DNA from: Humibacter ginsenosidimutans
Lineage (GTDB): Bacteria; Actinomycetota; Actinomycetes; Actinomycetales; Microbacteriaceae
Direction of reading: 5' to 3'
DNA: 64,000 bases
Assembly: GCF_007859675.1 (NCBI RefSeq)
Contig: NZ_CP042305.1
Location: 1,922,001 to 1,986,000 of the forward strand
The translations under genes and the position numbers were made by a program. Below are positions 1-64,000 of this stretch, piece by piece (position 1 is the stretch's first letter; every line of letters begins with the position of its first letter). The notes under the pieces are model-generated. The model had not been told where the DNA came from and did no database searches. It was given only the letters and a program-made list of their open reading frames with translations.

Positions 1-3000
1 TGAACGGCAGGTGGAGTGTGACATGGTCGGCCTGGATCGCCGCGGGCGAGAAGCGGGTGTCGACGGCGGTGGTCGTGAAGCCGCCCGTGCTCACGGTGAG
101 GCCCGGCGCGTTGCCGAGGGCGTTCAGCACGGAGAAGTCGCCGAGGAACGCGGTCGTCGTCTTGTCGACGACCGGGACGGCTGCCGCGGCGCCAGCACCG
201 ACGGTGCCGGCAGCGGCGATGGCGCCGGCGACGACGGTCATGGTGAGCTGCTCGTTCGCGGCCACCCGAGCGTTGCCGCCTGCGTTCACGACGGAGCGCG
301 ACGACGTGCAGTTCGCCGGCGTCACCTGTGCCGCCGCGCAGTGCTCGCCGATCCACGCCTGCGTGACGATGGTGAAGACCGGCACCGCGGCGTTGACCGC
401 CACGGCGACCGCGCCGCCGCCCGCGCCGCCCGTTGAGATGGAGGTGACCGTCTCGCTCGAGGTCGCATCGACGGTGGCGTCGCCGTTCACCGTGACGCTC
501 ACCCTCGGCGCGATCCACGCCTGCGTCGTCTTGTTCAGCACCTCGACGTCGGCACCAGCTCCCACGCCCGCCGAGCCGCCGATCGCGAGCTGACCCGCCG
601 CACCCTTGAGGGTGGTGGTGTCGGATGCCGCCAGCGCGATCCCCTCGCCGGCCTGCGCTCCCGTGTTGTCGCCGTTCACCGTCACGCCGGAGTCGATGTG
701 CGCCGTGGTCGTGTCGTTCTGCACGCCGACCGTCGCCGATCCGGAGATGCCGGCGGTGCCGCCCGCGCTGCCGCCGATCGCGAGCAGTGTCACGTTCTCG
801 GACTGCGCTGCGCCGATGGCGAGGCCCGGGGCGCCGTGGGCCTGCACGTCGTCGTTCGCCGCGATGAACGCATCCACGATTCCCGTGCGCACCAGCACGG
901 CGGAGGAGACGCCGACGCCTGCTGTGCCGCCCACCGAGAGGTTGCCGGCGTAGAGGGCCAGCGTCGGCACCGTGTCAGAGGCCTGGATGCTCATGCCGCC
1001 GCCGGCATGCACCGTCGTGGGTCGCGCTCCCCCGTCGATGTAGGCGCGCGTGCCGGGACCTCCGGCGCCCTGGTTGATGACCGCGACGATGATGGAGCCG
1101 ACGACCGCCGTGTTCGTGGAGGCCCCGGCATCCACGGCCACTGCCGTCAGCGAGTCGGTGGCCGTCGCGGCGAGCAGAACGGCACCGCCGACCCGCGCCG
1201 CCACACCGTCGCCGATATAGGCGCGCACATCTTTGTTCACCACGTCGACGACGAGACCGAGCCCCACGCCGACGGAGCCCCCGGTCAGCGCGATCGCACC
1301 GGCGAGCTGCACGAAGGTCGTGGTGTCCTCCGCCGTGATCGTGATGGACTGCGCCGCGTTCACGGGCACGTGCTGGTTCACGGCCGCGCCGCCTGCGATG
1401 TAGGCCTGCGTCGTGAGATCGATGACGTCGACGATGACGGATCCGCCGATCGCGACACCGCTCGTTCCAGCGCCGCCTGCGATCGCCACAGAGGTGACCG
1501 CGATGGTGATCGAGGGGATGTCGGGCACCACGAGCGCGGCGACTCCGGCGCTCGAGGAGATCAGGATGGCACCGCCGGCGTCGACTGTTGTCGGCGACGT
1601 CGGCGACGAGTCGATGAACGCGAGCGTCGGGATGGTCAGGATGTTGACCGCGATCGCCGCGCCGACCCCCGATCCGTTCAGCGAGAGCCCGCCGGCCGCC
1701 GCGATGTTCTGCAGGCCCATCGGGTTGCTCGCCTGCACGGCGATTCCGCCCGCCGAGGTGATCGTGGAGCCCGCGCCGATCTCCGCCGTGGTCTCGAAGT
1801 CGATCACCTGCACGCCGACGGATCCGGCGACGGATGCCTTGCCGTTGCCTCCCGCCGCCGCGAGTCCCCAGACCACGAAGTCGTTCTCGGCGCCGGCGGG
1901 AGTGATCGCCTGCACGGCGATGCTTCCCGCGCTGATGCGCGTGTTCGCGCCGATGGTGCCGTCGTTGACCACGGTCGCCACGTTCAGCCCGATCCCGGCG
2001 CCGATGTTGGTGCTGTTCAGCTTGAGCGCCGTGCCGATCGACTTGGCCGTGGCATCCACCGAATCGGATGCCGCGACGACCAGTGCGCCGGTCGCCACGA
2101 CGGTCAGCCCCGCGGGGATCGTCGCCGTCGTGGTGTCGACCACCCAGTTGACCGTGACGGCCGCGCCGACACCGACGCCCTGGCCGGACTTGCCGGACTG
2201 GCCGCTGGCTTGACCGTTGGCGCTGCTCACGTTGTCGCTCGCCGACGGCAGCGTTCCCGTCGTGCCGGCCGTGCTCGGCGTGCCGTTGAGCTGCTGGCTC
2301 GCCTGCGAGTCCGAGTTGCCTGCCGTGTTCTGCGCGGCGCCCTGAGCGCTCGCCGTCGCCTGGGCGCTGCCCGCCGTCACGGTCGCCGCGCTGATCACGA
2401 CGGATGCGCCGGAGACGTTGCGGTCGGTACGCGCCGTCGTCGTGACGGTGAGGATGTTCAGCGCGATCACCGCGCCCACCGCAACACCGTCACCGGCCGC
2501 GTTCGCGTCGCCGGTCGCCGACGTGCCGCCCGTGTACGACGCCGCAATCGTCACCGCTCCGGTCGCGACGAGTCCGCCTCCCGCGGCCGAAGGCGCACCG
2601 AGATGGGCGATCGTCACCGGCGACACGACGTTGATCGCGACCGCAGGGCTCACCGCCACGCTGCTGCCCGCGGAGCCGGCCGTGACCACGGCCGTCACCG
2701 GGTCGGCCGCCGTCGCGCTGAGCGTCACGTCGCGCCCTCCGGTGAGCACGGCGCCGTCGACGACCTCTGCTCGTGTGACGTTCGTGGTGAGCACGTTGAT
2801 GGCGACGGACGCGCCCACGCCGACCTTGCCTCCGCCGCCGAGTGAGGCGTCCGCCTTCGCGGTCGCGGAGTCGGTGCGCACGTTCTGGGCCGTCAACGCG
2901 ACGTCGCCGGTGCCCGCGTATACGACGGCGGTGCCTGGCACATACGCCTCCGTGTTGTCGGTCACGAGGTTCAGGGCGACGGCGCCTGCCACGCCGATGT

Positions 3001-6000
3001 CCTTCGAACCGGCGCCGGCATCTGCTTCGACCGCGAAGGTGTGCGTGGTGTCACCGCCGACGTTCGTCATTGTCGCCGACTCGGTGAAGCCGTTGCCCGT
3101 GACGGTGGTGCCATCGCCGAGGTAGGCCTCGTTCACGAGGGTCACGAGGTTCAGGGCGACGGCGGCGCCGACTCCGACGTCCGACGCCTGAACGGCGGTG
3201 CCATCGGCTTTGACCGTGCCGTCGGCGTTCTCCGAGCTGCTCAGGCTCACTGCGCCGCCTGCGACGAGCGTCAGCCCGTTCGGCAGCGTCGCCGTTGCGG
3301 TCACATCGGCCACGTTGATGGCGATGGCGGCGGCCACGGCGACCTTGCCGTCTGAGGTGGATGCCGACGGGTTCGGGCTGCCCGTCGAGCCCGCACCCTT
3401 GTACGTCTGATCGGTGGTGCTGGCGAAGTCGCGCTGGGACTGGGCCTGCTGATCCACGTCGCCGGAGGGAGCGTTCTGACTGCTCGTGCCCGGTGCGCCG
3501 CTGGCCGATGCACTCGCCGCTGCGCCGTCGGCCGAGGATCCGTACGCGCCGAATGCGATCGCTCCGGCCGCCGTGATGTTGCGGCCCGTCGTGGCGGTGA
3601 CGGTGTGCGTGACGAGGTTGAGGCCGAGCGCGATGCCGACCGACGCTGACGATCCGCCGGCCGCGACGGCACCCGCCGAGCTCGTGGCGCCCGCGGTCTG
3701 GTAGGCGTTCGCTGCGAACGACCCGCTGATGACGAGTCCTCCGGTCGTGATCGTGCCGATCTGCGCCGAGGTGACGACATTGGAGATGGTGATCGCGATC
3801 GCCGGGGTCACCGCGACCTTCGCGCTTCCCGTGCCCTGCGCACCCATCTTCGCCTCGGTCGTGGCGAGGTCTCCGGCACGAGCCGTCAGGGTGAAGTCAT
3901 GGGCACCGGTCACCGTGATGCCGTCGTCGAGCAGCGCCGTCGTGGTGTCGGTGACCAGGTTGAGAGCGACGGATGCCCCGATGCCGACATCGCTCGCGCT
4001 CACCCCGCCCGGTGTCGGCTCCGCCTTCACCGTGCTCGTCGCGTTGCTGCCGGCCGTGATCGCGACATCGCCGCCGGTCAGCGTGACGACACCGGAGAGC
4101 TCGGCGAGGGTGGTCTGATTGACCACGGCAAGCGCGAACGAACCGGCGACGGAGATCTTGCCGTCGCCCGCACCGCTGGCGGACTGCGCGCCATAGGTGC
4201 TCGTGGCATCCGTGCCGCCCGTCGACGTCGTGAACGGCGTCTCCGTGGCACTGACCGTGAGTGCGTGCGCGTGGACGGTGTCGCCCTGCGGCAGTCGCGC
4301 CGTGTTCGTCACGTTCGCGAGCGTGATCGCGACGGCGGCGCCGACCGTGGCCGAACTTCCGTGCGAGGCGGAACCGTCTGCGTCGGTCGCGGCGTCGGTG
4401 TTCTGACTGGAGGCGAGGGTGACCAGTCCGCCCGCCGTGATGTCGAGACCATCGTGCTCGATGGTCGCCGTCGCGGTGACCGTCGCGATGGTGATGGCGA
4501 TGGCCGCAGCCACGTTCACCTTGCCGTCGCTCGTCGAGGCGCTCGGCGTCGAGGTGCCGCCAGAGCCCGCGACGTGGTTGTTCGCGGCCGACTGGTCGGC
4601 GAAGTCGCGCTGACCCTGCACCTGGCTGTCGACGCCGTCACCGCTGGAACCGCTGGAACCGCTCGACTCCGGCGCTCCCGACGCCGACGCCTGCGCCGCT
4701 GCGGCGGAGGCCGAGACGCCGGACGCGGACAGCGTCACGTCGCCACCGGCCACGATGCTGCGGTCGGTCGTTCCGCTCACGGTGTGGTTCGCGATCGTCA
4801 GGCCGAGCCCGACGCCGATCGCCGCCGAGGACGATCCGCCCGTCGCGGCTCCGGCGGTGCTCGAGGCGCTCGCGATCTGCGTCGCCTGCGCTGCGAGGTT
4901 GCCGCTGAGCTGGATGGCCTTCGGCAGCGAGCCGATGCGCGCGGTGGTGGTGACGTTCGACAGCGTGATCGCCACGGCAGGGGCGACGGAGACCTTGCCG
5001 CCCGTCGCGCCCATCTTCGCCTCTGTCGCGGCGTCGTCTCTGGCGGTCGCCGTCAGCGTCACGTTGCGAGCACCGATGAGGGCGATGCCGTCGTCGAGGG
5101 TCGCGGTCGTGGTGTCCTGAATGAGGGCGAGCCCGACGGACGCCCCGACTCCGACGTTCGTCGAGGTCACTCCGCCCGGTGTCGGCTCCGCCTTCACCGT
5201 CGTGGATGCCGCGCTCCCCGCCACCACACTCGCGTCACCGCCCGTCAGCGTCACGGTTCCGGCCAGCTCGGCCAGCGTCTGCTGGTTCACCACGGCCAAC
5301 GCGAACGAACCCGCCACGGAGACCTTGCCGCCACCGGCACCCGACGTCGACTGCGCACCATACGTGCTGGTGGCATCGGCGCCATCCACGGTCTCCGTCG
5401 CCGAGACGACGAGGCTCTTCGCGTGCACGGTGTCGTTCTCCGGCAGCACCGCCGTGTTCGTCACGTCGGCCAGCGTGATCGCCACCCCGGCACCGACGTT
5501 CGCGGTGCCACCCTGCGTCGCCGAACCGTCCGCCGAGCTGGCGGCATCCGTGTTCTGGCTCGACGACAACGTCACCGTGCCGCCGGCCGTGAGGTCGAGA
5601 CCAGCGCCCGAAATGGTGGCGGTCGCCGTCACGGTGGCCAGATCGATGCCGATCGCCGCGGCGACGTTCACTCCGCCGTCGGACGTGGTGGCCTTCGGCG
5701 TGCTCGCCGAGCCCGTGCCCTTCACGCCGTTGTTCGCCGCTGACTGATCGGCGAAGTCGCGCTGGCCCTGCACCTGGCTGTCGACGCCGTCGCCGGCACC
5801 ACCGCCGCTGCCCGCACCGCCTGAACCGTCCGTGCTGTTCTCCGGCGCACCCGACGCGGATGCCTGCGCGCCGGCTGCCGAGGCCGACTCGCTCGAGGCG
5901 CTCAGCGTGATGTTCCCACCGGCGTTCACGCTGCGTGCTGTGGTCGCGGTGACGGCGTGGTTCGCGATCGTGAGCCCGAGACCGACACCGACCGCAGCAG

Positions 6001-9000
6001 AGGATCCGCCGCTGACGACGGCACCGGCGGTGGTCGAGGCGCTCGCCTTCTGGGCCGCGCTCACGGTCAGCGACCCGCTCAGCTGCAATGGGCCGCCGAA
6101 GGTGCCCAGCGAGGCGGACGTGGTGACGTTCGACAGCGCGATGGCCACGGCGGGAGCGATGTCGACCTTGCCGCCCGCGGCACCCATCTTCGCCTCGACC
6201 ACCGCAGCATCGTCGGCGGTGGAGGTGAGCGAGACATTGCCTGCGCCGATGATCGCGATGCCGTTGTCGAGCGCCGCCGTCGTGTCGTCCTCGATCAGCG
6301 CGATGGCGACCGAAGCCCCGACGCCCACATTGGTGGAGGTCACCCCGCCGGGAGTCGGCTCCGCCTTCACCGTCGTGGATGCCGCGCTCCCCGCCACCAC
6401 ACTCGCGTCACCGCCCGTCAGCGTGACCGTACCGGCCAGCTCGGCCGACGTGGTCTGATCGACCACCGCCAACGCGAACGAACCCGCCACGGACACCTTC
6501 CCGCCACCGGCACCCGACGTCGACTGCGCACCATACGTGCTGGTGGCATCGGCGCCATCCACGGTCTCCGTCGCCGAGACGACGAGGCTCTTCGCGTGCA
6601 CGGTGTCGTTCTCCGGCAGCACCGCCGTGTTCGTCACGTCGGCCAGCGTGATCGCCACCCCGGCACCGACATTCGCGGTGCCACCCTGCGTCGCCGAACC
6701 GTCCGCCGAGCTGGCGGCATCCGTGTTCTGGCTCGACGCCAACGTCACCGTTCCGCCGGCCTTCAGATCCAGTCCGGTTCCCACGATCGTGGCGGTCGCG
6801 CTGATCGTCGCGAGGTCGACGCCGATGGCCGCCGCCACGTTCACGCCGCCGTTCGAGGTCGTCGCCTTCGGCGTGCTCGCCGAGCCCGTGCCCTTCACAC
6901 CGTTGTCGGCCGCTGACTGATCGGCGAAGTCGCGTTGCCCCTGCACCTGGCTGTCGACGCCGTCGCCGGCACCACCGCCGCTGCCCGCACCGCCCGAGCC
7001 GTCGGCGCTGTTCTCCGGGGATCCTGCGGCCGATGCCTGCGCCGTCGCTGCCGAGGCCGACTCGCTCGAGGCGCTCAGCGTGATGTTCCCGCCTGCGTTC
7101 ACGCTGCGTGCTGTGGTCGCGGTGACGGTGTGGTTCGCGATCGTGAGCCCGAGACCGACGCCGACCGCAGCAGACGAGCCGCCCGTCACGACGGCACCGG
7201 CGTTCGTCGCGGCACTCGCCTTCTGAGTCGCCGCGATGGTCAGATCGCCGCTCAGTGAGAGCGTTCCGCCGAATGTGCCGATCAGCGCCTGCGTCGTCAC
7301 GTTCGACAGCGCGATGGCCACGGCGGGAGCGATGTCGACCTTGCCGCCCGCGGCACCCATCTTCGCCTCGACCACCGCGTCGTCGTTCGCCGTCGACGTG
7401 AGGCTGATGTCGTGAGCGCCCGTGATCGCGATGCCGTTGTCGAGCACCGCCGTCGTGTCGTCCTCGATCAGCGCAAGGGCGACCGAAGCCCCGACTCCGA
7501 CGTTCGTCGAGGTCACTCCACCCGGTGTCGGCTCCGCCTTCACCGTCGTGGATGCCGCGCTCCCCGCCACCACACTCGCGTCACCGCCCGTCAACGTGAC
7601 CGTACCGGCCAGCTCGGCCAGCGTCTGCTGGTTCACCACGGCCAACGCGAACGAACCCGCCACGGACACCTTCCCGCCACCGGCACCCGACGTCGACTGC
7701 GCACCATACGTGCTCGTCGCATCCGCCGTCGGCCCGCTCCCGTCGACCGTCTCCGTCGCACTCACGGTCAGTCCGTGCGCGTTCACCGTGTCGCCGGTCG
7801 GCAGCTTGGCCGTGTTCGTCACATCGGCCAGCGTGATCGCGACAGCGGCCCCGATGGTGGCGGTCCCACCCTGGGATGCCGAGCCGTCTGCCGCAGAGGC
7901 GGCGTCGGTGTTCTGGCTCGACGACAACGTCACCGTTCCGCCCGCTTTGAGCGTGATGCCCGTGCCCACGATCGTGGCCGTCGAATCCACCGTCGCGACG
8001 ACGACCCCGATCGCGGCCGCGACGTTGACCTTGCCGCTCGACGAGCTCGCGCTCGGCGTGGCCGTGGAGCCGGACTTCGCGCCGCCGTTGGCCGCTGCCG
8101 TGTCGTCGGCGTTCGTGCGCTCCTTCTGGATCTGCTGGTCGACACCGTCGCCCGCGCCACCGCCACTGCCCGCGCCGCCCGCGCCACCGCCACTGCCCGC
8201 GCCGCCCGCGCCGTCAGCACTGTTCTCCGGCGCACCCGACGCCGATGCCTGTGCCGATGCCGCCGACGACGAGATGCCCGAAGCGCTCAACGTGATGCCG
8301 CCGCCCGCCGCGATCGACCGCGCCGTCGTGCCGCTCACCGTGTGGTTCGCGACGGTCAGCGCCAACCCGACGCCGACGGCGGCCGTGGTCCCACCGGCCA
8401 CCACCGCGCCGGCCGAGGTGTTCGCCGACGCGTTCTGCGTGGCCGACGACGTGACGTCGCCCGATGCCGAAAGACCGGCGCCGAGCGTCCCGATCACGGC
8501 CGCGGTGGTCACCGTCGAGAGGGTGATCGCCACGGCGGGTGCGATGTCGACCTTGCCACCCGACGCCCCCATCTTCGCGTCGGTCAGAGCGTCATCCTGA
8601 GCCGTGCTGCTGAGCATGACGTTGCGCGCGCCGGTGAGCGCGACGCCATTGTCGAGAGTGGCCGTCGTGGTGTCGGTGATGAGATTGAGGGCGACGGATG
8701 CCCCGACCCCGACGTTCGTCGAGCTCACTCCGCCCGGTGTGGGCTCCGCCTTCACAGTGCTGGCTGCTGCGCTGGCCGCCACCACGCTCGCGTCTCCGCC
8801 GCCGAGGGTGACGGTGCCTGCCAGCTCGGCCGTCGTGTGCTGGTTGATCACCGCGAGGGCGAGCGACCCCGCAACGGAGACCTTGCCGCCGCCGGCACCC
8901 GACGTGGACTGCGCGCCATAGGTGCTCGTGGCATCGGTGCCGTTCACGGTCTCGGTCGCGCTCACGACGAGAGCGTGCGCGTTGACGGCATCGCCCGTCG

Positions 9001-9437
9001 GCAGCACCGCGGAGTTGGTGACGTCGGCCAGCGTGATCGCGACGGCGGCGCCGATCGTGGCCGTCGCACCCTGGGATGCCGAGCCGTCTGCCGCAGAGGC
9101 GGCGTCGGTGTTCTGACTCGACGCCAACGTCACCGTGCCACCGGCCTTGAGCGTGATGCCCGTGCCCACGACGGTCGCCGATGCTGTCACTGTCGCGACG
9201 ACGACCCCGATCGCGGCCGCGACGTTGACCTTGCCACTGGAGGTGGAGGCGCTCGGCGTGGCGGTCGATCCGGACTTCGCGCCGCCGTTGGCCGCCGCCG
9301 TGTCGTCCGCGTTCGTGCGCTCCGTCTGGATCTGTTGGTCGACACCGTCGCCCGCACCACCGCCGCTGCCCGCACCACCGGAACCGGCAGCGCTGTTCTC
9401 CGGCGCACCCGATGCCGATGCCTGGCCCGCCGCGGCG
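1..9437 (-). CDS. giant beta-strand-repeat protein, continuation after frameshift (runs off left edge)
   Basis: This is the same gene read in the neighbouring frame. The repeat signature VKAEPTPGG is in one frame at about 9927 and in the shifted frame at about 8753, 5195 and 4028. Coding signatures further down (for example TTQAWI at about 515 and LTVSTGG at about 92) stay in that shifted frame, and I see no stop to position 1. About 3,145 codons lie here, so the protein exceeds roughly 7,100 residues. Positions about 3400-9440 hold six of the roughly 390-residue tandem units. Below about 3400 the repeats are shorter and more divergent, built from GVGxxVxVxN segments ending in TxAYI or TxAWI. 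A rare Cys pair (HCAAAQ...NCTS) occurs near position 330. The C-terminus and any anchor lie outside the window. Whether the intact protein is made depends on whether the frame break is real. Confidence 0.8.
5330..6673 (-). repeat. near-identical DNA tract between adjacent repeat units (offset 1173 bp)
   Basis: Roughly 170 bases around 5330-5500 recur with no difference that I can see at about 6503-6673, an offset of 1173 bases or exactly 391 codons. The flanks carry only scattered changes, and parts of the tract also recur near 7680. Nucleotide identity, not only protein similarity, implies recent duplication or gene conversion between units. Confidence 0.75.
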
Positions 9438-9439
9438 GG
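9437..9439 (-). other. apparent +1 frameshift site in giant gene
   Basis: Compared with the equivalent stretch of the unit near 8240-8310, the segment from about 9417 to the GATCGAC near 9490 is one base longer (76 versus 75). Removing one G from the GGG at 9437-9439 restores the repeat reading (SASAAAGQASASGAPEN). The run is only three bases, so programmed slippage is unlikely. A sequencing or assembly error, or a real mutation, is more likely. Confidence 0.75.
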
Positions 9440-12400
9440 AGGCCGACGCTCCGGACGCGCTCAGTGAGAGATCGCCGCCCGCTGTGATCGACCGTGCCGT
9501 GGTGGCGGCGACCGTGTGGTCGGTCACGGTGAGCGCGAGTCCGACGCCGACAGCTGCTGTGCTTCCCCCGGCGACGACGGCGCCCGCCGACGTGTTCGCC
9601 GACGCGTTCTGGGCGGCCGATCCGCTGAAGTCTCCGCTGAGCGACAGGATCGCGCCGAGCGTGCCGACCACGACCTGTGTCGTGACGGTCGAGAGTGTGA
9701 CAGCCACTGCGGGCGCGATGTCCACGCTGCCGCCCGATGCGCCCATCTTCGCGTCGGTGAGGGCGTCATCGCTTGCCGTGCTGCCGAGGGTGACGTTGCG
9801 TGCGCCGGTGAGCGCGACACCGTTGTCGATCGAGGCGATCGTGGTGTCGGTGATGAGGTTCAACGCGACAGAGGCACCAACGCCCACCTTCGACGTCGTC
9901 ACACCGCCCGGAGTCGGCTCCGCCTTCACCGTCGTGGATGCCGCGCTTCCCGCCGTCACGCTCGCGTCGCCGCCGCCGAGCGTGACCGTGCCCGCCAGCT
10001 CGGCCGTCGTGTGCTGGTTGACCACGGCGAGTGCGAGGGAGCCTGCCACGGAGACGTTGCCGCCGCCTGCGCCCGACGCGGACTGCGCGCCGTAGGTGCT
10101 CGTGGCATCCGTGCCGCCCCCGTTCTGCGGAACGGCGGTCTCGGTGGCGGAGACCGTGAGATCGTGCGCCTTGATCGTGTCGCCGGTGGGCACGAGCGCC
10201 GTGTTGTCCACGTCGGCGAGTGTGATGGCGACGGCGGCGCCGATGTTCGCGCTCGACGCCCCGGCCGCCGACCCGTCGGCGCTCGTGCCCGCATCGGTGT
10301 TCTGGCTCGATGCCAGAGTCACCCGTCCGCCTGCCGTCAGCGTCAGACCGCTGTGATCGATGGTGGCCGTGGAGGTCACCGTGGCGACCACGACGGCCAC
10401 GGCCGCTGCGACGTTGACCTTGCCACCCGACGTGGATGCGCTCGGGGTCGAGGTCGATCCGGACTTCGCACCGCCGTTCGCCGCCGCTGTCTCGTCGGCG
10501 TTCGTGCGTTCGTTCGCGATCTGCTGGTCGACGCCGTCGCCCGCACCGCCACCGGCGCTGGAGTCGCCGGGAGCACCGCCCGCGGATGCGGAAGCCTGCG
10601 CCGCCGATGCCGAGCTGCCGAACGCGGCGAACGCCAGGTCGCCGCCCGCCGTGATCGAACGGTCGGTCGACGCCGTCACAGAGTGATCCGCGATCGTCAG
10701 GGCGAGTCCGACGCCGACGCCAGCGGTGCCGCCGGTCGCCACGGCCCCAGCGGTCGTCGATGCCGACGCGTTCTGAGTGGCGGAGGCGTCGAAGGATCCG
10801 GAGATGCTCAGCGCCCCGGATGCCGCATCGACGTGCACGCTCGTGGTCACTGTCGACAGCGCCACGGCGACCGCAGGCGTGATGCTCACCCCGCCGCCTG
10901 CGGCGCCCATCTTGGCCTCGACGACCGCATCGTCGTTCGCGGTGCTCGTCAGCGTGAGGTCGCCGGTCTTCGTGAATGTCGCGGTGCCTGCGACGGACGA
11001 TGCCGTCGTGTCCGTGATGATGGCGAGCGCGACGGATGCCCCGACGCCCACACTCGATGCCGACACGCCGCCGGGCGTCGGCTCCGCCTTGACCGTGCTG
11101 GATGCCGCGCTGCCCGCCGTGACGGCGGCGGCGCCCGCGCCGCCGAGGTTCACGCTGCCCGCGATGACGGCGGCGGTGTGCTGGTTCGCGATCTCCAGGG
11201 CGAGCGAGCCGGCGACGGAGACGTTGCCGCCGCCAGCGCCGCTGGCGGACTGCGCGCCGTAGGTGCTGACGGCATCCGTTCCGTTCACCGTCTCGGTCGC
11301 CTGCACGACAAGGGCGTGCGCGACGACCGAGTCACCGGCGGGCAGCGTCGCCGTGTTGTTCACGTTCGCGAGCGTGATCGCGACGGCGGCTCCGATGTCG
11401 GCGCTCGAGGCTCCGACGGCCGAACCGTCGGCGCTCGTGCCCGCATCGGTGTTCTGGCTCGACGCGAGGGTGACGGTGCCGCCGGAGCTCAGCGTGAGAC
11501 CGGTGCCGACGACGGTGGCGGTGACGTTCACCGTGGCGACGACGACGGCGACCGCCGCCGCGACGTTCACCTTGCCCTGCGAGCTCGACGCGCTCGGCGT
11601 GGCCGTCGACCCGGACGTCGCTCCGCCCGACGCGGCCGAGGTGTCGTCAGCGTTCGTGCGCTCCTTCTGCAGCTGGCTGTCGACGCCATCGCCTGCGGCA
11701 CCGCCCGACCCGCTGCTCCCGGGAGCGCCGGCGGCGGACGCCGACGCCTGTGCTGCGGAGGACGAGGTGCTGGACGCCGTCAGCGAGAGGTCGCCGCCCG
11801 CCGTGATGGATCGTGCCGTCGTGGCGCCCACCGTGTGGTTCGACAGGGTGAGGGCGAGGCCGACTCCGACCGCCGCGCTCGAAGCTCCCGTCGAGACGGA
11901 GCCGGCTGTCGTCGATGCCGACGCGTTCTGCGTCGCCGTCGCTGCGAAGGCACCGCCCAGCTGCAGAAGGCCGCCGGTGCCGACCGTCGCCCGGGTCGTG
12001 ACCGTGGAGAGCGTGACGGCGACGGCCGGTGACAGGTCGACGCCACCGCCTGCGGCACCCATCTTCGCCTCGGTGGTGGCGGCATCCGTCGCCGCGCTGG
12101 TGATCGTGACATCGCCCGCCCCGCTGAACGCCGATCCGTCCGCCACGGTGGCGACGGTGCTGTCGGTGACGAGGTTCAGTGCCACGGAGGCGCCGACGCC
12201 GACCTTGCCGCCGGAGACGCCGCCCGCAGAGGGCTCGGCTCGCACGGTGGATGCCGCCGAGCTGCCCGCCGTGACGCTCGCGTCCCCGCCGGTGAGGGTC
12301 GCGGTCCCCGCGAGAAGCGCCGTCGTGTTCTGGTTGACGATCGCGATAGCGACGGACCCCGCGACGGAGACTGTGCCGCCGCCCGCCCCGCTCGCGGACT

Positions 12401-15400
12401 GCGCGCCGTAGGTGCTGGTGGCATCCGTTCCGTTGACGGTCTCCGTCGCACTCACCGTGAGGCCGTGCGCGTGCACCGTGTTGCCCGCGGGAAGCGACGC
12501 CGTGTTGTCGACATCGGCGAGGGTCAGGGCGACGGCCGCGCCGATCGTCGCCGTCGCGCCCTGGGATGCCGTGCCGTCGGCGGCGCTGCCCGCGTCGGTG
12601 TTCTGGCTCGCCGCGATGGTGACGGTTCCGCCGGCGGCGAGGGTGATGCCCGTGCCCACGATCGTCGCGGTCGACTTCACCGTGGCGACGACCACGCCGA
12701 CCGCTGCCGCGACGTTGACCTTGCCGCTCGAGGTCGACGCGCTCGGCGTCGCTGTGCTGCCCGAGGCGGCCCCGCCGTTCGCGGATGCCGTGTCGTCGGC
12801 GTGCGTGCGCTCTCCCGCGATCTGCTGGTCGACGCCGTCGCCGCTGCCGCCCGCACCACCCGACGATGAGTTGTCCGTGGCGCCCGATGCCGACGCCGTG
12901 GCCGACGAGGCCGAGGCCGAGGTGCCCGTCGCCTGCAGCGCGATGGCTCCGCCGACCGTGATCGAACGTGCCGTCGTCGCCGTCACGGTGTGGTCGGCGA
13001 TGGTGAGCGCGAGGGCCACACCGACCGCCGCCGTCGATGCGCCGCCGACCGAGGCGTCGGCAGTGCTCGACGCCGACGCGTTCTGCGTCGCGCGCACGAC
13101 GAGGTCACCGCTCGCCGTGAGCGTCGCTCCCGTGCCGATGGTGGCGAGCGTGGTGACGGTCGAGAGCGCCACGGCCACCGCCGGAGCGACGTCGACGCCG
13201 CCGCCGGACGCGCCCATCTGCGCCCGCGCGGTCACGGCGTCCGCCGCCGTGCTTGTGAGCGTCACGTTCGCCGCACCGGTGAGGGCCGCGCCGTTCGCGA
13301 TCGTCGCCGTGGTCTGGTCCGTGACGATGGCGAGGGCTGCCGACGCGCCGACTCCCACAGTGCCTGGCGATACTCCGCCGCCCGTCGGCAGCGCGTCCGC
13401 TGTCGTCGTCGCGTCGCTGCCCGCCGCGATCGTCGCGTCACCGCCGGTCAACGCGGCGACGCCGGCGAGCTGGGCCGTCGTTGTCTGGTTGACGATGACG
13501 AGGCCGAGGGATCCCGCGACCGAGACGTTGCCCCCGCCTGCACCGCTGACGGATCGGGCACCGTAGCCGGAGATCACATCCGTGCCGTTCGCGGCCTCGG
13601 TCGCCGAGAGGCTCAGGGCCTTCGCGTGCACGGTCACGTTCTGCGGAAGCACGGCGGTGTTCGTGACGTCGGCGAGGGTGATCGCCACGGCCGCGCCGAT
13701 CGCCGCCGACCCGCCACTGGACGCCGAGCCGTCTGCCGAGGTGTCGGCATCCGCGTTCTGCTGCGCGGAGAGCGACACGGTTCCGGCCGAGGTGAGAGTG
13801 AGGCCGCTGACCGAGTTCGAGACGGTGGCCGTCGAGCTCTGCGTGGCCACCACGATCGCGACGGCAGCGGCGGCGTCGATCTTGCCGCCCGAGGTCGACG
13901 CAGACGGCGTCGACGTGACGCCGGTGGGGTTCGTGCCGCCTGCCGCGCCGTTCGCCTTCGCGGTGTCTCCGGCGAACTGCCGCTGGGCCGCGACCTGGTC
14001 GTCGACACCCGAGCCGCTCGACCCACCGCCGCCCGACGCCTGCTGCGCACCCCCTGCCGACGCCGTCGCCGTCGAGACTGATGACCACAGCCCGGTCGCC
14101 CCGAACGCGATGTCGCCGCCGGCGTTGATGCTCCGCGCCGTCATGGCATGCACATCGTCGTTCGCGATGGTCAGCGCGAGGCCGATGCCGACGGCCGCCG
14201 TCGAGGCACCGGTCGCCACGGCGCCCGCCGTCGCCGACGCCGTCGCGGTCTGGGACGCCGTCACCGAGAGACCTCCTGTGAGCGTCGTCGTACCCGCCAG
14301 TGTTCCCACGCTCGCCGATGTGGTGACGTTCGCGAGGGTCACGGCGACCGCCGGCGTGACGGCGACGCCGCCGCCGCTTGCTCCCATCTTCGCCTCGGCG
14401 CTGGCGGCATCCTTCGTCGTCGCGCTCAGCGTGATCGACCCGACGCCCGTGACGACCGCTCCGTCGGCGATGGCGGCGACGGTCGAATCTCCGATCAGAT
14501 CGAGAGCGACGGATGCCCCGACTCCCACACTGCCGCCCGACACTCCCGACCCGACCGGCTCAGCCTGCACTGTCGACGAGGAATCGCTCGTCGCCGTGAC
14601 CGTCACGGCCCCCGCCCCGGCGATCGTCACCGTGCCTGCGACCTGAGCCAGAGTGTCGAGACTCAGCGTCGCGAGAGCCAGCGAACCTGCGACGGAGACC
14701 TTGCCGCCGCCCGCGCCGCCTGCTGACTGAGCACCGAACGTGTGGGTGGCGTCCGTGCCGTTCTGCGTGACGGTCGCGGAGAGGACGAGCGCGTGGGCAT
14801 GGATCGTGTCGCCGGTCGGCAGCACCGCGTGGTTGACGAGGTGGACGAACGTGATGGCGACCCCGGCGCCGATCGAGGCCGATCCGGGTGCCACGGCCGA
14901 GCCGTCGGCCGACGACGCGGCATCCGTGTTGGCGCTCGATGCCAGCGTGACGGTGCCGGCCGCCGTGAGATCGATGCCGTTTCCGACGATGGTCGCTGTC
15001 GAGTCGCTGTTCGCGACCACGACGGCCACGGCCGCCGCCACGTCGACGCCGCCGTCGCTCGTCGACGCCGACGGCGTGCTCGTCGACCCTGACCCGGCGC
15101 CGCCGTTGGCCTGCGAGGTGCTGTCGGCGAAGCTGCGCTGATCGGCCACCTGCTGGTCGACGCCCGATCCCGCACCGCCTGCGGTGCCCGCGCCCGGTGC
15201 GCCGGCGGCCGAGGCCGTGGCCTGGGCGGCCGACGCCGAGATGCCGGATGCGGTCAGCGTGAGATCCCCGCCCGCGTTCAGCGAGCGGGCAGTCGTCGCC
15301 GTCACCGTGTGGTTCGCGATCGTGAGCGCGAGGCCGACGCCGATGGCCGCCGACGAGGCATCCGACACCGCTGAGCCCGCAACGGTCGACGCCGACGCGC

Positions 15401-18400
15401 TCTGCGTCGCGGCCACGCTGATCGCCCCGGTCGTGGAGATGGTCGCTCCCGCGAGCAGCGCCGCGGCCGTCGTGACGTTCGAGAGCACCGTCGCCACGGC
15501 GGGCGCGACGGCGACCCCGCCGCCCGACGATCCGGACTTCGCCTCCGCCGTCGCGGCATCCGTCGCGACTGCCGAGAGAGCCATGGAAGCGGCTCCGCTC
15601 ACCGTGCCCGACACCGTGGCGCTCGTCGTGTCGGTGACGAGGTCGAGGGCGACGGATGCCCCGACCCCCGCCTTCGTCGCCGTCACGCCACCCTCGGTCG
15701 GCTCCGCCTTCACGGTCGAGGTCATGCTCGAAGCCGCACTCACCGCTACCGCGCCCGCCCCCGACGGCGTCAGCGCGACATCGCCCGCGAGCAGCGCCGT
15801 CGTCTGCTGCGTGACCACCGCGAGCGCGAGGGACCCGGCGAGCGAGACGCTGCCGCCGCCCGCACCGCTGGTGGCCTGAGCGGAGACGGTCGAGCCCGTG
15901 TCGGCGCCGTCGACCGCGACAGTCGCGGAGATCGTCACTGCGCCCGCCTGCACGGAGTCGCCGGCGGGCAGCATCGCCTCGTTCACCGCGTGCAGCAGCG
16001 TGATCGCCACGGCCGCGCCGATGACGAGGTCGGACGTGGAGACCGCCGATCCGTCCGCCGTCGTGGCGGCGTCCGCGTTCTGCGCGGCGGAGATCGTCAC
16101 GGCGCCGCTCGCGGTGAGGGCGACGCCCGTGCCGACGATCGAGGCTGTCGCACTCGGAGTCGCGACGACCACCGCGACGGCGGCCGCGGCATCCACCCCG
16201 CCCTGCGACGTGGCCGCGCTCGGTGCCGCCGTCGACCCCGGGCCCTGTGTGCCGGTCTGGCTCGCGAAGCCGGAGGCCGCCCCCTTGGCGTCCGTCACGT
16301 TCTGGTCGACACCCGTGCCCGAGGCGCCGGATCCCTGGGGTGCACCCGACGCGGAGGCGGTGGCCGATGCCGTGCTGCCGCTGATTCCGGTGGCCGAGAC
16401 GGTGATGGATGCCGCGCTCACCGACCGCGCGACAGAGGCCGTCACGTTGTCGGTCGCGATCACGAGGGCGAGTCCCGCGCCGACCGCCGCGGTGGCTCCG
16501 CCTTGGACCGCGCCCGTCGCGGAAGCGGATGCCGTCGCATGCTGCTGCGCGCTCACGGTGACGGCACCCGACGCGGCGAGCAGCGCCCCCGTGCCGATCG
16601 CGGCCGTCGTGGTGACGTTCGCGGAGACGACCGCTGAGAACGGGGCGACGGACACGTTCGCCGACGAGGCGCCGTCCTGCGCTGTCGCGGTCGCGTCGTC
16701 GTGCGCGAGCGCGGAGAGCGTGATGTCGGAAGCCCCGGTGACGTCCGATCCGTCGCCGATCGCGGCGGTCGTCGTGTCGTTCTCGAGGGCGAGTGCGAAG
16801 GAGGCGCCGATGCCGGCCGTCGATCCGCCCGTGCCGTTCGCCGCCATGAGGGCGGAGACGGTGGAGACGACGGCGGAGGTCGCCTGAGCGGAGAGCGCGC
16901 CGCCCGTGCCGGCGGAGCCGAGTGTGACGGAGGGTCCGATGCCGCCGCTGGTCAGAAGGGCGGCCGAGGTGGTGACCGTCGCGGTCTGGAGGGCGACGGA
17001 ACCGGCGACGCCGAGCGTTCCGCCGCTGCCCGCACCCGCGGTGGCGGTGGTGCTGAAGCGATCGGTGGCGTCTGCTGCGCCGGATGCGGTGGTCGGGCCG
17101 ACCCCGGCGGTGAGGCTGAGTGTGGTGGAGGTGATGACGGTGTGGGGTCCGACATTCGCGGTGACCGTGACGTCGGCGAGAGTGACCGCGACAGCGGCCG
17201 CGATGCTGGTTCCGCCTCCCGGTGGTGCGCGCGTCGACGGGCCGCCCGACGCGGTGGTCGCTGTCGAGGCGTTCTCGGTGGCGGTCAGGCTCACGCCGTC
17301 GGCGATGATCGTGACGCCGTCGATGGAGGCATCCGCGCTCGCGCTGTGCACCGTGATCGACACGGCCGCCGACACGCTCACGGTTCCGGCGGGCGTTGCC
17401 GGGGTCCCCGGTCCCGGGCTGTCGCCGGTGCCGCCCGCGCCGCCGGGAAGCCCGCCGCCGGAAGTGGGCGCCTCACCGTCCGCGAAGCCGCGAGCGCCGG
17501 AGGCGAGGTCGGCGGGCGACGGGCTGCCTGCGGCATCCGTTCCGCCCGCGCCCACGTTCGACGCCGTCGCGCTCGTCACTGCACTCGAGGCGCCGTCGGC
17601 CGTCAGGCTGAACGTGCCGCCCACCGTCACGTCGCGAAGCGTCGTGGCCTGCACCGACTGGTTCGCGTAGGTCTGCGCGACGGCGACGCCGAGCGATCCG
17701 TCCGCCTGCGCCTCACCCGTCGCGGTGGTGGAGACTGTGGCCACCTGATGCGCCGTCGCGGTGTAGTCACCGGTCAGGGTCAACAGCGAGCCGGTGTCGG
17801 TGTTCGCCGTGGTGCGCACGTTCGAGGTGGTCAGCGCGTAGACCGGGGCCACCGCCACGTCGGTCGAGTACGCGCCGCCGCGTGCCAGCGTCGTGGCAGG
17901 CGACACGGATTCCGCGTCGAGCGTCAGGTCGTGGGCGCCGGTCAGCGTCGACCCGACTGCGAGGCCTGCCGTCGTCGTGTCGTTCACGACGTTGAGCGCG
18001 ACGGATGCACCGATCCCGGTCGCCGCACCCGTTCCGTCCGTGCCGGGCGCCGCCGTGGCCAGGTCGGTGTCGTTCGACTTCGCCGTGAGTCCCACATCGG
18101 TTCCGGATGCCGTCACCTGCGCGCCCGAGACCTGAGCGCTCGTCTGCAGCGTGGCCACGTTGATCGCCACCGATCCCGCGACACCGACGTTCTTCGCGCC
18201 ACCCGCACCGGAGGTCGCGCTCGCGGAGAAGGTGTTCGTCGCGCCGTCCGTCGCGGGCGCGGTCGCCGCCGCCACGTCGAGCGCGGGGGTCGTCAGTGTC
18301 ACTCCGGACACGTGCGCGTCTGTCGTGACATTCGCACTGTTCACCGCGACGGCCACGCCGACGCCGTTCGGGTCGCTCGCCGCCGCGCTGCCGTCCGCGG

Positions 18401-21392
18401 AGGCGCTCGAGCCGCCCTCGTTGCTCGCGTGCACGCTCACGGGTGCGCCACCGGTCGAGCCGGTCGTGCCGGTCACCGCGATCACGAGCCCGCCGCTGAT
18501 CGGGGCGATGTACGCGCGAGTCGACTGCTGCACGTCGGAGTAGGCCAACGCACCCGCGACATCGATCGTGCCGCCCGGCGCCTTGGCCCTGCCATCCGTG
18601 GTCGCCGACGGCGACTGGTCGTTGCCGGTCGAGCCGCCGGGGCTCGCCTTCGCCACCGTGACGACCACGTTGTCGGAATCGGCCGAGACATCCACGCTTC
18701 CGGCGTTCACCCCGAGGTCGCTGTTGCTGTCGATGTACGCCGCGGTGTTGCTCGTCACGCGGGTCACGCCGATACCCGCTCCCGCGGTCGCCGCCGTGGC
18801 GTCCGCGGTGGTCGTCACTGCTGTGTTGTTCGACGCGGCGAGGGTGAGCGAGCCGCCTGCCCTCACGCTGGCCGTTCCGCCGACGTGCGTGGTGGCCGTG
18901 CTGTCGATCGCGGCGGTGGCGAGTGCGGCGTCCACAGCCGAGTCGGCGCCCGTGCCGGTCGAGGCGACGGTCGCCGTCACCGTCGATGCGCTGGCGAGCG
19001 CGACCGCCCCGAGTGCATCGAGCACCGCCGATCCCGTCACCGAGACCAGAGCCGACGACGAGGCGTTCACGACGTTCTCGCCGACGACCGGCGTCGCCGA
19101 CGGCGTCTGGGTGGCCGTGGCCGAGAGGGTGATGGTGCCACCGTGGATCGTGGCCGAGTCGACGGAGACCGCAGCGGATGCCGCCGTGCCGGTCTCGGCA
19201 TCCGTAGCCGCGAGGGTCACATCGCCCGCGGCCCCGTTCGACCGCGTGTCGATGGTGACGCCCGGGTCGACGGTGATGCTCGCGGCGTCGATCTCGATGC
19301 GGGCTCCCGGCAGCAGCAGGTCGCCCGCGATGATCACGGCGACCCCGGATGCCGTCGCCGCGATGGTCAGCGACCCGCTCGGCACGTCGATGGTCTGGGT
19401 CTCCATCGCCGGCGAGCTCACGATGAGGTGGCCGGCTCCGTCGGAGGTGACCGTGACGGTGTCGTTCGCCGTCGCCGGGTTGACCACCACGTCGGTGACG
19501 CCGGTGATGGTGACCGGCTCGAGTCCGGTGTAGGTCACGAGGTGGCCGCCGAACGAGACCGTGCCGCTCGACGGGTCGCTCGGGGTGGAGACGACGGTGC
19601 CGCCGGCGCCGTGCAGCACGAGCGTGTCGTAGCCGCCTGCGCCGCCGTCGACGATGCCGTCGAGCGAGCCGTTCGGCGAGAACACGAACGTGTCCCGGTT
19701 GTTCGCCGCGCCGATCAGGTTCTGGAAGCCGGAGAACGACTGCTGCGCGACGGTCCCGGAGTCGTGGCCCGTGACGTTCCACGTCGTGTCGGCGCTCGGT
19801 CCGTGCAGCGAGGTGCCCGTGCCGGTCGCGGCGATCGTGCGAACACCGCTGTACGCGACGCCGGCGAGAGTCGGGGCCGAGACGGTGCCGCCGGTCGTCG
19901 AGTCCGCCGTCCAGTCGAGATCGTTGCCGACGACCGCGACGGTGTCGGCGCCCGACCCGGAGAACGTGATCGGCACCGTGACCGCTCCTGCCGACGTGTC
20001 GATCGTCAGGCTCACGGCCCGGCCGTCGACACTGCGGATGAGCGCCGAGCTGAGCGAGGAGATGGCGACGCGCGTGAGCACACCGCCGTCGTCGATTACG
20101 AGGTCGCCGCCGTCGACGTACACGCGCACGCTGTGCGGCGCGCTCGTCGTCTGCACGGTGTACGTGTACGCACCCGGCGTGGTCGTCGCCGACCCGCTCG
20201 TCGTGGAGGTGGATGCCTGTGCGCCCGCCGCCGAGTCCTGGCTCGCCGTCGAGTCGCTCTGGCCCGCACCGGTCTGACCGGTCGCGGCCGGCTGCCCGTT
20301 CGCGGCACCGCCGGTCGTTCCGTCAGAGGCCGCCGGGGTCTGCGTTGTCGTCCCGCTCCCGTCCTGACCGGCCGGCGTGGTGGCCGCAGCGCCGGACGGC
20401 GTCGCGGCATCACCGCTCGTGCTCGGTGTCGTGGCGCCCGACGGGTCCGACGCGCCCGACGCACCTGAGGAGCTCGGCTGCGACGTGGCGTCCGACGTGC
20501 CCTGCCCGGAGCCCGACGTGCCGGTCGACGAGGGGTCGGCGGCCGGGGTGCTCTGCGAGCCGGAGGTCGCGCCGGTGTCGGTGCCCGAGGCATCCGGTGC
20601 GTCGAGCCGCACGACGTGGGTGCCGACCGAGGCGCCCATGCCGCCGTGCAGCACGGCATCGCCGTCGGCGCTCGGCGTCGAGGCGGGATCCGGAGTGGGC
20701 GTCGACGAATCTGTCGGCGTCGGCGTGGACGAGTCGGTGGGCGTGGGAGTCGAAGAGTCGGTGGGCGTCGGCGTCGAGGAATCGGTCGGCGTGGGAGTCG
20801 GGGTCGGAGTCGGCGTCGACCCGCTCCCGGACTGCGTCGAGCCGCCCACCGTCGCCGGCCCGGTCGTGCCGGGTCCGCAGACGAGCGTGCTGCTCGAGGT
20901 GCTGCTCGACGACGAGCTGGTGACCGTTCCCGTCGTGGGATCCACCGTGGTGGTCGGCGTGCTCGCCGGCGCGGAGCCCTTGGTCATGTGGCAGTTCGAA
21001 CCGTACGGCGATGTCGTCGTCTGGTGCGGGACGATCGTCGCCCGCACGCCGTTCGGCGTCTGCGACACCGCGCCCACCAGCGCGCTGATCACCGAGGAGT
21101 CCACCGGCTGCGTGGTCGTCGTGGTGCCGGAACGCGTGATCGTCGTCGGTGTCGCCGTCGGGGTGACAGTGGGAGTCACGGCTTGCTGGGGCACCTGCAC
21201 CTGCAGTGTCACGGTCGAGGATGCCTGCGGTTCTGCCGCCTGCGCGGGGCCGCCGATCACGACGCTCTGCGCCAGCGCGAGAGCGAGTGCCGCCAGCGCG
21301 GCGACCAGCGCGAAGGCCACCGATCCACGACGCGCGCCGACCACCGCCGAGTCCATGGCTCGGCCCATGCTCGTGCGCGCTTCACGTGCCAC
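9438..21392 (-). CDS. giant secreted beta-strand-repeat adhesin-like protein, N-terminal part
   Basis: About 3,985 codons before an apparent frameshift at 9437-9439; left uncorrected, this frame ends at a TGA at 8592-8594. The GTG start is fixed by an in-frame TGA two codons upstream. Residues 1 to about 52 form a signal peptide: a positive N-region, an Ala/Leu/Val core at about 24-45, and an AQA cleavage motif. Residues about 55-440 are low-complexity Pro/Thr/Ser/Gly/Gln sequence with a PTPTDSST octad repeated at about 195-235. Residues about 450-650 resemble the entry domain of large filamentous adhesins (motifs TTWNVTGHDSGTV, SFSGFQNLIG, DGGAGGYDTLVL). After that come beta-strand repeats with AYI, GVGASVAL and STVTT signatures. 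The composition is Ala/Gly/Thr/Ser/Val with almost no Cys. Export is supported; adhesion is inferred from family resemblance only. No cell-wall anchor is visible because the C-terminus is outside the window. Confidence 0.85.
20692..20820 (-). repeat. 24-bp coding repeat (PTPTDSST stalk)
   Basis: About four copies of a 24-base unit encode the octad PTPTDSST within the low-complexity stalk behind the signal peptide. Pro/Thr spacers of this kind usually act as extended, O-glycosylatable stalks in actinobacterial surface proteins. The copy number could vary by slippage. Confidence 0.8.
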
Positions 21393-21467
21393 GATTCAGC
21401 CCCGAACTGACCCTGCTGCTCTCGACGCTCTGCAACGTCGCGACCCGGCCCTGGTCGACAGCTACTG

Positions 21468-21496
21468 ACGCTAAGCCCGCGCGGAGCGGGGTGCAA
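21468..21496 (-). promoter_or_regulatory. candidate promoter of the giant gene
   Basis: Read on the minus strand, TTGCAC (21496-21491) and TAGCGT (21473-21468) are separated by exactly 17 bases. They match actinobacterial housekeeping -35/-10 boxes well. The spacer contains the inverted repeat CCCGC-n5-GCGGG. Predicted transcription would start about 70 nt upstream of the GTG at 21392, where no strong ribosome-binding site is seen (CAGGG only). Confidence 0.45.
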
Positions 21497-21783
21497 TGAC
21501 TTTTCTCCCCCTGAACGAAACGACGGCACAGGCGACGTCTCAGAGCGTCACGGCGTGTCGCACGCGCTGGCGCGGATCGGCCGATCGAGCACCAGAGTTG
21601 ACTGTCCCTCGAAAAGGGGGTGGGCCGCCACGACCCCGAACGAGGCACGGCCGGTTCGACGCCTCCGGTTCGTCACCGTCCGCCACGTGCCCCGGGCACC
21701 ATTCAGGTCGAACGGCCCCTCGCGCACCCCGTGTGTCGACGGCCGGCCCCGTGGACCTGAATCATGTGCGGCAACGCGCGGGC
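21497..21783. other. intergenic spacer, no gene seen
   Basis: No convincing coding sequence on either strand; open frames here have no recognisable product or start signal. One notable element is an inverted repeat, ATTCAGGTC at 21701-21709 and GACCTGAAT at 21754-21762, of unknown role. Confidence 0.5.
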
Positions 21784-22013
21784 GCGCTGCGCGCTCGACT
21801 GACTCAATCGGCCCGGTTGAGCACGCGAGCGTGCTCTGCTCCCGCCTCAATCGTCAGTAGTCGCGCTGCGCGCTCGACTGACTCAATCGGCCTGGTTGAG
21901 CACGCGAGCGTGCTCTGCTTCCGCCTCAATCGTCAGTAGTCGCGCTGCGCGCTCGACTGACTCAATCGGCCTGGTTGAGCACGCGAGCGTGCTCAACCAG
22001 GCCTCAATCGTCA
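21784..22013. repeat. three tandem 79-bp repeats downstream of purH
   Basis: Copies start at 21784, 21863 and 21942. The first two are complete and differ by a few bases; the third diverges after its hairpin arm and runs into the purH stop codon. Each contains GGTTGAGCACGCGAGCGTGCTC. In the third copy this extends to a perfect stem, whereas in the first two the distal arm is replaced by CTGCTYCCGCC. The array looks like duplication of a purH 3' end plus part of its terminator. Confidence 0.9.
21968..22003 (-). terminator. purH: purH terminator-like hairpin
   Basis: A perfect 15-bp stem (21968-21982 with 21989-22003) and a 6-base loop lie 8 bases beyond the purH stop. There is no U-tract, which is common for actinobacterial terminators. 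Confidence 0.6.
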
Positions 22014-23624
22014 GTGGAAGAAGTGGCGCTCTCCGGCGAAGTACATCGTGATGCCTGCGGCCTTCGCGGTGTCGATCGTGAGCTGGTCGCGGATCGATCC
22101 GCCCGGCTGCACGATTGCCTTCACGCCGGCCTGGATCAGGATCTCCGGACCGTCGGGGAACGGGAAGTAGGCATCCGACGCCGCCACCGATCCCGAGGCG
22201 CGATCGCCCGCGCGCTTCACCGCCAGGTCGCACGAGTCGACGCGGTTCACCTGCCCCATTCCGACACCGACGGATGCCCCGTTCGACGCCAGCAGAATGG
22301 CGTTCGACTTCACGGCACGGCACGCCGTCCACGCGAACTCGAGATCGGCCAGCGTGGCCTCGTCTACGGCGTCGCCCGCCACGAGCGTCCACTCCGATGC
22401 GGGCGCGAAGTGCCGGTCGGACTCCTGCACGAGCGCGCCGCCCGAGATCTGCTTGACCTCCGTGGTGGGCAGTGCGAAGTCGGGCCGCAGCTTGAGGATG
22501 CGCAGATCCTTCTTGGTCTGCAGCAGCTCCAGCGCCTCCTGCTCGTACTCCGGCGCGATGATCACCTCGGTGAAGATCGGCTTCACCGACTGCGCCATGG
22601 CCAGCGTGACGGTGCGGTTGGCCGCGATGACGCCGCCGAACGCGGAGGTCGGGTCGCACTCGTGGGCCTTGCGGTGGGCATCCGCGATGTCGTCGTTCTC
22701 CCCCGTCACGGCGATGCCGCACGGGTTGGCGTGTTTGATGACCGCCACCGCGGGCAGTTCGAAGTCGTACGCGGCGCGCAGTGCGGCATCGGCGTCGACG
22801 TAGTTGTTGTACGACATCTCCTTGCCGCCGAGCTGCTCGGCCTGCGCGATGCCGTTGCCGTCGGCGCTGGCGTAGATGGCGGCGGCCTGATGGCTGTTCT
22901 CGCCGTAGCGCAGGGATGTCTCGCGCGTCCACGTGCGCCCGATCCACGCAGGCAGACCCGCGCCTTCGCCCTCGGCGCCCGCGTCGTCCGGTGCGAGCTC
23001 GCCGCCGAGCCACGTGGCCACGGCGACGTCGTAGCTCGCCGTGTGGCGGAACGCGTCGCGGGCCAGCTCGGCGCGGAACGCCAGTGTCGTGCCACCCGCT
23101 GCGACGGCATCCGCCACCTCCGCGTAGCGCGACGGCGAGGTGACCACGGCGACGTTGGCGAAGTTCTTGGCGGAGGCGCGCACCATGGCGGGGCCCCCGA
23201 TGTCGATGTTCTCGACGATCTCGGCCGCGCCGGCCCCGGAGGCGACGGTCTGCGCGAACGGGTACAGGTTGCTGATCACGAGCTCGAACGGCTTGATGCC
23301 GAGCTCGCCGAGCTGCTGCTCGTGGTCCTCCAGCCGCAGGTCCGCGAGCAGTCCGGCGTGCACCGCAGGATGCAGCGTCTTCACCCGGCCGCCGAGCGAC
23401 TCGGGGAATCCGGTGAGCTCGGTGACGTCGGTGACGGCGATGCCCGCCTCGCGGATGACCCGCGCCGTGTTGCCCGTGGAGACGAGCTCGACGCCCGCCG
23501 CGTTCAGCGCGGTGGCCAGCTCGACGATGCCGGTCTTGTCGATGGCCGAGAGCAGGGCCCTGCGCACCTGCACGAGGTCGCGTTCGCGGTAGAGGCTCGG
23601 GTCTGCGGCGTGCGGCGCGCTCAT
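22011..23624 (-). CDS. purH: bifunctional AICAR formyltransferase / IMP cyclohydrolase
   Basis: 537 residues, the usual PurH length. It catalyses the last two steps of purine synthesis: formyl transfer from 10-formyl-THF to AICAR, then ring closure to IMP. The N-terminal MGS-like cyclohydrolase domain shows DKTGI (29-33), STGNTA (49-54) and [13 protein letters not shown] (79-91). The transformylase domain shows RYGENSHQ (239-246) and KHANPCG (297-303), whose Lys-His pair is catalytic in the family. The ATG overlaps the purN stop by four bases (ATGA at 23621-23624), so the two are translationally coupled. Some in-frame codons extend upstream, but they lie inside purN and are not homologous sequence. 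Confidence 0.97.
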
Positions 23625-24217
23625 GCTGTGGCCAGCTCCTTCAGGTCGATGTGTGCGTTGGCGATGTCGAGCACGGCCTGGATCAGCAGGCGGCGCTCCA
23701 CGATCTTGATGCGGTCGTGCAGGCTCGACTCGGTGTCTCCCGGCACGACGGGCACGCGTTCGCGGGCGATGATCGGTCCGCTGTCGACCCCGTTGTCGAC
23801 GACGATCACGCTCGCGCCGGTCTGCTCGACGCCTGCGGCGAGCGCGTCGCGCACACCGTGGGCGCCGGGGAACTCCGGCAGGAAGGCGGGGTGGGTGTTG
23901 ATCATGTTCGGGCTCAGGGCATCCACGACCCGCGGCGGGAACAGCCGCATGAAGCCGGAGAGGATGACCAGGTCGGGCTGCCACTGCGTGATCTGCTCGA
24001 GCATGGCATCCCCCCATTCCGCACGATCGTCGAACGAGGAGAACGCCACGGTGAAGGTCGGGATGCCGAATTCCTCGGCCACCGCGAGCCCGCCTGCGTC
24101 GTCTCTGTCGCTGCCGACCGCGACCACGCGGGCGGGGAACTCGGCATCTTCGGACGCTGTCAGCAGTGAACGCAGGTTGGACCCCTGGCCAGAGACCAGT
24201 ACGACGAGCGAGAGCAC
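23621..24217 (-). CDS. purN: phosphoribosylglycinamide formyltransferase (GART)
   Basis: 198 residues. It transfers formyl from 10-formyl-THF to GAR in purine synthesis. GQGSNL (10-15) forms the phosphate-binding loop. The catalytic triad of the family is in place as Asn107 and His109 (in [13 protein letters not shown]) and Asp145 (in DSGPII). The GTG start is supported by a TAGGCT box six bases upstream, consistent with a leaderless mRNA. purH follows with a 4-bp overlap, so both steps that use formyl-folate are co-expressed. Confidence 0.97.
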
Positions 24218-24223
24218 GTCACC

Positions 24224-24229
24224 AGCCTA
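24224..24229 (-). promoter_or_regulatory. -10 box of leaderless purNH transcript
   Basis: TAGGCT on the minus strand ends six bases before the purN GTG, so transcription would begin at or next to the start codon. No ribosome-binding site is present. Confidence 0.6.
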
Positions 24230-24395
24230 CCGGGGCCGATGCGCGGATGAGCACGCGGGGAGCGCCGCTGCCGGCCCGCTGCGTCGCGCCGATTCTCCCC
24301 AGCCCGATTCGGGGGGCGCCTGTCGTGCGCGGGAGCTATCGAGGCGGCCCTGCTCGAGCCGTGCCGCCGTCGGCCGTGCGCGGTACCGTCGCTGG

Positions 24396-25353
24396 ATGCC
24401 TTCCGCTCCGAACCTCGAATCGCTGACCCTCCACCACGCCGAGCGGATGCGCGCACTTGATCCGCTGGTGGCGGCTGGAGCGGTCCCCGACCCGGGTGCG
24501 GCCACCCTCATCGAGGTGGACGGAGCCGTCGGAGTACACAAAGTGGTCGACGTCCGACCCCGAAGCGATCAGCGCGACATGGGGTCCGCTGCGTCGGCAC
24601 AGCCTGTCGCAGGTTCGCGTCGGGGACGCCGACCCGGCGGGAGCCATGCGTCGATTGTTGGCCGCCTGGCGTGAACGCTTGGCACGGGCATCCATACCGG
24701 CACACGGAGAATCCGCTGCCGTGCTGTCGTGGGCCAGTCGCGACGCCGCGGTCGTCAAGGTGCTGCGCAACAGCGGGTTCACGCCGACGGCCGTGCTGGC
24801 CGCACGTGTCGGCGCCGCGCGGCCCGGCCCAGAGACAACGATGGTGACGGTGCGTGCGATCGCGCCGAGCGATGTCGAGACGGTCACATCTCTTCACGAG
24901 ACCCTGATCAGGTGGGACGACAATTTCGGCGGCGCCCATTGGCGTGCTTCCACTCCGGCGCGCATGCACGACTACGTGACGGAGTTGATCACCGGCCCAC
25001 GACCCCGAGCGTGGGTTGCCGAAGTCGACGGACACGTCGTCGGCTCCTGCGATGTCGAGTGGCCGGAGACTGCCGGGTGGGCCACCGGTGGTATCGCCGC
25101 CGACCCTGCGACGGTCGCCTACATCGGCACGATGAGCGTTGCTCCCGGCATCCGCGGCACGGGAATCGGCAGCGCCCTGATCGCACACGTCCACCGCGAA
25201 CTGAGCGCTTCGGGCATCAGTCTGCCCGTTCTGCACTACGCCCCGTTGAACCCGCTCTCGGCGCCTTTCTGGCATCGGGCCGGATACCGCCCCGTGACGA
25301 CGACCTGGACGGCACAACCCCACACCGTGCTCCGCGACGGTCGTGCGGGCTGA
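24396..25353 (+). CDS. GNAT family N-acetyltransferase, frame broken near 24555
   Basis: The N-terminus reads from ATG 24396 (MPSAPNLESL ... DGAVGVHKVVDV). From about 24556 the coding sense moves to the next frame (DPEAISATWGPL ... to the TGA at 25351). One surplus base in GTCC at about 24552-24555 explains the break. Joined, the product is about 318 residues: a diverged N-terminal acetyltransferase-like half, then a GNAT domain with VAPGIRGTGIGSALI as the acetyl-CoA loop and NPLSAPFWHRAGYRP near the end. A start at ATG 24457 would give a nonsense N-terminus rich in Arg/Ser/Trp, so I reject it. A TACCGT box six bases before 24396 supports a leaderless start. The substrate is unknown. Confidence 0.75.
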
Positions 25354-25431
25354 CGAGTTGCGACGACGGCATACGAGCCGACCCACGACGATCACGGCGC
25401 GATCGCGTCGAGCCCCGGCACCCGGCCGCCA

Positions 25432-26952
25432 TCACACCAGCCGCAGGTGCCACCGCTCCGGGGCGAACCGGTACACGATGCGGTAGGCGGCCGTGCCCAC
25501 GAGCACGCCGATCGCGATGGCCACCAGACTGGCGCCGATGCCTTCGATCGTGATGGTGGCCGCCGTGTCGCTCGCCGACTGGGTGAGACCGATCAGGCCG
25601 GCCGCGCCGGGCACGAGCAGCCAGAACGCGGGCAGAAAGCTCACCACGGCTGGCGGCGCGCTGGGCAGCGACTGGGCGAGGTAGGCGACGAGCGTGAGCA
25701 GGAACGCGCCGAACAGACCGCCGCCGATCGTGCCGCCGCCTGCGGTGCCGCTGGCGAGCTGACCGACCCAGTCGCCGAGCAGCTGCCCGCCGTAGGCGAT
25801 CAGCAGCGTGAAAAGCAGGTAGTACAGCGAGAACCTCGGCCCGCAGAAGTAGAGGAAGAACCCCACCGACATCAGCACGACACCGATCCACGCGGCGTAC
25901 TGCCCCACCACCGAGCCCGACGACGAGAGCGCGAACCAGTCGGGAAGCCCAACCACGACGTTCGCGGTGAGGATGCCGAACGCCAGGAACACGAGCTGCG
26001 CCACCCCGTACACGAGCCGGGATGCCCCCGCCATCATGTCGCCGGACGCCAGCTCCTGCACGGCCACCGTGAGCACCCCTCCGGGCAGCAACGTGACCAA
26101 AGCGGGTACTAGTACCCAGATCGGCTCGCGCGCGATACCCCAGTCCGCCGCGAGGAAGGCGACGAGCGAGATCACGAACGCGGAGACCGTCGGCAGCAGC
26201 ACCGCCGCATACGAGCCTGGCCGCACGAGCAGCTTCATGCCGCCGACGAGAAGCCCCAGCACGAAGGTGAGCACGAGCGAGGCCACGGAGGCGCCCGACA
26301 GCACCAACGCGACGCCGAGGGCGATCGTGCCGTGACCGAGCACCCGCAAGGGCCAGCGGAACCGGGGGCGGGAGCGCTCGGCGGCATCCAACGCCTGCAA
26401 CCCGTCACCGGCCGTCAGAGTGCCGGAGATGGCACGCTGAGCGATCGACGAGACGAGAGCGGCCCGGTCGAAGAGCACCTCGCCGCTGGCGGCATCCGAC
26501 ACGTCGATGCGGGTCTCCTGCTCGCCCGGCACACCGACGAAGACGGCGGTGGGCAGCACCACGATCACCGCGTCGGGAGCGCCCAGCGTCACGGCGGCGT
26601 TCTGCAGCGTGCGCTTGATGTCGGTCACGGCGATGCCCGTCGAGACGAGAGCGCCGCCCAGCCGCACCAGAAACTGCTGCAACTGCTGCGCAGGGCGCGC
26701 AGCCTTCTGCCGTGGCGACACCGGGCGGAGCCGCAGCGGCCATTGCCAGTGCCAGCGCCATGCCCTTGGTGGAGGCGGCTGCACCGTCGCCGGCCTGGTC
26801 TGACCGGAGTGCACGACCCCGCCGTCCGACCCGCCGTTGTCTGCAACGCGCGAATGGGTCGGGTCGTGATTCTGAGGCCCGGGATGCGCCTGGCCGGGCT
26901 CCGCCTGCGCGTCCCTTTCGCGAGCGGAGTCCTGCGCCGGCTTGTCGGTCAT
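25432..26952 (-). CDS. thrE: threonine/serine exporter (ThrE family, DUF1212/DUF3815)
   Basis: 506 residues. The N-terminus (about 1-75) is polar, Pro-rich and disordered. The conserved cytosolic ThrE domain follows (about 80-185; RLGGALVSTGIAVTDIKRTL, PTAVFV). About ten membrane helices follow to the end, arranged as the fused ThrE_1 plus ThrE_2 halves of the Corynebacterium-type exporter, which moves L-Thr and L-Ser out by proton antiport. The ATG overlaps the stop of the DUF6350 gene by four bases (26949-26952), so they are coupled. Substrate specificity is inferred from the family. Confidence 0.85.
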   Translation of the reverse strand: MTDKPAQDSARERDAQAEPGQAHPGPQNHDPTHSRVADNGGSDGGVVHSGQTRPATVQPPPPRAWRWHWQWPLRLRPVSPRQKAARPAQQLQQFLVRLGGALVSTGIAVTDIKRTLQNAAVTLGAPDAVIVVLPTAVFVGVPGEQETRIDVSDAASGEVLFDRAALVSSIAQRAISGTLTAGDGLQALDAAERSRPRFRWPLRVLGHGTIALGVALVLSGASVASLVLTFVLGLLVGGMKLLVRPGSYAAVLLPTVSAFVISLVAFLAADWGIAREPIWVLVPALVTLLPGGVLTVAVQELASGDMMAGASRLVYGVAQLVFLAFGILTANVVVGLPDWFALSSSGSVVGQYAAWIGVVLMSVGFFLYFCGPRFSLYYLLFTLLIAYGGQLLGDWVGQLASGTAGGGTIGGGLFGAFLLTLVAYLAQSLPSAPPAVVSFLPAFWLLVPGAAGLIGLTQSASDTAATITIEGIGASLVAIAIGVLVGTAAYRIVYRFAPERWHLRLV

Positions 26953-28589
26953 GGCCGACGGCTGCCCTTTCCACGTCCCCTGGCCCGCACCACCGGCACG
27001 GGCTCGGTGTCGGCCTCTCGATGCCGGTCGTCGGCTGCCGCAGCGGGGGCGGCATCGGCCCGGCGGCCGCCGAGATCGAGCTCGTCGAGCCAGGCGAGCG
27101 CTTCGGTGACGGACCCTGTTCCCGGCACGCTCGCCTTCGGTCCGTTCGATGCCGGCCGAGCCGACGACGGGGCCACGACCGGTGTGCGCGGGGCCGATGG
27201 TGCGGACTTCACGCCCGCGGTCTGCGGCGCCGGCGACGTGGGTGGGACCGGCTTCTGAGCGGCCGCTCTCTGCGTGGCGGACTGCGAAGCGTGCGGCGCG
27301 ACATCCGAAGTCCTCGCCCTGCGCTCGCTCAGAGTCAGCGACTCGGATGCCTCCTCGCTGCGCCAGCGCACGGCGAGGCCGATCGCGGTGCCGACGAGCA
27401 CCTCCGCCGCGACGGCGGCGCCGGCCAGCAGCGGATCCGGGCCGGCGTGCTGCAGCCGTCCAGGTCCGATCGCGCCCCCGGACCACCACGTCAGTACCCC
27501 GAACGCCACGCCGGCCACGACGCCCGAGCCGAGTGCGACGAGCGCGAGCCGGCCGGGGCCCCACGGAACGACGCCAGAAGCGGAGCGCGGGGCGGGCATC
27601 CCATCAAGGCGTCGCCGCACCAGCACGCCGGCGACCGCGGCGCAGAGCACGGGGACGAGCACCGCGATCAGCCCGAACCCTGGGTCGCCCTGCGGGAGCA
27701 CGCCGAACAGCGGCACCGACGGCAACGGGCCGAGGGAGGTCTGGGTAACGTCGACGCTCGACCCGGTTCCGATCGCGAAGCCCGGTCCGGCCAGCCACGA
27801 TGCCACCCACAGCACGGCGTTCGGCACGAACGCCAGCTGCGCGAGCGTGAGGGCGGCCGCACCGACGATGCCCGGATGCAGCGACTGGTACAGCCCCGTG
27901 ATGCGCGCGTAGTCGAACACCATGAGCAGGGTCAAGGTCACGGCGGCCGCCGCGACCAGCAGTGTCACGGCCGCTGTCGCGCTGCGCAGTGCGGCGGCCA
28001 GAAGCGCTCTGGTCGCGGGGCTCCAGGATGCCGCCGGCCACGACAACGTCGCATCGCGCTCCGCGGTCTCCGGTCCGGCGCGGTGGCGCAGTTCGGCCGC
28101 GACCAGGCCGACGCCGATGCCGAGCGCGAACACCGCCCCGGGCAGCAACGCTCCCTGCAGCAGCGAAGGCACGACGGGCAGCACGTGGGCGCTGAGCGTG
28201 ACCAGGGTCGACAGCACGGCGAAGGTCGCCACACCGGAGATCACCGCGGTGACCGGATGCGGCGTGGCCCAGGCCCGACGACCGGTGCGCACCCCGAACA
28301 GCACCGTCAGCAGCGCGAAGCCCAGAGCGGCGATCGACACCGTGAACACCGCAGCCGCGTCGAGACCGAACGATGCGGCGAGCGTCGGGTCGAGGGTGAC
28401 CGTCACGTCGACGCCGTGGCCCAGCAGCCAGATGTCGCCTGCCGCACGCCAGAACGGCGCCCAGTCGCTGGTGAGACCGGACTGCACGCCCCACATGGCC
28501 GTGAGCGGCACGAGTGGAATCGCCACGCCCACGCCGAGCGCGATCACCGCGTCGAGCGCGGCGAGAAGGATGACGGTCATGCGGTTCAT
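26949..28589 (-). CDS. DUF6350 (PerM-type) polytopic membrane protein
   Basis: 546 residues with about ten hydrophobic segments between residues 5 and 420, then a Pro/Ala/Ser-rich polar tail (about 435-546). It matches the DUF6350 family, whose mycobacterial member PerM stabilises divisome proteins under stress; that role is transferred from family knowledge. In Microbacteriaceae this gene commonly sits between sucCD and purNH, as here, although thrE and an acetyltransferase gene now lie between it and purN. A TAGGGT box lies nine bases before the ATG. Confidence 0.75.
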   Translation of the reverse strand: MNRMTVILLAALDAVIALGVGVAIPLVPLTAMWGVQSGLTSDWAPFWRAAGDIWLLGHGVDVTVTLDPTLAASFGLDAAAVFTVSIAALGFALLTVLFGVRTGRRAWATPHPVTAVISGVATFAVLSTLVTLSAHVLPVVPSLLQGALLPGAVFALGIGVGLVAAELRHRAGPETAERDATLSWPAASWSPATRALLAAALRSATAAVTLLVAAAAVTLTLLMVFDYARITGLYQSLHPGIVGAAALTLAQLAFVPNAVLWVASWLAGPGFAIGTGSSVDVTQTSLGPLPSVPLFGVLPQGDPGFGLIAVLVPVLCAAVAGVLVRRRLDGMPAPRSASGVVPWGPGRLALVALGSGVVAGVAFGVLTWWSGGAIGPGRLQHAGPDPLLAGAAVAAEVLVGTAIGLAVRWRSEEASESLTLSERRARTSDVAPHASQSATQRAAAQKPVPPTSPAPQTAGVKSAPSAPRTPVVAPSSARPASNGPKASVPGTGSVTEALAWLDELDLGGRRADAAPAAAADDRHREADTEPVPVVRARGRGKGSRRP

Positions 28590-28665
28590 GCGCTGACGAC
28601 CCTACCGGCGGGCGTGGGCGGCACAGCGCGGGCACGCCCGTGCCGCGCAAGACCTCAGGTCGGAC

Positions 28666-30117
28666 TCAGTTCGCCGCAGCCGGTGCGGGCTCCTGGGTGG
28701 AGGCATCCACCGCCGGCGGCCGGCTCACCAGCTCGAGCACGGCGATGACCAGCACGGCGATCACGGCGGTCCAGATGATCACCGGCGGGGTGAGCGGGCG
28801 CAGGAACACCACGACGGCCGCCGCCGCGAGCCCGACGATCACGCGCAGCAGAATGCGCTGCGCGTACATCCACTCCCCGACCCGGCCCGTCGTGATCCCG
28901 TGCCTCTCCGCGCCGCGCCGAACGGCGGCGAAGCCGGAGCCGGCGTATCCGCGCAGGGCGCGCGCCCAACGGAACGGCCCGCCGATCATCGCGATGACGA
29001 ACACCGTGATGGCCAGCACCGCGACAACCACCACGATGGACTGCACGAAGCCGAGGATGCCCGCATAGAGCGTGCCGGCGGCATCCGCCGGTATGGCGCT
29101 CGAGACCTCGAGCACGAACACGGTCTTGCCCACCGAGATGCCGACGCTGACGAGGATCATCGACAACGCGAGGGCCACGGATGCCCAGATCAGCGCGATG
29201 CCGCGCCGCCGGGCGACGAGCACACCTGCGGCGAGCAGCACGAGAACGACCCACGGCAGCCAGATGCCCACCGCGACCACGAGGTTGTAGAGCCCGATGT
29301 AGAGCGTGACCGAGCTCGTCTTCGCGATCACGATGGTCTTGTCGATGGCGGGGATGTTCTTCGCGAAGGCGAATCCCTGATCGACGAGCTGGGTCTTGAC
29401 CGCCTTGATGATCGGTCCGAGCTGCACGCCGATCTGCCCGTTCGGTCCCACACTGATCGCCGCGTTCTTGTCGCCGTTCAACGTGGCCAGCAGCTGTTTG
29501 TGCGTGATGGTGAGCGTCTGTTTCCAGATGTCGGAGAAGGCCTCCGAATGCACGAACTTGGTCACCGTCTGCGTGATCAGGCTCTTGATGCCCGCCACGA
29601 GCGGCGCCTGCAGCGTGTTCAGCGCAGTGGATGCCTTGGGCCCGAGCCCGAGATTCTCCAGCCCCGTGAACACGTCGGAGGTGATCCCCTCGATGTCGAC
29701 GTTCGACTCGATCGCGGTCACGGTCTGCGTCACCACGAGGTCTTGCACGGCGGGCTTCGTGGACAGCGGTGCGAACGTGTCGACGAAGTAGTTCGTGTCG
29801 GTGAGCTCGCGCTGCGCCCAGGTGGAGACCACCGCGACCGGAGCGAGGATCGACGCGATCACGATGAGCACGGTCGCCAGCAGCGTCCAGCCCCAGCCGC
29901 GCTTCTTCTTCGCCGTGGATGCCTCGCCCTTCGCACCGGCGGCATCCTTCTCGGCCCGAGCGGCGGCGGATGCCCGAGCAGCCTCAGCAGCGTCGGCTCG
30001 CGAGCGCTCCTCGTCGAGACGCGCTGCCAGCGCCCTCTTCTCCGCCTCGAGGGCGTCCTTCTCCGCCTGCGCCCGGGCGAGTTCGGCTTCCAACTGCTGA
30101 TTGGTCAAGCGCGCCAT
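28666..30117 (-). CDS. conserved actinobacterial membrane protein with N-terminal coiled coil
   Basis: 483 residues, function not recognised. Residues about 5-60 are a Glu/Ala/Arg heptad-type coiled coil, followed by a basic patch (KKKRGWGW, 71-78) and one membrane helix (about 76-100). Residues 100-290 form a soluble extracytoplasmic region, and about five hydrophobic segments lie between about 290 and 470. ATG 30117 was chosen because it has a GGGGGA ribosome-binding site seven bases upstream; the open frame above it is non-homologous and overlaps the sucD terminator. It lies downstream of sucCD but beyond that terminator, so it is probably expressed separately. Confidence 0.75.
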   Translation of the reverse strand: MARLTNQQLEAELARAQAEKDALEAEKRALAARLDEERSRADAAEAARASAAARAEKDAAGAKGEASTAKKKRGWGWTLLATVLIVIASILAPVAVVSTWAQRELTDTNYFVDTFAPLSTKPAVQDLVVTQTVTAIESNVDIEGITSDVFTGLENLGLGPKASTALNTLQAPLVAGIKSLITQTVTKFVHSEAFSDIWKQTLTITHKQLLATLNGDKNAAISVGPNGQIGVQLGPIIKAVKTQLVDQGFAFAKNIPAIDKTIVIAKTSSVTLYIGLYNLVVAVGIWLPWVVLVLLAAGVLVARRRGIALIWASVALALSMILVSVGISVGKTVFVLEVSSAIPADAAGTLYAGILGFVQSIVVVVAVLAITVFVIAMIGGPFRWARALRGYAGSGFAAVRRGAERHGITTGRVGEWMYAQRILLRVIVGLAAAAVVVFLRPLTPPVIIWTAVIAVLVIAVLELVSRPPAVDASTQEPAPAAAN

Positions 30118-30256
30118 GCCATCCCCCTGGCTCTCGCCATCGTCACGACGGCTCGCCACGAGCCTAGAACCGGCGTTGCCTGGAGCCCGAGCACCGGGCG
30201 GGTTGATCATCCGGAAGGGATGACGGCGTGCCGAGCCCGGAGCGCAGGCGAGAACG

Positions 30257-30290
30257 CAGAAGGGCGGATGCCGAAGCATCCGCCCTTCTG
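30257..30290 (-). terminator. sucCD terminator, 15-bp stem with UUCG loop
   Basis: A perfect inverted repeat (30257-30271 with 30276-30290) whose four-base loop reads TTCG on the minus strand, the extra-stable tetraloop. It begins 15 bases beyond the sucD stop and is followed by CGTTCTCG. Confidence 0.85.
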
Positions 30291-30305
30291 TGTGCTCTAC
30301 GTCGC

Positions 30306-31208
<903 letters not shown>

Positions 31209-31247
31209 TATTTACTCAGTCCGTTTCAATTTTCGGCGAAGCCGGCG

Positions 31248-32420
31248 CTACGCGGCGGCCGCCGACGCCAGTTCGGCGGCCTTGTCGGCGCCCTGGTCCA
31301 TGGTCTCGGCGAGCGTGACGAGCGGGTGGTTGTAGTCGTTCAGGATGGCGCGCCCCTCGTCGACCTTGTTGCCGTCCAGCCGCACGACGAGCGGCTTGTT
31401 CGCCTCGGCACCCAGCGTGTTCAGCGCGCCGACGATGCCGTTGGCGACTGCGTCGCACGCGGTGATGCCGCCGAAGACGTTGACGAAGACGCTCTTGACC
31501 TGCGGGTCGTTCAGGATGACGTCCAGACCGGCCGCCATGACCTCGGCGGATGCTCCGCCTCCGATGTCGAGGAAGTTGGCCGGCTTCACGCCGCCGTGCT
31601 TCTCACCCGCGTAGGCGACGACATCCAGCGTGCTCATCACGAGCCCCGCACCGTTGCCGATGATGCCGACCTGGCCGTCGAGCTTGACGTAGTTGAGGTC
31701 GTGCTGCTTGGCCTTCGCCTCGAGCGGGTCGGCAGCGGACTTGTCTTCGAGCGCCTCGTGGTCCGCGTGACGGAAGTCCGCGTTCGCATCCAGCGACACC
31801 TTGCCGTCGAGCGCGATGATCTCGCCCTCGCCCGTGAGCACGAGCGGGTTGACCTCGACGAGGGTCGCGTCCTCGCCCTTGTACACGTCGTACAGCTTGA
31901 CGAGCACCGGCGCGACCTTCTCGATCAGGTCGTCGGGGAACCCGCCGGCCTTCGCGATCTGCTTCGCCTTCGCCAGGTCGATGCCGGTGAGCGGGTCGAC
32001 CTCGACGCGCGCGAGCGCCTCGGGCTTCTCCACGGCGAGCTGCTCGATCTCCATGCCGCCCTCGACGCTGCACAGCGAGAGGTAGGAGCGGTTGGCCCGG
32101 TCGAGCAGCACCGAGAAGTAGAACTCGCGGGCGATGTTCGCGCCGCCCGCCACCATGACGCGGCGCACCACATGGCCCTTGATGTCGAGGCCGAGGATGG
32201 CCTTGGCTGCCTCTTCGGCGTCATCCGGGGTCTTGGCGACCTTGACGCCGCCGGCCTTGCCGCGACCGCCGGTCTTGACCTGAGCCTTGACCACCGTCAC
32301 GCCGCCGAGCTTCTCGGAGGCCGCACGCACCTCCTCGGGAGTGTCCGCGACGATACCCGGCAGGACCGGGACCCCGTATTTCTCGAACAGGTCTCGTGCC
32401 TGGTACTCGTAAAGATCCAC
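31248..32420 (-). CDS. sucC: succinyl-CoA ligase (ADP-forming) beta subunit
   Basis: 390 residues (E. coli 388). The N-terminal ATP-grasp fold begins [18 protein letters not shown], with [12 protein letters not shown] as the nucleotide loop near 44-55 and EVNPLVLT near 200. The C-terminal ligase domain shows NFLDIGGGA and [14 protein letters not shown] 32420 was chosen because homologues begin exactly here and GGGAAG sits five bases upstream; the open frame extends further but without similarity. A TAGGCT box at 32537-32542 could give a leader of about 110 nt. Confidence 0.97.
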
Positions 32421-32536
32421 TGCTTCCCAATCCGTTTGCGAGTGAAATGGCGGTCGGTGCGGGCCCGCGTCCCGATGGGCGCGTGCGTAAGGCACTTCGG
32501 ATGAATAGCTCGACGCCGAGATAAATTGCCACCGAC

Positions 32537-32542
32537 AGCCTA
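32537..32542 (-). promoter_or_regulatory. candidate -10 box for sucCD
   Basis: TAGGCT on the minus strand, about 117 bases upstream of the sucC GTG, implies an untranslated leader of about 110 nt. Support is the hexamer match only; no clear -35 box was seen. Confidence 0.35.
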
Positions 32543-32638
32543 CCCGAGCCGGGCGACTGCTCCCTGACCCCCAGCTCCTCGTGACGAGCCGTTGCGCTGG
32601 ACACGATCGCGCGGCGTTCGCGACCATGAAGGCATCGG

Positions 32639-33604
32639 ATGACGAAAGGGCTGCACGTGGGCGATCGACCTCGAGTGACCGTTCTGGCGAGCCTCAACCT
32701 GGACCTCGCGGTGACGACGCCGCGGCTGCCCGCCGAGGGCGAGACGCTGCTGGGCAGCTCCCTCGTCTCCTCCCGCGGCGGCAAGGGCGGCAACCAGGCG
32801 GTCGCGCTGGCGCGCCTCGGCGTGCCGACCGCGGTCATCGGATGCCTCGGCGACGACGACGCCGGAGCCCGCTATCTCGAAGCCCTCGTCGGCGAACACC
32901 TCGACGTCGCGCACGTGCGCACGGCGCACGGCGCCCCGACCGGCACCGCCCTCATCACCGTCGACGGCTCCGGGGCCAACACCATCGTCGTCGTTCCGGG
33001 TGCGAACGCCCTGCTCGGTGCTGCCGACGTGACCGATGCCTCGCGCACGATCGCAGCGTCTCGCGTCGTGCTGGCGCAGCTGGAGACGCCCGTCGCGCCG
33101 ACGACGCGCGCGTTCGAGCTCGCGCGCTCCCACGACGTGATCACCGTGCTCAACCCGGCGCCCTCCGTCGACGGCCTCGACGAGCTGCTCGCTCTCACCG
33201 ATGTCGTGGTGCCCAACGAGCCGGAGTTCGCCGGCCTCGTCGGCTGTACGCCGAACACCGATGACGAGCTGCGGCACGCGTGCGCGCGTCTGTTCGAGCA
33301 CGGTGTCTCGTGGGTGGTCGTGACGCAGGGGGCCGCGGGATGCGTCGTGATCGGCCCAGAGAGCATCCACCGTGTTCCCGCGCTGCGAGCGGACGCCGTC
33401 GACACCACGGCGGCGGGCGACGCGTTCGTCGCCGGCCTCGTCGCCGTCATCGCGGAGACGCAACGCCTCGACGAGGAGACCATCGTCGCCGGCGCGCGGC
33501 GAGGCTCGGCCGTCGCGGCGCTCTCGGTGCGCCGGCGCGGTGCGCAGACCTCGCTGCCGACGTCTTCGGAGGTCGGCGCCGTTCTCCGCGACGACGCACG
33601 CTGA
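32639..33604 (+). CDS. rbsK: PfkB-family carbohydrate kinase, ribokinase-like
   Basis: About 321 residues. It phosphorylates a sugar, most likely ribose, with ATP. It has the PfkB signature 1 ([15 protein letters not shown], about 47-61), NPAPS, and the C-terminal [12 protein letters not shown] with the catalytic Asp. It stands alone, with no transporter or Lac-type repressor next to it, so the substrate is inferred. An AAAGGG element seven bases before an in-frame GTG at 32657 suggests that translation may begin there, giving a 315-residue product that starts next to the conserved [11 protein letters not shown] strand. It is divergent from sucC. Confidence 0.85.
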
Positions 33605-33694
33605 CTCCGGCCACCGAGAAGGTTCGACACTGCGCTCCCCGAGCGCCGATCGCTGCGGCCTCGTCTCGTCGTCCGTCGCCGTTACGCTCTGAAC

Positions 33695-34492
33695 ATGGGC
33701 GAACGTCGCGTCTCCCCCGTCCGCTCGCTTGCCGACCTCGGCGGCGAGTGGGTGATGACCGCTGGCGGTGGGTGCGCCATCCTGCTGCAGCTCGCGAACC
33801 CCTCCGTCGGTCGTGGGGTCGCCGAGCACAGCGACTTCGCGAGCCGCCCGTACGACCGCCTCATCGGCACACTCACCTACGTCACGGCGGTGGCCTCCGG
33901 AACCGGCGACGATCTGCGCGCCGCGCGCCGCATCGTCGGCGAGGCGCACGCTCCCGTGCGCGGAGACGAGCGCGAGGGTTCGCCCGCGTACTCCGCCTAC
34001 GACCCGCAGCTTCAGCTCTGGGTCACTGCCACGCTGTACTGGTCGGCGATGCAGGTGCAGGAGCGCGTGTTCGGTCCGCTCTCGCCAGCGGCCGCCGACC
34101 GGATATACGCCGAGTTCGCCGCCGTGGGAACGACATTGCAGCTTCCCGCCGGGCTCTGGCCGGCCACCCGTTCGTCGTTCGACGCGTACTGGCTCCGCAG
34201 CGTGCGCGAGCTCACCGTGACCCCGGAGGCGCGCCGCCTCGCCCACGAGCTGATGCGCGCCGAACACGCGCCGGTGTGGATGCGCCTGCTCATGCCGTGG
34301 GCTCGCGTCGCGACCGTCGCACTGCTGCCGCACGAGGTGCGGGCGCAGTACGGGCTCGTGCTGAACGGACGCAATCGGCGGCGGTACGAACGCATGATGT
34401 CGCTCACCGCGGCGGTCTACCCGCGGCTGCCCGCCGGCATCCGTCACGTCGTGCGCGACCGGCTGCTGCGTCGGCTGCGACGACGTTCCTGA
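33695..34492 (+). CDS. oxygenase MpaB family protein (DUF2236)
   Basis: 265 residues. The overall match is to the DUF2236/MpaB-like family, which includes the latex-clearing protein and the ER-bound MpaB oxygenase. The N-terminal GGGCAILLQLANPSVGRGVAEHSDF and the central YDPQLQLWVTATLYWS are typical; family members bind heme or metal, but their substrates vary. No membrane segment. The ATG is preceded by TACGCT at a six-base gap (33683-33688), fitting a leaderless mRNA. The substrate is unknown. Confidence 0.8.
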   Translation: MGERRVSPVRSLADLGGEWVMTAGGGCAILLQLANPSVGRGVAEHSDFASRPYDRLIGTLTYVTAVASGTGDDLRAARRIVGEAHAPVRGDEREGSPAYSAYDPQLQLWVTATLYWSAMQVQERVFGPLSPAAADRIYAEFAAVGTTLQLPAGLWPATRSSFDAYWLRSVRELTVTPEARRLAHELMRAEHAPVWMRLLMPWARVATVALLPHEVRAQYGLVLNGRNRRRYERMMSLTAAVYPRLPAGIRHVVRDRLLRRLRRRS

Positions 34493-34593
34493 GCTTTCGT
34501 CTCGTCAGGGCGCCTGCCGCACCCTAGGCTTCTCGGCGACCATCCCAATCGTCGACGCCGCGGCGCTCGCGGCAGCACCCGAAGGAATGCCCG

Positions 34594-34974
34594 ATGTCCT
34601 CCTACTACGACTGCTTCATCTCCGGAGACCACGAAGCCGCGAAGCACCTCATCGCCGATGCGGTCAATTCGCAGGGCTTCCTCGTCGAGGTGCAGCAGGA
34701 CGGCAATTGGCTGGTGCGCCGAGGCAACATGACGAGCACCGTGTTCGTCGGCGCGCTGGCCGGCGACAACTTTCAGATCACCTTCGGCGTGCAGTTCTTC
34801 CAGGATGCCGCGGGCCTGCTCGTCGCCCGCCTCGACAAGAACACCGCCGCCGGGTTCTTCAAGGGCGGGGTCTGGGGCCTCAGCAAGATCGACAAGGCGT
34901 TCAGCGAAACGTGCATGGCGATGTACAACACGCTCGTCTCCGCCGGCGTGCTGACGAACACCGCTGAGGGCTGA
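34594..34974 (+). CDS. small protein of unknown function
   Basis: 126 residues, not recognised. It is soluble, with no signal peptide or membrane helix, and two Cys (YDCFISGD and ETCMAMY). The pattern of an early helix, a beta-rich centre (VEVQQDGNWLVRRGN, STVFVGALAGDNFQITFGV) and a C-terminal helix suggests a compact alpha/beta domain. GAAGGA seven bases before the ATG is a clear ribosome-binding site, and TAGGCT at 34525-34530 is a possible -10 box. A second open frame shifted by one base over the same bases is Arg-rich and is a shadow. Confidence 0.6.
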   Translation: MSSYYDCFISGDHEAAKHLIADAVNSQGFLVEVQQDGNWLVRRGNMTSTVFVGALAGDNFQITFGVQFFQDAAGLLVARLDKNTAAGFFKGGVWGLSKIDKAFSETCMAMYNTLVSAGVLTNTAEG

Positions 34975-34984
34975 TCCTGCGCCC

Positions 34985-35518
34985 TCAGCCTCGATCGATG
35001 CCGAACAACCGGCAGGTCGTGTTGTAGTAGTCCTCTGTGAGGCCGAGATCGCGCATGCCGATCCGTAGCGCGACCCGTTGCGACGCCTCGTTCTGCGGGT
35101 AGGTGACGGCCAGGACGCGGTCGAGGCCGTTGTCGAAGGCGTGTCGCAGCACGCGGGATGCCGCCTCGCTCGCGTAGCCGTGGCCCCAGGCATCCGGGTG
35201 CAGGTGCCACCCGATCTCGGTCTCCCCCGAGGGTCGGAGCGGCACGTCGGCGCCGGACGCGGGCAGTTCCTTGAGCAGCAGCGCTCCGTACGGACGGGCC
35301 GTCTCGGCGTCGGTGATCGCCCAGATGCCGTGCACCGGATCGTTCTGCGCCACGAGTCTCTCCGCCCGCGCCACGGCGTCGGCCCTGTCGGTCATGACGC
35401 GTGGCTCGCGTCCGAGAAAACGCTGCACCTCCCACCGGGAGTAGAGGTCGAAGAGGAAGTCGGTATCGTCGAGCGTCCACGGACGCAGCGTGAGGCGCTC
35501 GGTCTGCAGGGTGAGCAT
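34985..35518 (-). CDS. GNAT family N-acetyltransferase (RimJ/RimL-like)
   Basis: 177 residues. It starts with the typical MLTLQTERLTLRPWTLDD strand and helix and has an acceptor loop (IGWHLHPDAWGHGYASEA) with the acetyl-CoA pyrophosphate site GHGYASEA, followed by NEASQRVALRIGMRD. This is the RimJ/L type that acetylates protein N-termini or small amines; the actual substrate is unknown. A zinc-ribbon gene lies just upstream (5-base gap) on the same strand, so they probably share a transcript. It is convergent with the small unknown gene at 34594. Confidence 0.85.
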   Translation of the reverse strand: MLTLQTERLTLRPWTLDDTDFLFDLYSRWEVQRFLGREPRVMTDRADAVARAERLVAQNDPVHGIWAITDAETARPYGALLLKELPASGADVPLRPSGETEIGWHLHPDAWGHGYASEAASRVLRHAFDNGLDRVLAVTYPQNEASQRVALRIGMRDLGLTEDYYNTTCRLFGIDRG

Positions 35519-35523
35519 CACGG

Positions 35524-35730
35524 TCAGGCGGCGCGCTGCACGCGGGAGGCCGAGATCGCCGTCTCGCTCGCGCTGTCGGCGTCGTCCGCGCACTCCACGC
35601 AGAGCCAGCCCGCCGCCGTGTCGAGAACGGCGTCGGCCCCGCAGTCCGCGCAGCGGTGAGTCGACAGCAGCACGTCGAGGTCGTCGTCTGCCGCCGCGTT
35701 CTCGATGATGAACTGCTCGTCTCGGGTCAT
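35524..35730 (-). CDS. small zinc-ribbon protein
   Basis: 68 residues starting MTRDEQFIIENAAADDDLD. The two CxxC knuckles (CADC and CVEC, about residues 27-30 and 44-47) predict one structural zinc site. No enzymatic motif. It ends five bases before the acetyltransferase gene. A longer open frame upstream has no support. Confidence 0.65.
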   Translation of the reverse strand: MTRDEQFIIENAAADDDLDVLLSTHRCADCGADAVLDTAAGWLCVECADDADSASETAISASRVQRAA

Positions 35731-35778
35731 GACCCCATGGTGCGACGTACCTCCGACAGAGTCGGTCGCCCGCGCCGG

Positions 35779-35850
35779 AAATCGGAGAACCGCGAGGGCC
35801 GGCGGCGTGCCGCCGGGCATTCGCGGCGTGTCGCGGCAAAAGTCCGATTT
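35779..35850. repeat. long imperfect palindrome downstream of murQ
   Basis: The outer arms AAATCGGA and TCCGATTT enclose CCGCGA/TCGCGG arms and a perfect 8-bp core hairpin (35799-35806 with 35809-35816). It sits between the murQ stop and the zinc-ribbon gene and may act as the murQ terminator or be a dispersed palindromic element. Confidence 0.55.
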
Positions 35851-35944
35851 TCAGCACATGGCAGGCCCCATGTACAGCATGCGGTGCAGGGCGACAGCAC
35901 GCCGCAGCCATCCGCAGGATGCGACCATCGCCAGGGGCAAGGCG

Positions 35945-36886
35945 TCAGGATGCCGCCGCGACGGCCTCCCGAAGCATTCCGTCGTGCTCGTGCAGCAGGC
36001 GCACCGCCTCGTCACCGGCGAGGCCGGTCACGACCACGAGGATGGCCGCCTTGACCCAGCCGTCGACTGCGGCGAGCGCCGAGGCCGCTGTGACGGCATC
36101 CGTTCCCGTGGCGAGCATGACGATGCGCTCGGAGCGTGCGCGCAGCTTCTCGTTCGTGGCGCGCACGTCGACCATGAGGTTGCCGTAGACCTTGCCCAGC
36201 CGCACCATCGTGAGCGTCGAGATGGTGTTGAGCACGAGCTTCTGCGCGGTGCCGGCCTTCAACCGCGTCGATCCGGTGACGACCTCGGGGCCGACGACGG
36301 TCTCGATGGCGACATCGGATGCCGCGCCGATCGGCGATCCGGTGTTGCACGCGAACCCGACGGTGGCGGCCCCGCGCTCGCGTGCCCGGTTCAACGCGCC
36401 CAGCACGTAGGGCGTGCGGCCGGACGCGGAGATGCCGATCACGGTGTCGTTGCCCGAGATCGCCAGCTCGTCCATCGCTGCTGCGCCGGCGACATCGTCG
36501 TCTTCGGCATTCTCGACGGCCGTGCGGATGGCGGTGTCGCCGCCGGAGATGACGCCGACGACGCGCGAGGGGTCCATACCGTAGGTCGGCGGAATCTCGC
36601 TGGCGTCGAGCACGCCGAGCCGACCGGGCGTGCCCGCGCCGACGTACACGATGCGGCCGCCCTCGCGCATGCCTGCGACGGTGAGCTCGATCGCCGCGGC
36701 GATCTGCGGTGCCTGTGCGGTCACCGCGTCGGGCACCACGGCGTTCTCTGCGCACATCAGAGCGACCTGCTCGTCGAGCGGCAACAGGTCGAGGTCGGTG
36801 GTGGCCGGGTTCACGCCCTCTGTCGAGAACGAGCCAAGGCTGGTGCGCAGTGCGTCGCGCGGGTCGTCACCCGTCGGTTCAGTCAT
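35945..36886 (-). CDS. murQ: N-acetylmuramic acid 6-phosphate etherase
   Basis: 313 residues, typical length. It cleaves the lactyl ether of MurNAc-6-P to give GlcNAc-6-P in cell-wall recycling. The SIS domain shows VYVGAGTPGRLGVLDASEIPPTYG (about 81-104; catalytic Glu in SEIPPT) and GISASGRTPYVLGAL; near the C-terminus it has KLVLNTISTLTMVRLGKVYGNLMVD, a MurQ hallmark. GAGTPGRLG has Pro where many homologues have Ser. TACCGT six bases before the ATG (36893-36898) indicates a leaderless message. No MurNAc transporter or kinase gene is adjacent. Confidence 0.95.
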   Translation of the reverse strand: MTEPTGDDPRDALRTSLGSFSTEGVNPATTDLDLLPLDEQVALMCAENAVVPDAVTAQAPQIAAAIELTVAGMREGGRIVYVGAGTPGRLGVLDASEIPPTYGMDPSRVVGVISGGDTAIRTAVENAEDDDVAGAAAMDELAISGNDTVIGISASGRTPYVLGALNRARERGAATVGFACNTGSPIGAASDVAIETVVGPEVVTGSTRLKAGTAQKLVLNTISTLTMVRLGKVYGNLMVDVRATNEKLRARSERIVMLATGTDAVTAASALAAVDGWVKAAILVVVTGLAGDEAVRLLHEHDGMLREAVAAAS

Positions 36887-36905
36887 GCCTTCACGGTACG
36901 CGACC

Positions 36906-37391
36906 TCAGGCGGCCGCTCGGTCGTCGCGCACGAGCCGGCGTCCGGCGATCACGAGCAGCAGACCGATCCCGGCGCCGAGCACGGTCTCCACGAGACGAT
37001 CGCCGAGCAACGGTCCGACCGAGCCGGCGCGACCGAGCTCCGACACCGACAGAGCGAGCGGCGTGATGAAGACGAGTGCGGCGGCGTAGAACCAGCCGAC
37101 CAGCAGCTCGGTGACGAACTGGCAGACGCCGATCGCGGCGATCAGCACGCCGTCCGACGGGTTCGGCAGCAGCAGGAGTGCCGCTGCCCCGACGCCGATC
37201 GCCGTGCCGACGATGCGTTCGATCGCACGCCCCGCCGAGTTCGGCCCGTGCGGCGGCGGAATCACGGCCACCAGGCTCACGACCGCCCAGTACGGATGCC
37301 CGATGCCCAGTCCCAGCGCAATGCCGCCCGCAACCAGCGCACCGATCCCGTTCTGCGCGACGGCCAGCCACACCCTCGGGTTGCGGCTCAC
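36906..37391 (-). CDS. FUSC-like membrane protein, single-module
   Basis: 161 residues starting at GTG (SRNPRVWLAVAQNGIGALVAGG). About five hydrophobic segments cover nearly its whole length. HPYWAVVSLVAVIPPP and GRAIERIVGTAIGVG match the FUSC/aromatic-acid-exporter type domain, but the usual two-module proteins are 350 residues or more. It is either a compact member or one half of a decayed gene; no remnant of a second half is visible in the 79 bases to uvrD. Transport function is inferred only. Confidence 0.65.
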   Translation of the reverse strand: MSRNPRVWLAVAQNGIGALVAGGIALGLGIGHPYWAVVSLVAVIPPPHGPNSAGRAIERIVGTAIGVGAAALLLLPNPSDGVLIAAIGVCQFVTELLVGWFYAAALVFITPLALSVSELGRAGSVGPLLGDRLVETVLGAGIGLLLVIAGRRLVRDDRAAA

Positions 37392-37470
37392 GCTTCGACA
37401 TCGAGCGCACGCAGCCGAGGCAGCCGGGGTGGGAGCATCCTGAGCCGCCGCACCGCCCGCTCCCCGCTGC

Positions 37471-39975
37471 TCAGAGCTTCTCGATCGGCGCGATCTTGAT
37501 GAGCAGCTTCTTCGCGCCCGACTTCTCGAACTGCACGTGCGCCACCCGTTTGCTGCCCTCGCCCGTCACCGCCGTGACCTTGCCGTCGCCGAAGTCGACG
37601 TGACGGATGCGATCGCCGGGCTCGAGCGTGAGGTCGCCGTTGTCGCGCACCTGCGCGGTGACCCGGTTGGGCCACGCGGATGCCGGAATCTCCGGTTTCG
37701 CTCCGAACGACCCGCCTGCACCGGAGAGGCCGCGATCGGGCTGGCGGCTCGCTCTTCTCGCGTTGAGTGCGCGGGACTGCGTGCCGCCGCGGGAGTTCGC
37801 GAATCCCGGCGACTGCTTCCACTCGATGAGCTCGGCGGGGATCTCCTGCAGGTATCGACTGGGCAGCGCCACCGCGACGTCGCCGAACTGCGCCCTGGTC
37901 ATGGCCAGCGACAGGTAGAGCCGCTTGCGGGCACGGGTGATGCCCACGTAGAACAGCCGACGCTCCTCAGCCGGGCCGCCCGGCTCGTTCGCCGACATGC
38001 GATGCGGCAGCAGCTCCTCCTCGACGCCGGTGATGAACACGGCGTCGTATTCGAGGCCCTTCGCCGTGTGCAGCGTCATGAGAGAGACGGTGCCGCTGGC
38101 GTCGTCGATCTCGTCGGCGGCGGCCACGAGCGACACCTCGGTGAGGAACTCGACGAGCCCACCCTCCGGGTTGTTGCGCTCGAACTCCTTGGTGACGGCG
38201 ACGAGCTCCTCCACGTTCTCCGCACGCGCCTCGTTCTGCGGGTCGCGGCTGGCGCGCAGCGACTCGACGAGGGCCGAGCCCTTGAGCAGGTGCACGAGCA
38301 CGTCGCTCACCTTCGACTGGCCCGCCGGATTCTCGGGATCGATCATGGTCGCGCCCTCATCGAGCAGGCGCGCGAGCTCGACGATCGCGGAGGTGACCTT
38401 CGGACCCATGCCGAGGGAGCCGGCATCCCGCATCGCCTGGCGGAACGTGAACCCGTTCGCCTCGGCATAGCCGGCGAGCTGTGCCTCGGTGGCGGGACCG
38501 ATGCCGCGCTTTGGCGTGTTCAGCACGCGCCGCAACGCCATCTCGTCGGCGGGGTTGGCGACGGCGATGAGGTAGGCCATCGCATCCTTGATCTCGGCCC
38601 GCTCGTAGAACTTGGTGCCGCCCATGATGCGGTACGGCAGAGCGGAGCGGATGAAGATCTCCTCCAGCGCACGCGTCTGCGAGTTGGTGCGGTAGAAGAC
38701 GGCGATCTCGTTGTAGGGAACGCCCGCGCTGTGCAGCTTCTCGATCTCGTCGGCGACGAACTGCGCCTCGTCGTGGCCCGAGTAGCCCGTGTAGCCGATG
38801 ATCTTCTCGCCGTCGCCGCCCGCCGACCACAGCTTCTTGTCTTTGCGATCGAAGTTGTTGGCGATGACCGAGTTGGCCGCCGAGAGGATGTTCTGGCTCG
38901 AACGGTAGTTCTGCTCCAGCAGCACCACCCTGGCGCCGGGGAAGTCGCGCTCGAACTCGGAGATGTTGCGGATGTCCGCACCGCGGAACGCGTAGATCGA
39001 CTGGTCGGAGTCGCCGACCACGGTGAGGGATGCCCCCGGCACCCGCCCCGTGGCATCCACCAACTTGCCGAGGTTGTAGTCCTTCGCCTCCAGCTCGGCC
39101 ACTTCGTCGGGCTCGATGGGCTGGGTGAGCGCGTGGATGAGCTCGTACTGGGCGTGGTTGGTGTCTTGATATTCGTCGACCAGGATGTGCCTGAACCGTC
39201 GCTGATAGAGCGCAGCGATGTGCGGGAACGCGCGGAAGAGGTAGACCGTCTGACCGATCAGGTCATCGAAGTCGAAGGCACTCGCCCGCGCCAGCTCCCT
39301 GGTGTAGGTGCGGAAGATCTCGAGGAACATCGCCTCCTTCGGATCCGACCGGTCCGCCGTGCGCGCGAAGGAATCGACGTCGGACAGCTCGTTCTTGAGC
39401 TTGGAGATGCGGGCAGCGGCGCTGCCAGGCGTGAACCCGAACGTGTCGGCCTCGAGCTCCTTGATGATGCGCTTGAGCAGCGCCTTCGAGTCGCCGGCGT
39501 CGTAGATGGTGAAGTTGCGGTTGTAGCCGAAGTTCTCGGCCTCGCGGCGCAGGATGCGCACGCACGCCGAATGGAACGTCGAGATCCACATGCCCTGCGC
39601 GCTCTCACCGACGAGCGCCTCGACGCGTTCGCGCATCTCGGCGGCGGCCTTGTTGGTGAACGTGATCGCGAGGATCTGGCTGGGCCACGCCTCTCGGTTC
39701 GCGAGCAGGCTCGCGATGCGGTGAGTGAGCACACGTGTCTTGCCCGATCCGGCGCCGGCGACGATCAACAACGCCGGACCGCGGTACTCGACGGCCTCGC
39801 GCTGCTGCGGGTTCAGCCCGTCGAGCAGCGTGTCTCCGCTCTCGCCGTGCGGTCGGAACGAGCGGTCGTCGATGCCCACGTCGACCCCGTCGAGAATGAT
39901 CGGGGCGGATGCCCTGAACGCTTCGGGGTCGCGCGTCGCGTCGTCGAGAACAGGGGTGTCGTCAGGCGTCGTCAT
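37471..39975 (-). CDS. pcrA: ATP-dependent DNA helicase UvrD/PcrA
   Basis: 834 residues. A 3'-5' superfamily 1 helicase for nucleotide-excision and recombination repair. Motifs in order: Q-motif LNPQQREAVEY (54-64), Walker A AGAGSGKT (73-80), TFTNKAAAEMRERV, STFHSACVRILRR, DEYQDTN (motif II), GDSDQSIYAFRGA (III), QNYRSS (IV), TLHTAKGLEYDAVF (V), YVGITRARKRLYLS (VI). The C-terminus has the Tudor-like VDFGDGKVTAV strand pair that binds RNA polymerase in PcrA. ATG 39975 is followed by an acidic tail of about 50 residues; the open frame upstream is non-homologous. TAGACT lies ten bases before the ATG. Confidence 0.95.
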   Translation of the reverse strand: MTTPDDTPVLDDATRDPEAFRASAPIILDGVDVGIDDRSFRPHGESGDTLLDGLNPQQREAVEYRGPALLIVAGAGSGKTRVLTHRIASLLANREAWPSQILAITFTNKAAAEMRERVEALVGESAQGMWISTFHSACVRILRREAENFGYNRNFTIYDAGDSKALLKRIIKELEADTFGFTPGSAAARISKLKNELSDVDSFARTADRSDPKEAMFLEIFRTYTRELARASAFDFDDLIGQTVYLFRAFPHIAALYQRRFRHILVDEYQDTNHAQYELIHALTQPIEPDEVAELEAKDYNLGKLVDATGRVPGASLTVVGDSDQSIYAFRGADIRNISEFERDFPGARVVLLEQNYRSSQNILSAANSVIANNFDRKDKKLWSAGGDGEKIIGYTGYSGHDEAQFVADEIEKLHSAGVPYNEIAVFYRTNSQTRALEEIFIRSALPYRIMGGTKFYERAEIKDAMAYLIAVANPADEMALRRVLNTPKRGIGPATEAQLAGYAEANGFTFRQAMRDAGSLGMGPKVTSAIVELARLLDEGATMIDPENPAGQSKVSDVLVHLLKGSALVESLRASRDPQNEARAENVEELVAVTKEFERNNPEGGLVEFLTEVSLVAAADEIDDASGTVSLMTLHTAKGLEYDAVFITGVEEELLPHRMSANEPGGPAEERRLFYVGITRARKRLYLSLAMTRAQFGDVAVALPSRYLQEIPAELIEWKQSPGFANSRGGTQSRALNARRASRQPDRGLSGAGGSFGAKPEIPASAWPNRVTAQVRDNGDLTLEPGDRIRHVDFGDGKVTAVTGEGSKRVAHVQFEKSGAKKLLIKIAPIEKL

Positions 39976-40060
39976 GCTGCCATCAAGTCTAGGTACGGCC
40001 ACCGACCTCGCACGCGTCTCGGAGCCCGCCGATGTCGGTGGCTCGTCGCATGATCGACGC

Positions 40061-40789
40061 ATGAGCGAGTCACCGACGATCGTGCTGGTTCCCGGGTTCT
40101 GGCTGGGCGGTTGGGCGTGGGATGCCGTCGCCTCCCGACTGCGCGACCGCGGCTTCCCCGTCGTGCAGCTCACGCTGCCCGGGCTCGAGTCCGCTGACAC
40201 GCCGCGCGCCGCGATCACGCTCGCCGACCACGTGGATGCCGTCGCCGACGCTGTGCGCGCCGCAGGCTCCGACGTGATCCTCGTGGGTCACAGCGGGGCA
40301 GGAGCCGTCATCACGGGCGCCGCAGACCTGGTTCCCGATCTCATCGCCCGCCTGGTCTTCGTGGACAGCGGACCTGCGGCCGACGGACACGTCGGCTCGC
40401 CCGACCTGCCCGCCGACGTGGTCGAGATCGCGCTGCCCTCGTGGCGGGAGCTCGAAGCCGCGGGGTCGAGTCTCGCCGGGCTCGACGACGAAGCGCTCGC
40501 GCAGTTCCGCGCGCGCGGGGTGCCGCACCCTGCCGGGCCGGCCCGCGAGACGATGCACCTGAATGACGACCGGCGACACACGATCCCTGTCACCCTGGTG
40601 TGCACGTCGTTCCCCGTTGCGCAGGTGAGAGCGCTGATCGATGCGGGGCATCCGTGGTTCGCCGAGCTGACGCTGTTCGACTCCGTCGACCTCGTCGACG
40701 TGCCGACGGGGCACTGGCCCATGTGGTCGAAGCCCGACGAGGCGGCGGCGGCGATCGCCGACGCCGCTTCGTCGGCATCCGTGGGTTGA
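40061..40789 (+). CDS. alpha/beta hydrolase
   Basis: 242 residues. It has the nucleophile elbow GHSGAG with Ser78, the oxyanion strand VLVPGFWLGGWAW (8-20), and a C-terminal GHWPMWSKP with the probable catalytic His. It resembles the EstC/methylesterase-like branch; the substrate is unknown. Start ATG 40061 is preceded by CATGAT with a six-base gap. It is divergent from uvrD and convergent with the phosphodiesterase gene; its stop lies inside a palindromic element. Confidence 0.85.
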   Translation: MSESPTIVLVPGFWLGGWAWDAVASRLRDRGFPVVQLTLPGLESADTPRAAITLADHVDAVADAVRAAGSDVILVGHSGAGAVITGAADLVPDLIARLVFVDSGPAADGHVGSPDLPADVVEIALPSWRELEAAGSSLAGLDDEALAQFRARGVPHPAGPARETMHLNDDRRHTIPVTLVCTSFPVAQVRALIDAGHPWFAELTLFDSVDLVDVPTGHWPMWSKPDEAAAAIADAASSASVG

Positions 40790-40879
40790 GGAGCACGCCG
40801 AAGGCGCGCGCCTCGAAACCCGATGTGGTCAGCGCTCCGGTTTCGAGACGCCCGCAGCTTCGCCGCGGGCTCCTCAACC
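40784..40879. repeat. 96-bp double palindrome between convergent genes
   Basis: The outer arms GGTTGAGGAGC and GCTCCTCAACC are inverted, and inside them CTCGAAACC and GGTTTCGAG are inverted. Together they can form a long stem or a cruciform. The type (GGTTGAGGAGC...CTCGAAACC) is a familiar dispersed palindrome in Microbacteriaceae genomes and usually sits at gene ends. Here it separates two converging genes and could terminate both. Confidence 0.75.
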
Positions 40880-40901
40880 TGCGGGTGGCGGAGCCGACGC
40901 G

Positions 40902-41927
40902 TCAGCCGGCGAGCGCGTCGCGGGCGACGATCGCGAGATCCGGGTGGTCGGCGAAGACGGCATCCACACCCGTCTCCATGATCACCTCGTACTCGCGCTG
41001 CCAATCGCCGAAGTGCTCCGCGGCCCCGCCGCGGCGGAACCGCGCACCGAGAAAACGGTTCTCGGGCCGTAGCGTCCAGGTGAAGATCTGCAGGCCGACG
41101 CCGTGGGCACGGTCGACCAGGTCGGTGGTGCCGTCGCCCGCGGCATCCAGCAGCAGTGTCTTGCTCACGCTGATTCCGTCGATCGCCTCGTGGCCGGTCG
41201 CCGTGGCGAGCGCGTAGAGACCGGCCCCGTCGATCTCTTGCGCGTAGGTGCGCGCCGCGGCACCGTCGCGGGCGACCGCGTCGAACGGGGCGCCCGTCGC
41301 CTCGATGAGATAGACCGACTTCGCTCGTACCGAGCGGGCGCGGATACCCGTCAGCACGGTGCGCTCGAACGACTCGACCACGAGACGGCCGGCTCCGTCG
41401 TTCCAGCCCGCGTCGAGCAGCGCCGACGCGAACAGTTCGTCGAGCGGCAGCCCGAGCTGCTCGAAGTAGGTCGCGTGCTTCAACTCAACGACGAGTCCGA
41501 GGCTGCGCCCCGCACGCTCCGACTCACGGTCGACGAGATCGAAGAGCTGCGACAGCCGCATGATCGGGTAGCGGCCATCGAAGCTGGAGCTGCCCTGCCG
41601 CAGCTCGGGCAGGCGCTCCACGGCGCGCAGCGTGGAGAGCTGCGCCCAGGTGAAGTCCTCGGTGAACCACCCGGTGCGCCGCACGCCGTCGACGAGTTTC
41701 GTGGTGCGCAGGTCGGTGAACTCCGGCCTCGACGCGACGTCGGTGGTCGCCGAGATCTCGTTCTCGTGGCGCAGAACGAGCACGCCGTCCTTCGTCGCCA
41801 CCACGTCGGGCTCCACGGCGTCCGCGCCCAGCGCGAACGCCAGCTCGTACGAGGCCCGAGTGTGCTCCGGCCGGTAGCCGGGCGCGCCGCGGTGACCGAT
41901 GATCATGGGCACGGAAGGCGACGGCAT
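40902..41927 (-). CDS. glycerophosphodiester phosphodiesterase
   Basis: 341 residues. It hydrolyses glycerophosphodiesters to glycerol-3-phosphate and an alcohol. The TIM-barrel signature residues are present: IGHRGAPGYRPEHT (catalytic His plus the Glu after Pro), EPDVVATKDGVLVLRHE (metal-binding Glu/Asp and second His), LVVELKH, and FTWTLRPEN near the end. No signal peptide, so cytoplasmic. ATG 41927 is preceded by TATGAT at a six-base gap, so the message is probably leaderless. glpD lies elsewhere in the window, which would consume the product. Confidence 0.9.
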   Translation of the reverse strand: MPSPSVPMIIGHRGAPGYRPEHTRASYELAFALGADAVEPDVVATKDGVLVLRHENEISATTDVASRPEFTDLRTTKLVDGVRRTGWFTEDFTWAQLSTLRAVERLPELRQGSSSFDGRYPIMRLSQLFDLVDRESERAGRSLGLVVELKHATYFEQLGLPLDELFASALLDAGWNDGAGRLVVESFERTVLTGIRARSVRAKSVYLIEATGAPFDAVARDGAAARTYAQEIDGAGLYALATATGHEAIDGISVSKTLLLDAAGDGTTDLVDRAHGVGLQIFTWTLRPENRFLGARFRRGGAAEHFGDWQREYEVIMETGVDAVFADHPDLAIVARDALAG

Positions 41928-41933
41928 GCGCAG

Positions 41934-41939
41934 ATCATA
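41934..41939 (-). promoter_or_regulatory. -10 box of phosphodiesterase gene
   Basis: TATGAT on the minus strand, close to consensus, ends six bases before the ATG. It implies a leaderless transcript. Confidence 0.65.
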
Positions 41940-41958
41940 GTCACGGCGCACCCGCACG

Positions 41959-41989
41959 GAGTGAACGCTGGACGACGCGACGTTCACTC
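41959..41989. promoter_or_regulatory. operator-like inverted repeat in a divergent promoter region
   Basis: GAGTGAACG (41959-41967) and CGTTCACTC (41981-41989) are perfect 9-bp inverted arms with a 13-base spacer. They overlap the expected -35 position of the phosphodiesterase promoter and lie upstream of the YccA-type gene. The protein that would bind is unknown. Confidence 0.45.
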
Positions 41990-42073
41990 TGGCGCTGCGC
42001 GGCGAGCACGCCCCGCGTCAGCCCACAGCGGAACCTCAGCCGTGCCACGCACCCCCTCCGGTAACGTTGGTGC

Positions 42074-42934
42074 ATGGCCCTCTCGAACCCCGCGTTCTCC
42101 CGCAACCCGGCATTCAAGCCGAACAATCCCGTTGACGGCGCGAACGTCGCCGCCACCGCGACCGAGACGAATGCACTCGCCACGGCAGAGGGCATCCAGT
42201 CGCTCTACGAGGCGCCGGCGGCGACCTCGTCCGACACCGGTCGCATGACCTACGAAGACACCGTCGTGAAGACGGTGCTGCTCTTCGCGGTCATTCTGGC
42301 GACCGCGGTGGTCGGATGGTTCTTTCCCGTGCTCACGTTCCCCGGCGCGATCGTCGGCTTCGTGCTCGGACTCGTCAACTCGTTCAAGCGCAAGCCCTCC
42401 CCCGCGCTGATCCTGCTGTACGGCGCGGCGCAGGGCCTCTTCATCGGCGGCATCTCGGCCCTGTTCGAGAACCTTTGGCAGGGCGTCGTCATCCAGGCCG
42501 TGCTCGCCACGCTGGCGGTGTTCGCCGTGACGCTCATCCTGTTCGCGAACGGCAAGGTCCGGGCATCTGCGCGGGCCACCAAGGTGTTCCTCGTCGCGCT
42601 CATCGGGTACGCGCTGTTCGGCATCGTCAACCTCGTGGTCATGATGTTCGGCGGCTTCAGCTCGGCCACCACCGGCGGCCCGTTCGGCATCTACTCCATG
42701 CACATCCCGTGGCTGTTCAACATTCCGCTCGGCGTCATCATCGGCGTGCTGGCCGTCATCATGGCCGCGTACTCGCTCGTGCTCGACTTCGACTTCATCC
42801 AGAACGGTGTGAAGAACCGCGCGCCGCGAGTGATGGGCTGGTACGGCGCCTTCGGCCTCGCCGTCACACTCATCTGGCTCTACGTCGAGTTCCTGCGCCT
42901 GTTCGCGATCATCGCAGGCGGCAGCCGGAACTGA
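42074..42934 (+). CDS. Bax inhibitor-1/YccA family membrane protein
   Basis: 286 residues. A polar N-terminus (about 1-55, NPAFSRNPAF repeats) precedes seven hydrophobic helices. Family hallmarks are MTYEDTVVKTVLLF, LYGAAQGLFIGGISA, GPFGIYSMHIPW and SLVLDFDFIQNGVKNRAPRVMGWYGAFGL. The conserved Asp residues of the last loop correspond to the di-aspartyl pH/Ca2+ sensor of TMBIM proteins. Exact function in Actinobacteria is unknown. TAACGT (42062-42067) six bases before the ATG indicates leaderless transcription. A UUCG hairpin follows the gene. Confidence 0.9.
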   Translation: MALSNPAFSRNPAFKPNNPVDGANVAATATETNALATAEGIQSLYEAPAATSSDTGRMTYEDTVVKTVLLFAVILATAVVGWFFPVLTFPGAIVGFVLGLVNSFKRKPSPALILLYGAAQGLFIGGISALFENLWQGVVIQAVLATLAVFAVTLILFANGKVRASARATKVFLVALIGYALFGIVNLVVMMFGGFSSATTGGPFGIYSMHIPWLFNIPLGVIIGVLAVIMAAYSLVLDFDFIQNGVKNRAPRVMGWYGAFGLAVTLIWLYVEFLRLFAIIAGGSRN

Positions 42935-42954
42935 GCCGCGGCGCAGAAGCATCG

Positions 42955-42992
42955 ACGCGGGCTGTCCTTCGGGACGGCCCGCGTTCGTGTTT
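42955..42992 (+). terminator. terminator with UUCG loop after the YccA-type gene
   Basis: A 13-bp stem (42955-42967 with 42972-42984, one G-U pair) with loop TTCG is followed by TCGTGTTT. Confidence 0.8.
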
Positions 42993-43288
42993 CCTCCGCA
43001 AGCCTGCCACCGGCCGGCCCGTGCGACACGCCCGGGTTGCACGATTCACTCTCGGTCGGTAATCTCATCGAGTCCTGTCCGCCGTGTTGGGAAGTCCCTT
43101 GATCTGAATCGTCGCCTCCGCGTCCTGTCCACGCGCTGATCCGACGATCCTTCCCGCCGTGCCGCACCAGGCATCGAGCATTCGGTGCTCCTGCATCGAG
43201 CTACTGCTTCGAGTCCCGGCATCCGGTCTTCGACGTCTGTCGATGACCCTCGTTGTTCAGCGCACCCGCACATCTCCGGGAGTCGCTC
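42993..43288 (+). promoter_or_regulatory. long untranslated region before the ABC-F gene, possible attenuator
   Basis: Roughly 295 bases without a credible gene precede the ABC-F start. GCATCGAG occurs twice (around 43172 and 43194) and GAGCA-TTCGG-TGCTC can fold locally. ABC-F resistance genes are often controlled by ribosome-sensing attenuation in long leaders. Here only the length and the local hairpin support that idea, and I see no clear leader peptide with its own stop. Confidence 0.3.
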
Positions 43289-44902
43289 ATGTCAACACCG
43301 CTTGCTTCATCGGTCGTGCTCGACCGCCTCACCTTCGCCTGGCCCGACGGATCTGTCGCACTCAACTCCGTCTCCGGCGCGTTCGGCACCGGCCGCACCG
43401 GCCTGGTCGGCCGCAACGGCTCGGGCAAATCCACACTGCTGCGCCTGATCGCCGGCGAGCTGACGCCCACCTCGGGGTCGGTCTCCGCGACCGGCGAGGT
43501 CGCCTACCTTCCGCAGCAGCTCACCCTCGAGACGGACGAGAGGGTCGCTACACTCCTCGGCGTCGCCGAGGCTCTCGACGCCGTCCGGGCGATCACCGCC
43601 GGCGACGTCGACCCGGCACACTTCGACGCCGTCGGGGACGACTGGGACGTCGAGGCACGCGCCCAGGTCGCGCTCGCCGACGCCGGACTCGATCCGTCCT
43701 TCCTCGACCGCACAGTCGGGGAGCTCTCGGGAGGCGAGGCCGTGCTGGTCGCCGTGGCGGGCATCCGCGTGCGCCGCGCGCCCATCACCCTGCTCGACGA
43801 GCCGACCAACAATCTCGATCGGGATGCGCGTGCCCGGCTCGGCGAGCTGGTGCGCGGCTGGCGCGGCACGCTCATCGTGGTCAGCCACGACGTCGCGCTG
43901 CTCGAGCTGATGGATGAGACGGCCGAGCTGTACGGCAGCGACCTGAGCGTGTTCGGCGGCCCGTATTCCGAGTGGCGGGCCTGGCTCGACGCCGAGCAGG
44001 ATGCCGCACGGCAGGCCGAGAGGGACGCCAAGCAGGCCTTCAAGAAGGAGAAACGCCAGCGCATCGAGGCCGAGACCAAACTCGCCACCAGGGCGCGCAT
44101 GGCGCACAAGGCGGAGGCCGAGAAGCGGGTTCCCAAGATCGTGGCGCACGGCCGGCGCATGCAGGCGGAGGTGTCGGCGGGCAAGCTGCGCACCGAAGTC
44201 GCCGGAAAGGAGGAGATGGCCAGACAGGCGCTCGACGCCGCAGGGCACCGGGTGCGCGACGACGCCTCGATGAAGATCGCGCTGCCCGATCCGGGGCTCT
44301 CGACCGCGAGGCGCATCGCGACGCTCGGCGACTCCTCACGCTCGTGGGCGATCCAGGGACCGGAACGGGTCGCGCTGATCGGCCGCAACGGCGTGGGCAA
44401 GACCACGCTGCTGCGCAAGCTGCTGCCCGGCAGTGCGGATGCCGCTTTCGACCCGAATCCCGAAGCGCGCGCCCACGCGCACACCGACCGCATCGGCTAC
44501 CTGTCGCAACGGGTCGACGGGCTGGATGACGCGGCATCCGTCGTCGAGAACGTCGCGGCCGCTGCGCCGAGCGTGCCGGAGAAGGAGCTGCGCAACCAGC
44601 TGGCCCGGTTCCTCATCCGCGGTGCGGCCATGGATCGTCCGGTCGGCGCCCTTTCGGGCGGGGAGCGTTTCCGTGTCGCGCTCGCGACACTGCTGCTGGC
44701 CGATCCCGCGCCGCACCTGGTGGTGCTCGATGAGCCGACGAACAACCTCGACCTCGACACTGTGGACCAGCTCGTCAACGCGCTGCGCGCCTACCGCGGT
44801 GCCGTCATCGTCGTGAGCCACGACGACGCCTTCCTCGGTCAGCTCGGGCTCGATCTGACCCTGGAGTTGGATGCCGATGGCCGGCTCACCGAGATGGGCT
44901 GA
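43289..44902 (+). CDS. ABC-F family ATPase (ribosome-associated)
   Basis: 537 residues, two ABC domains and no membrane segment. NBD1: Walker A GRNGSGKST (41-49), LSGGE signature, Walker B LLDEPTNNLD. An Arg/Lys/Ala-rich interdomain helix pair (about 230-335) corresponds to the P-site tRNA interaction motif region. NBD2: GRNGVGKTT, LSGGERFRVALATLLL, LDEPTNNLDLD. ABC-F proteins act on the ribosome, either in translation control or in displacing antibiotics; which applies here is undecided. CGGGAG six bases before ATG 43289 fixes the start. It converges with the CtaG-like gene after seven bases. Confidence 0.9.
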   Translation: MSTPLASSVVLDRLTFAWPDGSVALNSVSGAFGTGRTGLVGRNGSGKSTLLRLIAGELTPTSGSVSATGEVAYLPQQLTLETDERVATLLGVAEALDAVRAITAGDVDPAHFDAVGDDWDVEARAQVALADAGLDPSFLDRTVGELSGGEAVLVAVAGIRVRRAPITLLDEPTNNLDRDARARLGELVRGWRGTLIVVSHDVALLELMDETAELYGSDLSVFGGPYSEWRAWLDAEQDAARQAERDAKQAFKKEKRQRIEAETKLATRARMAHKAEAEKRVPKIVAHGRRMQAEVSAGKLRTEVAGKEEMARQALDAAGHRVRDDASMKIALPDPGLSTARRIATLGDSSRSWAIQGPERVALIGRNGVGKTTLLRKLLPGSADAAFDPNPEARAHAHTDRIGYLSQRVDGLDDAASVVENVAAAAPSVPEKELRNQLARFLIRGAAMDRPVGALSGGERFRVALATLLLADPAPHLVVLDEPTNNLDLDTVDQLVNALRAYRGAVIVVSHDDAFLGQLGLDLTLELDADGRLTEMG

Positions 44903-44909
44903 CGCCCGC

Positions 44910-45794
44910 TCACCGATGCCAGTCGTTGAGGTGCGCCTGGGTGAGCCGCTCCATCTCCTCGTCGCTGAGCTCATCGATGGCCTTGGCCTCCCTGTCGTCC
45001 GTTCTCGCCCAGCGCAGGAACAGGATGATGATGATGGGAATGTCGGCCACCTCGGCGATGAACCAGATGAAGTCGCCTGCCAGATGTTGGTCGTGCAGCG
45101 GGTTCGGAAACCACGACGGCATTCCCGCCTGCACGTTCGTCACGCCGTCGATGACGACGTTGTGCAGTCGCAACAGGATGCCCGGAATCGCGTCGAAGAT
45201 CAGGGCCGCCATGGCGATCATGAACTCGAACATGAGCGAGAGGCTGAGATGCTTTCTCGTCGACTCGGCGATCGGCACAATGGTGAGCAGTCCGAAGAGC
45301 GGGATGAACACCGTCGCGAAGGTCTGCGGAATCGGACTCAGGCGCAACCACGCGGCAAGCGGTGTGACGAAGAGCAGAAAGATCACCATCGTGAAGATCG
45401 GCTCGAACACGGCGTTGCCGACAGTGCGCACGAACCTGCTCTGCAGAAAACTGTCGAGGCCGGCGCGACCCCGATCGTTCAGTGCCGCCCGTGCGAGCGC
45501 CACCGGACGCCCGAGCGCCAACAACCACGGCACGAGGAACAGCAGCAGCGCCCAGCGTGTGATCTCCGCCCAGCGCAGTTCATAGGTGAAAGCGCCGAGA
45601 AACCCGAACGAGACGGCAGCGTACGATCCCAGTCCGAGAACGAAGAAGCCGAGGGTCGGCAGAGCCGGCCACACCGTTCCCCTGCGCCTGGCGGCGATGA
45701 TTCCGACGACATATGCGGCGGCGAGAACGACGAGCGTGACGGCGGCGACCCAGTCGAAACGGAACGTGGTCAGAACGACGGAGAACGGGGGCAT
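44910..45794 (-). CDS. cytochrome c oxidase assembly protein (CtaG-like)
   Basis: 294 residues with about seven membrane helices. It matches the caa3_CtaG family (YELRWAEITRWALLLFLVPWLLALGRP, LHNVVIDGVTNVQAGMPSWFPNPLHDQHLAGDFIWFIAE). Family members are thought to help copper insertion into heme-copper oxidase. The conserved His residues of LHDQHLAGD fit a metal role. A SURF1 gene 2.3 kb away in the same orientation supports an oxidase-assembly theme. The C-terminal tail is charged and cytoplasmic. Confidence 0.85.
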   Translation of the reverse strand: MPPFSVVLTTFRFDWVAAVTLVVLAAAYVVGIIAARRRGTVWPALPTLGFFVLGLGSYAAVSFGFLGAFTYELRWAEITRWALLLFLVPWLLALGRPVALARAALNDRGRAGLDSFLQSRFVRTVGNAVFEPIFTMVIFLLFVTPLAAWLRLSPIPQTFATVFIPLFGLLTIVPIAESTRKHLSLSLMFEFMIAMAALIFDAIPGILLRLHNVVIDGVTNVQAGMPSWFPNPLHDQHLAGDFIWFIAEVADIPIIIILFLRWARTDDREAKAIDELSDEEMERLTQAHLNDWHR

Positions 45795-45950
45795 GACGAT
45801 GGGAACGATACCCGCCCATTCAAGGGATGCGCCGAGTCACGCCTGAGCGCGGTCACAGCCGAGAGGGCCGCCCCGTCTCACTCCCACTCGACCGCTTCGC
45901 GCCCGAGTGCCACCCTGCACCTCCTGCGAGCGGGAGTGCCGCCGCCCGCG

Positions 45951-47556
<1,606 letters not shown>

Positions 47557-47561
<5 letters not shown>

Positions 47562-48089
47562 GGGATGCCTCCACCTTGGGCTCGGTTGACGGAACGGGGT
47601 TCTCGGCGAGGAACTTCCTCACCTGCTTGGTGATGAAGTGCTCGACGATGAACGACATGAAGGGCACGACGCCGCCGAGGGCGATTTGCAGGAACTTCGT
47701 GAACGACATGCGCATCAGCGACCACAGCCTGAAGTCGGCGATGAGGTAGAGCACGTACAGCCAGCCGTGCGCGATGAGAATGCCGGTCGAGACATCGAAT
47801 CCCGCCTGGCTCGATGCCGCGTCGCCGGTGTACGGCACGAGCGCGACCACCGGCTGCCCCGGCGCGAACGCGTAGACGGAATACCCGACGCCGTATTTGA
47901 GGATCATCTCCGCCACGAGCAGCAGCAGCATGATTCCGGTGATGTAGGCGGTGACCTGATAGAACCTGAGCGCGCCGGGGATCTTGGGGATGTCCACCGT
48001 GCGCGGCCGGGCCGAATTCGCTGATCGGAGCTGCTCGATCGTGCGCTGAAGAAGGCTTCCGCCGTCCTCGTTCTGGGGGAGTTCGGCAT
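47557..48089 (-). CDS. DUF3817 membrane protein, N-terminus probably frame-broken
   Basis: The confident part, from GTG 47997, is 146 residues: [28 protein letters not shown], two to three membrane helices, and [17 protein letters not shown], all typical of DUF3817. Upstream codons in the same frame still look coding ([20 protein letters not shown]) but have no start. ATG 48089, preceded by TAGACT at a seven-base gap, would join them if one C is missing from the five-C run at 48075-48079. Function unknown; members sit next to guaA in many Actinobacteria, as here. Confidence 0.75.
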
Positions 48090-48099
48090 GAGGATCAGT

Positions 48100-49053
48100 C
48101 TAATTGGGCTCGTGTGACGAGTTGCTGGGTGCGGATGGCTCTGCCTCTGCTTCTGCTTCTGCCGCCGAAGGCACGGAGGCGTCCGCTCCGGGTGCGACGC
48201 GCTCCGCGGCGTCCCTGGCGGGTGCGATGTCGTCGGCCGGTGCGGCACCTTCGGCAGGCGCGGCCCCCGACCATGCGGCGAGCGCGGCCTCGTACTCGGC
48301 CTCGGCGTCTTCGCGCTGCTTCTCCCAGGCATCCTTCACGACCCGATACCAGAGGAAGATCGCGAAGCCGGCGAAGAGCGCCCACTCCGCCGCGTAGAAG
48401 ATGTTCAGCCAGTTGACGGTGGTCTGCTCGACCGGTGGGGGCGAGTAGATCGGCTGCAGACCGGCGGGCACCGCACCGTGCTCCACGAGGTAGGAGCTGT
48501 AGATGTCGGAATCGCCGATGCCGTGCCAGCGATTGACGAGCGAGGCGACCGACATCTCCTTCATGAGGAACGGGTCGGGTCCGGCGGCGGGTGCCGCGGG
48601 CGCCTCGGAGGGCAGCAGCCGTCCGACGAGCGTGACCGCCTGGGGTGTCTGCGCCTTCAGCCGGGCGATGGCCGCCTCGGCCCGCTCCTCGGTCGGCGCC
48701 CAGCCGCGGGCCACGGCGAGCTGAGCTGTGCGACCCTTCACATCCGGGTCGGAGGGCGTGAACCGAGCGATGACCCAATACCCGGCGGCACCGTTGTTGA
48801 GCCGGTCGGCGAGCATCCCGTAGTCCTGTGGCGCGAACGTGCCGCGCGTGTGCACGAGCTGACCCTCGCCGTCGGTGGTGGGAGCCGAGTTCACCCTGCC
48901 CACCGAGTTCAACGGCAGCACGTGCTCCGTCGAGTGCTCCACGACGTGACCGGACTCGACGGCGCGTTCGAGCTGCCACTGACCGAGCCAGGCGAAGCCG
49001 GCCGCGACGACGAGAGCGAGCAGCAGTGCCGCGATCCACTTGGGGCGCACCAT
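48100..49053 (-). CDS. SURF1 family cytochrome oxidase biogenesis protein
   Basis: 317 residues from ATG 49053 (MVRPKWIAALLLALVV). It has the SURF1 pattern: first helix at about 6-24 followed by LGQWQLERAVE, a large periplasmic domain (VHTRGTFAPQDY, YWVIARF, VARGWAP, VTLVGRLLPSEAP), and a second helix at about 225-245 (NWLNIFYAAEWALFAGFAIFLWY). The long acidic Ala/Glu tail (about 255-317) is unusual. SURF1 assists heme a insertion into oxidase. In-frame codons upstream overlap the antiporter gene end and lack a better start. Confidence 0.9.
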   Translation of the reverse strand: MVRPKWIAALLLALVVAAGFAWLGQWQLERAVESGHVVEHSTEHVLPLNSVGRVNSAPTTDGEGQLVHTRGTFAPQDYGMLADRLNNGAAGYWVIARFTPSDPDVKGRTAQLAVARGWAPTEERAEAAIARLKAQTPQAVTLVGRLLPSEAPAAPAAGPDPFLMKEMSVASLVNRWHGIGDSDIYSSYLVEHGAVPAGLQPIYSPPPVEQTTVNWLNIFYAAEWALFAGFAIFLWYRVVKDAWEKQREDAEAEYEAALAAWSGAAPAEGAAPADDIAPARDAAERVAPGADASVPSAAEAEAEAEPSAPSNSSHEPN

Positions 49054-49135
49054 CGTGCGACCCAGCGACTCGGTCTTCGGCAGCGCGGGTCTGGTGTCGG
49101 CGCTGCCCGGCGCCTGCGGGGTGTGCGTGGAGATG

Positions 49136-50545
49136 TCAGTTCTGCTTTCGTGAGTCGTCTGCGCCTGCCTGCCGCATCGCCTCTTCGACGACGCGATCGA
49201 CCGCCTCGCGGCTCGGCTCGTCTTGCGGATCGCCCTCGTCGGACTGCTGTCCGCTGGTGACGGCATCCACGAGGCCGATCTCCTCGTCGAGCACGGGGTT
49301 GCGCCCCTTCTTCGAAGGGCGGCGACGCGGCCTGATCAGTGCAGCACCGATCCTTTCAGAATTGGCTGTGAGCACGGGCCCGAGGATGGCCATGATCAGC
49401 ACGTAGAGACCGGCGAACGGCTCGAGCTTCTGGTTGAGCCCGGCGGCCAGCGAGAGTGTGGCGAGGATCAGCGTGAACTCGCCACGGTTCATCAGCACGG
49501 CGGCGATGTTGATGCCGTCGCGGGCATCCAACCGGTTGAAGAGCGCGATCAGCTCGCCGGAGATCACGTTGAGCACCACGGTGAGCACGACGGCGATGAT
49601 GACGAGCCACGCCACGCTGCCGAACTCGGCGATGTTGAGCGCGAGCCCGAAGTTCAAGAAGAAGAAGGCGGCGAACACGTCGCGCAGCGGGATCGAGATG
49701 CGCTCGATCTTGCCCGAGAAGCGGGTGGCGCCCAGCACGAGGCCGATCAGGAACGCGCCGATGGCATCCGTGACCCCGATCAGCTCGCCGAGGCCGGCGA
49801 ACAGCAGCGCCAGACCGAAGAACAGAATGGTGAACAGCTCGTCGTCACGGGTGCGGAAGAGCGCGGAGAACAGGCGTGCGCCCCAGCGCGCCACCGCGAA
49901 CATCACGACCAGGAACACGGCGGCTATGGAGAGTTGCAGCACGACGGGCCAGAACTCGGTCTTGCCGCTGAGCACCACGGAGACGATCGCCAGATAGATG
50001 GCGATGAAGACGTCGCCGATGACCGTCGCGCCGAGGATGGCAGGGGTCTCGTTGTTGGCCAGCCTGCCCAGCTCGATGAGCATCTTGGTGATGATGGCGC
50101 TCGAGGATGTTCCCACCATGCCCGCGATGATCAGCGCCTCGCGGGTTCCCCAGCCGACCAGTTCGCCGAACAGGAAGCCCATCCCCATGTTCAGCACGAT
50201 GTAGGTGCCGCCGGAGATGAGCAGACGGCCGGCGTTGCCGAAGAACTCGTCCTGGTCGAACTCCAGCCCCAGGTTGAACAGCAGCAGGATCAGACCGAAG
50301 ATGGCGATCAGCTCGATGTCGCCTGAGTCGAAGTTGAGCGGGAAGAAGCCCGTGTGCGGGCTCGCCAGCAGCCCGACGAGCATGTAGATCGGGATGGCGG
50401 GAAGCTTGACCAGCTTGCCCAAGCGGCCGAGACCGTATGCGATCACGAACAGTGCGCCGAGCACCATCAGGTCGGTGGCCACGGAGTCGCTGGCCCCGGC
50501 GGAGCGGGTGAAGAACAGGGTGGGGACGGCGGCGACCACGCTCAC
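49136..50545 (-). CDS. monovalent cation:proton antiporter, CPA2 (KhtU-like)
   Basis: 469 residues from GTG, with about twelve membrane helices. CPA2 features include GLILLLFNLGLEFDQDEF, MVGTSSSAIITKMLIELG and AFLIGLVLGATRFSGKIE. The C-terminal tail is charged, and no RCK/TrkA-N domain is fused. It overlaps the preceding gene for a soluble TrkA-C protein by four bases (GTGA at 50542-50545). That arrangement matches the KhtT-KhtU pair, where the soluble subunit gates K+ efflux. The ion is inferred. Confidence 0.88.
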   Translation of the reverse strand: MSVVAAVPTLFFTRSAGASDSVATDLMVLGALFVIAYGLGRLGKLVKLPAIPIYMLVGLLASPHTGFFPLNFDSGDIELIAIFGLILLLFNLGLEFDQDEFFGNAGRLLISGGTYIVLNMGMGFLFGELVGWGTREALIIAGMVGTSSSAIITKMLIELGRLANNETPAILGATVIGDVFIAIYLAIVSVVLSGKTEFWPVVLQLSIAAVFLVVMFAVARWGARLFSALFRTRDDELFTILFFGLALLFAGLGELIGVTDAIGAFLIGLVLGATRFSGKIERISIPLRDVFAAFFFLNFGLALNIAEFGSVAWLVIIAVVLTVVLNVISGELIALFNRLDARDGINIAAVLMNRGEFTLILATLSLAAGLNQKLEPFAGLYVLIMAILGPVLTANSERIGAALIRPRRRPSKKGRNPVLDEEIGLVDAVTSGQQSDEGDPQDEPSREAVDRVVEEAMRQAGADDSRKQN

Positions 50546-51072
50546 ACTCCGGGCGGCGCGTCAGCAAGGGCGGGCTTGGCCACCTCTCCGGTGCGGAAGT
50601 ATGTGAACGCCTTGGCGACCTTCTCCGGCGAGCCCGCGACGACGAGCGTGTCGCCGGGGAACACCTTGAAATCGGCGGCAGGCGCCGGGTTCGTGGAGTC
50701 GCCGCGCACGACGGCGACCACGGTGAGGCCGACCATGCCGACCTCGGCGGGGCTGCCGAGGCGCTGGCCCGCGATGTAGTCCTCGTAGTCGACCGTGAAC
50801 CAGTCGATCGACAGGCCCGGAATCTGGTCGAGCGCCGTCAGCGACTCGGTGATCTGGGTGCCGCCGAGCAGTTCGGCGAGCGTGTGAGCCTCGTCGTCGC
50901 TGAGCCGCAACGACACCTTGGTGACCTTCGCCGTGTCTTCGTCGTCGGAGAACGTGATGAGGTCGGAGTGCCCTGATCTGTGCGCGATGACACCGACCTT
51001 GCCGCCGTCTTCCGTGACGAAAGTGTGCAGCACCCCCACACCGGGAAGCTTCACCCGTCGTACATCAACCAT
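50542..51072 (-). CDS. TrkA-C domain regulatory subunit (KhtT-like)
   Basis: 176 residues, soluble. The N-terminal domain (about 1-75; KLPGVGVLHTFVTEDGGKVGVIAHRSG) and the C-terminal RCK_C/TrkA_C domain (about 95-160; VGLTVVAVVRGDS, DFKVFPGDTLVVAGSPEKV) match KhtT. In Bacillus this subunit binds a cyclic dinucleotide to control the antiporter; that is family knowledge, not shown here. ATG 51072 has GGGGAG upstream. It is the first gene of the coupled pair. Confidence 0.88.
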   Translation of the reverse strand: MVDVRRVKLPGVGVLHTFVTEDGGKVGVIAHRSGHSDLITFSDDEDTAKVTKVSLRLSDDEAHTLAELLGGTQITESLTALDQIPGLSIDWFTVDYEDYIAGQRLGSPAEVGMVGLTVVAVVRGDSTNPAPAADFKVFPGDTLVVAGSPEKVAKAFTYFRTGEVAKPALADAPPGV

Positions 51073-51217
51073 CGCCAAGGACTCCCCTGATTCGCGCGTC
51101 ATTCCAGTGTAGTCAGCGGTCCGCGCGGGGTTCCCGGGCGGCGCTCCGCCCTGGGTGAACGGGCGCTGGCGGCCTCGCGCCGCGGCTGGGCGCCGCTCCG
51201 CCGACGGTGCGCGCAAT

Positions 51218-51276
51218 TGCGCCAGGTATCGGCATTCGCGCCACGTTTTCTGGCGCGATACGCAAATCCTGGCGCA
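51218..51276. repeat. 59-bp palindromic element, copy 1
   Basis: TGCGCCA arms at the ends and a central GCGCCACGTTTTCTGGCGC hairpin. It has the same length and arm plan as the copy at 52433-52491, with differences mostly in the mid-arm bases. It lies upstream of the nuclease-fold gene. Confidence 0.8.
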
Positions 51277-51425
51277 CTAGAGGATGCCTCGTCCATCGAG
51301 CTGCGGCACGATGACCAAGTCAGCGGGCACCGCACTCGTCCTCCACACGACACCGTGTACGGCGGTAGTGCACATTTCGGACCTCGGCTCGGCGAACGAC
51401 CGACTCATCGTCGAAGAATGCCGCG

Positions 51426-52391
51426 GTGACCGACGCCCAGCGAACCGAACCCGAACAGGCGCTCGTCCTCGCCCGCGACCTCCGTGCGCTGGGCCGATAC
51501 GACTCTCAACGCGCGGTCCGCGGTGCACACGAGCTCACGTCGCTGAGATGGGGCGCGTACGCAACGGCATCCGATCTCGCACACCTGAAACCTGCGGAGA
51601 CGTACATGCTCCAGGTGCTCGCAGCGGCGGCGATGCGCAAGGCCCCCGTGGTGACCGGTGTGTCGGCCGGCGTTCTCTGCGGTCTTCCACTGGTGGGCTG
51701 GAATCCGCCGATGGTCTTTCTGATGGGCACAGGGACGAGCGGGCGCCGTCGGAACGGGGTGGTCGAGGTGCCTCGGTGGCGCTCGGCCACTGTCCTCGAC
51801 GGAACACCGAGCATGACTGCACTTCCCGACACCCTGATCGAAGTCTGCAGAACGGCGCCGTTCCTGACGGCGCTCAACATGGTCGATCAGGCGCTGCTCA
51901 TCGATCGATTCGGGTCGCGGCCCCCGATGACGACCCCCGCCGAATTGGCGGACGCGTTCCAGCGCCGCATGCCGTTCCGCGGATCTGCCCGAGTGCGCAC
52001 CGTGCTCGACTTCAGCGACACCCACGCGGAAAGCGTCTTCGAGACGCTCAGTCGCACGACGATCGCCGAAGAGGGATTCCCGACGCCAGTCACACAGATC
52101 GAGGTGATCTTGCCCGACGGCACCGCGGTCTACAGCGATTTCGGCTGGCCGGAGTATCGCGTCCTGGGTGAAGCCGATGGATGGGGCAAGTACGTGAACC
52201 CGCGATACCCGTCCGCGGGATCGCTCGAGGAACGTGTTCGAGCGGAGAAGGCACGAGACAATGCACTCCGTCGCGTCGAGTGGATGCCCGCGCACTGGGA
52301 ATGGAACGACGCCTGGAATCGGAGCCCTCTGACGGCGTGCCTCCAGGATGCCGGTCTTCCGATCGTGCGACGGCGAATGCGGCTGAGGTAG
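51426..52391 (+). CDS. AbiEi-like / Vsr-fold endonuclease-like protein
   Basis: 321 residues from GTG. The N-terminal half (about 10-190) resembles the AbiEi-antitoxin-like winged-helix region found in many actinobacterial proteins of this kind. The C-terminal third has a PD-(D/E)XK (Vsr/DUF559-like) pattern: Glu202 in AESVFETLSR, Asp238 in YSDFGWPEYRVLGE, Glu249-x-Asp251 and Lys255 in EADGWGKY, then a helix (RVRAEKARDNALRR) and a Trp-rich final strand. Nuclease activity and a defence role are inference. No partner toxin is next to it. Two near-identical 59-bp palindromes bracket it. Confidence 0.65.
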   Translation: MTDAQRTEPEQALVLARDLRALGRYDSQRAVRGAHELTSLRWGAYATASDLAHLKPAETYMLQVLAAAAMRKAPVVTGVSAGVLCGLPLVGWNPPMVFLMGTGTSGRRRNGVVEVPRWRSATVLDGTPSMTALPDTLIEVCRTAPFLTALNMVDQALLIDRFGSRPPMTTPAELADAFQRRMPFRGSARVRTVLDFSDTHAESVFETLSRTTIAEEGFPTPVTQIEVILPDGTAVYSDFGWPEYRVLGEADGWGKYVNPRYPSAGSLEERVRAEKARDNALRRVEWMPAHWEWNDAWNRSPLTACLQDAGLPIVRRRMRLR

Positions 52392-52432
52392 CCCGCTGAT
52401 GCGGCCACGTATGGGCAGACATCCGTGGGTAC

Positions 52433-52491
52433 TGCGCCAAGTCTCGGCTCTTGCGCCACGTTTGCTGGCGCAAGAGCCGAAATCTGGCGCA
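52433..52491. repeat. 59-bp palindromic element, copy 2
   Basis: TGCGCCA-n-CGGCTCTTGCGCCA-n7-TGGCGCAAGAGCCG-n-TGGCGCA is an almost perfect palindrome. Copy 1 is at 51218-51276; together they frame 1,156 bases holding one gene. Confidence 0.85.
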
Positions 52492-52533
52492 ACTACGCGC
52501 AGGCATCGACGCCCCGGCACCGAAGAGGCGGCC

Positions 52534-54255
52534 TCAGCCGATGTCGGGAGCCTCCAGGCGCACGCGGTCGGCGGAGGCGTCGTCGGGCTGCTCCTGCGAG
52601 GCGCGCTCCGCGGCGACGCGGCGCAGGTAATACGCGATCTCGCGCTCGACGCGCTCGGCGTCCCAGCCGAGCTCCTCGCCCATCAAGCGTGCAGCAACCG
52701 GGGCCGCGGAGACTCCACGATCCCAGGCCTCGATCGAGATGCGGGTGCGACGGGCGAGCACATCGTCCACGTGCAGCGCACCCTCGTGCGACGCCGCGTA
52801 GACGACCTCGGCGGCCACATAGTCGTCTGCGCCGGGCAGCGGCTCGGCCAGTTCCGGCCGCTCGGCGATGAGGTCGAGCACTTCCTGGGCCAGAGTGCCG
52901 TAGCGGCCCAGCAGGTGCTCGACGCGGCTGACGTGGATGCCTGCCCTCCGCGCGATCCGCGCCCGCCGGTTCCACGCGGCCCGGTATCCGTTGGCGCCGA
53001 CGAGCGGCAACTCGGCGGTGGCGGATGCCGGCACCTTGCCGTCGAGGGCGCTCGCGGCCGCGTCGATGGCATCCTTCGCCATCACCCGATAGGTGGTCCA
53101 CTTGCCGCCGGCGATCACCACCAGGCCGGGCACCGCGTGCGCCACGATGTGCTCGCGGGAGAGCTTCGACGTCTGATCGGACTCCCCCGCCAGCAGCGGA
53201 CGCAGACCCGCGTAGACGCCCTCCACGTCTTCTCTGGTGAGCGGAACACCGAGCACGGCGTTGACGTGCTCGAGCAGGTAGTCGATGTCGGCCGCCGTGG
53301 CCGCAGGGTGCGACTTGGAGAGGTGCCAGTCGGTGTCGGTGGTGCCGATGAGCCAGTGCCTGCCCCACGGGATGACGAACAGCACGCTCTTCTCGGTGCG
53401 CAGCAGCAGGCCGGAGGCGGACTGGAACCTGTCGCGCGGCACCACGAGATGGATGCCCTTCGACGCCCGCACCTTGAACTGGCCGCGTTCGCCCACCATC
53501 GACTGGGTGTCGTCGGTCCACACGCCGGTGGCGTTGACGACCTGCTTCGCCCGGATCTCGAACAGCTCATCGGTCTCGCGGTCGCGCGCCCGCACGCCCA
53601 CGACACGCTCGCCGACCTTGAGGAATCCCTCGACGCGCACCCGGTTCGCGACGTGCGCGCCGTAGTGCGCCGCAGTGCGGGCCACGGATGCCGTGTACCT
53701 GGCGTCGTCCACCTGCGCGTCGTAATACGTGATCCCGCCGACGTAGGAATCGGCAGCGAGCGACGGCGACAGCTTGCGCACCTGGTTGCGCGTGAGGTGC
53801 CTGTGGTGCGGCACGCCAGGCGGGCGCAGGCCCGTGTAGCTGAAGAGGTCGTAGAGCAGCATGCCGCTGCCGACGTAGAACCGCTCGATCACGCGGCGCT
53901 TGAGCGGGTAGAGGAACCGCACCGGCTTCACCAGGTGCGGCGCGAGCTGCTGCAGCAGCAGGCCGCGTTCGATGAGCGCCTCGCGCACGAGCCTGAAATC
54001 GAGCTGCTCCAGGTAGCGGATGCCGCCGTGCACGAGCTTCGACGAGCGGCTGGAGGTGCCGGATGCCCAGTCCCTCTGCTCGACGAGACCGACGGTGAGG
54101 CCGCGCGTGACGGCATCCAGTGCCGACCCGGTGCCCACGATGCCGCCGCCGATGACGAGCACGTCGAGCTCGTCTGCCTGCATCGCGGCGATGGCCGCCG
54201 CACGCTCGGCTGGGCCCAGCTTGGCCGAGCGTTCGATGGATTCGGACGCGCTCAT
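52534..54255 (-). CDS. glpD: aerobic glycerol-3-phosphate dehydrogenase
   Basis: 573 residues, typical of GlpD. It oxidises sn-glycerol-3-phosphate to dihydroxyacetone phosphate and feeds electrons to quinone at the membrane. The FAD motif VLVIGGGIVGTGSALDAVTRG lies near residues 33-53, with the family motifs SSRSSKLVHGGIRYLEQ and GGKWTTYRVMAKDAID and a C-terminal DAO_C domain. ATG 54255 has a near-consensus AGGAGG site eight bases upstream. No glpF or glpK is adjacent. guaB3 lies upstream on the same strand (96-base gap). Confidence 0.95.
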   Translation of the reverse strand: MSASESIERSAKLGPAERAAAIAAMQADELDVLVIGGGIVGTGSALDAVTRGLTVGLVEQRDWASGTSSRSSKLVHGGIRYLEQLDFRLVREALIERGLLLQQLAPHLVKPVRFLYPLKRRVIERFYVGSGMLLYDLFSYTGLRPPGVPHHRHLTRNQVRKLSPSLAADSYVGGITYYDAQVDDARYTASVARTAAHYGAHVANRVRVEGFLKVGERVVGVRARDRETDELFEIRAKQVVNATGVWTDDTQSMVGERGQFKVRASKGIHLVVPRDRFQSASGLLLRTEKSVLFVIPWGRHWLIGTTDTDWHLSKSHPAATAADIDYLLEHVNAVLGVPLTREDVEGVYAGLRPLLAGESDQTSKLSREHIVAHAVPGLVVIAGGKWTTYRVMAKDAIDAAASALDGKVPASATAELPLVGANGYRAAWNRRARIARRAGIHVSRVEHLLGRYGTLAQEVLDLIAERPELAEPLPGADDYVAAEVVYAASHEGALHVDDVLARRTRISIEAWDRGVSAAPVAARLMGEELGWDAERVEREIAYYLRRVAAERASQEQPDDASADRVRLEAPDIG

Positions 54256-54351
54256 GGACGGGACCTCCTGGCGAGAGACGGGCGTTCGTGGTGCTGTGCT
54301 GTGGTCGCTTTCGGCCGACGTTCCGGTGGTTCTGCCGCCCACTCCGTCGGG

Positions 54352-55476
54352 CTAGTGGCCCTGGTAGGGAGCGACGACGACCTCGACCCGCTGGAACTCC
54401 TTGAGGTCGGAGTATCCGGTGGTGGCCATCGACCGCTTGAGCGCCCCGACGAGGTTGGCGGTGCCGTCGGCCACGCCGGCCGGGCCGTAGAGGATCTCCT
54501 CGAGCGTGCCGGTCTGGCCGACCTGCACGCGGTGCCCTCGCGGCAGCTGCGGGTGGTGCGCCTCGGCACCCCAGTGCCAGCCGCGACCAGGGGCGTCGGT
54601 GGCGCGAGCCAGCGTCGTGCCGAGCATGACGGCATCCGCTCCGCACGCGATGGCCTTGACGATGTCGCCGGAGGAGCCGAGGCCGCCGTCGGCGATGACG
54701 TGCACGTAGCGGCCGCCCGACTCGTCGAGGTAGTCGCGGCGAGCGCCCGCGACGTCGGCCACCGCGGTGGCCATGGGCGCGTGGATGCCCAGGGTCGTGC
54801 GGGTCGTCGACGCCGCGCCTCCCCCGAATCCCACGAGCACGCCTGCGGCCCCCGTGCGCATGAGGTGCAGGGCCGCCGTGTAGGTCGCTGCGCCGCCCAC
54901 GATGACGGGCACGTCGAGCTCGTAGATGAACTTCTTGAGGTTGAGCGGCTCGAGGTGCTTGGAGACGTGCTCGGCGGAGACGGTCGTGCCACGGATGACG
55001 AACAGGTCGACGCCGGCATCCACCACCGTCTGGTAGAACTCCTGGGTGCGCTGCGGCGAGAGCGATCCGGCGACCGTGACACCGCCTTCGCGGATCTGGG
55101 CGAGCCGGTCGCGGATGAGCTCGGCCTTGATCGGCTCGGCGTAGATCTGCTGCATGCGTGCCGTGGCCCGATCGGCGGGAAGCGAGCGGATCTCCTCGAG
55201 CAGGGGCTCGGGATCCTCGTATCTCGCCCAGACTCCCTCGAGGTCGAGCACACCGAGTCCGCCGAGCTGGCCGATCATGACGGCCGTGGCCGGTGAGACC
55301 ACGGAGTCCATCGGAGCGGCGAGGAACGGCACCTCGAAGGTGTACGCGTCGATCGACCACGAGACCGAGACGTTCTCCGGATCGCGCGTGCGCCTGCTCG
55401 GCACGACGGCGACATCGTCGAACGAGTACACCCGCCTCGCCCGCTTGGCCCTGCCGATTTCGATGTCCATGCTCAC
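54352..55476 (-). CDS. guaB3: GuaB3-type IMP dehydrogenase/GMP reductase family protein
   Basis: 374 residues with no CBS insert, as in GuaB3. The (beta/alpha)8 barrel begins KRARRVYSFDDVAVVPSRRT and contains the phosphate site HVIADGGLGSSGDIVKAIACGADAVMLG. At the mobile catalytic loop the sequence is GFGGGAASTTR, so the position aligned by eye with the catalytic Cys of IMPDH is Ser223. The reaction of this subgroup is therefore uncertain (IMPDH, GMP reductase or neither). The GTG start (then SMDIEIG) is supported by TAGGCT six bases upstream. Confidence 0.9.
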   Translation of the reverse strand: MSMDIEIGRAKRARRVYSFDDVAVVPSRRTRDPENVSVSWSIDAYTFEVPFLAAPMDSVVSPATAVMIGQLGGLGVLDLEGVWARYEDPEPLLEEIRSLPADRATARMQQIYAEPIKAELIRDRLAQIREGGVTVAGSLSPQRTQEFYQTVVDAGVDLFVIRGTTVSAEHVSKHLEPLNLKKFIYELDVPVIVGGAATYTAALHLMRTGAAGVLVGFGGGAASTTRTTLGIHAPMATAVADVAGARRDYLDESGGRYVHVIADGGLGSSGDIVKAIACGADAVMLGTTLARATDAPGRGWHWGAEAHHPQLPRGHRVQVGQTGTLEEILYGPAGVADGTANLVGALKRSMATTGYSDLKEFQRVEVVVAPYQGH

Positions 55477-55482
55477 CCGTCA

Positions 55483-55488
55483 AGCCTA
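55483..55488 (-). promoter_or_regulatory. -10 box of leaderless guaB3 transcript
   Basis: TAGGCT on the minus strand with a six-base gap to GTG 55476; it decides between that GTG and the ATG two codons later. Confidence 0.6.
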
Positions 55489-55671
55489 GGGTGTGTCTGA
55501 CGTTTCGAGGCTGGTTGCGACCTGCTCACCGGCCCTCGGACTGCCAGACGCATCCGGGTACGTGCTGCGCGAGATCGCCGTGCCGCGACGAACGAGTCCC
55601 CGGGTGCGCACACCCGAAGCGGACGAGCACACACGAAGTGAGCGCGCGCAGCGTGCGGCTTCGGACGTTCC

Positions 55672-55728
55672 GTGTTGGTTCGCACGCTCAGTGTCGGTTC
55701 GCACGCTCAGTGTCGGTTCGCACGACAC
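55672..55728. repeat. three tandem 19-bp repeats in an intergenic region
   Basis: GTGTYGGTTCGCACGCTCA occurs at 55672 and 55691, and a third copy at 55710 ends in GACAC, forming a small hairpin with its own start. They lie between guaB3 and the DUF2277 gene; the rest of 55489-55758 shows no gene. Confidence 0.85.
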
Positions 55729-55758
55729 GCGGAGGCTCGCCCGCTCGGTGCGGTCGCG

Positions 55759-56052
55759 TCAGGACGCCGCCTCGGCCGGCGTGCCGTAGCGACCGGAGCG
55801 AATGGCCCGCGCCCGCGCCTTCGCCGCCTCCTCCTCGCGGTTCTTGGGCGGAGTCGTGGCGACGAGGTCGTCGAGAAGGTGCTGCGTGATGTGCGCGATC
55901 TCGTGCACGGCGTGGTCGAAGGCATCCTGGTTCGCTTTCGACGGCTTCGTCGTTCCCGCGATCTTGCGCACGTACTGCAGCGCCGCGGCCTGCACTTCAT
56001 CGGAGGTGGCTGCCGGCTCGAAGTTGTGGAGGGTGTGGATGTTGCGGCACAT
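55759..56052 (-). CDS. DUF2277 family protein
   Basis: 97 residues, starting MCRNIHTLHNFEPAATSDEV and containing AALQYVRKIAGTTKPSKANQ, both hallmarks of DUF2277. Helical and soluble, with one Cys at position 2. Function unknown across the family. It is divergent from the PatB-type gene. Confidence 0.88.
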   Translation of the reverse strand: MCRNIHTLHNFEPAATSDEVQAAALQYVRKIAGTTKPSKANQDAFDHAVHEIAHITQHLLDDLVATTPPKNREEEAAKARARAIRSGRYGTPAEAAS

Positions 56053-56187
56053 GCTGTCGACGCTAGCCCCGCCCGTCGGCGATCGCACGGGTCGCCGATC
56101 GACTTGATACCCCGTGCGGCGTCCTCCTCGACCAACGAGATCACGGTCGGCGCGGCCGTGACGGATGCCGGTGGCATGCTGGCAGTC

Positions 56188-57342
56188 ATGGATCGCGTGC
56201 CAGCCCAGAGCCTCGAGACGCTTCGCACCCGCACGAGCGAGAAGTGGACGGCGTACCCGCCCGACGTGCTGCCGCTGTTCGTCGCGGAGTCGGACTTTCC
56301 GCTCGCCGCCCCCGTCGCATCCGCTCTGCACGCGGCCATCGAGCGCAGCGACACCGGTTACATCGGCGACGACCACGGCGCGACGACGACGTCGTTCGCC
56401 GAGTTCGCCCTGCGCCGTTGGGGGTGGGATGTCGACCCCGCGCGGGTGAGGACGACCACCGACGTCAGCGTGGTGATCGTGGAGGCGCTGCGCCGCATGA
56501 TCTCCCCGGGAGACGGTGTCGTCATCACGCCGCCCGTGTACCCGCCGTTCTTCGAGCTCATCCCCGAGGCGGGCGGACGCGTCGTCGAGGCGCCGCTCGG
56601 CCGCACCGACGACGGCGGTCACGAGCTCGACCTCGACGCGATCGATGGCGCACTGGCATCCGGTGCCAAGGCCGTGCTGCTGTGCAACCCGCACAATCCG
56701 CTCGGGCTCGTGCACTCGCGCGAATCGCTCGTCGCGCTGAGCGAGATCGTGCAGCGACACGGCGCCGTGGTGCTCAGCGACGAGATCCATGCGCCGCTGA
56801 CGCACAGCGACGCATCCTTCACCCCATACCTCACCGTGTCGGACGCCGCGCGCGAGCACGCCATCGCCGCGCACTCCGCGAGCAAGGCCTTCAACCTCGC
56901 GGGCCTCAAGTGCGCCCTCTTCGTCACAGCAGGCGATCGCATGACGCAGCTCGTGCGCGACCTGCCTGAGGAGGTCGAGGTGCGCACCAGCCTCTTCGGC
57001 CGCATCGCGACCACCGCCGCGTTCACACACGGCGATGCCTGGCTCGACGGGGTCATCTGCGCCATCGAAGACAACAGGCGTCTGCTCACGACGCTGCTGG
57101 CCGAGAGGATGCCGTCGGTCGGCTACCGCGAGCCCCGCGCCGGCTACCTCACCTGGCTCGACTTCAGCGCACTGGGCTGGGGCGACGATCCCGCCGCCAT
57201 CGCACTGCAGAGCGCCAGGGTCGCCCTGAACAGCGGGCCCACGTTCGGCCGAGAGGGCGCGGGACACGTGCGACTCAACATCGGCTGTTCCGCCGAGGTG
57301 CTCACCGAGGCGATCGACCGCCTCGCGCACGCCGCCGGCTGA
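56188..57342 (+). CDS. PatB/MalY-type PLP-dependent C-S beta-lyase
   Basis: 384 residues. A fold type I aminotransferase of the MalY/PatB group, which cleaves cystathionine or cysteine conjugates to pyruvate, ammonia and a thiol. Key residues: NPHNPLG (167-173), SDEIHAPL (197-204), and the PLP Lys233 in AHSASKAFNLAGLKC, with a C-terminal Arg in HVRLNIGC. ATG 56188 is favoured over ATG 56176 because a CATGCT box lies seven bases before it. Directly followed by the FUSC gene after 13 bases. Confidence 0.88.
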   Translation: MDRVPAQSLETLRTRTSEKWTAYPPDVLPLFVAESDFPLAAPVASALHAAIERSDTGYIGDDHGATTTSFAEFALRRWGWDVDPARVRTTTDVSVVIVEALRRMISPGDGVVITPPVYPPFFELIPEAGGRVVEAPLGRTDDGGHELDLDAIDGALASGAKAVLLCNPHNPLGLVHSRESLVALSEIVQRHGAVVLSDEIHAPLTHSDASFTPYLTVSDAAREHAIAAHSASKAFNLAGLKCALFVTAGDRMTQLVRDLPEEVEVRTSLFGRIATTAAFTHGDAWLDGVICAIEDNRRLLTTLLAERMPSVGYREPRAGYLTWLDFSALGWGDDPAAIALQSARVALNSGPTFGREGAGHVRLNIGCSAEVLTEAIDRLAHAAG

Positions 57343-57355
57343 GCGGGCGGCGTCG

Positions 57356-58993
57356 TTGAGCGCGACCGGCGGCATCCGCTCGGCTTGGGCCGCCCTGGTT
57401 CGAAGCCTCGCCGATCCGGGCCTGCTTCGACTTCGCACCGCCTCTGTCACGTTCGTGACGGCGGTGCTCGCCGCGCTCGTCGCCTGCATTCCGGCCGTCA
57501 CGCTCGGAGTCGGCGACTCGATCGTCGTGCTCGCGGTGATGCTGTCGATCAGCTTCACGGCCGAGCGGGCGGGAACGCGAACCGCGCACCGCGTGCTGTC
57601 GCTCGTGCTTCTCCCGATCGTCGGAGTGGCCGCCGGTGCCGTCGGACTGCTCATGGTGACCGTTCCGGTGGCAGGCGACGCGCTGTTCGTCGTCGTGCTC
57701 TCCGCCGCGATCTGGGTGCGCCGCTTCGGGGCCCTTGCCGCCCGCGTCGGCACTCTGATCGCGCTGCCGTTCATCGCCGTGCTCGTCGTGCCGGTGCCTT
57801 CACCGGTGGGATCCGGCCACGGCTTCGTGCCTTGGGCGGCGGCGATCGCTCTGGCGGTTGCACTGCTCGCGCTCGTGGTGCAGTGGATCGCGCGGGCCAC
57901 GGGCATCCTGCCTGCATCACCGCAGTCGAACGACGCCGTCGCGCCGCCACGTCGACCCTCCCGGCTGCGTCCGATCGCGAGTTCCCGCATGGCCGTGCAG
58001 ATGGCGATCACCCTGACCGGTGCGTTCGTGATCGGACACCTCGCGTTCGGCGAGCACTGGTTCTGGGCGGTGCTCACCGCGTACATCGTTGCGAGCGGCA
58101 ACCGAGGGCGCGGCGACGTGCTGTTCAAGGGCGTGCACCGCACGATCGGTGCTCTCGGCGGAACCCTGCTGGCCGGCATCCTCTCGTTCGCGGCGCCGAG
58201 CGGGCCGATCACGGGGCCGGCCGCAGGGATGATCGTGGGCGCCATCGCGATCATCCTCGCTCTCGGCCTGTGGCTGCGCCCCGCCGGCTACGGCTGGTGG
58301 GCCGCAGCCATGACCGCGATGCTGTCGCTGTTCCACGAGTTGGACGGCACCGAGCCAGGGCCGGCGATGCTCATCAGGCTCGCCGCGATCGTGGTGGCGG
58401 GCGCCCTGGCAGTGGCGGTCGCCTGGTGGGTCCTCCCGGTGCGCACCGGCGACGCGCTGCGCGCCCGCACGTCCGCGGCACTGGCCGCGTTGAGCGAGTT
58501 GCTCGTGGCGTGCCTCCGCGAACCGGATGCCGTTGCCCGCTCCCGCGCCGCGTTCGGCGCGGCGCTCGGCGCGCTGCGCCAGCTCGGCCCCACGCTGCGA
58601 CTGGAGCGCTCGGCACGGGTGCGCGGGAGGGACGGCGGCCACCGGGCAGACATCATCCCGGCGCTCGACGCGTGCTGGGCGAGCGCCGACGCCATCGCGG
58701 CCGGGGTGGAGCACGGGCATCCTCTGCCCCCAGCCTCGGCACGGGAGCTGGGAACGATCGCCCGGCGGGTCGGCGCGTGCCGGAGGATGCTCGGCGGCGG
58801 CCAGGCGCCCACGGCTGCGCCCCCGGTCGTGGCGAGCCCTGCCGTTACGGGCACGGCCGGCCCGCCCGCTCAGCTCGCCGACCTCGCCGCAGCCGTCGAC
58901 GCTCTTCTTCCGCTCCTCGCGCTGATCGCCCGGCCCAGAGACCCGGACCCCGACGCGCAGCCACGACAGGACGACCCGGACCCGAGCGCCTGA
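57356..58993 (+). CDS. FUSC family membrane protein
   Basis: 545 residues from a TTG start. Two hydrophobic blocks (about 30-190 and 215-370) are separated by a polar loop; the second carries the FUSC module signature (HWFWAVLTAYIVASGN, FKGVHRTIGALGGTLLAG). A soluble helical tail (about 375-545) ends in Asp/Pro repeats. It resembles aromatic-acid or efflux components, but the substrate is unknown. It follows the PatB-type gene by 13 bases, so the two are probably co-transcribed. Confidence 0.8.
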   Translation: MSATGGIRSAWAALVRSLADPGLLRLRTASVTFVTAVLAALVACIPAVTLGVGDSIVVLAVMLSISFTAERAGTRTAHRVLSLVLLPIVGVAAGAVGLLMVTVPVAGDALFVVVLSAAIWVRRFGALAARVGTLIALPFIAVLVVPVPSPVGSGHGFVPWAAAIALAVALLALVVQWIARATGILPASPQSNDAVAPPRRPSRLRPIASSRMAVQMAITLTGAFVIGHLAFGEHWFWAVLTAYIVASGNRGRGDVLFKGVHRTIGALGGTLLAGILSFAAPSGPITGPAAGMIVGAIAIILALGLWLRPAGYGWWAAAMTAMLSLFHELDGTEPGPAMLIRLAAIVVAGALAVAVAWWVLPVRTGDALRARTSAALAALSELLVACLREPDAVARSRAAFGAALGALRQLGPTLRLERSARVRGRDGGHRADIIPALDACWASADAIAAGVEHGHPLPPASARELGTIARRVGACRRMLGGGQAPTAAPPVVASPAVTGTAGPPAQLADLAAAVDALLPLLALIARPRDPDPDAQPRQDDPDPSA

Positions 58994-59029
58994 GCGCCCG
59001 ACATCCGGGTCGTCGTGATCGCGGCGATC

Positions 59030-59600
59030 TCAGGCCGCCGCGCGCGCCCCAGCAGCATCGAGCACCTCGAGGAACGCGCGCATCCACGGTCCATTGTCGG
59101 GCCACGCCCGTGCCGTCACGAGCTGTCCGTCGACCACGGCCGCGCCGTTCTCGAAGACGCCGCCCGCGGTCTCCACGTCGACGGCGAGCTCCGGGTACGC
59201 CGACGACGTGCGCCCGTTCAGCACGCCGGACGCCGCGAGCAGCAGTGGTCCGTGGCACGTCGCGGCGACCGGCCTGTCCTTCTCGAAGAAGTACTGCACG
59301 ATGCGCTGCGCGTCTTTGTTGTTGCGGATGTACTCGGGCGCACGTCCGCCTGGCACGACGATGGCCACGTAGTCGGACGGGTCGAGCGTCGGCGAACGCG
59401 ATGTCGGCATCCCAGGTGTGGCCGGGCTTCTCCGTGTAGGTGTCGAAGCCGTCGACGAAGTCGTGCACCACGAACTGCAGCTTGCGCTTCTCGGGCGCGG
59501 CGATGTGCACCTCGTAACCCGCCTCCTGCAGGCGCTGGTAGGGGTAGAAGACCTCGAGCGTCTCCGCGGCGTCTCCCGTGAGAATGAGGATCTTGGACAT
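59030..59600 (-). CDS. DJ-1/PfpI family protein, frame broken near 59390
   Basis: The N-terminus (MSKILILTGDAAETLEVFYP ... DADIAFAD) is in one frame. From about 59390 the match continues in another frame (LDPSDYVAIVVPGGRAPEYIR ... to the TGA at 59030-59032). One extra base in the GACG at about 59388-59392 explains this. Joined length is about 189 residues. The nucleophile elbow AATCHGPLLLAASG with its Cys is intact. Family members act as proteases, deglycases or chaperones; which applies here is unknown. GGAGGT upstream of ATG 59600 is a strong ribosome-binding site. Divergent from the IclR gene. Confidence 0.85.
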
Positions 59601-59764
59601 CGGTACCTCCCTGTACTCGAGCGACTCGTGCCTGTAGACGACCGAGTCGCCGGTGAACGATTCGTCTCCAGGGTGAGCTGCCTGCCCCGCGACGTCACCG
59701 TCCGATTACCGCCAGGTGAGAATCGGTCCCGCCATCGACCGCGCGCACGCCTACGGTGGGACCC

Positions 59765-60553
59765 ATGACGACGCAGTCGCGGCCTACGCGAGGTGCCGAA
59801 GCGGATGCCGGCATCCGCTCGGCAGCGCGGGCCCTGCAGGCGCTCCGCGCGATCGGCGCCTCTCCCAGCGGCCTCACCGCGGCGGAGATCGCCGCCGAGC
59901 TCGGGCTGGGACAGGCGACGACGTACCGCCTGCTGTCGACGCTCCACGACGGCGACTACATCGGCAGGCAGCCGGGCGAGCACCGGTACATCCTGGGCCG
60001 TGCCGTCGACGAGCTCGGACGCGCCGTGCAGTCCCAGCTGGTCGTCACGCCCGAGGTGCGCGCCGCCCTGCGCGGTGTGCACGACAGTGCAGAGGCGCCC
60101 ACCTATCTGACGGTGTTCCGCGGAGACGACATCGCGGTCGCACACATCGAGGACTCGCTGCGACATCCCCAGATCACCCAGCTGCACGTCGGCTTCTCCG
60201 AGGCGTCGCATCTCACCGCGTTCGGCAAGCTCATGCTCGCCTCGCGCGACGAGGCCCAGCTCGCCCGCTACCTGGAACGGCACGGACTGCGCGCGCTCAC
60301 CCATGACAGCGTCACGGATGCCGCGAGCCTGCGCGAGCAGCTCGACGAGGTGCGGGCCCAGCAGATCGCCGTCGAGCTGGAGGAGTATCTGCCGAAGCTG
60401 GCCTGCATCGCGGCTCCGGTGCGCAACGCGACGGGCAGGCTTGTCGGCGCCGTCTCGGTCTCCGTGCAGGCGAAGGACTTCAACGCACGCGCGTACCAGC
60501 TGGAGCGCGCCGTGCGCCGCGGCGCCTGGCAGGTGTCCGCCGTCATCGGCTGA
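59765..60553 (+). CDS. IclR family transcriptional regulator
   Basis: 262 residues. The N-terminal winged helix (about 17-78; ALQALRAIGASPSGLTAAEIAAELGLGQATTYRLLSTL) is followed by the IclR effector domain (about 90-255; LTAFGKLMLAS, CIAAPVRNATGRLVGAVSVSV). TACGGT seven bases before ATG 59765 supports a leaderless start over the in-frame GTG at 59756. The start lies 164 bases from the divergent DJ-1/PfpI start, so it may control that gene and itself; the effector is unknown. Confidence 0.88.
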   Translation: MTTQSRPTRGAEADAGIRSAARALQALRAIGASPSGLTAAEIAAELGLGQATTYRLLSTLHDGDYIGRQPGEHRYILGRAVDELGRAVQSQLVVTPEVRAALRGVHDSAEAPTYLTVFRGDDIAVAHIEDSLRHPQITQLHVGFSEASHLTAFGKLMLASRDEAQLARYLERHGLRALTHDSVTDAASLREQLDEVRAQQIAVELEEYLPKLACIAAPVRNATGRLVGAVSVSVQAKDFNARAYQLERAVRRGAWQVSAVIG

Positions 60554-60595
60554 TCGGGTCTGGCATCCGGGGCGCCGAGACGGCATGGTGGAGAC

Positions 60596-61024
60596 ATGGC
60601 CGACTACGCGAACCCCCTCCGCCCGCACGAACGGCTCGGCGACCGCGATCGTCAAGAAGCGATCACCCGGTTGGCGAGCGCCCGCGACGAGGGCAGGATC
60701 ACCGCCCAGGAGTTCGAGCAGCGTTCCGAGGCAGCTCGTTCGGCGGTGACCTGGAGCGACCTGGTGCCGCTCTTCGACGATCTGCCCCGACCCCAAGCGG
60801 CCGCGGCGCCGACGGAGGACTGGAGCAGGCACTCGCGTGCCCTCGGCGGCGCGTGGGGTGCCACCGTGATGGCGTTCATGCCGTTCATCGCGCTCGGCCT
60901 GTTCTTCATCTCGGGCTTCGTCTGGGACGGCTGGGCGTGGGGCTGGCTGTTCTTCCTGCTCATCCCGATCGCCGGCATCATCATCTACGGCCCCGGCTCG
61001 GAGGATCGCCGCCGCAGGTGGTGA
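60596..61024 (+). CDS. DUF1707 domain-containing membrane protein
   Basis: 142 residues. The N-terminal DUF1707 domain (about 10-65) carries its pattern of RPHERLGDRDRQEAITRLASARDEGRI, EFEQRSEAARSAVTWSDLVPLFDDLP. Two hydrophobic helices follow (about 92-110 and 114-133), then a basic end. Function unknown; such proteins are common membrane-tethered regulators or envelope proteins in Actinobacteria. The stop overlaps the Lrp GTG (GTGA at 61021-61024). Confidence 0.85.
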   Translation: MADYANPLRPHERLGDRDRQEAITRLASARDEGRITAQEFEQRSEAARSAVTWSDLVPLFDDLPRPQAAAAPTEDWSRHSRALGGAWGATVMAFMPFIALGLFFISGFVWDGWAWGWLFFLLIPIAGIIIYGPGSEDRRRRW

Positions 61025-61527
61025 GCTCGATTCACGTGGACAAGGTCGACCGGGCGATCATCGCGCAGCTGAGTGCGGACTCTCGGCTCTCGGTTCGCGC
61101 ACTCGCCGAACGCGTGCACATCTCCCGTACGGCCGCCGCCAACCGGCTGCAGCGGCTCATCTCCTCCGGCGTGATCACCGGCTTCGGCGCGCGCGTCGAC
61201 CGCAAGGCGATCGGGTTGCACGTGACCGCGCTCGTGATCGTCAAGGTCGAGCGTCAGCCGGGGTGGCAGGATGTCGCGCACGCCCTCGCGGCCCTGCCAT
61301 TCGTCGAATCGGTGCAGGCGGTCAGCGGCGACCTCGATTTCGTCGTGACGGTGAGCGCACCCGACCACGAACACCTCAGCGATGTGATCATGCGGCAACT
61401 GCATGCGGTGCCCGGCGTGGCATCCACGCGCTCCTACATCGTGCTGGAGTCGTGGGACGGCACGGCGCCCGGCATCGCCATGGGCACCTGGGATTCAGGA
61501 GCCGCGAGGGACGTCGGGGACGCGTAG
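61021..61527 (+). CDS. Lrp/AsnC family transcriptional regulator
   Basis: 168 residues. The N-terminal HTH (about 5-60; VDRAIIAQLSADSRLSVRALAERVHISRTAAANRLQRLISSGVI) is followed by a RAM effector domain (about 68-145; VTALVIVKVE, VSGDLDFVVTVSAPD, VASTRSYIVLE). Members next to branched-chain or pyruvate dehydrogenase genes (BkdR type) often control them, and E1 alpha/beta genes lie 0.9 kb downstream beyond yceI. Translation is coupled to the DUF1707 gene by the GTGA overlap, so the open frame above the GTG is not used. Confidence 0.9.
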   Translation: MSSIHVDKVDRAIIAQLSADSRLSVRALAERVHISRTAAANRLQRLISSGVITGFGARVDRKAIGLHVTALVIVKVERQPGWQDVAHALAALPFVESVQAVSGDLDFVVTVSAPDHEHLSDVIMRQLHAVPGVASTRSYIVLESWDGTAPGIAMGTWDSGAARDVGDA

Positions 61528-61543
61528 TTCGAGGGGGCCTCGC

Positions 61544-62128
61544 TCAGGCCGCGTCTTCGGTGTTCGCCTCGGCGTCGGCCTGACGCTTGATGGCCGAGAT
61601 CTCGAACTCGAGGGTGATCTTCTCGGAGACGAGCCAGCCGCCCTGGTCGAGTGCCATGTTCCACTCGAGACCGAACTCGCGGCGATCGATGCGGCGAGTG
61701 CCCTCGAATCCGGCACGGAGCGCGCCGAACGCGTCGACCTGCGCACCGGTGAACTCGATCGGGATGGTGAGCGGCTTGGTGACGTCGCGGATCGTGAGGT
61801 CGCCGGAGACGACGAGCGCGTTCTCGCCGACCTCTTCGATGCGCGTGCTGCGGAAAACGATGTCCGGCCACTTCTCCGCGTCGAAGAAGTCGGCGCTGCG
61901 CAGGTGATCGTCGCGCTGGCCGTTGCGGGTGTCGACGCTCGCCACCTTGAGCACGACCTCCGCGCTGGATTTCTCCGGCTCGTCGAAGTCGGCGTGCAGG
62001 CTGCCCGTCACCTCGTTGAAGGCGCCACGAACGTTCGCCACCATGGCGTGCTTGGCCGAGAAGCCGATGCGGGTGTGAGCGGGATCGAGGTCCCAGTCGC
62101 CGCCCAGGTCGGGTCCGTTGTCGGTCAT
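61544..62128 (-). CDS. YceI family protein
   Basis: 194 residues, cytoplasmic form without signal peptide. A lipocalin-like beta-barrel with the family pattern GDWDLDPAHTRIGFSAKHAMVANVRGAFN, RNGQRDDHLRSADFFDAEKWPDI, DLTIRDVTKPLTIPIEF and RIDRREFGLEWN. YceI proteins bind long isoprenoids or amides; the ligand here is unknown. GGGAG five bases before ATG 62128 fixes the start. Convergent with the Lrp gene. Confidence 0.92.
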   Translation of the reverse strand: MTDNGPDLGGDWDLDPAHTRIGFSAKHAMVANVRGAFNEVTGSLHADFDEPEKSSAEVVLKVASVDTRNGQRDDHLRSADFFDAEKWPDIVFRSTRIEEVGENALVVSGDLTIRDVTKPLTIPIEFTGAQVDAFGALRAGFEGTRRIDRREFGLEWNMALDQGGWLVSEKITLEFEISAIKRQADAEANTEDAA

Positions 62129-62431
62129 GATCTCCCTATCGGTCGTCGCATGAACTCCCACAGTCTCTCATCCGCGGGATGATCGAATGCCCAGAGCGCC
62201 CGCGACGTCGACCACGGCGATGCGCTCGGCTCCCCTGGAAGGCTACCCCGCGAACGGGGGCCAACCACAAGGGTCGACCCGCATCGGCTGCCCGCGTTCC
62301 TGGTGGACGAATGGCATTGTTCGCGGGTTGCGACGTGGCCGATCGGCACGGAGCACGGCCGATGCGTGCCGTCTGCATCGACCTGAGCGGGTGCCCGTGC
62401 TCCGGCCGCGCGCACCACGCACCATGGCGGT
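62129..62431. other. divergent intergenic region, yceI / E1 alpha
   Basis: About 300 bases without a credible gene. The inverted pair CGGCAC / GTGCCG near 62343-62370 and repeats of GGCCGAT lie upstream of the E1 alpha gene and could be regulator sites, perhaps for the Lrp protein. No well-matched promoter was seen. Confidence 0.35.
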
Positions 62432-63577
62432 GTGAGTGACCACGATGTCGCGCGGCCCGGCGCGGAGCCGATCCGACTCATCGACGAGCGCGGAGACGCC
62501 GCACCGCTTCAGCGTGCGCCGGGGTTCGCGATGCCGGATGCTGGCATCCTGCTCGATCTCTACCGCCGCATGGTGCTGGCGAGACGCTTCGATGTGCAGG
62601 TGAGCGCGCTGACCCGCCAAGGTCGACTGGCGACCTACCCGAGCGCGCTCGGCCAGGAGGCGTGCGAGATCGCCGCGGCCGCAGCGCTGGCCGATGGAGA
62701 CTGGCTCTTTCCGACCTACCGGGATTCCATCGCCCTGCTCGCCAGAGGGGTGCGGCCGGTGGAGATCCTGTCGTTCTTCCGAGGCGACTGGCACTCCGGG
62801 TTCGATCCCGCGTCGTACTGCATCGCCCCGCAGACGACGCCGCTGGCGACGCAGGCGCTGCACGCCGTGGGCTTCGCGATGGCGGCGAAGCTGCGCGGCG
62901 AGACGACGGCGACGCTCACGTTCCTCGGCGACGGCGCTACGAGCGAGGGCGACGCACACGAGGCGTTCAACTTCGCGGGCGTCTGGCAGACGCCGACGGT
63001 GTTCGTCGTCCAGAACAACGGCTACGCGATCAGCGTGCCGTTCGCCAGGCAGTCTCGCGCGCGCACGCTCGCCGACAAGGCGATCGGCTACGGCATGCCA
63101 GGACACTTCGTGGACGGCAATGACGTGGCCGCCATGTACGCCGTGATCGCGGATGCCCTCGAGCGGGCTCGCGCGGGCGGCGGCCCGACCATGATCGAGG
63201 GTCTCACGTACCGCATGGAGGCTCACACCAACTCGGACGACCCGAGCAGGTACCGCGCCGACGAGGAGGTCGAGCGGTGGCGGGCTGCGGACCCGATCGC
63301 GCGACTCGAGGCGTATCTGGTGACCGACGGCATCCTCACGCCCGAGCTGCAGGGCGAGATCGGCCACGAGGCCGAGCGGCTCGCGGCCTCCACCCGCGAC
63401 GCGATGAACGAGGCGCCGCACCTCGACCCGCTCGAGCTCTTCGATCACGTGTACGCGACTCCACGGGCGGCGCTGGCGGAGCAACGCGGGTTTCTCGCGG
63501 ACGAGCTCGCGGCATCGCACGCACCACAGGCATCCACAGCGGGGGCATCCACGGCAGACGAAGGGCGCACGGCATGA
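62432..63577 (+). CDS. pdhA: 2-oxo-acid (pyruvate-type) dehydrogenase E1 component, alpha subunit
   Basis: 381 residues from GTG. It binds thiamine diphosphate and decarboxylates pyruvate or a branched-chain 2-oxo acid for transfer to lipoyl-E2. The ThDP motif runs GDGATSEGDAHEAFNFAGVW through to NN about 27 residues on. LYRRMVLARRFDVQVSALTRQGRL, YPSALGQEACEI and FPTYRDS are typical, as is the phosphorylation-loop-like YRMEAHTNSDDPSRYR. The choice between PdhA and BkdA cannot be made with certainty; the N-terminus is PdhA-like. Its stop overlaps the beta-subunit start (ATGA). Confidence 0.88.
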   Translation: MSDHDVARPGAEPIRLIDERGDAAPLQRAPGFAMPDAGILLDLYRRMVLARRFDVQVSALTRQGRLATYPSALGQEACEIAAAAALADGDWLFPTYRDSIALLARGVRPVEILSFFRGDWHSGFDPASYCIAPQTTPLATQALHAVGFAMAAKLRGETTATLTFLGDGATSEGDAHEAFNFAGVWQTPTVFVVQNNGYAISVPFARQSRARTLADKAIGYGMPGHFVDGNDVAAMYAVIADALERARAGGGPTMIEGLTYRMEAHTNSDDPSRYRADEEVERWRAADPIARLEAYLVTDGILTPELQGEIGHEAERLAASTRDAMNEAPHLDPLELFDHVYATPRAALAEQRGFLADELAASHAPQASTAGASTADEGRTA

Positions 63578-64000
63578 CGATCATCCATCACACTGATGCC
63601 CCTGCGGAGGCGACCGGAGAGGCGCCGACGACGCTGACCTTGGCGGGCGCACTCGGCAGGGCGATCGGCGATGCGCTGGCCGAGGACCCGAGCGTCGTCG
63701 TCTTCGGCGAGGACGTGGGACCCCTGGGCGGCGTGTTCCGGGTGACGGACGGCCTGAACGCCCGGTTCGGCGACGAACGGGTCTGGGACTCGCCGCTGGC
63801 GGAGGCCGGCATCGTCGGCACGGCCATCGGCATGGCGATGAACGGCATGCGGCCGGTCGTCGAGCTGCAGTTCGACGCGTTCAGCTACCCGGCGTTCGAG
63901 CAGATCACGTCGCATCTGGCCAAGATGCGTAACCGCACCAGGGGCGCGGTGCAGCTGCCGATCGTGATCCGCATTCCGTACGCGGGCGGCATCGGCGGCG
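63574..64000 (+). CDS. pdhB: 2-oxo-acid dehydrogenase E1 component, beta subunit (cut by window end)
   Basis: The first 142 residues are visible. TLAGALGRAIGDALAEDPSVVVFGEDVGPLGGVFRVTDGL and the segment DSPLAEAGIVGTAIGMAMNGMRPVVELQF are E1-beta hallmarks, including the Glu of GEDVG that activates ThDP in this family. It is translationally coupled to the alpha gene by a 4-bp overlap. An E2 (lipoyl acyltransferase) gene would be expected next, beyond the window. Confidence 0.92.
   Translation, partial: MTIIHHTDAPAEATGEAPTTLTLAGALGRAIGDALAEDPSVVVFGEDVGPLGGVFRVTDGLNARFGDERVWDSPLAEAGIVGTAIGMAMNGMRPVVELQFDAFSYPAFEQITSHLAKMRNRTRGAVQLPIVIRIPYAGGIGG

Follow-up and report, generated by a model that had tools for sequence, protein, structure and literature searches.

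The window analysed here is a stretch of 64,000 nucleotides, positions 1922001-1986000 of the single-contig genome (4,183,638 bases) of Humibacter, a soil-type actinobacterium of the Microbacteriaceae. It contains the front of a giant gene of about 33 kilobases. The gene lies on the minus strand, begins at window position 21392, where the first-pass annotation had placed its start and where translation confirms it, and runs past the left edge of the window. Its stop is at genome position 1910416, which is 11,585 bases beyond the left end of the window, giving a total of 32,977 nt. As assembled, the gene is read in two frames that overlap at 8592-9190. ORF1 (8592-21392) encodes 4,266 aa, and ORF2 encodes 6,924 aa from its first start at 9190 to beyond position 1, the length being taken from the genome sequence. 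The first-pass annotation had described one protein longer than 7,100 residues. This does not hold for the frames as assembled, while the unbroken gene, with about 11,000 residues, would exceed that figure.

All features of the gene are on the minus strand. ORF1 starts with GTG, and its N-terminus (21237-21392), read by eye from the translation and its hydrophobic stretch, resembles a signal peptide ending in IGGPAQA/AEP, in agreement with the earlier reading. It is followed by a low-complexity segment (20028-21236) in which Pro, Thr and Ser make up 49% of 406 residues. This composition had been recognised as a Pro/Thr stalk, and the enrichment stands. "Stalk" is probably the wrong word, because a C-terminal sortase anchor would place the segment at the free tip of the protein. 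Next come an N-terminal head domain (19215-20027), which by sequence match is partly homologous to the post-LEPR-XLL head of Marinobacterium and Oceanospirillaceae giants, and a segment delimited by translation and unit profile (18573-19214) that leads to the first super-unit. Profile searches place LktA_tand_53-like super-units 1-7, of 377-394 aa each, at 10428-18572. The first part of super-unit 8 (9440-10424; model positions 1-323 of 381) is in the ORF1 frame. Its remainder (9236-9436) and super-units 9-15 (1115-9235; 355-399 aa each) are found by the unit profile in the ORF2 frame. Further left (1-1114 and beyond), the genome sequence shows that ORF2 continues with further repeats and a C-terminal part that comprises a conserved domain, a domain modelled as Ig-like, and a sorting signal.

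Upstream of the giant gene lies purH (22011-24017). Between the two (21783-22015), a hairpin-rich repeat of 79 bp occurs three times in tandem. This repeat has 15 matches genome-wide, including related copies elsewhere, several of them in tandem, and a fold z-score of -8.1; it looks like an intergenic palindromic repeat family. Downstream follow, in order, a dimethylargininase-like gene, a Glu/Leu/Phe/Val-type dehydrogenase gene and an ABC transporter gene (genome 1904898-1906769). Annotation can hide giants of this kind: the listed protein of the Humibacter genome (P0004, 6,733 aa) starts inside a repeat unit and carries no signal peptide.

The repeat body and its relatives in the Microbacteriaceae

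The body consists of 15 super-units of 355-399 aa, eight in ORF1 (the eighth cut) and seven in ORF2, and the repeats reach the window's left edge as had been claimed. Autocorrelation gives periods of 383-391 aa and, further on and weakly, of about 54. Amino-acid identity among the 14 unbroken units in the window ranges from 25 to 87%. Since the units have diverged to this extent and the same unit family recurs in other species, the array is not a simple assembly artefact, a concern that the first-pass annotation had raised.

The repeat family is shared with the filamentous LktA_tand_53 proteins (NF012206). P0003, the back part of ORF2, scores 54.9 bits against a cut-off of 50, and P0001 reaches 27.7 bits, below this cut-off. 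At E <= 0.01 the model matches 12 of the 14 units, with a best E of 1.4e-20. The Humibacter giant differs from the LktA_tand_53 proteins in its super-unit organisation and in its ends, which are its own, and it shows no sign of toxin activity. Structure prediction of one unit, as proposed in the first pass, returned an all-strand repeat (mean pLDDT 80.3, pTM 0.80) with one helix (348-366) beside a low-confidence linker. Judged by this model, the unit fold is most likely a beta-solenoid.

In genome samples drawn at three ranks, a profile of the C-terminal domain matched 13 of 398 genomes for the family, 10 of 396 for the order and 4 of 396 for the phylum. The Humibacter genome is counted in both of the latter, and the draws overlap; some of the matches lie in frames of 10-13 kaa. 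Ten of the 13 matching Microbacteriaceae genomes carry single stop-to-stop frames of 9.6-12.3 kaa, so that the homologues above 5,000 residues sought since the first pass are present at more than 9,600 aa in ten other genomes of the family. In two of the 13, the window's own genome and Diaminobutyricibacter sp. McL0608 (G028), the gene is split, and G275 shows a frame of 945 aa in an assembly of 80 contigs. Two congeners are unbroken (10,669 and 11,036 aa) and two other listed congeners have no match. G057, from the same genus, matches Humibacter sp. RRB41 without a difference across the 14,152 bases that were compared. Two of the ten unbroken genomes, G049 (Agrococcus) and G069, are related more loosely and lack the full unit array. 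Counting only rows above 60 bits, the units number 15 in G103 and G126, 14 in G057 and G327, 13 in G180 and 12 in G268, plus one partial unit each in G180 and G268.

In a protein search, of which the best 9 of 777 scored (own protein among the 9) are considered here, two direct homologues stand out. P0005 (JGI; named as LPXTG-motif cell wall-anchored) is 74% identical to the C-terminal 1,061 aa, and P0006 (Diaminobutyricibacter sp. McL0608; 'beta strand repeat-containing protein') is 62% identical to the same region with 94% covered. Both are truncated at the front as listed: P0006 starts inside a unit, and P0005 lies on an 18-kb contig.

Several relatives show peculiarities of their own. The gene of Diaminobutyricibacter sp. 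McL0608 (L039-L040, G028:C1:3354001-3394000) is split inside unit 10, at model position 319 compared with 323 in Humibacter, and is apparently split again one unit later. Agrococcus G049 (L051-L054) has two giant homologues, whose frames measure 11,102 and 12,277 aa. The last 160 residues of the first lack a LAxTG, and this homologue groups with a protein of Marinobacterium. In another family of the phylum, one contig (G502:C45) holds three matches, in frames of 11,695, 13,159 and 7,448 aa.

Proposed export and wall anchor

Extension of the sequence to the left, as recommended in the first pass, led to a C-terminus with a LAPTG motif, a hydrophobic stretch and an RRRRRA tail. The sorting-signal model TIGR01167 gives 16.4 bits against a cut-off of 15.9 in the protein scan and 25.1 bits in the genome search; it is unspecific, since 9 of 14 control genomes also exceed the cut-off. 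PF00746, the anchor model of Pfam, has no match in the Humibacter genome, and NF058582 stays below its cut-off (18 against 27). A LAxTG-like motif is present near the C-terminus in 11 of the 11 sortase-clade proteins looked at, with I for L in G126 and S for T in G180 and G127, and P0005 also carries LAPTG. The genome encodes one PF04203 sortase, in the region of genome position 2,808,904, which NF033747 assigns to class E (226.5 bits, cut-off 160). According to PMC5148588, sortases of class E use LAXTG signals. The case for a putative anchor rests on three things taken together: the motif, the fact that relatives conserve it, and the sortase. The "unknown anchoring route" of the first-pass annotation is replaced by this sorting-signal-like C-terminus, which lies beyond the window, together with the class E sortase. 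SLH and choline-binding repeats, put forward as other anchors, were not found: Pfam matched nothing in P0001 or P0003 at E <= 1.

Genome-wide, TIGR01167 has 25 matches, 18 of them over the cut-off (two only with neighbouring matches), and the giant ranks fourth. Some matches lie in open frames of more than 1,000 aa. Perhaps the matches represent a sizeable substrate set for one class E sortase, bearing in mind how unspecific TIGR01167 is in control genomes.

The strand-rich repeats raise the question whether the protein as a whole is a type V adhesin, of either the two-partner or the autotransporter kind. A second look at the fold includes HxuA and EtpA among its rows. However, neither piece has a Pfam match at E <= 1, including any TPS domain in P0001, and the C-terminus bears a sorting signal of Gram-positive type. 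The TpsB family ShlB (PF03865) is absent from the genome at E <= 1, a weak test in that 0 of 14 control genomes passed the cut-off. We therefore regard a type V protein as scarcely credible, and the earlier description of a giant, secreted-looking, repeat-built actinobacterial protein without TpsB is supported. Export by a type I (ABC) route instead of Sec has a very slim chance of being correct. The ABC transporter gene third downstream scores on models of type I secretion ATPases, and the C-terminal GGxGxDxF motifs of ORF2 recall RTX proteins; the nonapeptide-repeat family PF00353 is not reported at E <= 1 in P0003. Yet the transporter is far under the cut-offs (TIGR03375 285.8 against 693.1; TIGR01846 280.7 against 725.55), as many ABC exporters are. 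The motifs number only three. The signal-peptide-like N-terminus and the sorting signal also argue against this route. Export through Sec and fixing to the wall look to be the work of ordinary machinery.

The frame change in super-unit 8

ORF1 reads as a normal repeat to about window position 9440 and then passes into Arg-rich sequence that is out of frame. Its last ~285 residues (8592-9439) are an out-of-frame translation and not real protein sequence. In the ORF2 frame, a stop lies at 9463 and normal repeat sequence begins at about 9436; the first start in this frame lies inside a unit and is not accompanied by a signal peptide. The frame-change site identified from the two frames (9426-9463) includes a 14-bp perfect palindrome at 9426-9439. 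With the frame broken inside unit 8, the gene as written would yield a secreted front part that is unanchored and a back part that is not exported. Because ten of the 13 matching genomes have the homologue as a single frame, the locus is most likely one giant gene that is here broken or mis-sequenced.

Whether the break exists in the living strain is a separate question. We see about an even chance that the break arose in sequencing or assembly and that the strain makes the full-length, anchored protein. The single frames in ten relatives, two of them congeneric, point this way. The break also falls at a GC palindrome of 14 bp, one of three in the gene, and Diaminobutyricibacter G028, which has the one further split homologue whose domain match is full-length, is likewise a one-contig assembly. 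However, the link to the palindrome was drawn after the fact, and three perfect 14-bp palindromes in the gene are fewer than in shuffled sequences (mean 6.5). Four other one-contig genomes (G127, G180, G268, G327) are unbroken. Moreover, words of at least 25 bases around the break are unique within 82 kb, so sequencing reads should map there.

Alternatively, the break may be a real and recent inactivation, or a shedding variant in which the front is secreted unanchored and the back is lost. This scenario falls somewhat short of an even chance. In its favour stand the letters as assembled; also, the G028 gene is split at a near-identical unit position, in a different unit and a different local sequence. 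By eye, the break carries no simple repeat of the phase-variation type, which speaks against it. Constraint on the gene also speaks against this scenario and counts in favour of the filament proposed below. With our own Nei-Gojobori script, and with the repeat units left out, dN/dS against G057 and G126 is 0.21-0.30 in one N-terminal region before the break and 0.16-0.26 in three C-terminal regions after it. Neither side looks free of selection, although relaxed constraint would not show after a recent break. Programmed ribosomal frameshifting that joins both frames could account for two splits at a similar unit position. We consider it highly unlikely, since the frame is open from end to end in two congeners, the sequence around the split is not the same in the two genes, and G028 apparently has its second frame change one unit further on.

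Shared domains in other phyla and the proposed filament

The C-terminal domain is also found in Cyanobacteriota, Verrucomicrobiota, Planctomycetota and Pseudomonadota. The head matches a Marinobacterium protein (L065) with 39% identity over 179 aa (E 4.7e-28). With a 380-residue query the match reaches 2.8e-29, compared with E 0.23 for the best of 20 shuffles of this query. Homologous heads occur in Oceanospirillaceae (E ~1e-27 to 1e-28, together with Marinobacterium), in P0007 (E 8.6e-24) and weakly in Rubripirellula L064 (E 6.5e-9); Ramlibacter L067, two cyanobacterial proteins and the second Agrococcus protein gave no head match. LEPR-XLL (NF012209) matches the N-termini of three of five relatives, namely Marinobacterium, an Oceanospirillaceae MAG and Ramlibacter. 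In the Humibacter giant it has no match in P0001 (E <= 1) or in window 18800-21392 (E <= 0.001). A LEPR-like motif is visible by eye in P0007 and Rubripirellula, and NF012209 does not match Rubripirellula L064. For a Desmonostoc protein, PF14252 is listed, which the source names DUF4347.

The LEPR-XLL giants of Marinobacterium nitratireducens, the Oceanospirillaceae MAG and Ramlibacter ginsenosidimutans have frames of ~8.8 kaa, and their C-terminal domain is 36-37% identical to that of Humibacter. The Ramlibacter giant has LktA_tand_53 below the cut-off (24.7 against 50). Instead of LEPR-XLL, the Humibacter protein has a signal-like start, the P/T/S-rich segment and a sorting signal. In P0007/P0008 (~7,030 aa; C-terminus as in the Verrucomicrobia locus L012) and Rubripirellula (L013/L064), the C-terminal domain is 49% and 38% identical, respectively. 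In Ramlibacter montanisoli (L019), the frame is 3,682 aa compared with 8,817 in the relative L016, and this gene is possibly also split.

The full ~390-aa unit was detected by the unit profile in Microbacteriaceae only, with full units in P0005 and P0006. Weak matches to part of the unit came from P0007, P0008, P0009 and P0012 (46.4 bits at most; E for the full protein 5.5e-8 to 3.6e-29), that of P0012 only without the bias filter, and those in P0007/P0008 do not exceed 60 bits. The profile found nothing in P0010 and P0011, and 0 of 8 shuffled proteins matched. We considered a repeat body kept across phyla and rejected it, as the six other listed homologues have weak partial stretches or none.

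In a quick tree of 29 rows, 12 sortase-type Microbacteriaceae rows fall on one side of a branch with SH-aLRT 100, and the Agrococcus protein without visible LAxTG stands beside Marinobacterium lutimaris (SH-aLRT 97). The tree is unrooted, its support is SH-aLRT only, and a long-branch warning applies to G327 together with G268 and to three others. Of 20 loci, 17 are covered by alignment A3 and by the tree (L023, L025 and L026 left out), and G069, G275, P0007, P0008, P0011 and duplicates of L007, L008, L018 and P0006 are left out of the tree. Head and C-terminal domain are homologous to those of Gram-negative giants, while the ends for export and anchoring differ. This is the least expected result of the analysis.

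Giant surface proteins are known from other Gram-positive bacteria. Ebh and Embp of staphylococci are giant surface proteins whose repeats are helical bundles, unlike the fold of the Humibacter repeats. Mobiluncus, in turn, is an actinobacterium. PMC10619420 describes a giant LPxTG adhesin of 7,651 aa from Mobiluncus, with Ig-like and cross-linked repeats. As described there, the adhesin resembles the Humibacter protein in being giant, repeat-built and anchored by a C-terminal LPxTG in a bacterium of the Actinomyces family. It differs in its repeats, since those of Humibacter are LktA-like and strand-rich by model. Ebh and Embp share with the Humibacter giant the character of a Gram-positive surface protein near 10,000 aa; PMC11573180 mentions an S. 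aureus homologue of almost 10,000 aa. Given the Mobiluncus adhesin and the homologues in ten other Microbacteriaceae genomes, the first-pass view of the locus as undescribed biology is not supported. Among the matches listed, titles and abstract starts held nothing on this giant protein in Humibacter or other Microbacteriaceae, and a search for Humibacter and adhesin returned 0 papers.

We propose that the unbroken gene encodes one giant cell-wall-anchored filament of ~11,000 residues, exported by Sec, with a body of 15 units, a LAPTG signal for the class E sortase and the head outward, and we hold this to be quite probable. The N-terminal signal sequence, recognised by eye, would direct the protein to the Sec pathway. 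Outside the cell it would fold into a very long filament, predicted to be a beta-solenoid, of 15 super-units and Ser/Gly/Ala-rich linkers. A rough estimate based on the solenoid rise per turn would make it thin and some 100-200 nm in size. The class E sortase would then cut at LAPTG and join the C-terminus to the wall; motif and enzyme are both present, and the reaction is deduced from them. The head and the P/T/S-rich segment would point outward and may contact surfaces or other cells. On this sequence-based evidence, the protein is most likely a wall-anchored adhesive filament, adhesion itself being what we infer. On this reading it belongs to a known kind of giant wall-anchored filament: the body is LktA-like, the anchor is one for a class E sortase, and the ends are exchanged in comparison with homologues in other phyla.

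More tentatively, and at less than an even chance, the filament may have crossed between envelope types by exchanging its ends. Here, head and C-terminal domain would have been kept across phyla. In one well-supported branch of the Microbacteriaceae, a signal peptide, a mucin-like tip and an anchor for the class E sortase would have taken the place of the LEPR-XLL start seen in Gram-negative forms, and the body would have been rebuilt into a tandem array of ~390-aa units. If this is right, a protein of ~11,000 residues can be adapted to another kind of envelope through a change of its end modules while head and C-terminal domain persist, and the relation between body and export address in such giants would become testable.
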